From Paracoccaceae bacterium (GTDB lineage Bacteria; Pseudomonadota; Alphaproteobacteria; Rhodobacterales; Rhodobacteraceae): 47,365 nt of DNA. Both the position numbers and the translations under genes were made by a program. Shown piece by piece: positions 1-47,365 of this stretch. Positions within the stretch are counted from its first letter, which is position 1; the number at the start of each line of letters is the position of its first letter. The stretch is taken from positions 1 through 47,365 of the forward strand of contig PAQV01000044.1 of assembly GCA_002709405.1 (NCBI GenBank). Reading direction: 5' to 3'. Below the pieces are notes generated by a model, which ran no database searches, had not been told where the DNA came from, and saw only the letters and a list, made by a program, of their open reading frames with translations.

Positions 1-157
1 AGCCCACCCAGCCCAGGTCACCGCCGCGCAGGGGCAGGTATTTCCGGAACGAGAAGTAGAGCGTCATGATGAGCGGCACGAGCATCCAGCCGAGCAGCAG
101 GACAACGGCGGGCGCCATCATCAGCCGGGCGGCGGAGCGGGAGTGCTGGGTGGCCAT
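1..157 (-). CDS. Sugar/polyol ABC transporter permease, N-terminal fragment
   Basis: Only the first 52 codons lie in the window; the gene continues past the left edge. The translation from the ATG at 155-157 begins MATQHSRSAARLMMAPAVV and runs into a long hydrophobic helix followed by LYFSFRKYLPLRG. That is the usual start of a MalF/UgpA-type inner-membrane permease: a short basic cytoplasmic tail, then the first membrane helix. The GGAATATTCC-like stretch just upstream overlaps a weak purine-rich ribosome site. It follows the polyol-binding protein gene on the same strand, 112 bases downstream, so it should supply one of the two permeases of that transporter (SmoF-like by position). The second permease and the ATPase would lie outside the window. 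The family call is firm; the substrate is inferred from the neighbour. Confidence 0.8.
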   Translation of the reverse strand, partial: MATQHSRSAARLMMAPAVVLLLGWMLVPLIMTLYFSFRKYLPLRGGDLGWVG

Positions 158-233
158 GGGGGAATATCCTCTGCTGGCGGGCAACGGGGCCGCGGTCCGA
201 GGGGGGGATCTTTGGGGGATCTGACGTGCCCGA

Positions 234-251
234 GGGGCGCCGAAGCGCCCC
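234..251 (-). terminator. Intercistronic stem-loop with UUCG tetraloop
   Basis: Read on the minus strand this is GGGGCGC-TTCG-GCGCCCC, a perfect 7-bp GC stem closed by a C(UUCG)G tetraloop. It lies in the 112-base gap after the binding-protein gene and before the permease gene. No U-tract follows, so it is better read as an mRNA-stabilising or processing hairpin than as a full terminator. Such a hairpin would keep binding-protein mRNA more abundant than permease mRNA. Confidence 0.6.
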
Positions 252-269
252 CCGAACAGGGAGGAGGAC

Positions 270-1571
270 TTAGTAGCCCGCGGCTTCCATGGCGTCGGTC
301 GTCAGCGCCTGGGCCTTCTCGAGGGCCTCATCGGCGGTCTGCTGACCGGCCAGTGCGGCAGAGAACTCCTGCCCGACCTCGGTGGCGAAGCCCGCGAATT
401 CCGGGATCGCGACGAACTGGACGCCGACATAGGGCACCGGGTCGACCGTCGGGTTGAGCGGGTCGGCCGACAGGATGGACTTGAGCGTCATGTCGGCAAA
501 AGGCACTTCCTGGTAGGACGGGTTGTCATAGAGCGACTGGCGCGCGCCCGGGGGCACGTTGGCCCAGCCTTCCTTCTCGGCGACCATCTCGATGTAGTCC
601 TTGGACGTGGCCCACTGGATGAACTCCTTGGCCGCGGCCTCGTTGTCGGTGCCGGCTGGGATGCCAAGCGCCCAGGCCCACAGCCAGTTGCCCCGCTTGC
701 CCTTGCCGGTATCCGGCGCCAGGGCAAAGCCGACCTTGTCGGCCACGGTGGATTCGCTGGGGTTGGTCACGAAGGATGCCGCAACGGTGGCGTCGATCCA
801 CATGCCGCACTTGCCCTGCTGGAAAAGCGACAGGTTCTCGTTGAACCCGTTCGACGACGCGCCCGGAGGTCCGGCTTCGTTCATCAGGTCCAGGTAGAAG
901 GTCAGCGCCTCGTTCCATTCGGGGCTGTCGAACTGGGCCTGCCAGTTGTCATCGAACCAGCGCGCGCCAAAGGCGTTGGCCGTGGCCGTCAGGAAGGCCA
1001 TGTTCTCGCCCCAGCCGGCCTTGCCGCGCAGGCAGATGCCGTAGATCTCGTTGTCCTTGTCGGTCATCGCCCGGGCCGCGTCGGCCACGAAGTCCCACGT
1101 CGGCGCCTCGGGCATTTCCAGCCCGGCCGCTTCCATCAGGTCGGTGCGGTACATGATCATCGAGCTTTCGCCGTAGAACGGCGCCGCATACAGCGTGCCG
1201 TCGTGGGACAGGCCGCCGCGCATCGCCGGCAGGATGTCGTCGACGTCGTATTCCGCGCCCAGGTCATCCAGCGGCACCAGCCAGCCGTTCTGGCCCCAGA
1301 TCGGCGTTTCGTACATGCCGATCGTCATGATGTCGAACTGACCGCCCTTGGTCGTGATGTCGGTCGTGACACGCTGGCGCAGGACGTTCTCTTCCAGGGT
1401 GACCCATTCAACCTCGTGGCCGGTCTTGGCCGTGAAATCGTCTGACAGACCCTGCATGCGGATCATGTCGCCATTGTTCACGGTTGCGATGGTGATGGTG
1501 TCCGCCTGTGCGCTGGTCGCTGCCACAAGGCCAAGCGCCGTCGCCGCACGAAGTGCGTTCTTAAGATACAT
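270..1571 (-). CDS. smoE: Sorbitol/mannitol-type ABC transporter substrate-binding protein (SmoE-like)
   Basis: Periplasmic binding protein of 433 residues that delivers a polyol (sorbitol/mannitol type) to an ABC permease. The ATG at 1569-1571 was chosen because it directly follows GAGGGAGGAAC and opens a signal peptide (MYLKNALRAATALGLVAATSAQA, cleaved near residue 23). A longer in-frame start at 1640 would destroy the signal peptide. The mature protein begins DTITIATVNNGDMIRMQGL and contains EENVLRQRVTTD and FDIMTIGMYETPIWG, which I recognise as characteristic of the SmoE/MtlE group of family-1 solute-binding proteins. It is followed by a permease gene on the same strand and preceded by a LacI-type regulator gene with an operator-like palindrome between them. 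The family is certain; the exact polyol is an inference. Confidence 0.9.
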   Translation of the reverse strand: MYLKNALRAATALGLVAATSAQADTITIATVNNGDMIRMQGLSDDFTAKTGHEVEWVTLEENVLRQRVTTDITTKGGQFDIMTIGMYETPIWGQNGWLVPLDDLGAEYDVDDILPAMRGGLSHDGTLYAAPFYGESSMIMYRTDLMEAAGLEMPEAPTWDFVADAARAMTDKDNEIYGICLRGKAGWGENMAFLTATANAFGARWFDDNWQAQFDSPEWNEALTFYLDLMNEAGPPGASSNGFNENLSLFQQGKCGMWIDATVAASFVTNPSESTVADKVGFALAPDTGKGKRGNWLWAWALGIPAGTDNEAAAKEFIQWATSKDYIEMVAEKEGWANVPPGARQSLYDNPSYQEVPFADMTLKSILSADPLNPTVDPVPYVGVQFVAIPEFAGFATEVGQEFSAALAGQQTADEALEKAQALTTDAMEAAGY

Positions 1572-1633
1572 CCGTTCCTCCCTCAGTTTGGATGTGATGG
1601 CGAGACGGTAGCCAAAAACCTGCCGCGCCGTCA

Positions 1634-1668
1634 ATCTCAATTTTACGCGCGTTAACTTTTGTTGAGAT
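1634..1668. promoter_or_regulatory. Nested palindrome, candidate LacI-family operator
   Basis: The 139-base gap between the LacI-type regulator and the binding-protein gene holds an outer inverted repeat, ATCTCAA (1634-1640) and TTGAGAT (1662-1668). Nested inside is TTTTACGCGCGTTAAC (1641-1656), whose core ACGCGCGT is a perfect palindrome. LacI-family operators are typically palindromes centred on CG. It sits 63-97 bases upstream of the binding-protein start, where a repressor could block transcription. A related ACGCGCG site lies upstream of the regulator itself (2826-2838). Confidence 0.5.
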
Positions 1669-1710
1669 CCGCCGGGTTAGACCGCTTCGCACCGGGGAAC
1701 AGGCGCGGTT

Positions 1711-2736
1711 TCAGGCCGAATCGCGCATGACCAGCTTGCCTTCGAACAGCAGGGTCTGGCGGTCGACGGGGCCGTCCTCGATCGAGCGGAACAGGATGTC
1801 TGCCGCTGCCCGCGACACCGATTCGTAGTCCTGGGCCACGGTGGTCAGGGGCGGGCAGGTGAACCGGGCGAAGGGGTGGTCATCCTGCCCGGCAACGCGG
1901 ATGTCGCAGCCCAGCGCATGGCCGACGCGCAGGCCCAGTTCGTAGCAGGCGACCAGGAAGCCGATGGCCAGCCGGTCGTTGCTGCACAGGACGGTCCTGG
2001 TGGGAAAGCGGTTTTCGGACAGGGCCCGCAGCCCCTCGCGATAGCCGATGTCCTCGAAATCCCAGCCCGAGCCTTCGGCCTTGAAGACGAACGGCTCATG
2101 TCCCAGCGACTCCATCGCGGCCAGGTAGCCCTGGCGGCGGCGGTTGGCATTCGGGTTGGCGGGGGTCTTCATTTCGAAGAAACAGGGCGGCTCGCCGGTG
2201 CGGCACAGGTATTCCACCGCCAGCCGGGCAAATTGCGGGTTGTCCGACCCCACGAAGGCCAGGCCAAGATCGGGCAGGCTGCTGTCGAACAGGACCGTCG
2301 GCACGTCGGCGCAGAACTTTTCCACTGCCCCCACGTCCGAGGCCCGCCCCAGCGGGGCCAGCAGAACGCCCGCCGGTTTCATCGACCGCAGCGTGTCGAG
2401 GATTTCGACCTCCAGCGCGGGTTCGCCATGGGCGGAAAACAGGGTCGGGCGGTAGCCGGCGGTTATGCAGCGGTTTTCCAGGTTCCGCGCGATTTCGGCG
2501 AAGAACGGATCGGCCAGGTAGGGCACCACCACGCCGACATTCTTGGTCAGTTTGCGGTTCTGGTTCATCGCGAAGATGTTGGGGCGATAGTCGTATGTCT
2601 CCAGCGCCCTTTCGATCCGCTCGCGGGTCGAGGCCCGGACCGAGGCCGGATCGTTGAAGTACTTGGAAATGGTCGGGCGCGAGATGCCGCTGACGGCGGC
2701 GAACTCTTCCATGTTGCGGATCTTGGTCTCTTTCAT
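1711..2736 (-). CDS. LacI-family transcriptional regulator
   Basis: DNA-binding regulator of 341 residues, likely controlling the adjacent polyol transporter. The N-terminal helix-turn-helix reads MEEFAAVSGISRPTISKYFN followed by a VRASTRERIERAL hinge helix. The rest is a periplasmic-binding-protein-like effector domain beginning KNVGVVVPYLADPFFAEIA. The ATG at 2734-2736 has GGAAGG five bases upstream and starts directly before the DNA-binding helices. An in-frame ATG at 2790 would add 18 residues and cannot be excluded. The recognition helix (SRPTISKYFN) differs from the classical LacI VSxxTVSRVLN, as in many rhodobacteral members. Two related palindromes flank the gene, suggesting control of both itself and the transporter. 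The effector is unknown, probably a polyol or its oxidation product. Confidence 0.9.
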   Translation of the reverse strand: MKETKIRNMEEFAAVSGISRPTISKYFNDPASVRASTRERIERALETYDYRPNIFAMNQNRKLTKNVGVVVPYLADPFFAEIARNLENRCITAGYRPTLFSAHGEPALEVEILDTLRSMKPAGVLLAPLGRASDVGAVEKFCADVPTVLFDSSLPDLGLAFVGSDNPQFARLAVEYLCRTGEPPCFFEMKTPANPNANRRRQGYLAAMESLGHEPFVFKAEGSGWDFEDIGYREGLRALSENRFPTRTVLCSNDRLAIGFLVACYELGLRVGHALGCDIRVAGQDDHPFARFTCPPLTTVAQDYESVSRAAADILFRSIEDGPVDRQTLLFEGKLVMRDSA

Positions 2737-3240
2737 CGCGGCCTTCCAGGGTCTTTCCGGGGTCTTACCGGCGTCTTTCCGGGTGGTCATCCCGGCCAGC
2801 TTCTTTCGCTGGACTTTACCGTTTATTCACGCGCGAAAAAAATCAATGGTGCAGACGTCCAATTTGCGGCGTGTGGCCGGCACTCTGTTTTAGGCGGCCT
2901 TGCCGCAGGGTCAACGCACGGCAGGGTCGCATTTATGCCTATCTGATGAGCGTTTTGTTCCGAATTCGCCCAAAAGCAGCGCATTTGCGACATGGTGATC
3001 GGCGGCCGGTCGCTCATTGATTGAGCGGGACCATGAAAAGCGCGTTCTGTCGGATCGTCTCGATGCGGGCGGGGATGCCGCAAGCGGCGGGGCGTGTGAC
3101 GGCTGTCCGAACGCCAACCCGGCGGCATGTCATGCAACAACAGCAACGATAAGTTGCGGGGGACACGCGGGGTAGACGGGGACGCGCCACATGAGGGCAC
3201 GCCACCTCAAGCCGTGCGATCTGCCCGCGCGGAGGAACAG
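2737..3240. other. Intergenic region between divergent regulator and urtA
   Basis: About 500 bases with no convincing gene; open frames here have poor start sites and atypical composition. It must hold the promoters of the LacI-type gene (leftward) and of urtA (rightward). Visible structure: an AT-rich stretch at 2815-2850 carrying the second ACGCGCG site, and a hairpin at 3008-3031 (CGCTCA-TTGAT-TGAGCG with flanking GGT/ACC pairs). No sigma-54 -24/-12 element with correct spacing was found, although urea transport genes are often nitrogen-regulated. Confidence 0.5.
2826..2838. promoter_or_regulatory. Second ACGCGCG operator-like site
   Basis: TTCACGCGCGAAA is a near-palindrome (10 of 12 positions symmetric) sharing the ACGCGCG core with the site at 1645-1652. 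It lies about 90 bases upstream of the LacI-type regulator start, inside an AT-rich, promoter-like stretch. This suggests autoregulation. Confidence 0.35.
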
Positions 3241-4518
3241 ATGACCCTTCTGAAACAGACCCTTCTTGGCGCCGCCGTGGCGACCGCTGCCGTCCCGGCG
3301 CTGGCCCAGGACGACACCATCAAGGTCGGCGTGCTGCACTCGCTCTCCGGCACGATGGCCATTTCCGAAACGACTCTGAAGGACACCGTCCTGATGATGA
3401 TCGACGAACAGAACGCCAAGGGCGGCCTGCTGGGCAAACAGCTGGAAGCCGTTGTCGTCGACCCGGCCTCGGACTGGCCGCTGTTCGCCGAAAAGGCCCG
3501 TGAGCTGCTGACCGTGCAGGAAGTCGACGTGATGTTCGGCTGCTGGACCTCGGTGTCGCGCAAGTCGGTCCTGCCCGTGATCGAGGAACTGAACGGCCTG
3601 CTGTTCTACCCGGTCCAGTACGAAGGCGAGGAATCGTCGAAGAACGTGTTCTACACCGGTGCCGCCCCCAACCAGCAGGCGATCCCGGCCACGGATTACT
3701 TCCTGGACGAACTCGGCGTCGAGAAATTTGCTCTGCTCGGCACCGACTATGTCTATCCCCGGACCACGAACAACATCCTCGAGGCTTACCTGAAGGACAA
3801 GGGTATCGCCGAGGAAGACATCTTCGTGAACTACACCCCCTTCGGTCATTCCGACTGGTCCAAGATCGTGGCTGACGTTGTCGCGCTTGGCGCGGACGGC
3901 AAGCAGGTCGGCGTGATCTCGACCATCAACGGCGACGCCAACATCGGTTTCTACAAGGAACTGGCGGCTGCGGGCGTGTCGGCTGACGACATCCCGGTCG
4001 TGGCGTTCTCGGTCGGTGAAGAAGAACTGTCCGGCCTGGATACCACCAACCTGGTCGGTCACCTGGCAGCCTGGAACTACTTCCAGTCGGCCGACTCGGA
4101 CGTGAACGACGAATTCGTCGCCGCCTGGAAAGAGCGGATGGGCGACGAGCGTGTGACCAACGACCCGATGGAAGCCACCGTGATCGGCTTCAACCTGTGG
4201 GCCCAGGCCGTCGAAGAGGCCGGCACCACCGAAGTGGACGCCGTGTCCGACGCCATCATCGGCATGGAAACCCCGAACCTGACCGGCGGCACCGCGACCA
4301 TGCTGCCGAACCACCACCTGGCCAAGCCGGTCCTGATCGGCGAGATCACCGAGGACGGCCAGTTCGACATCATCAGCCAGACCGAGGAAGTCCCGGGCGA
4401 CGCCTGGACCGATTTCCTGCCGGAATCGGCTGTCCTGAAGTCGGATTGGAAAGAGCTCGGCTGTGGCATGTACAACACCGAGACCGAAAGCTGCGTCCAG
4501 CTGAAGTCCAACTACTAA
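3241..4518 (+). CDS. urtA: Urea ABC transporter substrate-binding protein UrtA
   Basis: Periplasmic urea-binding protein of 425 residues, first gene of a complete urtABCDE operon. The ATG at 3241 follows GGAGGAACAG and opens a signal peptide MTLLKQTLLGAAVATAAVPALA; the longer in-frame start at 3127 has no ribosome site. The mature protein begins DDTIKVGVLHSLSGTMAISE, the standard opening of UrtA, and contains MFGCWTSVSRKSVLPV and LLFYPVQYEGEESSKN, the urea/short-amide signature of the family. A strong hairpin with a U-tract follows the stop, which should make this message more abundant than the permease and ATPase part. Identity is essentially certain from family motifs and operon order. Confidence 0.96.
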   Translation: MTLLKQTLLGAAVATAAVPALAQDDTIKVGVLHSLSGTMAISETTLKDTVLMMIDEQNAKGGLLGKQLEAVVVDPASDWPLFAEKARELLTVQEVDVMFGCWTSVSRKSVLPVIEELNGLLFYPVQYEGEESSKNVFYTGAAPNQQAIPATDYFLDELGVEKFALLGTDYVYPRTTNNILEAYLKDKGIAEEDIFVNYTPFGHSDWSKIVADVVALGADGKQVGVISTINGDANIGFYKELAAAGVSADDIPVVAFSVGEEELSGLDTTNLVGHLAAWNYFQSADSDVNDEFVAAWKERMGDERVTNDPMEATVIGFNLWAQAVEEAGTTEVDAVSDAIIGMETPNLTGGTATMLPNHHLAKPVLIGEITEDGQFDIISQTEEVPGDAWTDFLPESAVLKSDWKELGCGMYNTETESCVQLKSNY

Positions 4519-4526
4519 GACAAAGC

Positions 4527-4559
4527 CCGGGGCGGTATCCTTGCCGCCCCGGCATTTTT
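4527..4559 (+). terminator. Rho-independent (partial) terminator after urtA
   Basis: CCGGGGCGG (4527-4535), an 8-base loop and CCGCCCCGG (4544-4552) form a perfect 9-bp stem followed by CATTTTT. It lies between urtA and urtB. It probably acts as a partial terminator or 3' stabiliser, giving excess binding protein while some transcription continues into urtB. Confidence 0.8.
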
Positions 4560-4594
4560 CTATAAATTCCAACGATTTCAGGATGCCGGCCTCC

Positions 4595-6544
4595 ATGTTC
4601 AGATCCCTGGTCACCGGGCTCTTCCTGTGTCTTGCCGCCGCGCTGCCGGCCGGGGCGCAGACCTTGCAGGATCTCCTTCAGGAGAACCGCTCGGATATCG
4701 AACGGCCCTCGCGCCGCACCATCGGCCCCGTGATTGCCGAGATCGCTGGATCGGGATTGCCCGGCGTTCAGACCTTCCTGGAGCAATGGGCCGACCGGGC
4801 CATCTACCAGGACGAGGAAACCGGGTTCTTCCATATCGTCGAGACCGATGACGAGGAAACCTACCGGCTTCTGGACCTGGGCACCGGCGAGGTCGTGGCC
4901 GAGAAGAACGAGGATGTGCTTGACCAGCTGCGGCCCAATTCCGGGGTGCGCGGGCTGATCGGGTCAGCCTTGGTGCGGTTCCAGCTGTCGGATCCCGATC
5001 CGGCCCGCCGGCTGGATGCGCTGACCGCGATCCAGCGGGACGGCAACGCCAGCCACCTTGAACCCTTGCGCGCGTCGATCACCGACGAGCCCGATGCCGA
5101 GATCCGCGACCGCAAGGTGGTGCTGGAACGGCTGCTGACCGCCAGTTACGACCCCGACAGTGCCACCCGTGTTGCGGCCATCGGCGACCTGGCGACCTCG
5201 ATTTCGCTGGAAACCCGGGCGGCGCTGAACCCGTTGCTGGCGACGCAGCCGATGCTGGCCAGCGCGGTGCCCGACGGGGCCAATGTGGCCGGGCCGATCA
5301 CCCCGGGCGGGTCCGAGCTGAGCATCGACGCGGCCTACGAGATGATGATCGACGCGGGTCTGGCCGAGCCGTTCCCCGACACCGAGGCGCGCAAGGCCGC
5401 GCTGGTGGCCAACCTGGTCGACGGCCAGGTGGCCGGGGTGCCGGTGGCCTCGCTGGATACGCAAGAAGCGCGCGATGCGGCCTACGTCAAGCTGGCCGCG
5501 ATGGCTGATGTGCCGCCCTGGACGCCGGGTGCGACCCGCGAAACCGTGGTCGAGGGCACCGATTTCGTGGCCGTCTACACCGAACCCGACGCCGAGGTGA
5601 CCACCGCCGCCGAGGCCGCGCTGCATTCGATTTCGGCCCGGGTGGGGGCGAACCAGTTCCTGGACCTGGCGCTGGACGGGCTGTCGCTGGCCTCGATCTA
5701 TTTCCTGGCGGCCATTGGCCTGGCGATCACCTTCGGGGTGATGCGGGTGATCAACATGGCCCATGGCGAGTTCATCATGATGGGCGCCTACACGGGATAC
5801 GTGTTGCAGCAGATCATTCCCAACAACACGGTGTCGATCATCGTGGCGATCCCGATGGCCTTCGCGGTGACCTTCGCGGCCGGGGTGGCGATGGAACGGC
5901 TGGTGATCCGGCATCTTTATTCGCGCCCGCTGGAGACGCTGCTGGCGACCTTCGGGATTTCCATCGCGCTGCAGCAGATTGCCAAGAACATCTTTGGCAC
6001 GCAGGCGCGTCCCCTGACGGCGCCGGGCTGGCTGGACGGGGCCTGGGTGCTGAACGACGTGGTGGGGATCAGCTATATCCGCATCGCGATCTTCGTACTG
6101 GCGCTGATCTTCCTTGTCCTGCTGCTGCTGATCCTGAACCGCACCCGGCTGGGGCTGGAGGTGCGGGCGGTGACCCAGAACCCGCGGATGGCCTCGTCCA
6201 TGGGGATCAACCCGGACCGGATCAACATGCTGACCTTCGGGCTGGGCTCGGGCATTGCCGGGATCGCCGGGGTGGCGATCGGGCTTTACGCGCAGGTGAC
6301 GTCCGAGATGGGGCAGGCCTATATCGTGCAAAGCTTCATGACGGTCGTGGTCGGCGGGGTCGGCAACATCTGGGGCACCCTGCTGGGGGCGACGATGATC
6401 GGCTTCCTGCAGAAGGGGATCGAGTGGTTCAACCCGTCCAACACGCTGGCAGCGCAGACCTACATGATCGTTTTCATCATCATCTTCATCCAGTTCCGGC
6501 CGCGCGGGATCATCGCGCTGAAGGGCCGGGCGGCGGAGGCATGA
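4595..6544 (+). CDS. urtB: Urea ABC transporter permease UrtB
   Basis: Inner-membrane permease of 649 residues. The ATG at 4595 begins a clean signal peptide (MFRSLVTGLFLCLAAALPAGAQ); in-frame ATGs at 4541 and 4583 are alternatives with no better ribosome site. The first roughly 345 residues are a periplasmic extension typical of UrtB. The remainder is a LivH-type BPD_transp_2 permease with ITFGVMRVINMAHGEFIMMG, the conserved opening of the membrane core, and the EAA-like region near VRAVTQNPRMASSMGIN. It pairs with UrtC to form the membrane channel. The gene follows urtA with a terminator-like hairpin in between and precedes urtC after a 106-base gap that carries an intergenic repeat. Confidence 0.95.
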   Translation: MFRSLVTGLFLCLAAALPAGAQTLQDLLQENRSDIERPSRRTIGPVIAEIAGSGLPGVQTFLEQWADRAIYQDEETGFFHIVETDDEETYRLLDLGTGEVVAEKNEDVLDQLRPNSGVRGLIGSALVRFQLSDPDPARRLDALTAIQRDGNASHLEPLRASITDEPDAEIRDRKVVLERLLTASYDPDSATRVAAIGDLATSISLETRAALNPLLATQPMLASAVPDGANVAGPITPGGSELSIDAAYEMMIDAGLAEPFPDTEARKAALVANLVDGQVAGVPVASLDTQEARDAAYVKLAAMADVPPWTPGATRETVVEGTDFVAVYTEPDAEVTTAAEAALHSISARVGANQFLDLALDGLSLASIYFLAAIGLAITFGVMRVINMAHGEFIMMGAYTGYVLQQIIPNNTVSIIVAIPMAFAVTFAAGVAMERLVIRHLYSRPLETLLATFGISIALQQIAKNIFGTQARPLTAPGWLDGAWVLNDVVGISYIRIAIFVLALIFLVLLLLILNRTRLGLEVRAVTQNPRMASSMGINPDRINMLTFGLGSGIAGIAGVAIGLYAQVTSEMGQAYIVQSFMTVVVGGVGNIWGTLLGATMIGFLQKGIEWFNPSNTLAAQTYMIVFIIIFIQFRPRGIIALKGRAAEA

Positions 6545-6560
6545 TGATGGGCGGTGTATT

Positions 6561-6620
6561 GGGGGCGCTGCCCCCGTCCTTCGGACTCCCCCTTGCGTAT
6601 TTGGGCAAAGATGAAGGCAG
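6561..6620 (+). repeat. Intergenic double-hairpin repeat, copy 1 (between urtB and urtC)
   Basis: Order of parts: GGGGGC-GCT-GCCCCC (6561-6575), GTCC-TTC-GGAC (6576-6586), a CCCCC tract, then GTATTTGGGCAAAGATGAAG. The same architecture recurs on the minus strand at 41721-41787 next to folC: GGGGC-GCT-GCCCC, then TTGGCC-TTC-GGCCAA, CCCC, GTATTTG. The second stem has changed on both sides while its TTC loop is kept, as expected for a conserved RNA structure. It sits inside an operon here, so it may be a processing or attenuating element. Confidence 0.65.
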
Positions 6621-6650
6621 GACGTCGGCGCGGGCCGGCTGGAGGGTCGC

Positions 6651-7877
6651 ATGAGACTATCGCTGTTGAGGCAGAACCCGTCGGTTCTGGTGTTCCTTGT
6701 GATCCTGGCGGCCTTTGTCGTGCTGGTGACCTTCGGGTCCGAGGCGGCGGGGTCGGGGTTCATCTCGACGTCTTTCGTCAAGACGCTGGGCAAGACCCTA
6801 TGCCTGGCGATGGCGGCCGTGGCGATGGATATCGTCTGGGGTTACACGGGGATCCTGAGCCTGGGGCATTTCGCGTTCTTCGGGCTGGGCGGATACATGA
6901 TCGGCATGTGGCTGATGTATGCGCGGACCGAAGCGATCGTCGCGGGCTCGCTGGCGCAGGCCGAGCTGCCGCCGACGCCGGTGGAGCTGTCGGATGCGAT
7001 CGCCAGCCAGATCTTTGGCGTGGTGGGCGCGAGCGATTTTCCGGCGATCTGGTATTTTGCCGGGTCGTTGCCGATGCAGCTGTTGTTCGTGGTGCTGGTG
7101 CCGGGCCTGCTGGCGCTGGTGTTCGGCTGGCTGGCGTTCCGGTCGCGGGTGACCGGCGTTTACCTGTCGATCCTGACCCAGGCGATGACCCTGGCCCTGT
7201 CGCTGTACCTGTTCCAGAACGACAGCGGCCTGCGCGGCAACAACGGGTTGTCGGGCCTGCAGAACATTCCGGGCATCGAGGGGCGCGGCCAGGACGTGGT
7301 GTCGCTGTGGTTCTTCTGGAGCTCGGCCGCGGCGCTGGCCCTGACCTACCTGGCCGGGGCCTTCGTGGTATCGGGCAAGTTCGGCAATGTGATCCGGGGC
7401 ATCCGGGACGACGAGGCGCGGGTGCGCTTCCTGGGCTATTCGGTCGAGGGTTACAAGCTGTTCGTCTTCACCCTGACGGCCGTGATCTGCGGCATCGCCG
7501 GGGCCCTCTATTATCCGCAGGCGGGCATCATCAACCCGGCGGAGGTTGCGCCCATCGCCTCGATCTACCTGGCGGTCTGGGTGGCTATCGGCGGGCGTGG
7601 GCGGCTTTACGGCGCGGTCATGGGGGCCGTGGTCGTGTCGCTGATGTCGAGCTGGTTCACCGGGGGCGCGGCGCCCAACATCAACCTTGGGTTCTACACC
7701 ATCGAATGGACGGAATGGTGGCTGGTGCTGTTGGGGCTGGGCTTTGTACTGGTGACCCTGCTGGCGCCGAAGGGGCTGGGCGGGTTGGTCGACCTGATCG
7801 CCCGGCCGAAGGTCGATGACCGCCACGGGGCCGACTACGGGCCCGACAAGGGCGCCAAGCGGGAGGTCGAGCAATGA
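6651..7877 (+). CDS. urtC: Urea ABC transporter permease UrtC
   Basis: Second permease of the urea transporter, 408 residues, LivM-type. The ATG at 6651 follows GGAGGGTCGC. The protein has about ten hydrophobic helices, with the family motif MDIVWGYTGILSLGHFAFFGLGGYMIGMW near residues 60-90 and the cytoplasmic coupling region VIRGIRDDEARVRFLGYSVEGYK, which contacts the ATPase. A 60-residue loop after the third helix (around ARTEAIVAGSLAQAELPP) is usual for UrtC. The stop codon overlaps the urtD start (ATGA at 7874-7877), so translation of the two is probably coupled. Confidence 0.95.
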   Translation: MRLSLLRQNPSVLVFLVILAAFVVLVTFGSEAAGSGFISTSFVKTLGKTLCLAMAAVAMDIVWGYTGILSLGHFAFFGLGGYMIGMWLMYARTEAIVAGSLAQAELPPTPVELSDAIASQIFGVVGASDFPAIWYFAGSLPMQLLFVVLVPGLLALVFGWLAFRSRVTGVYLSILTQAMTLALSLYLFQNDSGLRGNNGLSGLQNIPGIEGRGQDVVSLWFFWSSAAALALTYLAGAFVVSGKFGNVIRGIRDDEARVRFLGYSVEGYKLFVFTLTAVICGIAGALYYPQAGIINPAEVAPIASIYLAVWVAIGGRGRLYGAVMGAVVVSLMSSWFTGGAAPNINLGFYTIEWTEWWLVLLGLGFVLVTLLAPKGLGGLVDLIARPKVDDRHGADYGPDKGAKREVEQ

Positions 7878-8620
7878 GCGAGCAGACGCTTCTGGAAGTG
7901 TCGGGCGTGTCGGTCAGCTTTGACGGGTTCAAGGCGATCAACAACCTGAGCTTCCAGATCGGCAAGGCCGAGATGCGGGCGATCATCGGGCCCAACGGGG
8001 CTGGCAAGACGACCTTCATGGATATCGTGACGGGCAAGACGCGGCCCGACGAGGGCCGGGTGATCTGGGGCGACAAGTCGGTGTCCCTGCTGTCGATGCG
8101 GGAAAGCGACATTGCCCAGGCCGGTGTCGGGCGCAAGTTCCAGCGGCCGACGGTCTTCGAGGATCAGTCGGTCGAGGACAACCTGGCCATGGCCCTGAAG
8201 AACGAGCGCAAGCCCTGGCAGGTGCTGTTCTACAAGCGCACCGCCGACGACACCGCGCGCATCCATGCGCTGGCGGCCGAGATCGGGCTGACCGACCAGC
8301 TGGGCCGCACCAGCGGAGAGCTGTCGCACGGCCAGAAGCAATGGCTGGAGATCGGCATGCTGCTGGCCCAGGATCCGCAATTGCTGCTGGTGGACGAACC
8401 GGCGGCGGGGATGTCTCCCGAGGAGCGGGACCACACCACCGAGATCCTGAAGGAAGCGGCCAAGACCCGGGCGGTCGTGGTCGTCGAGCACGACATGGAT
8501 TTCGTGCGGAAACTGAATTGCAAGGTGACGGTGCTGCACGAGGGCTCGGTTCTGGCCGAGGGCAGCCTGGATCACGTGACCTCGAACCAGGAGGTGATCG
8601 ATGTCTACCTTGGCCGCTGA
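7874..8620 (+). CDS. urtD: Urea ABC transporter ATPase UrtD
   Basis: ATP-binding subunit of 248 residues, LivG-type. Walker A is GPNGAGKTT, the signature is LSHGQKQWLEIG (SHGQ rather than SGGQ, as is common in UrtD), and Walker B is LLLVDEPAAGM. The motif VGRKFQRPTVFEDQSVEDN corresponds to the Q-loop. It starts by a 4-base overlap with urtC and is followed 12 bases later by urtE; the two ATPases are expected to work as a heterodimer. Confidence 0.95.
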   Translation: MSEQTLLEVSGVSVSFDGFKAINNLSFQIGKAEMRAIIGPNGAGKTTFMDIVTGKTRPDEGRVIWGDKSVSLLSMRESDIAQAGVGRKFQRPTVFEDQSVEDNLAMALKNERKPWQVLFYKRTADDTARIHALAAEIGLTDQLGRTSGELSHGQKQWLEIGMLLAQDPQLLLVDEPAAGMSPEERDHTTEILKEAAKTRAVVVVEHDMDFVRKLNCKVTVLHEGSVLAEGSLDHVTSNQEVIDVYLGR

Positions 8621-8632
8621 CGGGGGCGCTGC

Positions 8633-9331
8633 GTGATGCTGGACGTCAAGAACCTGACCCTACACTACGGGCAAAGCCAGATCCTGTACGACGTGGGGCT
8701 GCAGGCCGAGGCCGGGCGGATCACCTGCCTGATGGGCACCAATGGGGTGGGCAAGACCTCTCTGCTGAAGGCGATTGCCGGGGTGCATCCGCGCTCGGGC
8801 GGGTCGATTGCGCTGGATGGCGAACCGCTTGGAGTGGTGCCCAGCCACGTGCTGGCGCGCAAGGGCATCGCCTATGTGCCGCAGGGGCGCGAGGTTTTCC
8901 CGCTGATGACCGTGCGCGAGAACCTGGAAAGCGGGTTCGGCTGCCTGCCCAATGAGCAGCACATGGTGCCCGACCAGATCTACGAACTGTTCCCGGTGCT
9001 GAAGGAAATGCAGAACCGGCGGGGCGGGGACCTGTCGGGGGGGCAACAGCAGCAGCTGGCCATCGGGCGGGCCCTGATCATCCAGCCGAAGCTTCTGTTG
9101 CTGGACGAACCGACCGAGGGCATCCAGCCCAACATCATCCAGCAGATCGGGCGGGTCATCGAGTACCTGCGCGATCAGGGGGGCATGGCGATCCTTCTGG
9201 TCGAACAGTATTTCGACTTTGCCTACGGGCTGGCCGATGAATTCTATGCGCTACGCCGGGGAGCGGTTGTCCTGAGCGGGGCCAAGGAAGAGGTCGGGCG
9301 CGAGGCCATGCTGGAGGCCGTGTCAGTCTAA
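8633..9331 (+). CDS. urtE: Urea ABC transporter ATPase UrtE
   Basis: Second ATP-binding subunit, LivF-type, about 231 residues. Walker A is GTNGVGKTS, the signature LSGGQQQQLAIGRAL and Walker B LLLLDEPTEGIQPN, all intact. The start may be GTG at 8633 or the adjacent ATG at 8636; both have only a weak ribosome site, so translation likely depends on coupling to urtD 12 bases upstream. This is the last urt gene. In many alphaproteobacteria ureD and the urease genes follow at this point, but here there is a 512-base gap and an unrelated outer-membrane protein. Confidence 0.95.
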   Translation: MMLDVKNLTLHYGQSQILYDVGLQAEAGRITCLMGTNGVGKTSLLKAIAGVHPRSGGSIALDGEPLGVVPSHVLARKGIAYVPQGREVFPLMTVRENLESGFGCLPNEQHMVPDQIYELFPVLKEMQNRRGGDLSGGQQQQLAIGRALIIQPKLLLLDEPTEGIQPNIIQQIGRVIEYLRDQGGMAILLVEQYFDFAYGLADEFYALRRGAVVLSGAKEEVGREAMLEAVSV

Positions 9332-9843
9332 CGGCATCCGATTCGACATGCGAGGGCATCGCGGCTTCGGCGGCGTTTGGCCTGTGGCTGGCGGAAAACG
9401 GCCGGTTCTTGTGACATCAGATTGCAGCGGTTTCCGTCGTATCGGGTCGGGCGGACAAGGCCCTAGGGCGCGCTCCTACGGATCCGGCGCGCCGCGGCCG
9501 GTGCCGGGGCGATAGCGGCCGGATCGGGTGGGGGCTGTCCAGGGTCGGAAGGTTTCGTTAATCTTTATTAATATGAGAGGCTTGGCGCGGCCAAACCCCC
9601 CTTGGGACCAGGTGCGGCGCCGGCCCTGGGTCCGGTCCCGGGAACCCGGGAAAACCCAGCCGGGCCAAGACGTTCGGACCCTTGCGTTTCAGCGCTCCCG
9701 AGCTGCGATCACGAGCGGATGTGTGCCGATCGGGCGATCACGAAAATTGGAGCGACGGAACCTTCCGATTGGTGCAATCGTTGGAAACTTAAGGCCTCGG
9801 ATTGTCCGGAGGCCGATTGTTTCGACTATGCATGACGAGGGCC
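9332..9843. other. Gene-free region after urtE with a strong imperfect hairpin
   Basis: No convincing gene in 512 bases. Two structures stand out. At 9558-9571 an AT-rich inverted repeat TTAAT-CTTT-ATTAA sits in otherwise GC-rich sequence and may be part of a promoter. At 9622-9666 there is a nested hairpin: CTGGGT (9626-9631), TCCCGGG (9636-9642), a 2-base centre, CCCGGGA (9645-9651) and ACCCAG (9654-9659), extended by GGCC/GGCC with a bulge. It has no U-tract, so it could be a Rho-dependent 3' end, a leader structure for the porin-like gene, or a small RNA. Confidence 0.5.
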
Positions 9844-10416
9844 ATGATGAAACGCGCACTTCTTTGTTCCGTTGCACTTCTAGCATCCACTTCCACCGCC
9901 GCCCTGGCCGGTGACTGGACCGGCTGGTACGCCGGTGGCCAGTTGGGCTATTCCTACGGCGAATTCGACCTGGATAGCGTCACCACTCCAGACAGCTTCG
10001 ACGCTGACGGCGTGATCGGCGGCTTCATGGGCGGCTATCTTCGCGACTACGGCGACTGGGTCATCGGCCTTGAACTGCAGTACGACTTCTCGGACATCAG
10101 CTTCAACGAGCCGACCGGCTCGGGCTCGTTCGACGGCATCGCCCGCCTGAAGACCCGCGCCGGCCGCGACTTTGGCAACTCGCTGGGCTTCATCAGCGTC
10201 GGCGTGGCCTACACCAACTTCGACGGCCTGGCCGGCGCGTCGGACATCGACTTCGACGATCCCGGCGTGGTCGCCGGCGTGGGCTATGAATACCAGGTCA
10301 ACGAGAACTGGGTCGTGGGTGGCGAATACATGTGGCACCAGTTCCTGGACTTCGGGGCTGACGGCAACGACGTGACCTTCAACACCCTGCACGTCCGGGC
10401 GTCCTACCGCTTCTGA
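9844..10416 (+). CDS. Small outer-membrane beta-barrel protein (porin-family)
   Basis: 190-residue protein with a signal peptide MMKRALLCSVALLASTSTAALA. The mature part starts GDWTGWYAGGQLGYSYGEF, the typical opening of small eight-stranded OMP_b-brl/Omp25-like barrels. Alternating strands follow, and the chain ends VRASYRF with the C-terminal Phe recognised by the BAM complex. Starts at 9844 and 9847 are adjacent ATGs after GACGAGG. The gene is monocistronic: a 427-base non-coding leader-side region precedes it and a hairpin follows the stop. Its role is unknown; members of this family act in envelope stability or as minor channels. It lies just before the polyketide cluster but is separated from it by 532 bases, so no link is implied. 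Confidence 0.85.
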   Translation: MMKRALLCSVALLASTSTAALAGDWTGWYAGGQLGYSYGEFDLDSVTTPDSFDADGVIGGFMGGYLRDYGDWVIGLELQYDFSDISFNEPTGSGSFDGIARLKTRAGRDFGNSLGFISVGVAYTNFDGLAGASDIDFDDPGVVAGVGYEYQVNENWVVGGEYMWHQFLDFGADGNDVTFNTLHVRASYRF

Positions 10417-10430
10417 TCTGGTGTGGTTTC

Positions 10431-10461
10431 GGGCCCGTGCGACCTGGTCGGGCGGGCCCTT
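10431..10461 (+). terminator. Putative terminator after the small barrel gene
   Basis: GGGCCCG (10431-10437) pairs with CGGGCCC (10453-10459) around a 15-base loop, followed by TTGTGTT. The U-tract is weak, so efficiency is uncertain. Confidence 0.45.
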
Positions 10462-10948
10462 GTGTTGCCCGGTTCCTTCTTACGGTAACCATAGGATTAA
10501 TGGTCCGCCGCAGCGCCATCGGCGTGGCACACGAAAGACTGAACGCAACCGTGATGACAGCTGTCGGGGCGCGGCTTTTCTTCAGGAATCGTGGAACGAA
10601 TTTCAACCCTAGGCAGATCCGGGGGCTATTCCTTGATCGGCCGCTTAGCTCAATATTTAAGCGCTTCAAGGGCTCTATTCGACGTCTAATGTTCACAGAG
10701 CGACAGTTATTCCGGCAGCGAACCGGAAACTGACCAAAAAATACAACCCCCACGCGAAGTTCGCCTGACGCCTTGGCAGGGACACTCGAAAAGGTGACGT
10801 CGCGCGAACTCCGGCCTTGCGCGAATTGCCTCACCGCAGCATTATCAGGTGGTTTTCGGACCGAGGGTGGGGCTTTTGTTAGCTCGACATGGACTATGCC
10901 GTACCTGGGGTCCCCAAGTCGTACATTAGACAAGAATGGGTAGGAAGA
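10462..10948. other. Promoter region of the polyketide synthase operon
   Basis: About 490 bases without a gene, clearly richer in AT than the flanks (notably 10480-10560 and 10620-10740). An inverted repeat TTCCGG (10710-10715), 7-base spacer, CCGGAA (10723-10728) lies about 220 bases upstream of the chosen PKS start and is a candidate operator. I could not assign a clear -35/-10 pair. Confidence 0.45.
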
Positions 10949-13900
10949 ATGCTCGATTCATCGAACGTGAGTGCAAGTGATACTGCCTCGAAAAAAATTG
11001 CTGTAGTTGGGATTGCGTGCCGTCTGCCGGGTGGGGTTACCGGGCCGGACTCTTACTGGAAGCTTCTTGAAGAGAAGAAGTGCGGTATCCGCGAAGTTCC
11101 CTCGGATCGCTGGAACGTCGAACATTTCTACGACAGCGACCCCAATGCCCTGTCCCGCTCGCAGACCAAGTGGGCCGGTTTCCTTGATGACGTCAAAAGC
11201 TTCGACCCGTCGTTCTTCGGCCTGTCGCCGCGCGAAGCGACCTCGATGGACCCGCAGCAGCGCAACACGCTGATGTGCTCCTACGAGGCGATCGAAAACT
11301 CGGGTATCCCCTGGGAAGAATACCAGAAGGCCCGCACCGGCGTGTTCGTCGGCGTGCAGTCGGTCGACTACCGCGAAGTGCAGGAAAAGCGCCGCTCGGG
11401 CTTTGACGCCTTCGGTGGGACCGCGCTGGCCCACTGCATCATTTCCAACCGGGTGTCGCACCGCCTGAACCTGAATGGCCCGTCCTATTCCGTCGACACG
11501 GCCTGTTCGTCCTCGCTGACCGCGCTGAACCAGGCCATCCTGAACCTGCGCAACGACCAGGCCGATTACTGCCTGGTGACCGGCGTGAACTTCATGCTGG
11601 CGCCCTCGACCTTCGTGGCCTTCTCGAAGGCGGGCATGCTGTCGCCGACCGGCACCCTGCGCACCTTCGACGCCGACGCCAACGGCTTTGTCCGCGGCGA
11701 AGGCATCGGCACCGTGGTGCTGAAGCCCTATGACCGCGCGCTGGCCGACGGCGACCGCGTCTATGCCGTGATCGAGGAAAGCTGGGCCAACCAGGATGGC
11801 TTTACCTCGACCATCACCGCGCCGAACCAGACCAGCCAGATCAAGATGATGCAGTCGCTGATGGCGGGTGCGGGCGTTGGTCCGAACGAAATCGGCTACG
11901 TCGAAGCACACGGCACCGGCACGCCCATCGGCGACCCGATCGAAGCGGGCGCCATCGGCCGCGTGGTCGGCCAGCCCAAGACCAACGGCAAGCTGCTGAT
12001 CGGTTCGGTCAAGCCCAACATCGGCCACCTGGAATCGGGTGCCGGCGTTAACGGCCTGATCAAGCTGGCCCTGGCCATCCACAAGGGCAAGATCCCGGCC
12101 CAGATCGGTTTCGAAAAGCCCAACCCGCGGATCCCGCTGGACGCCCTGAACATGGAAGTCCCGCTGGACATGGTGGATTTCCCCGAGGTCGACGGCAAGC
12201 GCCGCGGCATCGTGAACTCGTTTGGCTTCGGTGGCGCGAACGCCTCCGCCCTGCTGGGCTCGGCCGAGAAGAAGGCCGTCGAGGGTGTCTGGCGCAAGCC
12301 GGTCGAGCTGCCGGCCGAAGACGCGCCGCGCATCTTCCCGATCTCGGCCCGGACCGAAGCCGTGGTCAAGGACGTGGCCGCCAAGCTGGCCGAAAGCCTG
12401 CGTGAGGGCAAACTGGCCGACACCGACGTCGCCGAAGTGGCCGCCGCGCTGGCCTCCAGCCGGACGCACCACGCCTATCGCGCGGCCATCGTGGCCAAGG
12501 ACAAGGACGAGCTGCTGAAGGGCCTCGACTTCGTCGCCGGTGCCGATGCCGACATGGAAGACCCGGGCAACGTCTACCGTGGCCAGGCCGCGGCCGACAA
12601 GAAGGTCGCCTTCATGTATGCGGGCCAGGGCTCGCAGTGGTGGGGCATGGCCCGCCAGCTGATGGAAGACAACGACGCGTTCCGCACTGCCGTGCAGGAA
12701 TACGACGCCGAATTCGTCAAGTCGGCCGGCTGGTCGATCATGGAAGAGCTGCTGAAGGACGAAGCCGACAGCAACATCGACGATACCACCGTCACCCAGC
12801 CCGCCCTGTTCGCGATCCAGCACGGCCTTGTCGCCGTCTGGAAATCCTGGGGCGTGGAACCCGACATGGTCGTCGGCCACTCGATCGGTGAAGCCTGCGC
12901 GGCCTACACCGCCGGCGGTCTGACCCTGGGCGGCGCGGCCAACTTCCTGTCCAAGCGTGGCGCTATCCGCGACCAGCTGGGCCAGAAGGGCGCAATGGCC
13001 GCCGTTGGCCTCGACCCCGAAGACATCGAGCCCCTGCTGCCCGAAAGCGGCCTGATCAACATCGCGGCCGTCAACGGCCCCGGCTCGACCACCATCTCGG
13101 GCGATTACGACACGCTGCACGCCTTCGTCGAACAATTCGAGAAGGACCACCCGAACACCTTCATCCGCATCCTCAAGGTCGATACCGCATGGCACTCGTA
13201 CCAGCTGGAAGCCGGTGAGGCCTGGTTCCGCAAGGAAGTGACCGAAATCGACTGGTCGGTGCCGACCACGCCGTGGATCTCGACCGTGACCGGCAAGCCG
13301 GAAACGCGCTTCGACATCGACTATGGCTGGCGGAACCTGCGCCAGGCGGTGCTGTTCAAGAACGGCATCGAAACCGCCCTGCGCATGGGGGCCAACGTCT
13401 TCCTGGAAATGGGCCCGCACACGACTCTGTCGTCGCCGGCCGTGTCCACCGCCGGTGATTTCGGCGCCAAGGTCGACGTCATCAACTCGCTGAACCGCAA
13501 GCAAAGCGACCACCTGTCGATGGCCCAGGCCACCGCGCGCCTGTTCTGCTCGGGCGTCAAGCTGGACTGGGAAGCCGTCAGCGGCGAACCCTCGGACCAC
13601 GTGGAACTGCCGGGCTATCCCTGGGCGCTGGAAACCCTGTGGATGGACAACAACGAATGGCGGGCGATGATGTTCCCCGAAAGCGTTGGCCCGCTTCTGG
13701 GTGTCCAGCTGGAAGGTGCAAAGAACCAGTGGGTTGGCGAGGTCTCGCTGAAGTCCCATGCCTGGATCGGTGACCACCGGCTGCAGTCGGAATGCGTGTT
13801 CCCCGGCGCGGGCTACATGGACATCATGTTCGAAGCCGGCCGCCGCATGTTCGGCGACGAGGGCTGCATCGAGATCGAGAACCTGACGATCCACGAAGCC

Positions 13901-16900
13901 CTGTTCATCCCGGCCGACACCGACGTGCGTTTCTTCACCATGTTCGTGCCGGAGCGGAACGCGATCCAGATCTACACCCAGCCGCGTGACAGCCAGGAAC
14001 CCTGGACCCTGCGCGCCGATGGCCAGATCCGCCAGAACATCGTTCCGCCGAAGACCGACTTCACGCCGATTGCCAAGGACGACGAGGGCTCGACCCTGGT
14101 CGAACTGACGACGCTGTACCAGGCGACGTCGGACGACAGCGTCATCAACTACGGCCCGGCCTTCCAGACCGTGCGCGACTTCTGGGTCCATGACCTGGGT
14201 GCCGGCGCCCTGGTCGGTGTGGATCCGATCTGCGAGCACAAGTTCGAAGACTTCGAAACCCACCCGTCGCTGCTGGACGCCTGCCTGCAGATCTCGGACC
14301 CGCGGATGACCGCCGCGTCCCTGCAGATGGACTACGACGAGCTGACCGGGAACTACGAAAGCTTCATGCCCGTTGGCGCGCTGCAACTGCGCCAGCACCG
14401 CAAGATGCCCAAGCAGTTCAAGGTCTACGCCTGGCAGAAGCCGCGGATCGACGCGCTGACGGGTTGCTCGGACTTCCTGGTCGTCGACCTGGACGGTAAC
14501 GTGGTGATGGAAGGCAACGGCCTGCTGAACCGCTCGCTGTCGGGCACGGCAACCCGCGAGCATCCCGAAGGCTTCGCGCCCCACTACGCGGTCGAGGAAT
14601 ACACCGACTACAAGGTGGCCACCCCCGAACCCGAAGCGGAATTCGGCACCTGGCTGGTGCTGGCCGATGAAGGCACCCCGGGCGAGAAGTTGGCGGAAGG
14701 CCTGGAGGCCCGTGGCGCAGAGGTCATCCTGATGACCCGCGAAGAAGTGGCCGACGAAGTCGAAGACATGCGCGAAGACTTTGCCGACCGCATCAGCGAG
14801 TTGATGGAAGACGAGGAGAAGGGCCTGGCCGGTGTGGTCTATGCCTGGAGCCTGTCGCAAGAGCCCATCACCGAGGACACGCCGGCCGACACCGTTGCCG
14901 AACTGGTGGCGAACGACAGCCGCGCGGTCATCGCGCTGGGATCGTCCTTCGACGAACTGCGCCATGGTGAGAACCTGCCGCGCGTCGTCCTGGTCACCCG
15001 CAACGGCCGCTCGGCCCCGGATGGCACCTCGATGAAGGTCGACGGCCTGACCCAGGCGCCGCTGGCAACCCTGCTGCGCACGGTGGCCAACGAGGTCAGC
15101 GAAATCGACATGCTGGAACTGGATGTCGACGAAGCCCAGCTGGAAGCGATGGATACCGTGCTGGACGCGATCCTCGCACCCGGTGCGGAAAACGAGATCG
15201 TCCTGCGCGAAGCCGGGGCCTACGTGCCGCGTCTGAACCGTGTCTGGGCGAACGAGCTGGATCCGCAGGACCTGTACATTCCGAAGGACAACACCGACCG
15301 GAACTTCTACGTCACGATGAACAACCCGGGGGTGATCGATAACCTCGAGCTGATCGAATGTGGCTTTGCTGAACTGGGGCCGGACGATGTCCGCGTCGCG
15401 GTCAAGGCAGTCGGTCTGAACTTCCGCGATGTCATGGCCGTCACCGGCCTGCTGCCGAAGGAAGCCGAAGGCGAACCCGCCTGGACCAACCTGGGCCTGG
15501 AATTCGGCGGTGTCATCGTCGAGAAGGGCTCGAACGTGACCGAGTTCGAAATCGGCGAGCGGGTCATGGGCATGGGCAAGCGCTGCCTGCAGCGCTACCT
15601 GAACACGTCCAAGCTGGCGCTGGCGCGGATCCCCGAGCACATCTCGTTCGAGGAAGCCTCGACCATCCCGTCGGCCTTCGCCACCGCGCATTACGCGCTG
15701 AACCGCATCGGTCGGATGGCCAAGGGTGAAAAGGTCTTCATCCACGTGGCAACCGGCGGTGTCGGCACGGCGGCCGTGCAGATGGCCAAGAACGTCGGCG
15801 CGGAAATCTTCGCGACGGCCGGCAGCGACGAGAAGCGCGCGCTTCTGAAAGAGTGGGGCGTCCCCCACATCATGAACTCGCGCGATCTGACCTGGGCAGA
15901 CGAAGTGAACCGGATCACGGGTGGCAAGGGCGTCGACGTCCTGCTGAACTCGCTGCCGGGCGCCTATATCGAGAAAGGTCTGGAGGCGATGGCCCCCTAT
16001 GGCCGCTACCTCGAGATCGGCAAGCGCGACGTCTACGCGGACAGCTCGATCGGCATGAAGGTCCTGCGCAAGAACATCTCGGTCTCGGTCCTCGACCTCG
16101 CCGCGATGGGCGTGGAACGGCCGGACCTGCTGGGCAGCATGTTCCAGGAGCTGACCGAAGCCTTCGTCCGCCGCGAGCTTGAACCGCTGCCGCTGGTGTC
16201 CTTCAAGGTCTCCGAGGTTGCCGACTCGATCCGCTTCATGTCCCAGGCCAAGCACGTCGGTAAGGTCGTCGTCACCTTCGACGAAGACGAATACGTCGTG
16301 AAGGCCGACCGGACCCGCGAAGTGAAGATGGAACCGGACGCGTCCTACCTGATCACCGGTGGTAACGGCGGCTTCGGCCTGTCGATCGCCCAGTGGATGA
16401 GCTCGGCCGGTGCCGGCAAGCTGATCCTGGCCTCCCGTTCGGGCAAGGTCGGTGAAGAGGAACTGCCGCGCATCGAAGCCATCAAGGAACAGGGCACCGA
16501 GGTCGAAATCATCTCGCTGGACATCACCAACGAAGATGAAACGGCCGAGGCCATCGCCAGGATGTTCGCCGATGCCAAGCCGCTGAAGGGTGTCATGCAC
16601 GCTGCCGCGGTCATCAAGGACGGCTTCATCAACCAGCTGACGGACGAGATGATCGACACGGTCATCTATCCGAAGGTGGCTGGCGGCTGGGCGCTGGAGA
16701 AGGCCTTTGCCAAGGCCGGACAACAGCCCGAGTTCATGATCTCGTTCTCGTCCATCGCGGCCACGACCGGCTCGCCCGGCCAGGCCAACTACGTGGCGGC
16801 CAACGGCTTCCTGGATGCGCTTGCGGCCTACCGCAAGAAGCACAAGGACGAAGGCGGGTCGATCAACTGGGGGGCCATCGCGGCCACCGGTATCGTCGGC

Positions 16901-18724
16901 CGGAACGAGGATCTGAAGAACTACCTGGAAAGCATGGGCCTGATGGGCCTGGAGGAAAACGAGACGCCGGAAGGCATCAAGACGATCCTGCGGACCAGCA
17001 AGCCGAACCTGTTCTACGCCAATGCCGACTGGCAGCAGATGGCACGGACCAACGCCAAGATGGCCGGAATTCCGCGCCTGGCGGGCATGCTCAAGAAGAA
17101 GGACGAGAAATCGTCGGAGGTGCGCGAGCGTCTTCTCAGCCTCGACTCGGCGGAACGCCACGAGGAACTGAAGGACTTCGTGAAGGGCGAGATCGGCAAC
17201 GTGCTGAAGATCGAACCCGAAACCATCGACCCGTCCATGGCGATGAACGAGCTTGGCCTCGACTCGCTGTCGTCCTTCGAACTGAAGATGCGCATTGAAA
17301 CCGCTCTGGGTCTGACCCTGCAGGCTGCCAAGTTCCTGCAGGCCCCGACGATCCTGGAACTGGTCGACGTGCTGGACGTGGAACTGGACAAGGCCAAGGC
17401 GGAAATGGAAGCCGCGGCCCTGGCTGGCGACGTGGACGACGAAGGCGACGCAGGTGGCGCAGCGGCGAGCGAAGAGCTGCTGCTGAGCGACCGCGGCACC
17501 TACCTGCTGGCCGAGGCAACGGCCCCGATGACGACCGACAGTGCCCGCGAGGCCCTGGAACATCGCATCGTGGTCGAGGTGGCTCCGGCCATCGACGCCG
17601 AAGCGCTGGCAAAGGCGGTGGAAACCGTGTCGGCCCGTCACCCGGTGCTGCGGACCAAGTACGCCGGTGGCAAGGTCAGCTTCGATGCCGAAGGTATCTC
17701 GCTGGTTGCGGCCGAAACGCTGGATCCGTTCCAGGTCAAACCGGTGGATGTCACCGAGGGCCACGTGGCCTGCCTGACCTGGGCCCCGGCAGGAGAGGAC
17801 GCAACCCGTCTGATGCTGCAGGTGCAAAGCGCGGTGGCAGACCGGGCCTCGGCCTACCTGGTGATGGACGAAGTCCTGAACCTGCTGGCCGGGACCGAGC
17901 TGGACGATCCGATGGCCGAAGAGGACCTGGGCGCCGAACTGCGCCGGGGCATCTTCGATCCGGAAGAATCGACCAACGCCAACGACCAGTCGTTCTGGAG
18001 CTACGCGGTGGCAGGCAAGGCGCCCGCCATCGAGTTCAAGGAGCGTTCGCGCGCTGTCTCGATCGCGGCCCTGGGTCGCGACCACGGGCTGGCCGCCGAA
18101 TGGCAGGGTGACATCCCGGGCAATGCCCTGAGCGAGGCCGATTTCACCATCGGTCTGGCCGAGGCGCTGACCGAGGCCTTCGATCACGAAGGTGGCGTCC
18201 TGCTGACCCGCGAAACCGACCGGCCCGCGCGGCTGGCCGAGGCCAAGGTGGTGGCACCGTTCGCCGATGATCAGCCGTTCTACGTGCCGATGAACATCGA
18301 CGAGACGATCCAGCGCGGCCATGTGGACCGGATCCTTGAAGCGGCCGAAGGGCACGACAGCATCGACCTGTACGTTCTGCGCAAAGAGCTGAACGACCAG
18401 TTCGAAGGCGCGGGTGCGGCTCCGTTCCAGATCTCGTACCGGTTCGATCCGGCGCTCAGCGCCCTCGAAGCGGCCCTGATCGCCGGACCGGTCAGCAAGG
18501 GCGGCATGACCGTCCATGCCGAGACCAACGGCCGGACGGGTATCGCCAGCGACGTGGAGCTCATCCTGCGCAAGTCGGATGATGCGACGCTGCTGGTGAT
18601 GCGGGTCGACAGCGACGTGGTGACTGCGAATGACGCCCAGCGTCTGATGCAGGCCCTGGCCAAGCGCTTGGGGATCACCACGATCACCTCGCCGTACGAG
18701 AACCAACTTGAGGTTGCGGAATGA
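10949..18724 (+). CDS. Reducing type I polyketide synthase with C-terminal condensation-like domain
   Basis: Single-module multienzyme of 2591 residues (numbering from the ATG at 10949, preceded by TAGGAAGA; an in-frame ATG at 10889 lacks a ribosome site). KS at about 15-430 has the DTACSSS cysteine C186 and H321/H360. AT at about 570-880 has GHSIGE with S645. DH at about 905-1195 has H943 and D1110, but the usual HxxxGxxxxP reads HRLQSECVFP, with Ser for Gly. A structural pseudo-KR fills about 1200-1440. ER at about 1450-1775 has GGVG at 1603; KR at about 1798-1980 has TGGNGGFG from 1803 and S1935/Y1948/N1952. ACP has DSL with S2106. After an acidic Ala/Gly linker comes a full-length condensation-like domain (about 2175-2580) in which HHxxxDG is replaced by QSAVADR (2293-2299). 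There is no methyltransferase or thioesterase. The order matches mycocerosic-acid-synthase-type PKSs. The stop overlaps the next gene (ATGA). Confidence 0.95.
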   Translation: MLDSSNVSASDTASKKIAVVGIACRLPGGVTGPDSYWKLLEEKKCGIREVPSDRWNVEHFYDSDPNALSRSQTKWAGFLDDVKSFDPSFFGLSPREATSMDPQQRNTLMCSYEAIENSGIPWEEYQKARTGVFVGVQSVDYREVQEKRRSGFDAFGGTALAHCIISNRVSHRLNLNGPSYSVDTACSSSLTALNQAILNLRNDQADYCLVTGVNFMLAPSTFVAFSKAGMLSPTGTLRTFDADANGFVRGEGIGTVVLKPYDRALADGDRVYAVIEESWANQDGFTSTITAPNQTSQIKMMQSLMAGAGVGPNEIGYVEAHGTGTPIGDPIEAGAIGRVVGQPKTNGKLLIGSVKPNIGHLESGAGVNGLIKLALAIHKGKIPAQIGFEKPNPRIPLDALNMEVPLDMVDFPEVDGKRRGIVNSFGFGGANASALLGSAEKKAVEGVWRKPVELPAEDAPRIFPISARTEAVVKDVAAKLAESLREGKLADTDVAEVAAALASSRTHHAYRAAIVAKDKDELLKGLDFVAGADADMEDPGNVYRGQAAADKKVAFMYAGQGSQWWGMARQLMEDNDAFRTAVQEYDAEFVKSAGWSIMEELLKDEADSNIDDTTVTQPALFAIQHGLVAVWKSWGVEPDMVVGHSIGEACAAYTAGGLTLGGAANFLSKRGAIRDQLGQKGAMAAVGLDPEDIEPLLPESGLINIAAVNGPGSTTISGDYDTLHAFVEQFEKDHPNTFIRILKVDTAWHSYQLEAGEAWFRKEVTEIDWSVPTTPWISTVTGKPETRFDIDYGWRNLRQAVLFKNGIETALRMGANVFLEMGPHTTLSSPAVSTAGDFGAKVDVINSLNRKQSDHLSMAQATARLFCSGVKLDWEAVSGEPSDHVELPGYPWALETLWMDNNEWRAMMFPESVGPLLGVQLEGAKNQWVGEVSLKSHAWIGDHRLQSECVFPGAGYMDIMFEAGRRMFGDEGCIEIENLTIHEALFIPADTDVRFFTMFVPERNAIQIYTQPRDSQEPWTLRADGQIRQNIVPPKTDFTPIAKDDEGSTLVELTTLYQATSDDSVINYGPAFQTVRDFWVHDLGAGALVGVDPICEHKFEDFETHPSLLDACLQISDPRMTAASLQMDYDELTGNYESFMPVGALQLRQHRKMPKQFKVYAWQKPRIDALTGCSDFLVVDLDGNVVMEGNGLLNRSLSGTATREHPEGFAPHYAVEEYTDYKVATPEPEAEFGTWLVLADEGTPGEKLAEGLEARGAEVILMTREEVADEVEDMREDFADRISELMEDEEKGLAGVVYAWSLSQEPITEDTPADTVAELVANDSRAVIALGSSFDELRHGENLPRVVLVTRNGRSAPDGTSMKVDGLTQAPLATLLRTVANEVSEIDMLELDVDEAQLEAMDTVLDAILAPGAENEIVLREAGAYVPRLNRVWANELDPQDLYIPKDNTDRNFYVTMNNPGVIDNLELIECGFAELGPDDVRVAVKAVGLNFRDVMAVTGLLPKEAEGEPAWTNLGLEFGGVIVEKGSNVTEFEIGERVMGMGKRCLQRYLNTSKLALARIPEHISFEEASTIPSAFATAHYALNRIGRMAKGEKVFIHVATGGVGTAAVQMAKNVGAEIFATAGSDEKRALLKEWGVPHIMNSRDLTWADEVNRITGGKGVDVLLNSLPGAYIEKGLEAMAPYGRYLEIGKRDVYADSSIGMKVLRKNISVSVLDLAAMGVERPDLLGSMFQELTEAFVRRELEPLPLVSFKVSEVADSIRFMSQAKHVGKVVVTFDEDEYVVKADRTREVKMEPDASYLITGGNGGFGLSIAQWMSSAGAGKLILASRSGKVGEEELPRIEAIKEQGTEVEIISLDITNEDETAEAIARMFADAKPLKGVMHAAAVIKDGFINQLTDEMIDTVIYPKVAGGWALEKAFAKAGQQPEFMISFSSIAATTGSPGQANYVAANGFLDALAAYRKKHKDEGGSINWGAIAATGIVGRNEDLKNYLESMGLMGLEENETPEGIKTILRTSKPNLFYANADWQQMARTNAKMAGIPRLAGMLKKKDEKSSEVRERLLSLDSAERHEELKDFVKGEIGNVLKIEPETIDPSMAMNELGLDSLSSFELKMRIETALGLTLQAAKFLQAPTILELVDVLDVELDKAKAEMEAAALAGDVDDEGDAGGAAASEELLLSDRGTYLLAEATAPMTTDSAREALEHRIVVEVAPAIDAEALAKAVETVSARHPVLRTKYAGGKVSFDAEGISLVAAETLDPFQVKPVDVTEGHVACLTWAPAGEDATRLMLQVQSAVADRASAYLVMDEVLNLLAGTELDDPMAEEDLGAELRRGIFDPEESTNANDQSFWSYAVAGKAPAIEFKERSRAVSIAALGRDHGLAAEWQGDIPGNALSEADFTIGLAEALTEAFDHEGGVLLTRETDRPARLAEAKVVAPFADDQPFYVPMNIDETIQRGHVDRILEAAEGHDSIDLYVLRKELNDQFEGAGAAPFQISYRFDPALSALEAALIAGPVSKGGMTVHAETNGRTGIASDVELILRKSDDATLLVMRVDSDVVTANDAQRLMQALAKRLGITTITSPYENQLEVAE

Positions 18725-20106
18725 TCCTGCGCAACAAGCGCCGGCAAGAAGAGGATACGGCAGCTGAACAGACATTTCCCCTGACGGAAATGCAGAAGTT
18801 CATGCTGCCGACCCTGACGGACCCGGACTGTGTCCTGCGGTTCAAGCAGTTCCTCTACCAGGTGCAGGGCCTCCGGATCAAACCGGGGGTCACCCCCCGC
18901 CGCATCGAACGTGGCCTCAAGAAACTGGCCAAACGACATGATGTTCTCCGGCTTGCGTTCCGCAAGTCGGAGGACACCGACGAATGGCGGGGCGTCTTCG
19001 TGCCCGTCGACGACATCAAGCTGACCGTCGAGGATTACGGCACGATGTCGCCTGAAGACCTGCGCGCCAAGGTGCGCGAGGTTGCCGAAGACACGATGGA
19101 AATCGACGACGAGATCCTCACGGATTTCCGGATGCTGCGCTTTGGCGAGGAAGGCGATGCCATCCTGTTCCGCCTGCACCACGCCCTGACCGACGCCTTC
19201 GGGATGATGGTCCTGGTCGAGGACCTGGTGAAGTTCATCATCAACATGCCGGGGACGGGCGAGGGTTATCCCTATGCCGATTTCGTCCAGAAGGTCGAAC
19301 AGAAGCTGCCCGACCACAAGGGAGAGGCAGGGGCCTACTGGGACGACATGCTGTTCCCGCCGCCCGCGCCAGTGAACTTCGGCCGCGTGGCCAAGGGCCT
19401 GTCGATGGAAACCGATCCTCACCTGATCGACAACATCCGCGACGCCAGCGTCACGATGCCGGTCGAGGATTACGAGACCATCACCGAGATCGCCCAGAAG
19501 GCCGGGGCCAGCATGTTCACGCTGACCGTGGCGGCCCTGAACGACACCATGCATGACATGTATGGCTCGGACGGGATCATCGGCCGGTCGGTGATGGGCC
19601 GGAATGCCGGGGACCTGTCGAACTTCATCGGGTTTGCACTGCGCTTCCCGCTGTGGCGGGTCGACATGTCCGACGGGGATACCCTGATCGAACGGGCCAA
19701 GACGCTGCGCAAGCAGATGCAGACGTCGATGACCACGATCACCAAGGAACTTGGCCGGCCCGTCAACAAGATCGACGAACGGCTGCGGGCGGAAACCGGC
19801 GGGATCGGGGTGCAGTTCTTCGTTCACGTGCCGTCGGCGGATGCCAAGGCCAAGTCGTCCATGCTGGCCGGGATCTTCCGGTCCCAGGGCGACGTGATGA
19901 TGAAGGTCGGCCCGGTCGAGGTCGAGCGCATCGCATTGCCCCGGCCTCCGGCCATGGGCGCCCCGAACGACCTGACCGTCCTGGTCCTGCCGTTCGACGA
20001 CGGGGCACAGGTGACGGTCCGTTGTGACGGGACCGTTTTCGACGACGATGAATTGCAAGACATCGCAAACCAGCTGATGGGCAAACTACTCAGCGTAAAA
20101 GGCTAA
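18721..20106 (+). CDS. Free-standing condensation-domain (PapA-like) acyltransferase
   Basis: 461-residue protein of the condensation/acyltransferase superfamily, overlapping the PKS stop by 4 bases and therefore probably made in step with it. FPLTEMQ opens the fold and KRHDVLRLAFR is the first conserved helix. The active-site motif reads HHALTDAF (residues 153-160), keeping both histidines and the Asp, with Ala in place of the usual final Gly. GRNAGDLSNFIGFALRFPL matches the latch region of condensation domains. In the family the second His promotes attack of an amine or alcohol on a thioester. With no thioesterase present, this protein is the best candidate to release the ACP-bound chain by ester or amide formation, as PapA proteins do in mycobacteria. 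The acceptor is unknown. Confidence 0.85.
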   Translation: MILRNKRRQEEDTAAEQTFPLTEMQKFMLPTLTDPDCVLRFKQFLYQVQGLRIKPGVTPRRIERGLKKLAKRHDVLRLAFRKSEDTDEWRGVFVPVDDIKLTVEDYGTMSPEDLRAKVREVAEDTMEIDDEILTDFRMLRFGEEGDAILFRLHHALTDAFGMMVLVEDLVKFIINMPGTGEGYPYADFVQKVEQKLPDHKGEAGAYWDDMLFPPPAPVNFGRVAKGLSMETDPHLIDNIRDASVTMPVEDYETITEIAQKAGASMFTLTVAALNDTMHDMYGSDGIIGRSVMGRNAGDLSNFIGFALRFPLWRVDMSDGDTLIERAKTLRKQMQTSMTTITKELGRPVNKIDERLRAETGGIGVQFFVHVPSADAKAKSSMLAGIFRSQGDVMMKVGPVEVERIALPRPPAMGAPNDLTVLVLPFDDGAQVTVRCDGTVFDDDELQDIANQLMGKLLSVKG

Positions 20107-20259
20107 AGGACTTGGCGGCGCTCTGGCGCCGCTGTCATTTCTGAGACATGAATTGTTGATATCGCCCGAAGTGTTCCATCCGCATTGTCGCGGACTTCGG
20201 TGCGAACGAAGGAATGTTCGACAGGCCATTTGACACAAGCCGGGAACTGGAGACTACGC
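20107..20259 (+). promoter_or_regulatory. Structured gap: terminator-like hairpin plus inverted repeats upstream of the sulfotransferase
   Basis: GCGGCGC-TCTG-GCGCCGC (20115-20132) is a perfect 7-bp hairpin directly after the condensation gene. It is followed by TGTCATTT, a weak terminator signal. Further on, CCGAAGT (20166-20172) and ACTTCGG (20194-20200) form a long-loop repeat, and CGAAC (20203-20207) with GTTCG (20216-20220) a second. This could be a partial terminator followed by a second promoter or a folded leader for the sulfotransferase-to-transporter genes. Confidence 0.45.
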
Positions 20260-21546
20260 ATGACGACCGACGCACGCACCGAGGCAACCGAAGATCCCAC
20301 CAAGATCTACGACCAGGACGACCCCCGCTATTACGGCTACACGCGCTTTCAGTTCCGCCTGTGGCACGGGATGACGACCTGGGCCTTCATCAAGATGATC
20401 AACGGGCGCTTCAAGTATATCTCGCCCCAGCGCTATGGCCTGTTTGCCTCTGTCATCCTGGTGTCGCTGCTGCACAACTTCCTGGCCGTGTGCGTCAAGA
20501 TCTTCTACACCGGCCGCATCAAGCGCACCGAATTCGCCGGAGACCCGGTCTGCATCATCGGCTTTCAGCGCTCGGGCACGACTTTCCTGAACGAGCTGAT
20601 CGCCTGCGATGACCGGTTCGCCTATCCCGACAACCTGCAATGCATCATGCCGGAAACCTTCATCCTGGCCGAACGGCGCCTGCGCCGGTCCAATTCCATC
20701 ATGAAGATGGAAAAGCGGCCCATGGACGATATGGACATGAGCATGGACGCCCCGCAGGAAGACGAAATCGCCCTGCTGAACTCGGGCGTGCCCAGCCCCT
20801 ATTCGCAGATCGCCTTCCCCTCGGCCGGTGAATTCTATCACGAGGCCCTGCAGGAACAGCAATCCGACCCCGAGATGCGCCGCAAGTGGGTCGAGGCCTG
20901 GGTCTGGTTCCTGCGCAAGGTCCAGTTCCGCAACAAGGGCAAGCGCCTGCTGCTGAAATCGCCGACGCATACCGTGCGGGTGTCGCTGATCCGCGAGACC
21001 TTCCCCGCGGCCAAGTTCATCCACATCACGCGCAACCCCTACCGGATCTTCCATTCGAACCTGAAGCTGGGCAAGGCGCTGTCGGTGACCCAGGGCTTTG
21101 AAGCCAAGGGCATGACCGACGAGGCCATGATCGAGGAACTGATCGAAGGGTTCCCGGTGTTCCACGAGGCCTACGAGGAACAGAAGGTCGACGTGCCCGA
21201 GGGCAACCTGGTGACGGTGGCCTACGAAGACCTGGTCAAGGACCCGATTGCGGTGATCCGTCGCATCTACAGCGAGCTCGGTTTGCCCGACATCGAACAT
21301 GCGATCCCGGCCATGCAGGCCTACGTGGATTCGCGCAAGGGCTACACGCCCAACAAGTACAAGGAAGACCCCGAGATCGTGAAAATGATCAACGACAATT
21401 GGGGCATTTATTTTGACGCTTACGGATACGATCGTCTTCCCGTGGAGGGAGAGGAAGCGCCTGTGAACGAAGCCATCGTCACCGCCGATGGCGAGGCGCC
21501 GGGAACACCCGAAGACGAGCAGGCCGACAAACAGACGGGTACCTAA
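20260..21546 (+). CDS. PAPS-dependent sulfotransferase family protein, membrane-associated
   Basis: 428-residue sulfotransferase (Sulfotransfer_3-like) expected to move a sulfo group from PAPS to a hydroxyl or amine. The ATG at 20260 has GGAG seven bases upstream; a longer start at 20185 is unsupported. The 5'-phosphosulfate loop is IIGFQRSGTTFLNEL with R104-S105-G106-T107-T108. The 3'-phosphate motif is HITRNPYRIFHSN with R258 and S266, and both are intact. LLLKSPTHTVRV adds a further family motif. Residues 59-82 (YGLFASVILVSLLHNFLAVCVKIF, in part) are strongly hydrophobic, suggesting membrane association and so a lipid-like substrate. The acidic C-terminal tail of about 30 residues is probably disordered. 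Its place between acyltransferase and exporter genes suggests it tailors the polyketide product. Confidence 0.88.
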   Translation: MTTDARTEATEDPTKIYDQDDPRYYGYTRFQFRLWHGMTTWAFIKMINGRFKYISPQRYGLFASVILVSLLHNFLAVCVKIFYTGRIKRTEFAGDPVCIIGFQRSGTTFLNELIACDDRFAYPDNLQCIMPETFILAERRLRRSNSIMKMEKRPMDDMDMSMDAPQEDEIALLNSGVPSPYSQIAFPSAGEFYHEALQEQQSDPEMRRKWVEAWVWFLRKVQFRNKGKRLLLKSPTHTVRVSLIRETFPAAKFIHITRNPYRIFHSNLKLGKALSVTQGFEAKGMTDEAMIEELIEGFPVFHEAYEEQKVDVPEGNLVTVAYEDLVKDPIAVIRRIYSELGLPDIEHAIPAMQAYVDSRKGYTPNKYKEDPEIVKMINDNWGIYFDAYGYDRLPVEGEEAPVNEAIVTADGEAPGTPEDEQADKQTGT

Positions 21547-21554
21547 CGCCTCTC

Positions 21555-23873
21555 ATGGCTACCAACGACCTTCATGCCGAAGGTCAGCAATACACAGGCG
21601 CGCGGATTGCCCGCGCGCTGGTGCGCTGGCATTGGCTATTCTTCGCATTGGCGATCGTGCTCATCGCCATCGGAGCCGCAGGGATCTTCAAGGTCGAACG
21701 TTCGACCAACACCCGGGCCTTCTTCGGACCCGAGAATCCCGAATACAAACTGCTTCTTCAGATCGAGGACATGTTCGTCTCGTCCGACAACATGATCCTG
21801 GCGATTTCCGGGCCGGAGGGGTCGGATTTCGAACCCGAAACCCTGGAAGCGGTGCGCGAACTGACGAACGAGGCCTGGTACGTGCCGCACGTGCTGCGGG
21901 TCGACTCGCTGGCCAGCTTCAACCACTCCTGGGCCGAGGGCGACGAGATCATCGTCGAACCCATCCTGCCGGAAGAGGGCGAGATCACGCCCGAGATCGC
22001 CAAACTGGCGCGCGAACGGACGTTTTCGTCGGAAGAGCTGGTGAACCGGGTGGTGTCGCCTGACGGGCGGACCTTCGGCGTCGCGATTTCGATGATCCCG
22101 CCGGACCGGTCGAACGAAACCTTCCGCGAGATCATGGCCTCTGTTCAGGACCTGGCCGACCGGATCGAAGCAGACTACCCGGGCCACGAGGTCTACATGA
22201 CCGGCACCGTGATGGCGAGCCTGGCCTTTTCCAGCGCCGCCGGCCGTGACCTGAACGAAACCCTGCCTCTGGCCGCCGCGTCGACGGTTGTGCTGCTGAT
22301 CCTCGGGCTGGGCACCTTCTCGGGGGTCGTGGGGTCAGTCGTCGTGCTGCTGGGCGGCGCGGCCGTCACGCTGGGGGCGGGCGGCTGGATGGGCATGGCC
22401 CTGACGCCGGGCAACGCGCCCAGCCCGCTGGCCGTCATCGTCATCGTTGCGGCAACCTGCATGCACCTGGTCCTGCACTGGCGCAACGCACTTGGCGACG
22501 GGATGAGCAACCGCGACGCCGTCGAACACTCGGTCGAGGAAAACCTGGCCCCGATCACCGTGACCAACCTGACCACGGCCTTCGGGTTCGCCTGCCTGAA
22601 TTTCTCGGACGCCCCGCCACTGCGCGACCTGGGCAACATGATCGCCGCCGGTACGCTGGTGGGCTGGCTGCTGTCGATCATGGTGATTCCGACCGCCCTG
22701 CTGGTGCTGCCCGCCATGCGCCGCCGGCGCGAGGGCCTTCTGCCGCGCATCCTGCGCCGGGTCGGAGACGTCACACTGCGCCACCGTTACGCCGTGCTGG
22801 GCCTCTTTGCCGTGGCCACGCTGGTGTCGGTCTTCGGCATCTTCCGGATCTACTTCAACGACGATTTCATCCGTTATTTCGACCACACCTACCAGCTGCG
22901 CCGCGACAGCGACGTGATCGAGGACCGGCTGACCTCGCTGAAGGTCGTGACCTTCGTGCTGGAAAGCGACGATGAAAGCGGCGTGTTCGACCCGGACTTC
23001 CTGCACGAGGTCGAAGAGTTCGAGGCCTGGCTGGCCACGCGCGACGACGTCAAACAGGTGTCGTCGATCACCCAGCCGCTGAAACGCCTGAACATGAACC
23101 TCAACGGCGACGATCCCGCGTTCTACCGCACGGCCGACAGTTCCGAGGCCAACGCCCAGTTGATGATGCTGTACGAACTGAACCTGCCGGTCGGCCAGGA
23201 TCTGAACACGCAGCTGAGCATCGACCGCAAACAGACCCTGATGTCGGTGTCGCTGAACGTCGAAAGCAGCGCCGAACTGCGCTGGTTCACCGCCGATGCC
23301 GAAGAATGGATGCGCGAGAACACGCCCGAGATCGCCACCCTGGGCACCGGGGCCTCGATCACGTTTGCGCGCGTATCCCAGCGAAACGGCACGGCGATGT
23401 TCACAGGGGCCGTGGTGGTGCTAATCGTGATCTCGGCGACGATGATCATCGCGTTGCGGTCCTGGCGCTACGGCCTGCTGAGCCTGATCCCCAACCTTGT
23501 CCCGGCTGTCATGGCCTTCGGGATCTGGGGGGTCGTCTTCGGAGAGGTCAACCTGGGCTCGACCGTGGTGACCGTGATGACATTCGGCATCGTCGTCGAT
23601 GATACGGTGCACATGATGATGACCTATATCCGTCAGCGCAGGCTGGGGTTCGAACCGAAAGAAGCGGTGCGGCGTATGCTGGCCAATGTCGGCACGGCCA
23701 TCGCGCTGACCTCGATCACCCTGGTCGCGGGGTTTTCCATCATCGCGATGTCGAGCTTTGCCATCAATGAACACCTTGGGGCGCTGACCGCGCTTGTCGT
23801 GGCCTGTGCCTTCCTGGCCGACCTTATCCTCTTGCCAGTGCTTCTGGTTACAGCCGAAGGAAAGAGAACATGA
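21555..23873 (+). CDS. RND/MMPL-family lipid or hydrophobe exporter
   Basis: 772-residue inner-membrane transporter with the two-fold RND/MMPL plan: helix 1 at about 26-48, a periplasmic domain, five helices, then the same again. The second half carries FGIVVDDTVHMMMTY, with the acidic pair used as proton relay. The equivalent place in the first half reads VIVAATCMHLVLHW and has no acid. At 772 residues it is shorter than AcrB-type pumps and matches the MMPL/HpnN size class that moves lipids to the periplasm. It begins 8 bases after the sulfotransferase stop with little ribosome site. Its own stop overlaps the LolA-like gene (ATGA), a pairing commonly seen for this RND subgroup. Confidence 0.9.
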   Translation: MATNDLHAEGQQYTGARIARALVRWHWLFFALAIVLIAIGAAGIFKVERSTNTRAFFGPENPEYKLLLQIEDMFVSSDNMILAISGPEGSDFEPETLEAVRELTNEAWYVPHVLRVDSLASFNHSWAEGDEIIVEPILPEEGEITPEIAKLARERTFSSEELVNRVVSPDGRTFGVAISMIPPDRSNETFREIMASVQDLADRIEADYPGHEVYMTGTVMASLAFSSAAGRDLNETLPLAAASTVVLLILGLGTFSGVVGSVVVLLGGAAVTLGAGGWMGMALTPGNAPSPLAVIVIVAATCMHLVLHWRNALGDGMSNRDAVEHSVEENLAPITVTNLTTAFGFACLNFSDAPPLRDLGNMIAAGTLVGWLLSIMVIPTALLVLPAMRRRREGLLPRILRRVGDVTLRHRYAVLGLFAVATLVSVFGIFRIYFNDDFIRYFDHTYQLRRDSDVIEDRLTSLKVVTFVLESDDESGVFDPDFLHEVEEFEAWLATRDDVKQVSSITQPLKRLNMNLNGDDPAFYRTADSSEANAQLMMLYELNLPVGQDLNTQLSIDRKQTLMSVSLNVESSAELRWFTADAEEWMRENTPEIATLGTGASITFARVSQRNGTAMFTGAVVVLIVISATMIIALRSWRYGLLSLIPNLVPAVMAFGIWGVVFGEVNLGSTVVTVMTFGIVVDDTVHMMMTYIRQRRLGFEPKEAVRRMLANVGTAIALTSITLVAGFSIIAMSSFAINEHLGALTALVVACAFLADLILLPVLLVTAEGKRT

Positions 23874-24664
23874 CCTTTCTCAAACGCATTCCCCTGATCC
23901 TATTGCTGGCCGCCACGCCGGCCCTGCCGGCGCTGTCGCAGACCGCCGAGCAGAAGGGCGAACAGATCGCCACCCAGGCCCAGTCCAAGGGCAAGGGCTT
24001 TGGCGACAGCCTGTCGTCGGGGCAGATGATCCTTTACACCAAGGGTGGATCGCAAAGCGAACGGCGGTTCAACGCCAAGTCGCTGGAAGGGCAGGGCAAC
24101 AACCCGTCCGCCTCGCTTCTTGTCTTCGAATGGCCGGGCGATGTGCGCGATACGGCCCTGCTGACCTATTCCTACGACAACAAGTCGGACGACCAGTGGC
24201 TGTACCTGCCGTCGGTGGGCCGGGTGAAGCGGATTTCGTCCTCGGCCCGGTCCGGGGCCTTCATGGGATCCGAATTCGCCTATGAGGACATGACCGACCA
24301 GGGTGCGTCGGAATTCAATCACAAATGGGTCGAAGACAGCGCCTGCCCGGTGGGCGGGGGCACCTGCCACGTGGTCGACCGGACTCCGAAAAGCCGGTCG
24401 GGCTATGCCCTGCAGCGGGTCTGGTTCAACAAGTCGAACCTGTACGTCGTCCAGATCCAGTATTTTGACCGGGCCGGCAAGCATGTGAAGACGCTGCAAA
24501 GCTCGGGCCAGAAGAAGTACCAGGGCAAGTACTGGCGCCCGGCCAAGATGCGCATGGTCAACCACCTGACCGGCAAGAGCACCGATCTGCTGTGGTCGGG
24601 CTACAAGTTCGGCAACGGGTTCTCGGCCAACGATTTCAGCGTTCAGGCCCTGAAATCGCGGTAA
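23870..24664 (+). CDS. LolA-like outer membrane lipoprotein-sorting protein
   Basis: 264-residue periplasmic protein with a signal peptide MTFLKRIPLILLLAATPALPALS. The mature domain has DDQWLYLPSVGRVKRISSS and GSEFAYEDMTD, which I recognise from the LolA_like/outer-membrane-lipoprotein-sorting family found next to MMPL-type RND pumps. The fold is a half-barrel that shields a lipid chain, so the likely job is to accept the exported lipid at the inner membrane and pass it across the periplasm. It overlaps the RND gene by 4 bases, and a strong terminator follows it. It is about 60 residues longer than classical LolA and is not the housekeeping LolA. Confidence 0.88.
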   Translation: MTFLKRIPLILLLAATPALPALSQTAEQKGEQIATQAQSKGKGFGDSLSSGQMILYTKGGSQSERRFNAKSLEGQGNNPSASLLVFEWPGDVRDTALLTYSYDNKSDDQWLYLPSVGRVKRISSSARSGAFMGSEFAYEDMTDQGASEFNHKWVEDSACPVGGGTCHVVDRTPKSRSGYALQRVWFNKSNLYVVQIQYFDRAGKHVKTLQSSGQKKYQGKYWRPAKMRMVNHLTGKSTDLLWSGYKFGNGFSANDFSVQALKSR

Positions 24665-24674
24665 ACGACCGGAT

Positions 24675-24699
24675 CCGGGCGGCAGGCCGCCCGGGTTTT
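24675..24699 (+). terminator. Rho-independent terminator after the LolA-like gene
   Basis: CCGGGCGG (24675-24682), a 4-base loop and CCGCCCGG (24687-24694) followed by GTTTT. It is a compact 8-bp GC stem with a short U-tract. It may end the main transcript or reduce expression of the barrel gene that follows. Confidence 0.75.
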
Positions 24700-24772
24700 G
24701 CCTTGCCTGACTCACCAGGGTCGGGCAGGGCAAAGGGCAAGTAACGCGCCCGGCCGGGCGGAAACTGGAAAG

Positions 24773-26071
24773 ATGACCATGCAGACGACACGGAGGACGA
24801 AAGCGGCGCTGACGGCAGGGGCCCTGGCGGCCGGTCTGTTGTCCCTGACAGGTGCGGCTCGGGCCCAAGACCTGGACTTTACCTTCGGCGGTTCCCTGGA
24901 AGCCACGCTGCGCTATTACCCCCAGGACGGATTGTTGCCGGGGCAGACGGACGCCGGCTTTGCGCCGATCCTCAGCGGCGAGCTGAACACCCGCACCCGG
25001 TTCGAAAACGGCACCTTGGTCTTCGAGGTCTCGGGGCTGTACAACACCGAAACCGGCGAAGGCTATGCCGACATCCCGCGGGGTTATTACCAGTATTTCG
25101 GCGATGGCTGGGACGTGCTGCTGGGGTCCAACATCGAATACTGGGGCGTGAGCGAGGGCAACAGGGTCGTCGACACGGTGAACCAGCGCTACACGATCGA
25201 CCAGACGGTGGATTACATCAGCCTTGGCCAGCCGATGGTGAACCTGAACCTGTCGACGGGCATGAACAGCACGCTCAGCCTGTTCGGACTGATCTATTTC
25301 CGCGACCGCGAGATGAACTCGGCCCAGACCCGGTTCCGTTCGCCCATCCTGATGAGCAATTCCGACGCGGTCTACGAAGAGGGCGAGGGGCGCAACCTGG
25401 ATTTCGCGGCGCGTTACCGGACGTCGTTCAATGCGCTTTGGGGGGGGATGGACCTGGCGGTGTCCTATTTCGACGGGACCAACCGGGCGCCGTCGACCCT
25501 GCCCAACCTGTGCGTGACGCCGGGCGGGGAGTATGACGCCGCCAATTGCCTGGCGCTGGTCGAGGCCAATCCCGACGCGTTGAAGGGCATACCCTATTAC
25601 GCCAAGCTGCGGCGCTATGGGCTGGAACTGGTCTATTCGAACGGCGACGTGCAGGTGACCTTCGAGGGGGCGATCAGCGCATCCCTGAACGAGACCTATT
25701 ATTCGGCTGTGGGCGGGGCGCAGTATTCGATCGGCGGTCTTGGCCCGACCGGGGACACCCTGACGCTTGTGGCCGAGTACCTGTATGACGACCGGTCGAA
25801 CATCCAGCCCCTGACGATCTACGACGACGATGTGTTCCTGGGCTTTGCCTATTCGGGCAACGACGTGGCGGGGACCAGCGTGCGGGGCGGGATGTATTAC
25901 GACGTGAACACCGATGCGCAGATCTACACGGCCTCGTATTCGCGGCGGCTGGGGGATGCGATGCGGCTGGAAGTGGCCGGGTTCGGGGTGAACGCGGCCG
26001 GCACCGGTGACGCTCTGGCCTTTGCGCAGGACGACAGCTTCGTGCAGGTCTCGCTGGAATATTTCTTCTGA
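24773..26071 (+). CDS. Outer-membrane beta-barrel protein of the export cluster
   Basis: 432-residue protein. The ATG at 24773 follows CTGGAAAG and opens a signal peptide of about 33 residues ending in TGAARAQ. The mature chain begins DLDFTFGGSLEATLRYYPQ and is rich in alternating aromatic/polar strands (for example YADIPRGYYQYFGDGWDVLLG). It ends VSLEYFF with a terminal Phe, all signs of a monomeric outer-membrane barrel of roughly 16 strands. It resembles the DUF1302/alginate-export-like barrels that neighbour RND plus LolA-like pairs, but I cannot assign a family firmly. Two cysteines in LCVTPGGEYDAANCL could form a loop disulfide. As last gene of the cluster it probably forms the outer-membrane stage of export. 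Confidence 0.8.
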   Translation: MTMQTTRRTKAALTAGALAAGLLSLTGAARAQDLDFTFGGSLEATLRYYPQDGLLPGQTDAGFAPILSGELNTRTRFENGTLVFEVSGLYNTETGEGYADIPRGYYQYFGDGWDVLLGSNIEYWGVSEGNRVVDTVNQRYTIDQTVDYISLGQPMVNLNLSTGMNSTLSLFGLIYFRDREMNSAQTRFRSPILMSNSDAVYEEGEGRNLDFAARYRTSFNALWGGMDLAVSYFDGTNRAPSTLPNLCVTPGGEYDAANCLALVEANPDALKGIPYYAKLRRYGLELVYSNGDVQVTFEGAISASLNETYYSAVGGAQYSIGGLGPTGDTLTLVAEYLYDDRSNIQPLTIYDDDVFLGFAYSGNDVAGTSVRGGMYYDVNTDAQIYTASYSRRLGDAMRLEVAGFGVNAAGTGDALAFAQDDSFVQVSLEYFF

Positions 26072-26091
26072 CGGTTCGGGGGCGGAGGGCC

Positions 26092-26143
26092 GGGCGGCAG
26101 GCGGGCGTCCCACCCACCCACCCCCGCCCGCCTGCCGCCCTTT
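26092..26143 (+). terminator. Terminator with a perfect 16-bp stem and a G-quadruplex/i-motif loop
   Basis: Left arm 26092-26107 (GGGCGGCAGGCGGGCG) and right arm 26125-26140 are perfectly complementary over 16 bp, followed by TTTG. The 17-base loop is TCCCACCCACCCACCCC. On the minus strand this reads GGGGGTGGGTGGGTGGGA, four G-runs separated by single T residues. It closes the export cluster and separates it from dgoK. Confidence 0.85.
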
Positions 26144-26291
26144 GCGCGAAGGCCAGATGTTGGTCTGCTGTCCAAAGGCGGAACCGGCTTCGGGCTGACG
26201 GGTTTTCTTTCTGCGCCTGACCGGGCATCACATGTGTCGGGACAAGCGCCAGACGCCCGGAGGCGCGGGCTTTAGCAGGGAAAGGCGCGAC

Positions 26292-27197
26292 ATGGCGACG
26301 GCAACCAACGGACGCAACTGGATTGCGGTGGACTGGGGCACGACGCGGCTGCGGGCCTGGCTGATGGATGGCTCGGACGGGGTTCTGGACAAGGTCCAGT
26401 CCGACCGGGGCATGGGCGCCCTGACCCCGGCGGGGTTCGAAACCGCCTTTCTGGAGGTGGCGGGCGAGTGGATCGACGGACCGACCCGCGTCCTGGCCTG
26501 TGGCATGGTGGGCGCCAAGCAGGGATGGGCCGACGCCGGCTATGCCGTGGCGCCGAGCAAGCCGCCGAGCGGGGCCCACGCGGTTCCGGCCCCGGCCGAG
26601 GATCCCCGGCTGGAGGTCTTCCTGTTGCCCGGTGTCAGCCAGCAGCGCCCCGCCGACGTGATGCGGGGCGAGGAAACCCAGGTGGCCGGTTACCTGGCCG
26701 CCAATCCAGGCTTCGACGGGGTGCTGTGCCTTCCGGGGACCCATACGAAATGGGTCCAGGTCAGCGCCGGCGAGATCGTCAGTTTCCGCAGTTTCATGAC
26801 GGGCGAGATCTTTGCCCTGTTGTCCGGCCAGTCTGTCCTGCGCCACGGGCTGGAGGGCGACGGCTGGGACGAGGCGGCCTTTGACGAGGGCGTGGCCGAC
26901 GGCATGGCCCGGCCGCAGCTGCTGACGAGCGATCTGTTCGGATTGCGGGCCGAGGGGCTGTTGCACGGCAAGGACGCGTCCGCGACGCGGGCGCGGTTGT
27001 CGGGTCTGCTGATCGGGGTCGAGCTGGCCGGCGCTCGGCATTACTGGCTGGGCCAGCAGCTGGCGTTCATCGGGGCTCCGGTTCTGGCGGGGGCCTATCT
27101 GCGCGGGCTCAAGGCCCAGGGCGCGATCGGTGACCGGACCGATGCCGAGGCGATGACGCTTGCCGGGCTGTGCGCCGCCCGGGCGGGGCTGGCCTGA
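26292..27197 (+). CDS. dgoK: 2-dehydro-3-deoxygalactonokinase
   Basis: 301-residue cytoplasmic kinase phosphorylating 2-dehydro-3-deoxygalactonate (KDGal) at O6 in the De Ley-Doudoroff galactose/galactonate pathway. The ATG at 26292 follows AGGGAAAGG. The N-terminal phosphate-binding loop reads WIAVDWGTTRLRAWLMD; further family motifs are LACGMVGAKQGW, LLPGVSQQRPADVMRGEETQ and CLPGTHTKWVQV. Size and motifs match DgoK throughout. Normally dgoA (KDPGal aldolase) is adjacent; here neither side carries it, and the gene is bracketed by the export-cluster terminator and the hemP promoter, so it appears to be a single-gene unit. Confidence 0.92.
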   Translation: MATATNGRNWIAVDWGTTRLRAWLMDGSDGVLDKVQSDRGMGALTPAGFETAFLEVAGEWIDGPTRVLACGMVGAKQGWADAGYAVAPSKPPSGAHAVPAPAEDPRLEVFLLPGVSQQRPADVMRGEETQVAGYLAANPGFDGVLCLPGTHTKWVQVSAGEIVSFRSFMTGEIFALLSGQSVLRHGLEGDGWDEAAFDEGVADGMARPQLLTSDLFGLRAEGLLHGKDASATRARLSGLLIGVELAGARHYWLGQQLAFIGAPVLAGAYLRGLKAQGAIGDRTDAEAMTLAGLCAARAGLA

Positions 27198-27341
27198 CGG
27201 CCTAGCCGACGCGAATCAGCGCCACGACCCGGGCCGGACTGGCCACCGGGTGCCTCTGATCTGCCTCCCTGATCGGCAAAAGCCGCCCAAACTTGCAGGG
27301 TTTCTTCGGCAATCGTTAGAAAACCCGCCCATCCACAAACC

Positions 27342-27389
27342 TGACTAAAAAACTCAGCTTGCTAAAGCTGAGCAAAAAAGTAGTATTTA
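27342..27389 (+). promoter_or_regulatory. Candidate iron-responsive promoter of the hemP operon
   Basis: TGACTAAAAAACTCA (27342-27356) fits the TGA-N9-TCA iron-Rhodo/RirA box described for Rhodobacterales. It overlaps a perfect inverted repeat, CTCAGCTT (27353-27360), GCTA, AAGCTGAG (27365-27372). A possible promoter, TTGCTA (27359-27364), 16 bases, TAGTAT (27381-27386), runs through the repeat, so a bound repressor would cover the -35. The leader to the first start is about 60 bases. The same repeat read on the minus strand is followed by TTTTTT and could be a leftward terminator, but no leftward gene lies upstream of it. Confidence 0.5.
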
Positions 27390-27449
27390 GGGGCAAGCCA
27401 CCCCCGACAACATCTCTGGGGAAGCCAAAAGACAACGCGGAGATGACGG

Positions 27450-27617
27450 ATGCGATATCGGCTGTCCGGTGGGGAGACCCCCACGGATCGATGTGAGGCA
27501 CCTCAGGTGTATCACGATGAAGTTCGGGCCCTGCTGCAGGACATGCGGCTGCCCCTCTCCAGTGGCGTAGAATGGATCATCGAAAGAATGGAAGCGCGGG
27601 GGCGCGAAGCGACATGA
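27450..27617 (+). CDS. Small protein of 55 residues, unknown function, coupled to hemP
   Basis: Read from ATG at 27450 with GGAG seven bases upstream; a stop codon (27444-27446) lies just before, so no longer start exists. The product starts MRYRLSGGETPTDRCEAPQ and ends with what looks like one long amphipathic helix (residues 20-52, including EVRALLQDMRLPLSSGVEW). Its stop TGA at 27615-27617 overlaps the hemP ATG (ATGA). The ribosome site, the overlap and the uninterrupted frame support a real gene. It has one Cys and no signal peptide. I do not recognise the family. By context it may act with HemP in haem or iron uptake, or serve as a translated leader controlling hemP. Confidence 0.65.
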   Translation: MRYRLSGGETPTDRCEAPQVYHDEVRALLQDMRLPLSSGVEWIIERMEARGREAT

Positions 27618-27781
27618 ACATGCGTTCGACAATGACCGACACCGAAACCTCGATTCCGGTCCTGCCGCAGCACGATGCGATGGCGCTGACGGCTGGCGGC
27701 AACCTGGCGGAAATCGTGCTGGGCGACCAGGTTTATCGCCTTCGGATCACGAAGGCCGGGAAACTGATCCTGACGAAATGA
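27614..27781 (+). CDS. hemP: Hemin uptake protein HemP
   Basis: Small cytoplasmic protein of 55 residues. The C-terminal half, AEIVLGDQVYRLRITKAGKL followed by ILTK, is the diagnostic HemP core (PF10636 type). The first 25 residues are variable in the family. The ATG at 27614 is coupled by ATGA to the upstream small gene; in-frame ATGs at 27620 and 27632 are alternatives. The stop overlaps the next gene (ATGA at 27778-27781). HemP/HmuP proteins are tied to haem-uptake gene expression in several proteobacteria, but no haem receptor or transporter gene is nearby here, which is unusual. Confidence 0.9.
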   Translation: MNMRSTMTDTETSIPVLPQHDAMALTAGGNLAEIVLGDQVYRLRITKAGKLILTK

Positions 27782-28254
27782 CCGGGGCGCACAGGCAACG
27801 GGGCGGGGCGCCCGTCGGGCTGATCGCGGACCTGGATCCGCTGGAGGCCGGGCTGGTGCTGTACCTTCGGCTTTATTGTGCGGGGCCGGACGCCCGGGCG
27901 CAGGCGGAACGGGATTTCACCCTTAGCCTTGGCCCCGATCACGGGCCGGCGGCGATCAACAGCCTGGCCGACCTGTGCGCGCTGTGCGCCTGCCACGGGC
28001 GGCGACCGTTGGTTCGCCACGGGATCAGTTGCAAATGCCTGGGCGCGGACGAGGCCTGCCTGGCCAACCTCGTTGGCGCGGCAGGCTCTGGCGACCGGGA
28101 AGAGGCGATGTTGCTGGCCTCGCTGATGGTGCGCGCCGACATGGCCCCCTGCCTGGCCGGGCTGGCCGAAACGCTTGGGCTGGCGCTGCACCGGATGGTG
28201 GCCATGGCCGACCTTGCCATGCGGGCCACGGACCGGACCGTGACCGTGCACTGA
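27778..28254 (+). CDS. Cysteine-rich protein of 158 residues, unknown function, in hemP operon
   Basis: Begins by a 4-base overlap with hemP, so it is the third gene of a tightly coupled unit. The centre carries a cysteine cluster: C67, C70, C72-H73, then C85, C87 and C94 (pattern CxxCxCH...CxC...C), with C34 and C125 outside it. This suggests binding of zinc, an iron-sulfur cluster or haem iron. The C-terminal third is helical and hydrophobic (AMLLASLMVRADMAPCLAGL) but not long enough for clear membrane spans. There is no signal peptide, so it is cytoplasmic. I do not recognise a named family. Translation linkage to hemP and the metal-ligand pattern suggest a role in iron or haem handling or sensing. 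Confidence 0.75.
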   Translation: MTGAHRQRGGAPVGLIADLDPLEAGLVLYLRLYCAGPDARAQAERDFTLSLGPDHGPAAINSLADLCALCACHGRRPLVRHGISCKCLGADEACLANLVGAAGSGDREEAMLLASLMVRADMAPCLAGLAETLGLALHRMVAMADLAMRATDRTVTVH

Positions 28255-28256
28255 CG

Positions 28257-29456
28257 TCAGCTTCGGTCCTGAGAAAAGAGCGAGAATTCGTCGAGCAGAA
28301 CAGCCGCGATCATCGGGCCGCATGCGGCTCCGATGGCGCGCGCGTTGGCCCCGATATGGCCTTCCTCGACCCGGGGCTGGATCAGGCCGCGGGCATCCAG
28401 GTGGGGGATCTCGGCGCGGATGCGGTCGACCAGCCGGGCGCGGATCGGCTGGGGCAGGGCGCCGTCCACCAGGACGGCCTCGAAATCGATGACGGCGCAG
28501 GCGGCCAGGCAGGCCTGGGCCAGTGCCCGGCCGGTCTGGTCGATCCATGGCGCGACCTGGTCCTCGAACGGGGTCCAGTCCTGGGGCATCGACCACAGGG
28601 CCTGGCTATCGCCGCCGGCGGCGACCACGCGGCCTTCCAGCGAATAGATCGAGGCCACGTCGATCAGCTGCACGATCTTGCCGTCGGGGCTGGGCAGGGG
28701 CAGCGAGCCCAGTGACCCGGCATTGCCGAACTGGCCTTCGACCACCAGGTGGTTCAGCACGATGCCGCCGCCGATGAAGGCGCCCAGGAAGACATAGGCA
28801 TAGTCGCGGAAATGCTTGCCGATGCCATAGACCAGCTCGGCCCGGCAGGCGGCGGTGGCGTCGTTGACGACCAGGACGGGCAGGTCGGTGAAGGCCGCGA
28901 CCTCGGCCTGGAAATCCACGTGCTTCCATTCGGCGAAGGCCTCGGCCGGGGCGCCGACCAAGTCATGCCAGTTCCACAGCTCGAACGGGGCGGCGACGCC
29001 GATGCCGCTGACCCGCGTGCGCAGGTCGGCAGGCAGGCTGCCAAGTGCGGCGTCCAGCCCGTCGCGCAGGAAGGCAAAGACATCGGCGGGCATCGGATAC
29101 CTGTAGCCCAGGCGATATTGCGCCCGGATTTCGCCGGTGAAATCCATCAGCGCCAGGTCCGCGCTGCGCCGTCCGATCTTCAGGCCCACCGAAAACAGCC
29201 CGTCGGGGTTCAGCGCCACCGGGACCGAGGGCTTGCCCACCTTGCCCCGTTGCGGCGCGCCCCGCAGGACCATCTCATCCGCCTGCAACTTGCGCAGGAT
29301 CACCGACACGGTCTGGGGCGACAGCCCCGACTGCCGCGCCAGGTCCCGGCCCGCCATCGGGCCGTTGCGCTGCAGCATCGTCAGGATCAACCTTTCATTG
29401 TATGCGCGCACGCCGCTTTGATTGAGCCCGCTCGTCAGTCTTCGGATTTCCGTCAT
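28257..29456 (-). CDS. ROK-family transcriptional regulator of the fructose-type operon
   Basis: 399-residue regulator (from the ATG at 29454-29456; a start at 29495 is possible). An N-terminal winged helix (LILTMLQRNGPMAGRDLARQ and SPQTVSVILRKL) is followed by a sugar-binding ROK domain containing GLKIGRRSADLALMDFTGE, VAAPFELWNW and FLGAFIGGGIVLN. The zinc motif CxCGxxGC of classical ROK proteins is absent; the equivalent stretch is FGNAGSLGSLPLPSPDG, so it does not bind zinc there. It is divergent from the frcB-type gene across a 163-base gap holding a clear palindrome (29501-29517), which is probably its operator. By position it should repress the transporter and kinase genes and respond to fructose or its phosphate. 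Confidence 0.9.
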   Translation of the reverse strand: MTEIRRLTSGLNQSGVRAYNERLILTMLQRNGPMAGRDLARQSGLSPQTVSVILRKLQADEMVLRGAPQRGKVGKPSVPVALNPDGLFSVGLKIGRRSADLALMDFTGEIRAQYRLGYRYPMPADVFAFLRDGLDAALGSLPADLRTRVSGIGVAAPFELWNWHDLVGAPAEAFAEWKHVDFQAEVAAFTDLPVLVVNDATAACRAELVYGIGKHFRDYAYVFLGAFIGGGIVLNHLVVEGQFGNAGSLGSLPLPSPDGKIVQLIDVASIYSLEGRVVAAGGDSQALWSMPQDWTPFEDQVAPWIDQTGRALAQACLAACAVIDFEAVLVDGALPQPIRARLVDRIRAEIPHLDARGLIQPRVEEGHIGANARAIGAACGPMIAAVLLDEFSLFSQDRS

Positions 29457-29500
29457 TGATTTGTCCCCATCCCCCCGGGACATTTTGGCCTGCACCCATT

Positions 29501-29517
29501 AGTAAATCAAGTTTACT
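29501..29517. promoter_or_regulatory. Palindromic operator, candidate ROK-regulator site
   Basis: AGTAAA-TCAAG-TTTACT is a perfect 6-bp inverted repeat in the short divergent region, 45 bases from the regulator start and 103 bases from the frcB-type start. AT-rich palindromes of this sort are typical ROK-family operators. A TTGACA at 29524-29529 follows immediately and could be the -35 of the frc promoter, though no good -10 is seen at the right distance. Confidence 0.6.
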
Positions 29518-29619
29518 TATTAATTGACAGGGAGCCGAGAATCGCTTTTTCTGGCCAAGACGGACCGGCGACAGGGAGATCGTCGTCAATGCGTCATTTT
29601 GCATGATCGGGAGGATATC

Positions 29620-30642
29620 ATGAAAAAACTGCTTTTGGGAACCGCGTGTGCCGTTCTGGCAAGCGCGGGTGCGGCAATGGCGGGCAGCCACGAAACCGTT
29701 TCGGCCTGCCTGATCACCAAGACCGACACCAACCCGTTCTTCGTCAAGATGCGCGAAGGGGCCACTGCCAAGGCCGAGGAGCTGGGGATCGAGCTGTCCA
29801 GCTACGCGGGCAAGATCGACGGCGACCACGAAACCCAGGTCGCGGCAATCGAAACCTGCATTGCCAACGGGGCCAAGGGGATCCTGCTGACGGCCTCGGA
29901 TACTTCGTCCATCGTACCTGTTGTCCAGCAGGCGCGAGACGCCGGATTGCTGGTCATCGCGCTGGATACGCCGCTGGATCCGATCGACGCGGCCGACATG
30001 ACCTTTGCCACCGACAACTTCCTGGCCGGAGAGCTGATCGGCCAGTGGGCCGCGGCCAAGCTGGGCGGAGACGCGGCGAATGCCAAGATCGCCATGCTGG
30101 ATCTTGGGATCAGCCAGCCCACCGTGGGCGTGCTGCGCGACCAGGGGTTCCTGACCGGCTTCGGCATCGACGTGAAGGACCCGGGCAAGTGGGGCGACGA
30201 GGACGATCCGCGCATCGTCGGCAATGACGTGACCGCCGGCAACCAGGAAGGCGGCCGGACGGCGATGGAAAACCTGCTGGCCAAGGACCCCTTCATCAAC
30301 GTGGTCTACACGATCAACGAACCCGCCGCGGCCGGGGCCTACGAGGCTCTGAAAGCCATGGGCCGTGAAAACGACGTGCTGATCGTGTCGGTCGACGGCG
30401 GCTGCCCGGGCGTCCAGAACATCAAGGAAGGCGTGATCGGCGCGACATCGCAGCAATACCCGCTGCTGATGGCCTCGAAGGGGATCGAGGCGATTGCCGC
30501 CTGGGCCAAGGACGGGGTCAAGCCCGAGGCGACCGAGGGCAAGGCCTTCTTCGATACCGGCGTTGCGCTGGTGACGGATGAACCGGCCGAGGGCGTCGAA
30601 TCCATCGACACGGCCAAGGGCATGGAGCTTTGCTGGGGCTGA
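29620..30642 (+). CDS. frcB: Fructose-type ABC transporter substrate-binding protein (FrcB-like)
   Basis: 340-residue periplasmic sugar-binding protein of the RbsB/FrcB class (Peripla_BP_4). The ATG at 29620 has GGGAGGATATC upstream and opens the signal peptide [21 protein letters not shown]. The mature protein contains [60 protein letters not shown] and [16 protein letters not shown], matching the FrcB group of rhizobia and Rhodobacterales. It is followed by permease, ATPase and FrcK-like kinase genes in the order frcBCAK known in Sinorhizobium meliloti. Fructose as substrate is inferred from that order; ribose or mannose are possible additional ligands. Confidence 0.9.
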
Positions 30643-30658
30643 TTCCGGCGCACATGCG

Positions 30659-30685
30659 GAAGGGGCGGCCGGTCGTCGCCCCTTT
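30659..30685 (+). terminator. Intercistronic hairpin after frcB
   Basis: AAGGGGCG and CGCCCCTT (core 30662-30667 with 30677-30682) close a 9-base loop, with TTTC at the 3' side. It occupies the gap between binding-protein and permease genes and probably lowers read-through or protects the frcB message. Confidence 0.65.
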
Positions 30686-30731
30686 CATGTTAGGCTGACA
30701 GGCATCGGCGCGGTGCAGGGGGAGGGCAGTG

Positions 30732-31799
30732 ATGTCGAAGACAGAGAATTACGAAGCCCGCTTGTCGGGTGCTTCGTCCGAGGTCGCCTCGTTCGACGAG
30801 CATGAAAAGGGCCTTTTCGGCCGGTTGCACCACCTGTTGCACACGACGCCCGCGCTGGTGCCGCTGATCGTCCTGGTGACGGCGATCGTCATTTTCGGCC
30901 TGGTGCTGGGGTCCAAGTTCTTTTCGCCCTTCGCGCTGACCCTGATCCTGCAGCAGGTGCAGATCGTGGGCGTGCTGGCGGCGGCCCAGTCGCTGATTAT
31001 CCTGACCGCGGGCATCGACCTGAGCGTCGGGGCGATTGCCGTGCTGTGCTCGGTCGTGATGGGCAAGTTCACCTTCGACTACGGCCTGCCGCCCTTCATC
31101 GCGGTTGTCCTGGGCCTGACGGTCGGCACGGCCATCGGCGGCCTGAACGGATGGCTGGTCAGCAAGGTCAAGCTGCCGCCCTTCATCGTGACCTTGGGCA
31201 TGTGGCAGATCGTGCTGGCGGCAAACTACCTGTATTCGGCCAACGAAACCATCCGGTCCCAGGATATCGAGGAACAGGCCCCCTTCCTGCAATTCCTTGG
31301 CACGACCTTCGACATCGGCGGGGCCAGGCTGACCCTTGGGGTCGTGGCCATGGTCGTGCTGGTGGCCGCCCTGGCCTATGCGCTGAGGGCGACGGCCTGG
31401 GGCCGCCACGTCTATGCCGTGGGCGACGATCCCGAAGCGGCCGAACTGGCCGGGGTCAGCGTTCACCGCACCCTGATGTCTGTCTACATGCTGGTGGGCT
31501 TCATCTGCGCTCTGGCGGGCTGGGTGATGATCGGGCGCTTCGGCTCGGTCTCGCCCTCGGCCACGACCGGGGTCATCGGCAACATCCAGGCCATCACGGC
31601 CGTTGTCATCGGGGGGATTTCGCTGTTCGGCGGACGCGGGTCGATCCTGGGCGCGTTCTTTGGCGCGCTGATCGTCGGCGTGTTCGAACTGGGCCTGCGC
31701 ATGGCCGGGGCCAACCCGCAATGGACCTTCCTGCTGATCGGCGTGCTGATCATCGGCGCGGTGGCGGTCGACCAGTGGATCCGCAAGGTGTCGGCATGA
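30732..31799 (+). CDS. frcC: Fructose-type ABC transporter permease (FrcC-like)
   Basis: 355-residue inner-membrane permease of the RbsC/AraH class (BPD_transp_2). The ATG at 30732 lies five bases after GGAGGG; a GTG at 30729 is adjacent. The protein has about nine to ten hydrophobic helices, with the family motif LIILTAGIDLSVGAIAVLCS around residues 88-107 and the late motif ITAVVIGGISLFGGRGSILG. A cytoplasmic N-terminal tail of about 45 residues precedes the first helix. As a homodimer it would form the channel for the FrcB-type protein, powered by the next gene. Confidence 0.92.
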   Translation: MSKTENYEARLSGASSEVASFDEHEKGLFGRLHHLLHTTPALVPLIVLVTAIVIFGLVLGSKFFSPFALTLILQQVQIVGVLAAAQSLIILTAGIDLSVGAIAVLCSVVMGKFTFDYGLPPFIAVVLGLTVGTAIGGLNGWLVSKVKLPPFIVTLGMWQIVLAANYLYSANETIRSQDIEEQAPFLQFLGTTFDIGGARLTLGVVAMVVLVAALAYALRATAWGRHVYAVGDDPEAAELAGVSVHRTLMSVYMLVGFICALAGWVMIGRFGSVSPSATTGVIGNIQAITAVVIGGISLFGGRGSILGAFFGALIVGVFELGLRMAGANPQWTFLLIGVLIIGAVAVDQWIRKVSA

Positions 31800-31857
31800 C
31801 GCGCCTGTCCCGTCCCATCACCCCGACCCGCAAACCCCTGAGCGGAAAGGCATCGCA

Positions 31858-32637
31858 ATGACGGATCCCATTCTCAAGGCGCGCGGGCTGGTCAAGCGCT
31901 ATGGCCGCGTCACCGCCCTCGACCGCTGCGATTTCGACCTGATGCCCGGAGAGATCCTGGCCGTGATCGGCGACAACGGGGCGGGAAAGTCGACCCTGAT
32001 CAAGGCGATTTCGGGCGCCGTTGTCCCGGACGAGGGCAACATCTGGCTGGATGGCAAGCCGGTGTCCTTCTCGTCTCCGATCCAGGCGCGCGACCACGGG
32101 ATCGAAACGGTCTACCAGACGCTGGCCATGTCTCCGGCCCTGTCGATCGCCGACAACATGTTCATGGGCCGCGAGTTGCGCAGGCCCGGCTGGCGGGGGA
32201 AGGTCCTGCGCCAGCTGGACCGGCCCAAGATGGAAGAGATCGCCCGCCAGAAGCTGTCGGACCTGGGCCTGATGACGATCCAGAACATCAACCAGGCGGT
32301 GGAAACGCTGTCGGGCGGCCAGCGCCAGGGCGTGGCGGTGGCCCGGGCGGCGGCTTTCGGGTCGCGCGTGATCATCCTGGACGAACCCACCGCCGCCCTG
32401 GGCGTCAAGGAAAGCCGGAGGGTGCTGGAGCTGATCCTGGACGTGAAATCGCGGGGCATCCCGATCATCCTGATCAGCCACAACATGCCCCATGTCTTCG
32501 AGGTCGCCGACCGCATCCATGTCCACCGGCTGGGTCGCCGGCTGTGCGTGATCGACCCCAAGAACCACACCATGTCCGACGCGGTGGCCTACATGACCGG
32601 GGCTGAAACCCCGCCCGAGGTCCTGCAGCCCGCATGA
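31858..32637 (+). CDS. frcA: Fructose-type ABC transporter ATPase (FrcA-like)
   Basis: 259-residue single-domain ATPase. Walker A is GDNGAGKST, the signature LSGGQRQGVAVARA and Walker B VIILDEPTAALG, all complete. RbsA/XylG-type ATPases of this transporter class usually have two fused domains of about 500 residues; a single 260-residue domain is the distinguishing trait of FrcA. The start follows GGAAAGG. The stop overlaps the start of the kinase gene (ATGA at 32634-32637). Confidence 0.93.
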   Translation: MTDPILKARGLVKRYGRVTALDRCDFDLMPGEILAVIGDNGAGKSTLIKAISGAVVPDEGNIWLDGKPVSFSSPIQARDHGIETVYQTLAMSPALSIADNMFMGRELRRPGWRGKVLRQLDRPKMEEIARQKLSDLGLMTIQNINQAVETLSGGQRQGVAVARAAAFGSRVIILDEPTAALGVKESRRVLELILDVKSRGIPIILISHNMPHVFEVADRIHVHRLGRRLCVIDPKNHTMSDAVAYMTGAETPPEVLQPA

Positions 32638-33272
32638 GCCGAGACCTGACGGGCTTTGCCGCGCTGGCCCGGGCGGCGATGGGCGTGACGCCCCGGGGCG
32701 CGCGCGCCCTGATCGCACTGGCCGGGCCTCCGGCCAGCGGCAAGTCGACCCTTGCGCCCCGCCTGGCCCAGGCGATGACCAAGGCGGGCCGCCCGGCGCA
32801 GGTGGTGCCGATGGACGGCTTCCACATGGATGATGCCGTCCTGACCGACCGGGGCCTGCTGCCGCGCAAGGGGTCTCCGGAAACCTTCGATCTGCGTGGC
32901 TTTACCCGCTTCGTCACCGACCTGGCATCGGGCGGAGAGGTCTTTCACCCGATATTCGACCGCCGCCGCGAAATCGCCATCGGGCAGGCCGGTGTCGTGC
33001 CGGCCGATTGCGCCTGTGTCATCGTCGAGGGGAATTACCTGCTGCTGGACGAACCCGGCTGGCGCGACCTGGGCGCCCTTTGGGATCTGTCGATCTACCT
33101 GCCGGTTCCCGCCGACGTCCTGGAACAACGCCTGCTGGCCCGCTGGACCCGTCACGGGCTGACGCCCGATGCCGCCCGCGCAAAGGCCGGGGGCAATGAT
33201 CTTCCCAATGGCACCCGGGTCGCTTCGGCGCTATTGCCACCGGACATTTACTACAAGGAACCGGCCTCATGA
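32634..33272 (+). CDS. frcK: FrcK-like P-loop kinase (uridine kinase/phosphoribulokinase fold)
   Basis: 212-residue protein with Walker A GPPASGKST near residues 31-39, VPMDGFHMDD, IVEGNYLLLDEPGW and a C-terminal RWTRHGLTPDAARAKAGGND segment. These are typical of the PRK/uridine-kinase fold group to which rhizobial FrcK belongs. It is linked by ATGA overlaps to the ATPase before it and the PfkB kinase after it, so all are made together. FrcK's exact substrate is not settled; phosphorylation of an incoming sugar is the natural guess. Confidence 0.88.
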   Translation: MSRDLTGFAALARAAMGVTPRGARALIALAGPPASGKSTLAPRLAQAMTKAGRPAQVVPMDGFHMDDAVLTDRGLLPRKGSPETFDLRGFTRFVTDLASGGEVFHPIFDRRREIAIGQAGVVPADCACVIVEGNYLLLDEPGWRDLGALWDLSIYLPVPADVLEQRLLARWTRHGLTPDAARAKAGGNDLPNGTRVASALLPPDIYYKEPAS

Positions 33273-34189
33273 TCCTGTGCTGTGGAGAAGCCCTGATCGA
33301 CCTGATCCCCCAGGACGACACCCGCATCCCCCATGTCGGCGGTGCGGTGCTGAACAGCGCCGTGGCCCTGGGCCGGCTGGGAGAGGACGTGTCCATGCTG
33401 ACCGGCCTGTCCTCGGACGAGTACGGCCGCCTGATCGAGGACCACGGGCTTGCCAGCCATGTGTCCTTTGCCCCCTCTGTCCGGTCGGACCGTCCCACCA
33501 CGCTGGCCATCGTGACGCTGGTCGACGGCCAGGCCACCTATGACTTCCGCGACGACGGCTCGGCCCTGCGCGACATCGCACCGGGCGACATGGCCCCGCC
33601 GCCCGACGGCACGCAGGCCATGCTGTTCGGGGGCATCAGCCTGATCACCCCGCCGGTCGCCGACAGTTTCGCCCATTACTGCCGCCGTAACGCCGACGGG
33701 GCGCTGGTGATGATCGACGTCAACATCCGTCCCGATTTCATCACCGATCCGATCGCCTACCGGGCGCGGCTGGGGGCGATGATCGCGGTGGCGGACATCA
33801 TCAAGGTCTCGGACGAGGACCTGGCTTGGCTGCTGCCCGACACCGGGGCGATGGAGGACGCCTTTGCCACGATGTTCGACCTGGGGCCGCAGATGGTCGT
33901 CATGACCCGTGGGGCGAACGGCGCGATTGCCGTGATGCGGTCGGGCCTGACGGTCGAGGTGGACAGCCCGCCCGCCCATGTGGCCGACACCGTCGGCGCG
34001 GGCGACACGTTCAACGCGGGCCTGCTGTCGGGGCTGCGCCGGGCCGGCCGGCTGGACAAGGCCCAACTGCCCGCGATCACCGAGATCGAACTGTCCGAAG
34101 CCCTGTCCCTGGGCACCCGGGCGGCCTCGGTGACCGTGTCGCGGGCCGGGGCCAACCCGCCCTGGGCCCAGGATCTGAACCTGATGTGA
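33269..34189 (+). CDS. PfkB-family carbohydrate kinase, probable fructokinase
   Basis: 306-residue ribokinase-fold kinase. The N-terminus MILCCGEALIDLIP and GGAVLNSAVALGRLG are the sugar-binding signature. The C-terminal PfkB motif is DTVGAGDTFNAGLL with catalytic base D246. Overall length and motifs fit fructokinases of Rhodobacterales. It overlaps the frcK-like gene by 4 bases and is last in the operon. The predicted reaction is fructose plus ATP to fructose 6-phosphate; other ketoses or adonitol-type substrates cannot be excluded from sequence alone. Confidence 0.9.
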   Translation: MILCCGEALIDLIPQDDTRIPHVGGAVLNSAVALGRLGEDVSMLTGLSSDEYGRLIEDHGLASHVSFAPSVRSDRPTTLAIVTLVDGQATYDFRDDGSALRDIAPGDMAPPPDGTQAMLFGGISLITPPVADSFAHYCRRNADGALVMIDVNIRPDFITDPIAYRARLGAMIAVADIIKVSDEDLAWLLPDTGAMEDAFATMFDLGPQMVVMTRGANGAIAVMRSGLTVEVDSPPAHVADTVGAGDTFNAGLLSGLRRAGRLDKAQLPAITEIELSEALSLGTRAASVTVSRAGANPPWAQDLNLM

Positions 34190-34198
34190 TGCGGGATT

Positions 34199-34229
34199 GA
34201 CGCGTGCCTGATCCCCGTCAGGCCGCGTC
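34199..34229. terminator. Hairpin between convergent genes, possible bidirectional terminator
   Basis: GACGCG-T-GCCTGA (34199-34211) pairs with TCAGGCCGCGTC (34218-34229): 12 base pairs with one bulged T and a 6-base loop. It overlaps the 3' end of the DUF1285 gene. There is no U-tract on either side. Confidence 0.4.
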
Positions 34230-34811
34230 CAGCTCTGCCGAGGGAATGACCGGAAAGAACGCCCCGCCCGACCACAGCCCGAACCAGCCGTCATGGTGGG
34301 CGCCGATATCGACCAGCCGGTAAAAGCTCTTGCGGTCGATCAGCGCTTCCAGGTTGCGGCGGATCAGGATGTAGGGCGACGGCTCGCCGGTGTCGGGGTC
34401 GCGCTCCACCCGGATGGGGTGATCGGGGCCGGCTTCGGCCACGTCGCCCACATGGGTTTCGAACACCAGAACCTGGTCTGATCCCGCGCCGCGCGCATCG
34501 AAATCCACCGCCACGAAGGGCGCGTCATCCACCGTTATCCCGACCTTTTCGACCGGAGTGACCAGAAAGTAATCGTCCCCGTCCTTGCGGATGATCGACG
34601 AGAACAGCCTGACCAGTTCCGGCCGCCCGATCGGCGTGCCCAGGTAGAACCACGTCCCGTCCCGCGCAATGCGCATGTCCAGGTCGCCACAGAACGGCGG
34701 ATCCCACTTTTCGACCGGCGGCAGGCCGCGTCCCTTGGCTGCCCTGACCGAGGCAGCGATCCCGTCGGCCGACGGGGTCACGGGTTTTTGTCCTATCATA
34801 GCTTTTGCCAT
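34218..34811 (-). CDS. DUF1285 family protein
   Basis: 197-residue cytoplasmic protein matching the DUF1285 family: WDPPFCGDLDMRIARDGTWF, GTPIGRPELVRLFSSIIRKD, YFLVTPVEKVGI and FDARGAGSDQVLVFETHVGD are its conserved blocks. No function is established that I can name; structures show a two-domain beta-rich fold. The start is the ATG at 34811; an ATG at 34799 (MIGQKP) is an alternative. The gene is divergent from the MoxR gene across only 57 bases, so the two promoters must overlap. A link to the MoxR cluster is often seen in alphaproteobacteria, though whether it is functional is unclear. Confidence 0.88.
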   Translation of the reverse strand: MAKAMIGQKPVTPSADGIAASVRAAKGRGLPPVEKWDPPFCGDLDMRIARDGTWFYLGTPIGRPELVRLFSSIIRKDGDDYFLVTPVEKVGITVDDAPFVAVDFDARGAGSDQVLVFETHVGDVAEAGPDHPIRVERDPDTGEPSPYILIRRNLEALIDRKSFYRLVDIGAHHDGWFGLWSGGAFFPVIPSAELDAA

Positions 34812-34868
34812 TCCAGATTGGCGCGATACACTTCTTCATCACCATATATGCGCCGCGAAAGGATTGTC

Positions 34869-35879
34869 ATGTCAGACCAAACGGACCTGGTGGCCGAGAT
34901 CGAAGCCGTCGAGGCGAAGCTGGCCGAGGCCAAGGCTTCCATCCCCCGCCGTTTCATCGGCCAGGAACGGGTGGTCGAACTGACCCTGACGGCAATCCTG
35001 TGCGGCGGCCATGCCCTGCTGATCGGTCTGCCGGGGCTGGGCAAGACCCGCCTGGTCGAAACCTTTTCGACCGTGCTGGGGCTGCATGGCAACCGAATCC
35101 AGTTCACGCCCGACCTGATGCCGGCGGACATCCTGGGGTCCGAAGTGCTGGACACGGCCGAGGACGGCACCCGCAATTTCCGCTTTATTCCCGGGCCGAT
35201 CTTCTGCCAGCTGCTGATGGCCGACGAAATCAACCGGGCCTCGCCCCGGACCCAGTCGGCCCTGCTGCAGGCCATGCAGGAAAAGACCGTGACCGTGGCC
35301 GGCGAGGACCGGGCGCTGGACGCGCCGTTCCACGTGCTGGCCACCCAGAACCCGATCGAGCAAGAGGGTACCTATCCGCTGCCCGAGGCCCAGCTTGACC
35401 GTTTCCTGGTGCAGATCGACGTGGAATATCCTGACCGGGCCACCGAAAAAGAGATCCTCCTGGCCACCACCGGCGTGACCGAGGATGCCGCTCACCAAGT
35501 ATTTTCCCGCGATGAACTGATTGCCGCGCAGGGCCTTTTGCGGCGGATGCCGGTGGGCGATTCGGTGGTCGAACTGATCCTGGACCTGGTTCGCGCCTTC
35601 CGTCCGGATGAACCTGGCGTGTCCGATCGCGTGCGCGATACCGTCGCATGGGGACCGGGGCCGCGCGCCGCGCAGGCGCTGATGCTGACCGTCCGCGCCC
35701 GGGCGCTTCTGGAAGGCCGCCTGGCGCCCAATGCCGAAGACGTGATCGACATGGCCAAGCCGGTGCTCAGCCACCGGATGGCGCTGAACTTCGCGGCCCG
35801 TGCCCGGGGCGACAGCCTCAGCGAGCTGATCGACATCACCGCCGCCACCCTGTCGTCGGGCGTCGAGGAGGCCGCGTGA
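34869..35879 (+). CDS. MoxR-family AAA+ ATPase
   Basis: 336-residue ATPase. Walker A is GLPGLGKT (residues 53-60), Walker B LLMADE (119-120 the acidic pair), and sensor/arginine-finger motifs appear in ATQNPIEQEGTYPLPEAQLD and RFLVQ. The ATG at 34869 follows AAAGGATTGTC; the longer start at 34788 would overlap the divergent gene's start. MoxR ATPases act as chaperones with VWA-domain partners to mature or assemble envelope or metal-containing complexes. The downstream genes DUF58, BatA/DUF4159 and a VWA-like protein are the usual partners, and translation is coupled to DUF58 through GTGA. Confidence 0.93.
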   Translation: MSDQTDLVAEIEAVEAKLAEAKASIPRRFIGQERVVELTLTAILCGGHALLIGLPGLGKTRLVETFSTVLGLHGNRIQFTPDLMPADILGSEVLDTAEDGTRNFRFIPGPIFCQLLMADEINRASPRTQSALLQAMQEKTVTVAGEDRALDAPFHVLATQNPIEQEGTYPLPEAQLDRFLVQIDVEYPDRATEKEILLATTGVTEDAAHQVFSRDELIAAQGLLRRMPVGDSVVELILDLVRAFRPDEPGVSDRVRDTVAWGPGPRAAQALMLTVRARALLEGRLAPNAEDVIDMAKPVLSHRMALNFAARARGDSLSELIDITAATLSSGVEEAA

Positions 35880-36763
35880 GGCCGGACAGCGATCTTCGCC
35901 AGCGCTCGGAAATCGAAGCCTCGGCCCTGCCGCCCCTGCTGGCCCGGGCCGAGCATCTTGCCGGCACCGTCCTGCTGGGCGACCACGGTCGCCGGCGGGC
36001 AGGGCTGGGGGATGACTTCTGGCAATACCGGCCCGCCCAGATTGGCGACAGCCGGCGGCTGATCGACCACCGGCGCTCGGCCCGGGGGGACATGCAGTTC
36101 GTGCGCGAACGGGAATGGCAGATCGCCCAGTCGGTCATGATGTGGGTCGACCAGGGCGCGTCCATGCGGTTCACGTCAGACACCTCGCCCAAGACCGCCC
36201 TGCCGGAAAAGATCGACCGGGCCAGGCTGTTGGGCCTGGCGACCTCGGTCCTGCTGATCCGGGGCGGCGAGCGGGTCGGCCTGACCGGCACCAGCCTGCC
36301 GCCGCGCCGGGGCAACATGCAGATCCGCCGGCTGGCCGAATTCTTCACCATCGACGACGACACCGACTATGCGCCACCCGAACACCGGGCCATGATCCCC
36401 CATGCCCGCGCGGTGTTCCTGTCGGATTTCCTGGGCGACATGACCGAGGTCCGTCTGGCCCTGACCAAGGCGGCCGACCGGGGCGTGCGGGGTGTGCTGT
36501 TGCAGGTGCTGGACCCGTCCGAAGAGATGTTTCCCTTCCATGGGCGCACGATTTTCGAAAGCGTTGGTGGTACGATGCGCCACGAAACGTTGAAAGCCGG
36601 GGATCTGAGGGCCAGGTATCAGGAACGGCTGGCCGCCCGGAAGGACGAGCTGATGGGCCTGTGCCGGGCGACCGGCTGGCAGTTCGGCACGCATCATACC
36701 GGCGAAAGCGCGCAATCGGCGCTGCTTTGGCTGTACCGCGCCCTGGACGGGGGCACGTCATGA
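35876..36763 (+). CDS. DUF58 domain protein
   Basis: 295-residue protein of the DUF58/VWA-related family. I start it at GTG 35876, which overlaps the MoxR stop (GTGA) and gives MRPDSDLRQRSEIEASALPP. Longer open-frame starts further upstream run inside moxR and are not credible. The conserved region DDFWQYRPAQIGDSRRLIDH with QFVREREWQIAQSVMMWVD is the DUF58 core, a cytoplasmic platform expected to bind the MoxR ATPase. DxSxS metal-site residues are not kept (MMWVDQGAS). The start codon choice is supported by the coupling, not by a ribosome site. Confidence 0.88.
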   Translation: MRPDSDLRQRSEIEASALPPLLARAEHLAGTVLLGDHGRRRAGLGDDFWQYRPAQIGDSRRLIDHRRSARGDMQFVREREWQIAQSVMMWVDQGASMRFTSDTSPKTALPEKIDRARLLGLATSVLLIRGGERVGLTGTSLPPRRGNMQIRRLAEFFTIDDDTDYAPPEHRAMIPHARAVFLSDFLGDMTEVRLALTKAADRGVRGVLLQVLDPSEEMFPFHGRTIFESVGGTMRHETLKAGDLRARYQERLAARKDELMGLCRATGWQFGTHHTGESAQSALLWLYRALDGGTS

Positions 36764-36809
36764 CGACCTGCGCGCGCCCGGCGCCGCGAAACCACCGGAA
36801 GGCCAGACC

Positions 36810-39578
36810 ATGACCGTCATTGCAGGTATCGGATTTTCGGCGCCCTGGTTGCTGCTGGCCCTGCTGGCCCTGCCGATCCTGTGGATCATCCTGCGGGCCG
36901 TGCCCCCGGCGCCGATCCGGCGGCGGTTCCCCGGGGTGGCCTTGCTTTTGGGCCTGAGCGACGAAGACACGGTGACCGACCGCACGCCCTGGTGGCTGTT
37001 GCTGCTGCGGATCCTGGCGGTGGCCGCGGTCATCGTCGGGTTGGCCGGGCCGGTGCTGAACCCGCAGCGCGACGCGGGGGGCAGCGGGCCCCTGCTGATC
37101 CTGCTGGATGGCACCTGGGCCGGGGCAACCCGCTGGTCCGACAAGCAGGACCTGGTCGCCGTGCAGCTGGCCGAGGCCGGGCGGGCCAACCGCCCCGTCG
37201 CGATCCTGCGTCTCAGCGACCCCGAAGCGCCGTCCTTCCAGGCGGCCGATGCCTGGCAGGCCCGTATCGCCGGCCTGCGCCCGATGCCCTATGCCCCGAC
37301 TGAAACGCAGATCGACAGCGTCCTGGCCACGTTCGACGCGGCAAGCGGCTTTGACACCCACTGGATTTCCGACGGGCTGGATTACGCCGGCCGTGACCGG
37401 GTGAGGGCTGCGCTGCAGGCCAAGGGCGACCTGCGGGTCTACCAGACCGGCAGCGCGGTGATCGGCCTGGCCCCTGCCGTCTTCGAAGACGGCGCCGTCA
37501 CCCTGACCGCCCGCCGGTCGGTGCCGGGCGCCGCCCGCGACGTGGTGATCCTGGCCCAGGGCCGCGACCCCGCAGGGATCGAGCGGACCCTCGCCACCGC
37601 CACTGCCACCTTCGATGCCGGTGAACGCGAGGCCCAGGTCGCCCTGTCGCTGCCCTCGGAACTGCGGGCACGCGTGACCCGGTTCGAAGTGCAGGGGCAG
37701 AACTCGGCCGGGGCAACCTCGCTGGCCGATGACAGCCTGCGCCGGCGCGAAGTCGCGCTGATCTCCGGGCGGGACGACCGCGAAGGCCTGCAATTGCTGT
37801 CTCCGCTGCATTACCTGAACCAGGCACTGATGCCCTCGGCCGAACTGCTGAACGGCGCGCTGATCGACCTTCTGCCGGCCAACCCGGATGCCGTCGTGCT
37901 GGCCGACGTGGCCACCCTGTCGGATGCCGAGGCCGAAAGCCTCGCCGCATGGGTTGAAGAGGGCGGCCTGCTGCTGCGCTTTGCCGGCCCGCGCCTTGCG
38001 GCCAGCGATATCAGCCGCGAAGACGAAGACCCGCTGATGCCGGTGCGCCTGCGCGCGGGCGGCCGGTCGGTCGGCGGCGCGATGTCCTGGGGCGAACCCA
38101 AGGGGCTGGCCCCCTTCGCCGAGGGCTCGCCGTTCTACGGCCTGTCCATTCCCGAAGACGTCACCGTCAACGCCCAGGTCATGGCCCAGCCCGACCCGAC
38201 CCTGGCCGACCGGGTCATCGCCTCGCTGGCCGATGGCACGCCGCTGGTCACGCGCAAGGCGCTTGGCCAGGGCCAGGTGGTGCTGTTCCACGTCACCGCC
38301 AATGCCGAATGGTCGACCCTGCCGCTGTCGGGTCTGTTTGTCGAGATGCTGGAACGGCTGGCCGTGTCCTCAACCGCCGGCGCGCCGACGGCCGTCGACC
38401 TGGAAGGCACGACCTGGGAACCGGTGCAGGTGCTGGACGCCTATGGCGCGCTGGAAGACGCCGGCACCCGGCCCGGTGTCGCCGGCCCCGACCTGGCCGA
38501 AGCCCCCCTGGGCCCGGACCTTGCCCCGGGCATCTACGACAGCGGCGACCGCCGCCTGGCCCGCAACGTCATCGGCGCGGAAACCGCCCTGACCCCGGCC
38601 TCCTGGCCCGAGGACGTGCCGGTCGAAGGCCTTGGCACCATTGGGGAAAAACCTCTGGGCGGCATCCTTCTGACCCTTGCCCTGGCGATGCTGGCCGCCG
38701 ATATCCTGGCCTCGCTCGCCCTGTCGGGCCGCCTGCGCGGCCAGCGCGCAGCCACGGCCGCCGCGATCCTGCTCGCGCTCGGCCTGCTGCCCCATCCCGG
38801 CCAGGCCCAGGTGGTCAACGACGAGGCCGCCGCCCTGCTGGCCACCGAGGAACTCGTCCTGGCCCACGTGATCACGGGCGATGCCCAGGTCGACGAACTG
38901 GCCCAGGCGGGGCTGAGCGGGCTGGGCGACGTGCTGCGCTACCGCACCTCGGTCGAGCCCGGCGAGCCGATGGCGGTGAACCTCGAAACCGACGAGCTGG
39001 CCTTCTTCCCGATGCTCTACTGGCCGGTCACCCCCGATCAGCCGATCCCCTCGGCCGAGGCCTATGCCCGGTTGAACACCTACCTGCGCTCGGGCGGGCT
39101 GATCGTCTTCGATACCCGCGATGCCGACGTGGCGGGCTTTGGCGCCTCCAGCCCCAATGGCCGGCGCCTGCAACAGCTGGCCGCCCCGCTGGACATTCCG
39201 CCGCTGGAACCGGTGCCGCACGATCACGTGCTGACCCGCACCTTCTACCTTCTGCAGGATTTCCCGGGCCGCTACGCCGGCCGGGATGTCTGGGTCGAGG
39301 CCGCGCCGCCGGATGCCGAACAGGTCGACGGCATGCCCTTCCGCAACCTCAACGACGGGGTGACCCCGGTGATCATCGGGGGCAACGACTGGGCCGGAGC
39401 CTGGGCGGTGGATGCCAGCGGCCGGGCGATGCTGCCCGTGGGCCGGGGCTTTGCCGGGGAACGCCAACGCGAACTGGCCAACCGGTTCGGCGTGAACCTC
39501 GTGATGCACGTGCTCACGGGCAATTACAAATCCGACCAGGTCCACGTGCCTGCGCTTCTCGACCGGCTTGGCCAATGA
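36810..39578 (+). CDS. BatA/DUF4159 membrane protein
   Basis: 922 residues, starting at ATG 36810 after GGAAGGCCAGACC. Residues 1-80 form a BatA-type N-terminus with two helices (ALLALPILWIILRAV and WWLLLLRILAVAAVIVGLAG). A VWA-like domain follows in which the metal site is degenerate: LLDGTWAGAT with D100 but no second Ser. Two further helices lie at about residues 612-665, the second ending like a signal peptide (LGLLPHPGQAQ). The last 230 residues are DUF4159, a glutamine-amidotransferase-like fold, with YLRSGGLIVFDTRD. The C-terminal domain should lie in the periplasm. It is the large membrane scaffold of the MoxR cluster; the molecular function is unknown. Confidence 0.88.
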   Translation: MTVIAGIGFSAPWLLLALLALPILWIILRAVPPAPIRRRFPGVALLLGLSDEDTVTDRTPWWLLLLRILAVAAVIVGLAGPVLNPQRDAGGSGPLLILLDGTWAGATRWSDKQDLVAVQLAEAGRANRPVAILRLSDPEAPSFQAADAWQARIAGLRPMPYAPTETQIDSVLATFDAASGFDTHWISDGLDYAGRDRVRAALQAKGDLRVYQTGSAVIGLAPAVFEDGAVTLTARRSVPGAARDVVILAQGRDPAGIERTLATATATFDAGEREAQVALSLPSELRARVTRFEVQGQNSAGATSLADDSLRRREVALISGRDDREGLQLLSPLHYLNQALMPSAELLNGALIDLLPANPDAVVLADVATLSDAEAESLAAWVEEGGLLLRFAGPRLAASDISREDEDPLMPVRLRAGGRSVGGAMSWGEPKGLAPFAEGSPFYGLSIPEDVTVNAQVMAQPDPTLADRVIASLADGTPLVTRKALGQGQVVLFHVTANAEWSTLPLSGLFVEMLERLAVSSTAGAPTAVDLEGTTWEPVQVLDAYGALEDAGTRPGVAGPDLAEAPLGPDLAPGIYDSGDRRLARNVIGAETALTPASWPEDVPVEGLGTIGEKPLGGILLTLALAMLAADILASLALSGRLRGQRAATAAAILLALGLLPHPGQAQVVNDEAAALLATEELVLAHVITGDAQVDELAQAGLSGLGDVLRYRTSVEPGEPMAVNLETDELAFFPMLYWPVTPDQPIPSAEAYARLNTYLRSGGLIVFDTRDADVAGFGASSPNGRRLQQLAAPLDIPPLEPVPHDHVLTRTFYLLQDFPGRYAGRDVWVEAAPPDAEQVDGMPFRNLNDGVTPVIIGGNDWAGAWAVDASGRAMLPVGRGFAGERQRELANRFGVNLVMHVLTGNYKSDQVHVPALLDRLGQ

Positions 39579-39606
39579 CGAGTTACACATGACGGATTTC
39601 AAATGA
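39575..39606 (+). promoter_or_regulatory. Chain of two 5-codon minicistrons linking two genes by ATGA overlaps
   Basis: ATG at 39575 (overlapping the stop of the DUF4159 gene) reads MTSYT and stops at 39590-39592. That stop overlaps ATG 39589, which reads MTDFK and stops at 39604-39606. This in turn overlaps ATG 39603, the start of the next large gene. The three ATGACG hexamers are exactly 14 bases apart. No Shine-Dalgarno sequence precedes 39603, so stop-start reinitiation may carry ribosomes across. Confidence 0.5.
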
Positions 39607-41645
39607 CGGGCACCATAGTTTTCGATCCCCTGATCCCCTGGCTGCCGCTGGCGGTCGTCGGGGCGCTGTCCTTCGCCGCGGTGATCTTTGCCGCCTGGCG
39701 CGGGCTGGCCGGCTGGGCCCTGCGCGGGCTGGGCGCTCTGGTCGTCGTGGCCGCGCTGACCGGCCCGGCCTACCAGCTGGAAGACCGCGCGGCCTTGTCC
39801 GACATCGTGATCATGCTGGAGGACGAAAGCGCCAGCCAGGGCCTGTCCGACCGGCCCTCGCAAACGGCCGAGGCCGCCGACGCCCTGGCCGCCGACATCG
39901 CCGCCAGGCCCAATACCGAACTGCGCCGCGTGACCATTCCCGACGGGCCGGGCGACACCGGCACCCAGGCCATGACCGCCCTAGCCGAAGCGCTGGCCGA
40001 AGAACCGCGCGCCCGCGTGGCCGGGGTGATCCTGTTGTCGGACGGCCGCGTGCACGATCTTGACTACGCGCCCGACCTGCCCGCGCCGACCCACCTGCTG
40101 CTGAGCGGGCGCGACACCGACTGGGACCGCCGCCTGACCGTGCGCAACGCGCCGGCCTTCGCCATCATCGGCGAGCCCGTCACCCTGGCCCTGCGCATCG
40201 AGGATTCCGGCGATGCCCCCCAGGGCGCCGACACCGCGCCGCTCGACATCTCGGTCGATGGCGGAGAACCCGCCCGCTACGACGTGCCCATCGGCCAGGA
40301 CATCGACCTGCCGGTCACACTGCCGCATGGCGGGCGCAACGTCATCCAGTTCTCGGTGCCGGAAGCCGACGGAGAGCTGACGGACCGCAACAACACCGCC
40401 CTGATCCAGATGAACGGCGTGCGCGACAGGCTGCGGGTCCTGCTGGTCTCTGGCGAGCCTCACCCGGGGGGGCGCACCTGGCGCAACCTGCTGAAATCGG
40501 ACAGTTCCGTCGACCTGGTGCACTTTACGATCCTCAGGCCGCCCGAAAAGCAGGACGGCGTGCCTGTGGACGAACTCTCGCTGATCGCCTTCCCGACGCG
40601 CGAGCTGTTCCTGGAAAAGGTCGACGATTTCGATCTGATCATCTTCGACCGTTACAAGCGGCGGGGCATCCTGCCGTCGCTGTACCTGGACAACGTGGCC
40701 CAATACGTGCGCAAGGGCGGAGCGGTCCTGGTCGCCGCCGGACCCGATTTCGCCAATGCCACGTCGATCTACCGCTCGCCGCTGGGCGACGTGCTGCCGG
40801 CCGAGCCCACCGCCCGCGTGATCCAGGACCAGTACCGCCCGACGGTGACCGACATCGGCCAGCGCCACCCGGTGACGTCCGACCTCTCGGGGCAGGACAC
40901 ATGGGGGCCCTGGCTGCGCCAGATCGACGTGACCCCGTCCGAGGGCGAAGTGGTCATGGCAGGTATCGACGACCGGCCGCTGCTGATCCTGGACCGCGTA
41001 GACGAAGGCCGCGTGGCACTGCTTGCGTCCGATCAGCCCTGGCTGTGGAACCGCGGCTACCAGGGCGGCGGCCCGCAACTGGAGCTTCTGCGCCGGCTGG
41101 CTCATTGGATGATGAAGGAACCGGAACTGGAGGAAGAGGCGCTCTGGGCCGAGGCCACCGGCCAGACCATGCGCATCATCCGCCGGACGCTGAGCGAAAG
41201 CGTGGGCACCGTCACCGTCACCCGCCCCGACGGCACCCAAGACACCGTGACCCTGGAGGAAGTCTCCCCCGGCCGCCACGAGGCCCTGTACGAGGGCGCC
41301 GACATTGGTCTTTACAGGCTATCCGAAGGCGACCAAGATGCCGTGATCGGCCTCGGCCCGGCAGCGCCGAAGGAATTCGAGCAGACCATCGCAACCGGCG
41401 CGCTCCTGGAGCCAATTATCGCGCCCATGCGCGGCGGAATTCTCCGCCTGGAGGATGGCATCCCCACCCTTCGCAACATCCGCGAGGGCCGTCCTGCCGC
41501 TGGCCGAGGCTGGATTGGCCTGACCCCGCGGGACGCCTACGAAACCCGCGACGTTCGCCAGACACCTTTGCTGCCGCCCTGGCTTGTGCTCCTCCTCGGG
41601 TCGGGTTTCATCCTGGCAGGCTGGCTGCGGGAAGGACGGCGATGA
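39603..41645 (+). CDS. VWA-like / glutamine-amidotransferase-like membrane protein
   Basis: 680 residues. Two N-terminal helices (PWLPLAVVGALSFAAVIFAA and a second ending LVVVAALTGPAYQ) place the chain in the inner membrane, and a last helix LPPWLVLLLGSGFILAGWL lies near the C-terminus. IVIMLEDESASQG holds a DxSxS metal-site motif (D74, S76, S78) and GVILLSDGRVHDLD the later VWA strand. From about residue 275 an amidotransferase-like fold follows (RVLLVSGEPHPGGRTWRNLL, FDLIIFDRYKRRGILP, VRKGGAVLVAAGPDFA), without the catalytic Cys of true glutaminases. It completes a MoxR-DUF58-BatA/DUF4159-VWA set. Translation may depend on the minicistron chain before it. Confidence 0.85.
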   Translation: MTGTIVFDPLIPWLPLAVVGALSFAAVIFAAWRGLAGWALRGLGALVVVAALTGPAYQLEDRAALSDIVIMLEDESASQGLSDRPSQTAEAADALAADIAARPNTELRRVTIPDGPGDTGTQAMTALAEALAEEPRARVAGVILLSDGRVHDLDYAPDLPAPTHLLLSGRDTDWDRRLTVRNAPAFAIIGEPVTLALRIEDSGDAPQGADTAPLDISVDGGEPARYDVPIGQDIDLPVTLPHGGRNVIQFSVPEADGELTDRNNTALIQMNGVRDRLRVLLVSGEPHPGGRTWRNLLKSDSSVDLVHFTILRPPEKQDGVPVDELSLIAFPTRELFLEKVDDFDLIIFDRYKRRGILPSLYLDNVAQYVRKGGAVLVAAGPDFANATSIYRSPLGDVLPAEPTARVIQDQYRPTVTDIGQRHPVTSDLSGQDTWGPWLRQIDVTPSEGEVVMAGIDDRPLLILDRVDEGRVALLASDQPWLWNRGYQGGGPQLELLRRLAHWMMKEPELEEEALWAEATGQTMRIIRRTLSESVGTVTVTRPDGTQDTVTLEEVSPGRHEALYEGADIGLYRLSEGDQDAVIGLGPAAPKEFEQTIATGALLEPIIAPMRGGILRLEDGIPTLRNIREGRPAAGRGWIGLTPRDAYETRDVRQTPLLPPWLVLLLGSGFILAGWLREGRR

Positions 41646-41682
41646 GCGACCCGCGTGGCGCAATTGGCACCGTCGGGATTTG

Positions 41683-41787
41683 GGTATTTTTGAAGAGAAA
41701 GAAGCAGGAGGGATATTCTGTTGCTTCTTTCTCTTTTCAAATACCCCGGGGTTGAATTGGCCGAAGGCCAAGAAGGGGCAGCGCCCC
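41683..41787 (-). repeat. Intergenic repeat, copy 2, with a 24-bp inverted arm pair
   Basis: Arms 41683-41706 and 41722-41745 match at 21 of 24 positions when folded, around a 15-base loop; each arm is a GGTATTT...AAGAGAAAGAAGCA unit. To the right, TTGGCC-GAA-GGCCAA (41757-41771) and GGGGC-AGC-GCCCC (41775-41787) form two short hairpins right next to the folC stop. Read leftward from folC the order is the same as in the copy at 6561-6620. It lies between convergent genes and probably serves as terminator for both. Confidence 0.7.
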
Positions 41788-41788
41788 T

Positions 41789-43054
41789 TTACCCGTTCTG
41801 TTTGAGAATTGATCCCGCGAGGTAAAGCGATCCACAGATCACGATGCGCTCGGCTTCAGCGGCCGCCGCGATGGCGTCGTTTGCTGTGTCAGCCGTGTCA
41901 GCGGACAGACCAACAGCTCGGGCGCGGTCAGCCAGGGCTTCCGGGTCAAGGCCATTGGGCTCGTCCGGGACGGGCACGGCAATCAGGCGGGTTGCCTGCT
42001 TGGCCAGGGGGGCCAGGAAACCGCTGCAATCCTTGGTATTCATCATGCCCGCGACCAGAACCGTCGGGCGGGGGGGCAGGGTGGACAGCAGGTCGGCCAG
42101 GGCAATGCCAGCCGCTGGGTTATGACCTCCGTCCAGCCAGAGTTCGCGCGGACCTGCGGCGTCGACCAAGGGGCCCGAGGTTAGGCGCTGCATCCGGGCG
42201 GGCCAGGTGACGTTGGTCATCGCTGCGGAACAGCCGTGTTCCGTGATGCCCAACTGGCGCAGCACGGTCAGGGCCGCGCCGGCATTGTCGAACTGGTGGC
42301 GGCCTCGCAGGGCCGGGGCGGGGAGGTCCAGCAGACCGGTCTCGTCCTGGTAGACCAGCCGGCCACGTTCTTCGCTGACGTGCCAGTGCTCTCCTTGCAC
42401 CAGAAGCGGCGCCCCGGCGCGGGCTGCGGCCCGTTCGATCACGGCCATTGCCCTTTCGTCCTGGCGGCTGACCACGCAGGGCACGCCGGGCTTGATGATG
42501 CCGGCCTTCTCGCCGGCGATGGCCTCGATCGTGTCGCCCAGGAAGGCCTCGTGGTCCATGGACACCGGGGTGATCACCGTGGCCACCGGCGTGTCGATCA
42601 CGTTGGTGGCGTCCAGCCGGCCGCCCAGGCCGACCTCCAGCAGGGTGAAATCGGCAGGCGTTTCGGCAAAGGCCAGGAGGGCGGCGCAGGTGGTGATCTC
42701 GAAATAGGTGATCTCGACCCCGCCATTGGCGGCATAGCACCGGTCGAGCGCGTCGGTCAGGGCCTCTTCGGAAATCAGCTCTCCGGCCAGGCGCACGCGT
42801 TCGTGGAACCGGGCCAGGTGCGGCGAGGTATAGGCGTGCACCGATTTGCCCGCCCCTTCCAGCCCGGCCCGGATCATCGCCTGGGTCGAGCCCTTGCCGT
42901 TTGTCCCGGCAAGGTGAATCACCGGGGGCAGGCGCTTTTCGGGATGGCCGAGCGCCTCCAGCAGCCGCCACATCCGGTCCAGGGTGAGGTCGATCACCTT
43001 GGGGTGCAGGGTCATCATCCGTTCAAGGATGACGTCCGAACCCTGCGCCGTCAT
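41789..43054 (-). CDS. folC: Bifunctional dihydrofolate synthase/folylpolyglutamate synthase FolC
   Basis: 421-residue Mur-ligase-family enzyme that adds glutamate to dihydropteroate and to folates. The P-loop is HLAGTNGKGST, followed by YTSPHLARFHERVRLAGELI (the substrate-binding omega region), ITYFEITTCAALLAFAE, LEVGLGGRLDATNVI, SMDHEAFLGDTIEAIAGEKA and the C-terminal LDGGHNPAAG. All family motifs are intact. The ATG at 43052-43054 overlaps the accD stop (43051-43053), the accD-folC arrangement common in bacteria. An intergenic hairpin repeat directly follows the stop. Confidence 0.96.
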   Translation of the reverse strand: MTAQGSDVILERMMTLHPKVIDLTLDRMWRLLEALGHPEKRLPPVIHLAGTNGKGSTQAMIRAGLEGAGKSVHAYTSPHLARFHERVRLAGELISEEALTDALDRCYAANGGVEITYFEITTCAALLAFAETPADFTLLEVGLGGRLDATNVIDTPVATVITPVSMDHEAFLGDTIEAIAGEKAGIIKPGVPCVVSRQDERAMAVIERAAARAGAPLLVQGEHWHVSEERGRLVYQDETGLLDLPAPALRGRHQFDNAGAALTVLRQLGITEHGCSAAMTNVTWPARMQRLTSGPLVDAAGPRELWLDGGHNPAAGIALADLLSTLPPRPTVLVAGMMNTKDCSGFLAPLAKQATRLIAVPVPDEPNGLDPEALADRARAVGLSADTADTANDAIAAAAEAERIVICGSLYLAGSILKQNG

Positions 43055-43995
43055 GCGGCCGAGCCGGCGGGCGGTTCGGTGGAATTCGCCTCGGCCGGAG
43101 CCTCGGCTTCGGGGGCGGGCGGGGGCAGGTCGCCCTTGATCGCCGGGGGCAGGTTTATCAGCATCCGGGTGATGGTGATCAGCTCGTCGCGCATCTGCAT
43201 GCGGTGGGTCACCCGGTCCAGCATGCCGTGATCCAGCAGGTATTCGGCCCGCTGGAAGCCCTCGGGCAACTTTTCGCGGATCGTCTGTTCGATCACCCGG
43301 GGGCCGGCGAAACAGATCAGGGCGTTGGGCTCAGCGATGTGCACGTCACCCAGCATGGCATAAGACGCGGTCACCCCGCCGGTCGTCGGGTGGGTCAGCA
43401 CGACGATGTAGGGCAGGCCCGCTTCCTTGACCATTTCCACGGCCACGGTGGTCCGGGGCATCTGCATCAGCGACAGGATGCCTTCCTGCATCCGCGCGCC
43501 ACCGGCGGCGGAAAACAGGATCAGCGGGCGGTGCAGCTTCACCGCTTCCTGGGCGGCCGCGATGATCGCGTTGCCCACGTACATGCCCATCGACCCGCCC
43601 ATGAACGAGAAATCCTGGGCGGCGGCGACGATCGGGGTGCGGCCCATTTCGCCGGTGGCCACCAGCATGGCCTCTTTCTCGCCCGTGCCCTTCTGGGCCG
43701 CGCGCATGCGGTCGGGGTATTTCTTCTGGTCGCGGAACTGCAGCGGGTCGGCCTTGGGGTCCGGCACCGCGACCTCGGTGAATACGCCACCGTCGAACAG
43801 GTTGGCGAACCGGGCGCGGGGTGTCAGGCCCATGTGGTGGTTGCAATTGGTGCAGACGTTCAGGTTGTCCGACAATTCCCGGTGGAACAGCATGGTCCCG
43901 CAGGCCGAGCACTTGTGCCACAGGTTTTCCGGCGTTTCGCGCCGCGAGAAGATCGAGTTGATCCGCGGCCGGACGAAATTGTTGATCCAGTTCAT
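43051..43995 (-). CDS. accD: Acetyl-CoA carboxylase carboxyltransferase subunit beta
   Basis: 314-residue beta subunit of acetyl-CoA carboxylase, first committed step of fatty-acid synthesis. The N-terminal zinc ribbon is C29xxC32-x15-C48xxC51 within WHKCSACGTMLFH and VCTNCNHH. The carboxyltransferase core contains FSAAGGARMQEGILSLMQM, the oxyanion-hole glycine motif, and HPTTGGVTASYAMLGD. The last 20 residues are Pro/Ala/Glu-rich and probably disordered. It starts at ATG 43993-43995. Malonyl-CoA made by this enzyme is also the extender a polyketide synthase needs, but accD is housekeeping and not part of that cluster. Confidence 0.97.
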   Translation of the reverse strand: MNWINNFVRPRINSIFSRRETPENLWHKCSACGTMLFHRELSDNLNVCTNCNHHMGLTPRARFANLFDGGVFTEVAVPDPKADPLQFRDQKKYPDRMRAAQKGTGEKEAMLVATGEMGRTPIVAAAQDFSFMGGSMGMYVGNAIIAAAQEAVKLHRPLILFSAAGGARMQEGILSLMQMPRTTVAVEMVKEAGLPYIVVLTHPTTGGVTASYAMLGDVHIAEPNALICFAGPRVIEQTIREKLPEGFQRAEYLLDHGMLDRVTHRMQMRDELITITRMLINLPPAIKGDLPPPAPEAEAPAEANSTEPPAGSAA

Positions 43996-44055
43996 TCAGG
44001 CGCCCCTCGCTTGGCGTTCGGGGGCTGAGATATGCTGCATGAGCGGTAAATGCAA

Positions 44056-44967
44056 TCAGCGGCGCAGGGCAAGGCGGGCGGCCAGCCAGGACACGAGCAT
44101 CATCGCAAAATCGACGGGCAGCCAGGCCCGGACCAGGGCGGGGTCGCTGGCCGCTGTCGGGCTGGCGAACAGGGCCAGGCCGGTCATGCTGTCGGTGACG
44201 GCGACGACCAGCAGGGCCACGACATTGTTGGCCAGGTGCACGGCGATGGCCGGGCCCAGGGTGCCGGCCCGGGCGGTGAGGTCGGCCATCATCACGCCGA
44301 ACACCCCGGCCCAGGCCGAGACCAGCAGGGCGTTCTCGCCCGCCTCGGACGGGGCATAGTGGCCTGCGGCGAACAGCAGCGAGGGCAGGCCGATCCAGAT
44401 CAGCGGGCTGTCGAACCGGGCGGCCAGCTGTTGTTGAAGGTAGCCGCGAAAGAGGATCTCTTCGGTGCCGACCTGGATCAGCAGGGCGGCCAGGGACAGG
44501 GGCAGCAGGGGGATCCAGGTGGCCAGGGGCAGGTTGGGTTCCAGTGACAGGCCGGTGTCGTAGGGCGGCAGGGCGATGATCGTCAGGCCGGTCAGCACGA
44601 CCAGTGCCAGCACCGCGCGGAACTGGGCCAGGGCCGGGCGAAGAGGCCCGATCAGGGTGGCAAAGCCGCGTCCGTGCAGGGTGATGACGGCCAGCGCGGC
44701 GCCGACAGAGAAGAAGGCGAAGGTGCCCAGCAGGACCAGCAGGGAGGCAGGGCTTTGCCCCGGGGGGTTGCCTCCGGCAATCTGGCTGACCCAGAACGCC
44801 GGGGCGAGCGTCGACAGGACCAGCGCCAGGGCCGTGTTCAGGGCCAGGCCTACGCCGATGATCATCACGACGCCCAGAACCAGTCGCCAGGGCGCGGCCC
44901 GCGTCCGGGACGGGGCGACAAAACCATCGTGGGCGGCCCAGCCGGAATATGACGCGAGGTCAGGCAT
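44056..44967 (-). CDS. CPBP-family intramembrane metalloprotease
   Basis: About 303 residues with roughly eight membrane helices. The catalytic motifs of the CAAX/CPBP (Abi) family are all present: TEEILFRGYL (EExxxR), FAAGHY (FxxxH) and HLANN (HxxxN). I start at ATG 44965-44967 (MPDLASYSGW), which overlaps the stop of the upstream ABC-like gene; ATG 44979 (MTPKMPD) is an in-frame alternative. Substrates are unknown; relatives cleave membrane proteins or prenylated ends, or act in bacteriocin self-immunity. Coupling to the ABC-like gene with a cyclic-nucleotide domain suggests the two work in the same process. Confidence 0.9.
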   Translation of the reverse strand: MPDLASYSGWAAHDGFVAPSRTRAAPWRLVLGVVMIIGVGLALNTALALVLSTLAPAFWVSQIAGGNPPGQSPASLLVLLGTFAFFSVGAALAVITLHGRGFATLIGPLRPALAQFRAVLALVVLTGLTIIALPPYDTGLSLEPNLPLATWIPLLPLSLAALLIQVGTEEILFRGYLQQQLAARFDSPLIWIGLPSLLFAAGHYAPSEAGENALLVSAWAGVFGVMMADLTARAGTLGPAIAVHLANNVVALLVVAVTDSMTGLALFASPTAASDPALVRAWLPVDFAMMLVSWLAARLALRR

Positions 44968-47365
44968 CTTCGGCGTCATAGGACATTTCGTGCAGCGTGT
45001 CGCCATTGCCTTCCGAAATGATCCGCTTCACGTCCACGCCGCGGCTGTCCATGAAGCTGACCAGGGCTGACAGGTGCCCGGCCACGGTTTCCAGCAGGGC
45101 CACGGCCACGGTCGGGTCGGCTTCGATCACGTCGCGGAATTCCTCGGCCCCGATCCGCAGGAAGCGGGTCTTTTCGACGGCCACCAGGTCCATCACGCGG
45201 TTGGCGCGCTCGATGATGGCCAGGTCTCCGATCAGGCGGCCGGGTTCGATGATCGTGATCGGCTTGTCGCCCGGTTCGGCATCGGGCCAGCGCAGCTCGG
45301 CCTTGCCCGAGACACAGAGGTAGACCGCGTCGGCCGTCTGGCCTGCCCGAAAGATGACCTTGCCGGGCCGGGCCCTGTACCAGCTGGCCGAGAACGCCAG
45401 CAGGCGCTGGTTGCGCGTATCCAGCCGGGAAAACAGCGAGGTGCCCGCGATGGCCCGCAGCTTGTGGCGGAATTCCTCGCTGCCTGTGTCGTCGCCGGCC
45501 TCGGGGCGGCTGGTGGCCCCGTCGATCCGGCCGTCCTTCAGCTGGATCACCAGGTCGTATTCCCCGGGGTGGCGGAACTTGCGTTCCATGAAGATCATCG
45601 TGGCCTCGGGCAGCAGTTCGCGCAGGTTGGTGCGCGCGGCGGCCCGGGCGGCCGAATCGTGGCTTTCCAGCACCCGGTCAAAGACCAGGATGTCGGGCCG
45701 CTTCAGGGCCGCCCGGCTGAAGGCCGCCCGTTCCTGCAGCGTCTTGGGCAGGTTGGCCCCGCCCATGCCGGTGGGCAGGTCAAAGATCAGCCGGGCAATG
45801 CGCCAGCGCAGGCCCTCGTCGGTCAGGACCTCGGCCACCACGTCCTCGACCTCGTCCGCGCGGGCACCGGCATGTATGGACACCCGGCCATACAGCGCGT
45901 TTTCCTCGACCGTGAGGCGGGGCAGGTAGACATCCGGTTCCACCGGGATGAACAGGTCCTTCATCACGTCGCTCAGACCATGGGAATGGGCCTTGCGCAC
46001 CTTGATGATCTTTTCCTTCACCCGGTCGGTGAAGCCGGGCCCGATCTGCTCGGCGGTCAGCGAATAGGGCACCGTCATCATCAGCAGCTTGTCGTCGTCC
46101 GTCAGCGCGTCATCCCCGCCCGAGCGCCGCCGCCCCACGATGTCGACCAGCTGGCGATAGAGCTCGGGATCCAGCCCGACGCGCCGGAACAGCGGGTGGT
46201 CGATCCCGTCATGGCCGAAGGTCTGGTGCAGGGTGTCGATTACCGACTGGCCGATATTGAGCGCCTCGAGGGTCAGCCCCTCGCGGTGCAGCAGATCCCG
46301 GAAAAGCCGCGCCTGGGTCAGGCCCTCGGAGGGCATCGGCTGGCGCGGGGCCGCGAACAGCAGGTTGCCGCCCAGGGGCACGGCCGGGTTGAAGACGTCC
46401 GGATCGAAGCGGAAGACCACGTCGTCCAGCCCCTTTTCGACGATCCGCTTGTGCACTTCGTCGCGCAGGCTGACCACGGCCCGGGTCAGCTCGGGGTGCT
46501 GATCGGGCGAGATCCGCAATTGCAGGGCCCGCCGGATGATTTCGTCATCCTGCCCAATGGCCTGAATCAGCTTGAACCAGCCCGATCCGACCTCGTCGCG
46601 GTCGGCATAATCGCCCAGCGACGGATCCAGCCAGTCCGATTGCAGCGGATCGGGGCTGTTGCCGGATCGGGCGGCCTCGATCCCGGCGCGGCTGGAGGCC
46701 CAGCTGTCATCCTCGGGGGCCTTGGGCGACAGGCCGAAGGGCATCAGCAGGTTCTGCCCCAGCGTGCCGTCGAACAGGTAGGGCTGCGAATGGGCATAGC
46801 CCACGCGGGCGGCAATCACCGCCTGGTGCATCGTTGCCAGGTCGCGCCCGCCGATCTCGATCCGCCCGCGGGTGGGCGTGATCTCGCGGGTGAGCAGCCC
46901 GGCGAAGGCCGCGCGCTCGGCGACCGTGCCACCCTCGACGGCCAGCCGGCTGCCGGCGGGGACGTCCAGCGTGATGTCCTCCAGCACGACATTGCCGTCC
47001 TGGTCGGTGACGGTGACGTCCTTCAGGGCAATGTCGCCTTTTAGCCTGGGGATGGTTTCGGGCGGATTGTCGATCAGCCGTTCGTCGATCATCGAGCGCG
47101 GGGCAAAGCGTTCGGTCACCACGTCCCAGCGCAGGGACATGTCCTGGACCTGGTTGTAATAGGTCAGCAATTCCTTCCACGGCGCGGCGATGTCCTTGTA
47201 GGCCGCCAGCGCGGCCACCAGCGCGCCCACCGAGATCTGGCCCTGGATCGCCAGGATGCCACCGACCAGGTAGAAGAAGAACGGCGTCAGCTGGGTGATC
47301 AGGTTGTTGATGAACTTCATGAAGAACTTCTTCTGATAGATCACGAAGCGGATCTCGAACAGCCT
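44960..47365 (-). CDS. ABC-transporter-like protein with degenerate ATPase domain and cyclic-nucleotide-binding domain (5' end outside window)
   Basis: The last 801 codons are visible; reading continues beyond the right edge, and the GTG at 47342-47344 is internal. Residues below count from that codon. The end of an ABC exporter membrane domain (1-70, FFFYLVGGILAIQGQISVGA) is followed by a nucleotide-binding domain in which every catalytic motif is lost. Walker A is EGGTVAERAA (137-146, Lys to Arg), the signature LSGGQ is LPKTL (532-536), and Walker B ends VFDR with Arg for the catalytic Glu (555-557). About 265 residues (204-470) are inserted inside this domain. A Crp-like cyclic-nucleotide domain occupies 636-760 (GKVIFRAGQTADAVYLCVSG). 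The frame is intact, so it is not a pseudogene. It is likely a regulatory or structural membrane protein rather than a pump. Confidence 0.85.
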   Translation of the reverse strand, partial: RLFEIRFVIYQKKFFMKFINNLITQLTPFFFYLVGGILAIQGQISVGALVAALAAYKDIAAPWKELLTYYNQVQDMSLRWDVVTERFAPRSMIDERLIDNPPETIPRLKGDIALKDVTVTDQDGNVVLEDITLDVPAGSRLAVEGGTVAERAAFAGLLTREITPTRGRIEIGGRDLATMHQAVIAARVGYAHSQPYLFDGTLGQNLLMPFGLSPKAPEDDSWASSRAGIEAARSGNSPDPLQSDWLDPSLGDYADRDEVGSGWFKLIQAIGQDDEIIRRALQLRISPDQHPELTRAVVSLRDEVHKRIVEKGLDDVVFRFDPDVFNPAVPLGGNLLFAAPRQPMPSEGLTQARLFRDLLHREGLTLEALNIGQSVIDTLHQTFGHDGIDHPLFRRVGLDPELYRQLVDIVGRRRSGGDDALTDDDKLLMMTVPYSLTAEQIGPGFTDRVKEKIIKVRKAHSHGLSDVMKDLFIPVEPDVYLPRLTVEENALYGRVSIHAGARADEVEDVVAEVLTDEGLRWRIARLIFDLPTGMGGANLPKTLQERAAFSRAALKRPDILVFDRVLESHDSAARAAARTNLRELLPEATMIFMERKFRHPGEYDLVIQLKDGRIDGATSRPEAGDDTGSEEFRHKLRAIAGTSLFSRLDTRNQRLLAFSASWYRARPGKVIFRAGQTADAVYLCVSGKAELRWPDAEPGDKPITIIEPGRLIGDLAIIERANRVMDLVAVEKTRFLRIGAEEFRDVIEADPTVAVALLETVAGHLSALVSFMDSRGVDVKRIISEGNGDTLHEMSYDAEDA

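Follow-up and report, generated by a model that had tools for sequence, protein, structure and literature searches.

What do six adjoining plus-strand genes, found between positions 10949 and 26071 of a 47,365-nt stretch of Paracoccaceae bacterium DNA (the whole stretch is referred to here as the window), produce, and where does their product go? The initial annotation read them as a candidate system for the synthesis and export of a sulfated lipid. Analysis of the reading frames combined with Pfam searches bore out the gene assignments, in the order synthase, condensation protein, sulfotransferase, RND transporter, LolA-like protein and barrel, and both ATGA overlaps, at 18721 and 23870, proved to be real (Table 1). 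The proposed start of the polyketide synthase (PKS) at 10949 is likely, even though its frame opens further upstream, because in the G407 homolog the frame is open only from residue 20 of this longer version onward and because the relatives have no conserved residues ahead of this position. The sulfotransferase likely starts at the ATG at 20260.

Table 1. Genes and domains of the cluster, with positions in the window
Feature	Position	Strand	Basis or remark
Highly reducing type I PKS, KS-AT-DH-ER-KR-ACP plus C-terminal condensation-like domain	10949..18724	+	Frame from 10889
KS domain, Cys-His-His kept	10991..12112	+	Pfam 285.8 bits, residue check
AT domain, GHSIGE and unusual TAWHS motif	12611..13558	+	Pfam 211 bits, residue check
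DH domain, His and Asp kept	13691..14551	+	Pfam, residue check
ER domain, nucleotide-binding motif kept	15377..16273	+	Pfam, residue check
KR domain, Ser-Tyr-Asn kept	16340..16882	+	Pfam 192.4 bits, residue check
ACP, DSL serine present	17177..17371	+	Pfam 51.3 bits, residue check
C*, fused condensation-fold domain without catalytic HH pair	17456..18721	+	Profile comparison, fold search
Free condensation protein (free C), HHxxxD intact, proposed chain-releasing acyltransferase	18721..20106	+	Pfam Condensation 94.3 bits
PAPS-dependent sulfotransferase, Sulfotransfer_3 family	20260..21546	+	Pfam 107.6 bits; frame from 20185
RND transporter, HAE3/MMPL type	21555..23873	+	Pfam MMPL 97.6 bits
LolA-like carrier, putative N-terminal signal peptide (by eye)	23870..24664	+	Pfam LolA_like 178.1 bits
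Predicted outer-membrane-type beta-barrel, putative N-terminal signal peptide (by eye)	24773..26071	+	Model; frame from 24698

As had been annotated, genes for a CoA ligase, a thioesterase or a PPTase are absent from the 35 Pfam-scanned frames of the window (out of 131 frames of at least 100 amino acids); outside the window, the source genome encodes an APS kinase and has two loci of the PPTase family. In the flanks of six loci and the few flanking genes that were scanned, a non-exhaustive survey, no further conserved genes were noticed. A small outer-membrane-protein gene lies upstream of the PKS in both the window and G151, on opposite strands. A search of three of the proteins against PADLOC for a defence function yielded zero matches.

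The PKS possesses a complete KS-AT-DH-ER-KR-ACP array with its catalytic residues, as in highly reducing type I PKSs, and a PDB sequence search identified mycocerosic acid synthase as the nearest solved structure (930 bits, residues 36-2166). The AT motif GHSIGE may point to a malonyl extender; the TAWHS motif departs from the usual form, and in the PDB this domain matches modular ATs with GHSQGE best. Closer inspection of the C-terminal region revealed a domain, here referred to as C*, that has no Pfam match of its own. Profile comparison against free C nevertheless identified C* as a condensation domain with 96% probability, and a fold search based on a low-confidence model (pLDDT 58, poor) agreed, its matches including the chain-release condensation domain of enacyloxin synthesis and X-domains. 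The HHxxxD motif is lost from C* in all 11 copies (nine aligned rows, L045 and G498) and kept in free C in 11 of 11 copies, the second Sulfitobacter copy included. With dN/dS values of 0.16 and 0.21, C* is under purifying selection despite the lost catalytic histidine pair. Furthermore, in G498, which belongs to another alphaproteobacterial family, PKS, C* and C constitute one frame of 3127 amino acids, followed by a sub-threshold PPTase match, and the C part of this fusion has likewise kept HHxxxD. Free C itself resembles NRPS-type condensation domains: Condensation is its only Pfam family, all 15 PDB matches at E 0.01 are of the condensation type, and phmmer also finds the enacyloxin structure 6cgo (E value of 1.5e-4). 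Its dN/dS is 0.20 between the window and G407; the G408 protein, about 40% identical to that of the window, gave values of 0.64 and 0.62 at high dS.

All six genes occur in identical order at nine loci in Rhodobacteraceae, comprising the window, two further species of its genus and six loci elsewhere in the family. Outside the genus the cluster proteins share 21-52% identity, and the pairwise identities of the individual genes covary (Spearman 0.65-0.92, for 28 nonindependent pairs from 8 loci). In three within-genus comparisons, dN/dS was 0.12-0.33 in five of the six genes, the sixth being free C. The shared order at nine loci thus supports the view that the six genes represent one inherited unit. 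Sulfitobacter plasmids carry the core but no sulfotransferase, its place being taken by a galE-type gene. This suggests that sulfation is optional in this type of pathway. The RND, LolA-like and barrel genes are located downstream of the PKS at every one of the nine complete loci and in the two Sulfitobacter regions examined. Two other candidates were rejected: a Gloeothece plasmid with a PKS and a sulfotransferase was taken to represent a different pathway, having no MMPL or LolA match and a PKS match that stops at about residue 2223, and the 18 kb around the G317 PKS contain no other cluster gene. A literature search, conducted mostly outside subscription journals and preprints, retrieved no published description of the cluster or of a sulfated envelope or secreted lipid of this kind in Rhodobacteraceae.

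The sulfotransferase had been described as having intact PAPS motifs, and PAPS-binding motifs are present in all nine cluster copies. Its only Pfam matches at E values up to 0.01 are Sulfotransfer_3 and Sulfotransfer_1. The best-scoring PDB matches are two proteins without a named function (E values of 1.6e-6 and 2.9e-4), and the weak matches include the PKS-type structures 4gox (E value of 0.0024) and CurM 4gbm (E value of 0.08). A related enzyme (50% identity; G000:C69) is flanked by an FAD-oxidoreductase-type gene and by an NAD_binding_4 gene of the fatty-acyl-reductase type, a neighbor that would be in keeping with a lipid-alcohol substrate. In the sulfotransferase tree, copies from the genus of the window group with this paralogue (98/97) and another group (99/96) is made up of the remaining six cluster copies, so the gene may have been exchanged. 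To the extent covered by a scan with two peptide patterns (the best 80 of 344 relatives, many on short contigs), relatives occur in Planctomycetota, Bacteroidota and other groups, and 74 of the 80 loci lie outside the cluster; the complete cluster was not found outside Rhodobacteraceae at any of these 74. A PKS-profile match was present at five of them (294 bits at L051, 97-108 bits at the other four), a condensation match at one (L083) and an MMPL match at three.

The transport genes are less tightly bound to polyketide synthesis. The best NCBIfam model for the RND protein is HAE3, at 154.9 bits and under its cut-off of 351.9, and the product of the adjoining LolA-like gene matches DUF1329 with 34.6 bits, over the cut-off of 23.1. 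The two proteins are fused in a single frame in G054 and G008, as they are in the published TOL_3187 (PMC6304351). The window barrel has no Pfam match at E 0.01, DUF1302 included, and no PDB sequence match at E 1; the L146 barrel matches DUF1302 and scores 181 bits against the profile of the window barrel. The barrel model (pLDDT 59, poor) consists mainly of antiparallel strands and resembles porins and AlgE. The initial annotation had held that a transporter trio occurring mostly without the PKS would speak against its reading, and this is partly the case. A LolA-like relative at E 1e-15 or better is present in 11 genomes of the family, of which two carry the cluster and at least six lack a nearby PKS, with no PKS match over about 20 kb; of the other three, two were covered for 1.5 kb on each side and one ends at a contig edge. 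Similarly, an RND-LolA pair in G263 has no PKS match in 30 kb. The module therefore indicates a hydrophobic cargo rather than one specific cargo.

Collectively, we consider it probable that the six genes form one biosynthesis-and-export line for a sulfated polyketide conjugate. The parts, the kept and lost catalytic residues, the conserved linkage and the PKS-C*-C and RND-LolA fusions are read directly from the sequence; the reactions themselves, the acceptor, the site of sulfation and the transport direction are all inferred, as is the sulfation of the exported product. Enzymes from other loci would prime and activate the PKS, and the chain assembled on its ACP would be largely reduced. C*, located behind the ACP, would perform no chemistry and would dock or position its partners. 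Free C would then transfer the chain from the ACP to the hydroxyl or amine group of an acceptor, a release step that would make a thioesterase unnecessary. With PAPS as donor, the sulfotransferase would sulfate a hydroxyl on either the chain or the acceptor and so yield an amphiphile. The RND protein would extract this amphiphile from the inner membrane, the LolA-like protein would shield it across the periplasm, and the barrel would pass it either to the outer membrane or to the cell exterior.

The last step leaves room for a product that is not an outer-membrane lipid at all, namely a diffusible secreted amphiphile such as a surfactant, signal or antibiotic, a reading that we regard as possible but somewhat doubtful. 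The barrel could serve as an exit channel, and an accessory compound would match the patchy distribution and the plasmid-borne Sulfitobacter copies. Moreover, AmeABCD of Castellaniella, which combines an HAE3-type RND protein, a LolA/DUF1329-type periplasmic protein and an outer-membrane protein of the DUF1302 kind, and which our locus resembles in the LolA/DUF1329-type gene adjoining the RND gene, is proposed to export into the environment (PMC6394551). By comparison, our six genes include no second periplasmic protein like AmeC, the trio is linked to a PKS, and the window barrel itself lacks a DUF1302 match. In contrast, the RND and LolA-like proteins of the aryl polyene exporter ApeL-ApeM-ApeN, which also belong to a Gram-negative lipid-polyketide cluster, are proposed to bring the lipid to the outer membrane (PMC8253772). 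That cluster differs from ours in its many separate biosynthetic enzymes, with a thioesterase and acyltransferases, in a LolB-like protein instead of a barrel, and in a gene table that lists no sulfotransferase.

The order of the steps could also be reversed, with the sulfotransferase acting first on a small soluble acceptor such as a sugar or polyol, which the condensation protein would acylate afterward, so that the sulfate sits on the headgroup. In the mycobacterial sulfolipid SL-1, the sulfate is on the trehalose headgroup (trehalose sulfate). The cluster itself does not dictate which step comes first, and the relatives of the enzyme, as described above, are mostly found outside the cluster. 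However, the fatty-acyl-reductase-type gene beside the C69 paralogue, the absence of a sugar-making gene among the six and the replacement of the sulfotransferase by the galE-type gene in Sulfitobacter all speak against sulfation first, which we judge rather unlikely. Far less probable is the activation of a beta-hydroxyl of the chain by the sulfotransferase, with loss of sulfate and CO2 then leaving a terminal alkene, the route described for CurM of curacin and HlaB of haliamide synthesis (PMC5577590): the weak matches to 4gox and 4gbm fit this route, but it pairs the sulfotransferase with a thioesterase, which is found neither in the PKS nor in the scanned window frames, the enzyme of the window is free-standing, and the condensation protein explains release better, so that we rejected it as the main reading. 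We likewise give very little credence to an unrelated hydrocarbon or lipid transporter merely adjoining the PKS cluster, since the relatives without a nearby PKS in other family genomes are set against the constant position of the trio downstream of the PKS, even in Sulfitobacter, where the sulfotransferase is absent.

The favored line for a sulfated conjugate had been called a Gram-negative counterpart of the mycobacterial systems. SL-1 involves Stf0, PapA1/PapA2, Pks2 and MmpL8, and PDIM involves MAS, PapA5, MmpL7 and LppX. The sequence of jobs is the same, with a reducing PKS, a condensation-fold acyltransferase, an RND exporter, and either a sulfotransferase or a carrier of the LolA fold, and the solved structure nearest to the window PKS is mycocerosic acid synthase, as noted above. 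The genes present are consistent with the making, sulfation and export of a reduced polyketide conjugate. Homology, however, does not extend that far. The window PKS reaches 1160 bits with the Pks2 model NF041183 (cut-off 2400), the sulfotransferase falls into Sulfotransfer_3 without a Stf0-family match, no PapA-named structure is among the PDB matches of free C at E 0.01 in the sequence search, and the RND protein scores 100 bits with the MmpL model TIGR00833 (cut-off 874.7), less than with HAE3. Furthermore, the window system has a dead condensation domain fused to its PKS, a Gram-negative envelope and a barrel. With the HMM cut-offs missed and no PapA in the PDB sequence search, we rejected membership in the SL-1/PDIM family; judged by these comparisons, the likeness is one of analogy.

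As for the condensation domains, LovB/MokA has a CON domain behind the PKS ACP (6ad3; PMC7870829), and the enacyloxin domain 6cgo releases its chain. The present system differs from both in combining a dead and an active condensation domain, fused as C*-C in G498. We tentatively propose, at somewhat less than even confidence, a Gram-negative sulfated-lipopolyketide line in which the chain would be passed to a free acyltransferase via a dead docking C*, with an exchangeable head-group step, a constant export module and an origin separate from and unrelated to the mycobacterial sulfolipid logic. Regarding the exchangeable part, most clusters have the sulfotransferase, Sulfitobacter has other enzymes, and G408 has a diverged free C and DH.

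What is new here is a C* that lacks its catalytic histidine pair in all 11 copies yet is under purifying selection, next to an intact free C, and the PKS-C*-C fusion in another family. If the proposed line is correct, Rhodobacteraceae would possess a sulfated envelope lipid or secreted lipid, with six genes as a genetic handle in carriers including Pseudooceanicola antarcticus and with Sulfitobacter dubius (DSM 109990) as a natural variant that has no sulfotransferase in the region examined. The cluster would then also offer a system for studying the transfer of lipids from RND to LolA-like proteins and the role of dead condensation domains behind PKSs.

Frame reading of the window, contig C44 of its genome, confirmed six same-strand genes with the parts that the initial annotation had assigned to them, and Pfam recognized KS, AT, DH, ER, KR and ACP domains in the PKS. 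An alignment of the sulfotransferase was scanned against a genome collection described as covering 84,980 species. Among the best 80 loci of 344 relatives, six carried the full PKS, free condensation protein (free C), sulfotransferase, MMPL, LolA and barrel set in the same order, and none of the other 74 did. These six were titled Rhodobacteraceae, Roseicyclus, Oceanicola or Pseudooceanicola; in one (L045) the contig ends within the PKS. Together with all three genomes of the window's genus, nine loci share the set. In the six-gene loci outside the genus, identity to the window proteins over ungapped columns was as follows: PKS 45-47%, free C 21-25%, sulfotransferase 33-36%, MMPL 42-44%, LolA 44-52% and barrel 34-35%. 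In all three genomes of the genus the cluster is flanked by ABC transporter genes on one side and by the kinase gene on the other, and one species (G408) has about 2.8 kb extra behind the barrel relative to its genus mates.

The distribution of the cluster is sporadic. Among 149 family genomes, 14 had any sulfotransferase match at E 0.001, and only the window genome (5.39 Mb) and G064 reached E < 1e-80. With the two best candidates scored per genome, a PKS match at E 1e-200 was found in 3 of 292 genomes of the order, one of which (G317) lacked the fused domain and the other cluster genes within the 18 kb examined. Elsewhere in the window, the accD-type and folC-like gene pair is probably housekeeping, though relevant to malonyl-CoA supply. 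In G151, a genome from the family of the window's host (Rhodobacteraceae), a small outer-membrane-protein gene (PF13505) also lies 5′ of the PKS, on the strand opposite to that in the window.

Catalytic residues of the PKS were intact in 9/9 rows compared (Sulfitobacter and the eight six-gene loci whose PKS is complete), whereas the DH and KR motifs varied at some glycines. Residues 2190-2611, behind the ACP, gave no Pfam match; a profile of seven homologues of this domain aligned with free C over 358 columns (96% probability, 13% identity). Its AlphaFold model was poor (pLDDT 58.3, pTM 0.43), and with this model as query the top Foldseek matches belonged to the condensation family at TM-scores of only 0.3-0.4, including the enacyloxin chain-release domain, glycopeptide X-domains and the MokA condensation domain. 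HHxxxD, the catalytic motif of condensation domains, is absent from 11/11 copies of the fused domain (two of these, L045 and G498, judged by eye) and kept in 11/11 copies of free C. The HH position is occupied by Gln-Ser in the window's genus and elsewhere by His and then another residue. The domain has lost the catalytic motif, yet it is under purifying selection (dN/dS of 0.16 and 0.21); we infer a docking or positioning role.

When 385 genomes of the class were searched with the dead-domain profile, 8 gave a match (E 1e-6 or better). The sole strong match besides the window (E 2.8e-41) was in G498, from another alphaproteobacterial family; the remaining six were partial, covering about 100-145 model positions inside large frames. 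In G498, a single frame of 3127 residues combines the PKS, the dead domain (126 bits) and another condensation domain, which scored 201 bits against the free C profile and has an intact motif (HHLFID). This fusion ties the dead domain and an active free-C-type domain together. The following gene matched PPTase below the threshold (18.1 bits versus a cut-off of 25; E 0.0028). In the 39 kb examined, no match to the cluster sulfotransferase, MMPL, LolA or barrel profiles was found, and the RND relatives of G498 are located elsewhere in its genome.

Variants of the cluster were also found. In three Sulfitobacter plasmid records, the match to the PKS spans 98% of the query. In the two regions examined there is no sulfotransferase match; a PKS bearing the dead domain is accompanied by MMPL, LolA, a galE-type gene and the barrel, and genes for two free condensation proteins and one Mur-ligase-like protein lie upstream. 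In Sulfitobacter sp. DSM 110093, plasmids NZ_CP085168.1 and NZ_CP085169.1 each carry a full-length PKS relative with equal scores; the region examined in this strain is that of NZ_CP085169.1. The sulfotransferase-less Sulfitobacter version of the cluster is adjoined by a protein of 1021 residues, whose C-terminal part is of Mur-ligase type and whose N-terminal part spans about 670 residues. In G408, free C shares just 40% identity with that of the window, versus 85% for the PKS, and the DH domain is 70% identical, versus 80-95% for other PKS regions. Both divergences suggest changed products on a constant frame.

LolA-like relatives (E 1e-15) occurred in 11 of 149 family genomes. The coupling of the transporter trio to the PKS held only in part: two of the 11 represent the cluster itself and six had no PKS match over about 20 kb. 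These six loci had a barrel match in 6/6 and an MMPL match in 4/6; of the others, two were covered for 1.5 kb on each side and one ends at a contig end. With four candidates scored in each of 244 genomes of the order, 3 showed a close RND relative (E 1e-60), namely those of the window, G151 (which has the cluster) and G263 (an RND-LolA pair without a PKS). The RND and LolA-like proteins are fused in one frame in G054 and G008; a hydrophobic stretch between the two parts in L151 could be an extra membrane span. TOL_3187 is likewise one such frame and is up 42-fold on C28 alkane (PMC6304351). According to the respective reports, AmeABCD of Castellaniella is made up of similar kinds of components and strains lacking it tolerate monoterpenes less well (PMC6394551), aryl polyene clusters contain RND and LolA-like proteins (PMC8253772), and a mycobacterial RND exporter binds a PKS (MmpL7-PpsE; PMC1238737). 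We thus take the export module to be a general exporter of hydrophobic cargo, recruited by the six-gene cluster.

PAPS motifs are intact in 9/9 cluster sulfotransferases, and the window genome encodes an APS kinase. In an 88-row tree, whose bootstrap had not settled, the window-genus enzymes grouped with a paralogue on contig C69 of the same genome (support 98/97), which has 50% identity to the window enzyme, and the cluster enzymes of the six other loci grouped together (99/96), neither group being placed with support relative to others. The C69 gene is flanked on the same strand by FAD-oxidoreductase-type and fatty-acyl-reductase-type genes, which hint at lipid alcohols as substrates, and the locus may encode a pathway of its own for a sulfated fatty alcohol or lipid. 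Siderophore-type ABC uptake genes adjoin this trio. For the cluster product itself, the balance tips slightly towards sulfation.

Coordinates of the cluster, its surroundings and related loci
Feature	Location	Strand	Remark
Six cluster reading frames	window 10949-26071	+	frame reading
Branched-chain/urea-type ABC transporter genes	window		upstream of cluster
2-keto-3-deoxy-galactonokinase gene	window		downstream of cluster
Small OmpA-like barrel/outer-membrane-protein gene (PF13505)	window 9802-10416	+	upstream of PKS
Mur-ligase-type (folC-like) gene	window 41789-43054	-	adjoins accD-type gene
accD-type carboxyltransferase gene	window 43051-43995	-	adjoins Mur-ligase-type gene
Small outer-membrane-protein gene, G151	L037 5418-6401	-	5′ of PKS
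PKS-dead C-active C single protein, 3127 residues	G498:C16, L163 11897 to L164 1376
1021-residue protein, Sulfitobacter	L034 7237-10299
Region with diverged free C and DH, G408	L124 10545-19672
RND-LolA fusion frame	L150 9712-12954
RND-LolA fusion frame	L151 8944-12270
C69 sulfotransferase locus	L026 (G000:C69) 8217-12383

Collectively, the cluster is a real, conserved gene set whose general function is well supported and whose product is unproven. The initial annotation had cast it as a Gram-negative counterpart of the mycobacterial sulfolipid line; it is not a member of that line, but its working logic is alike.
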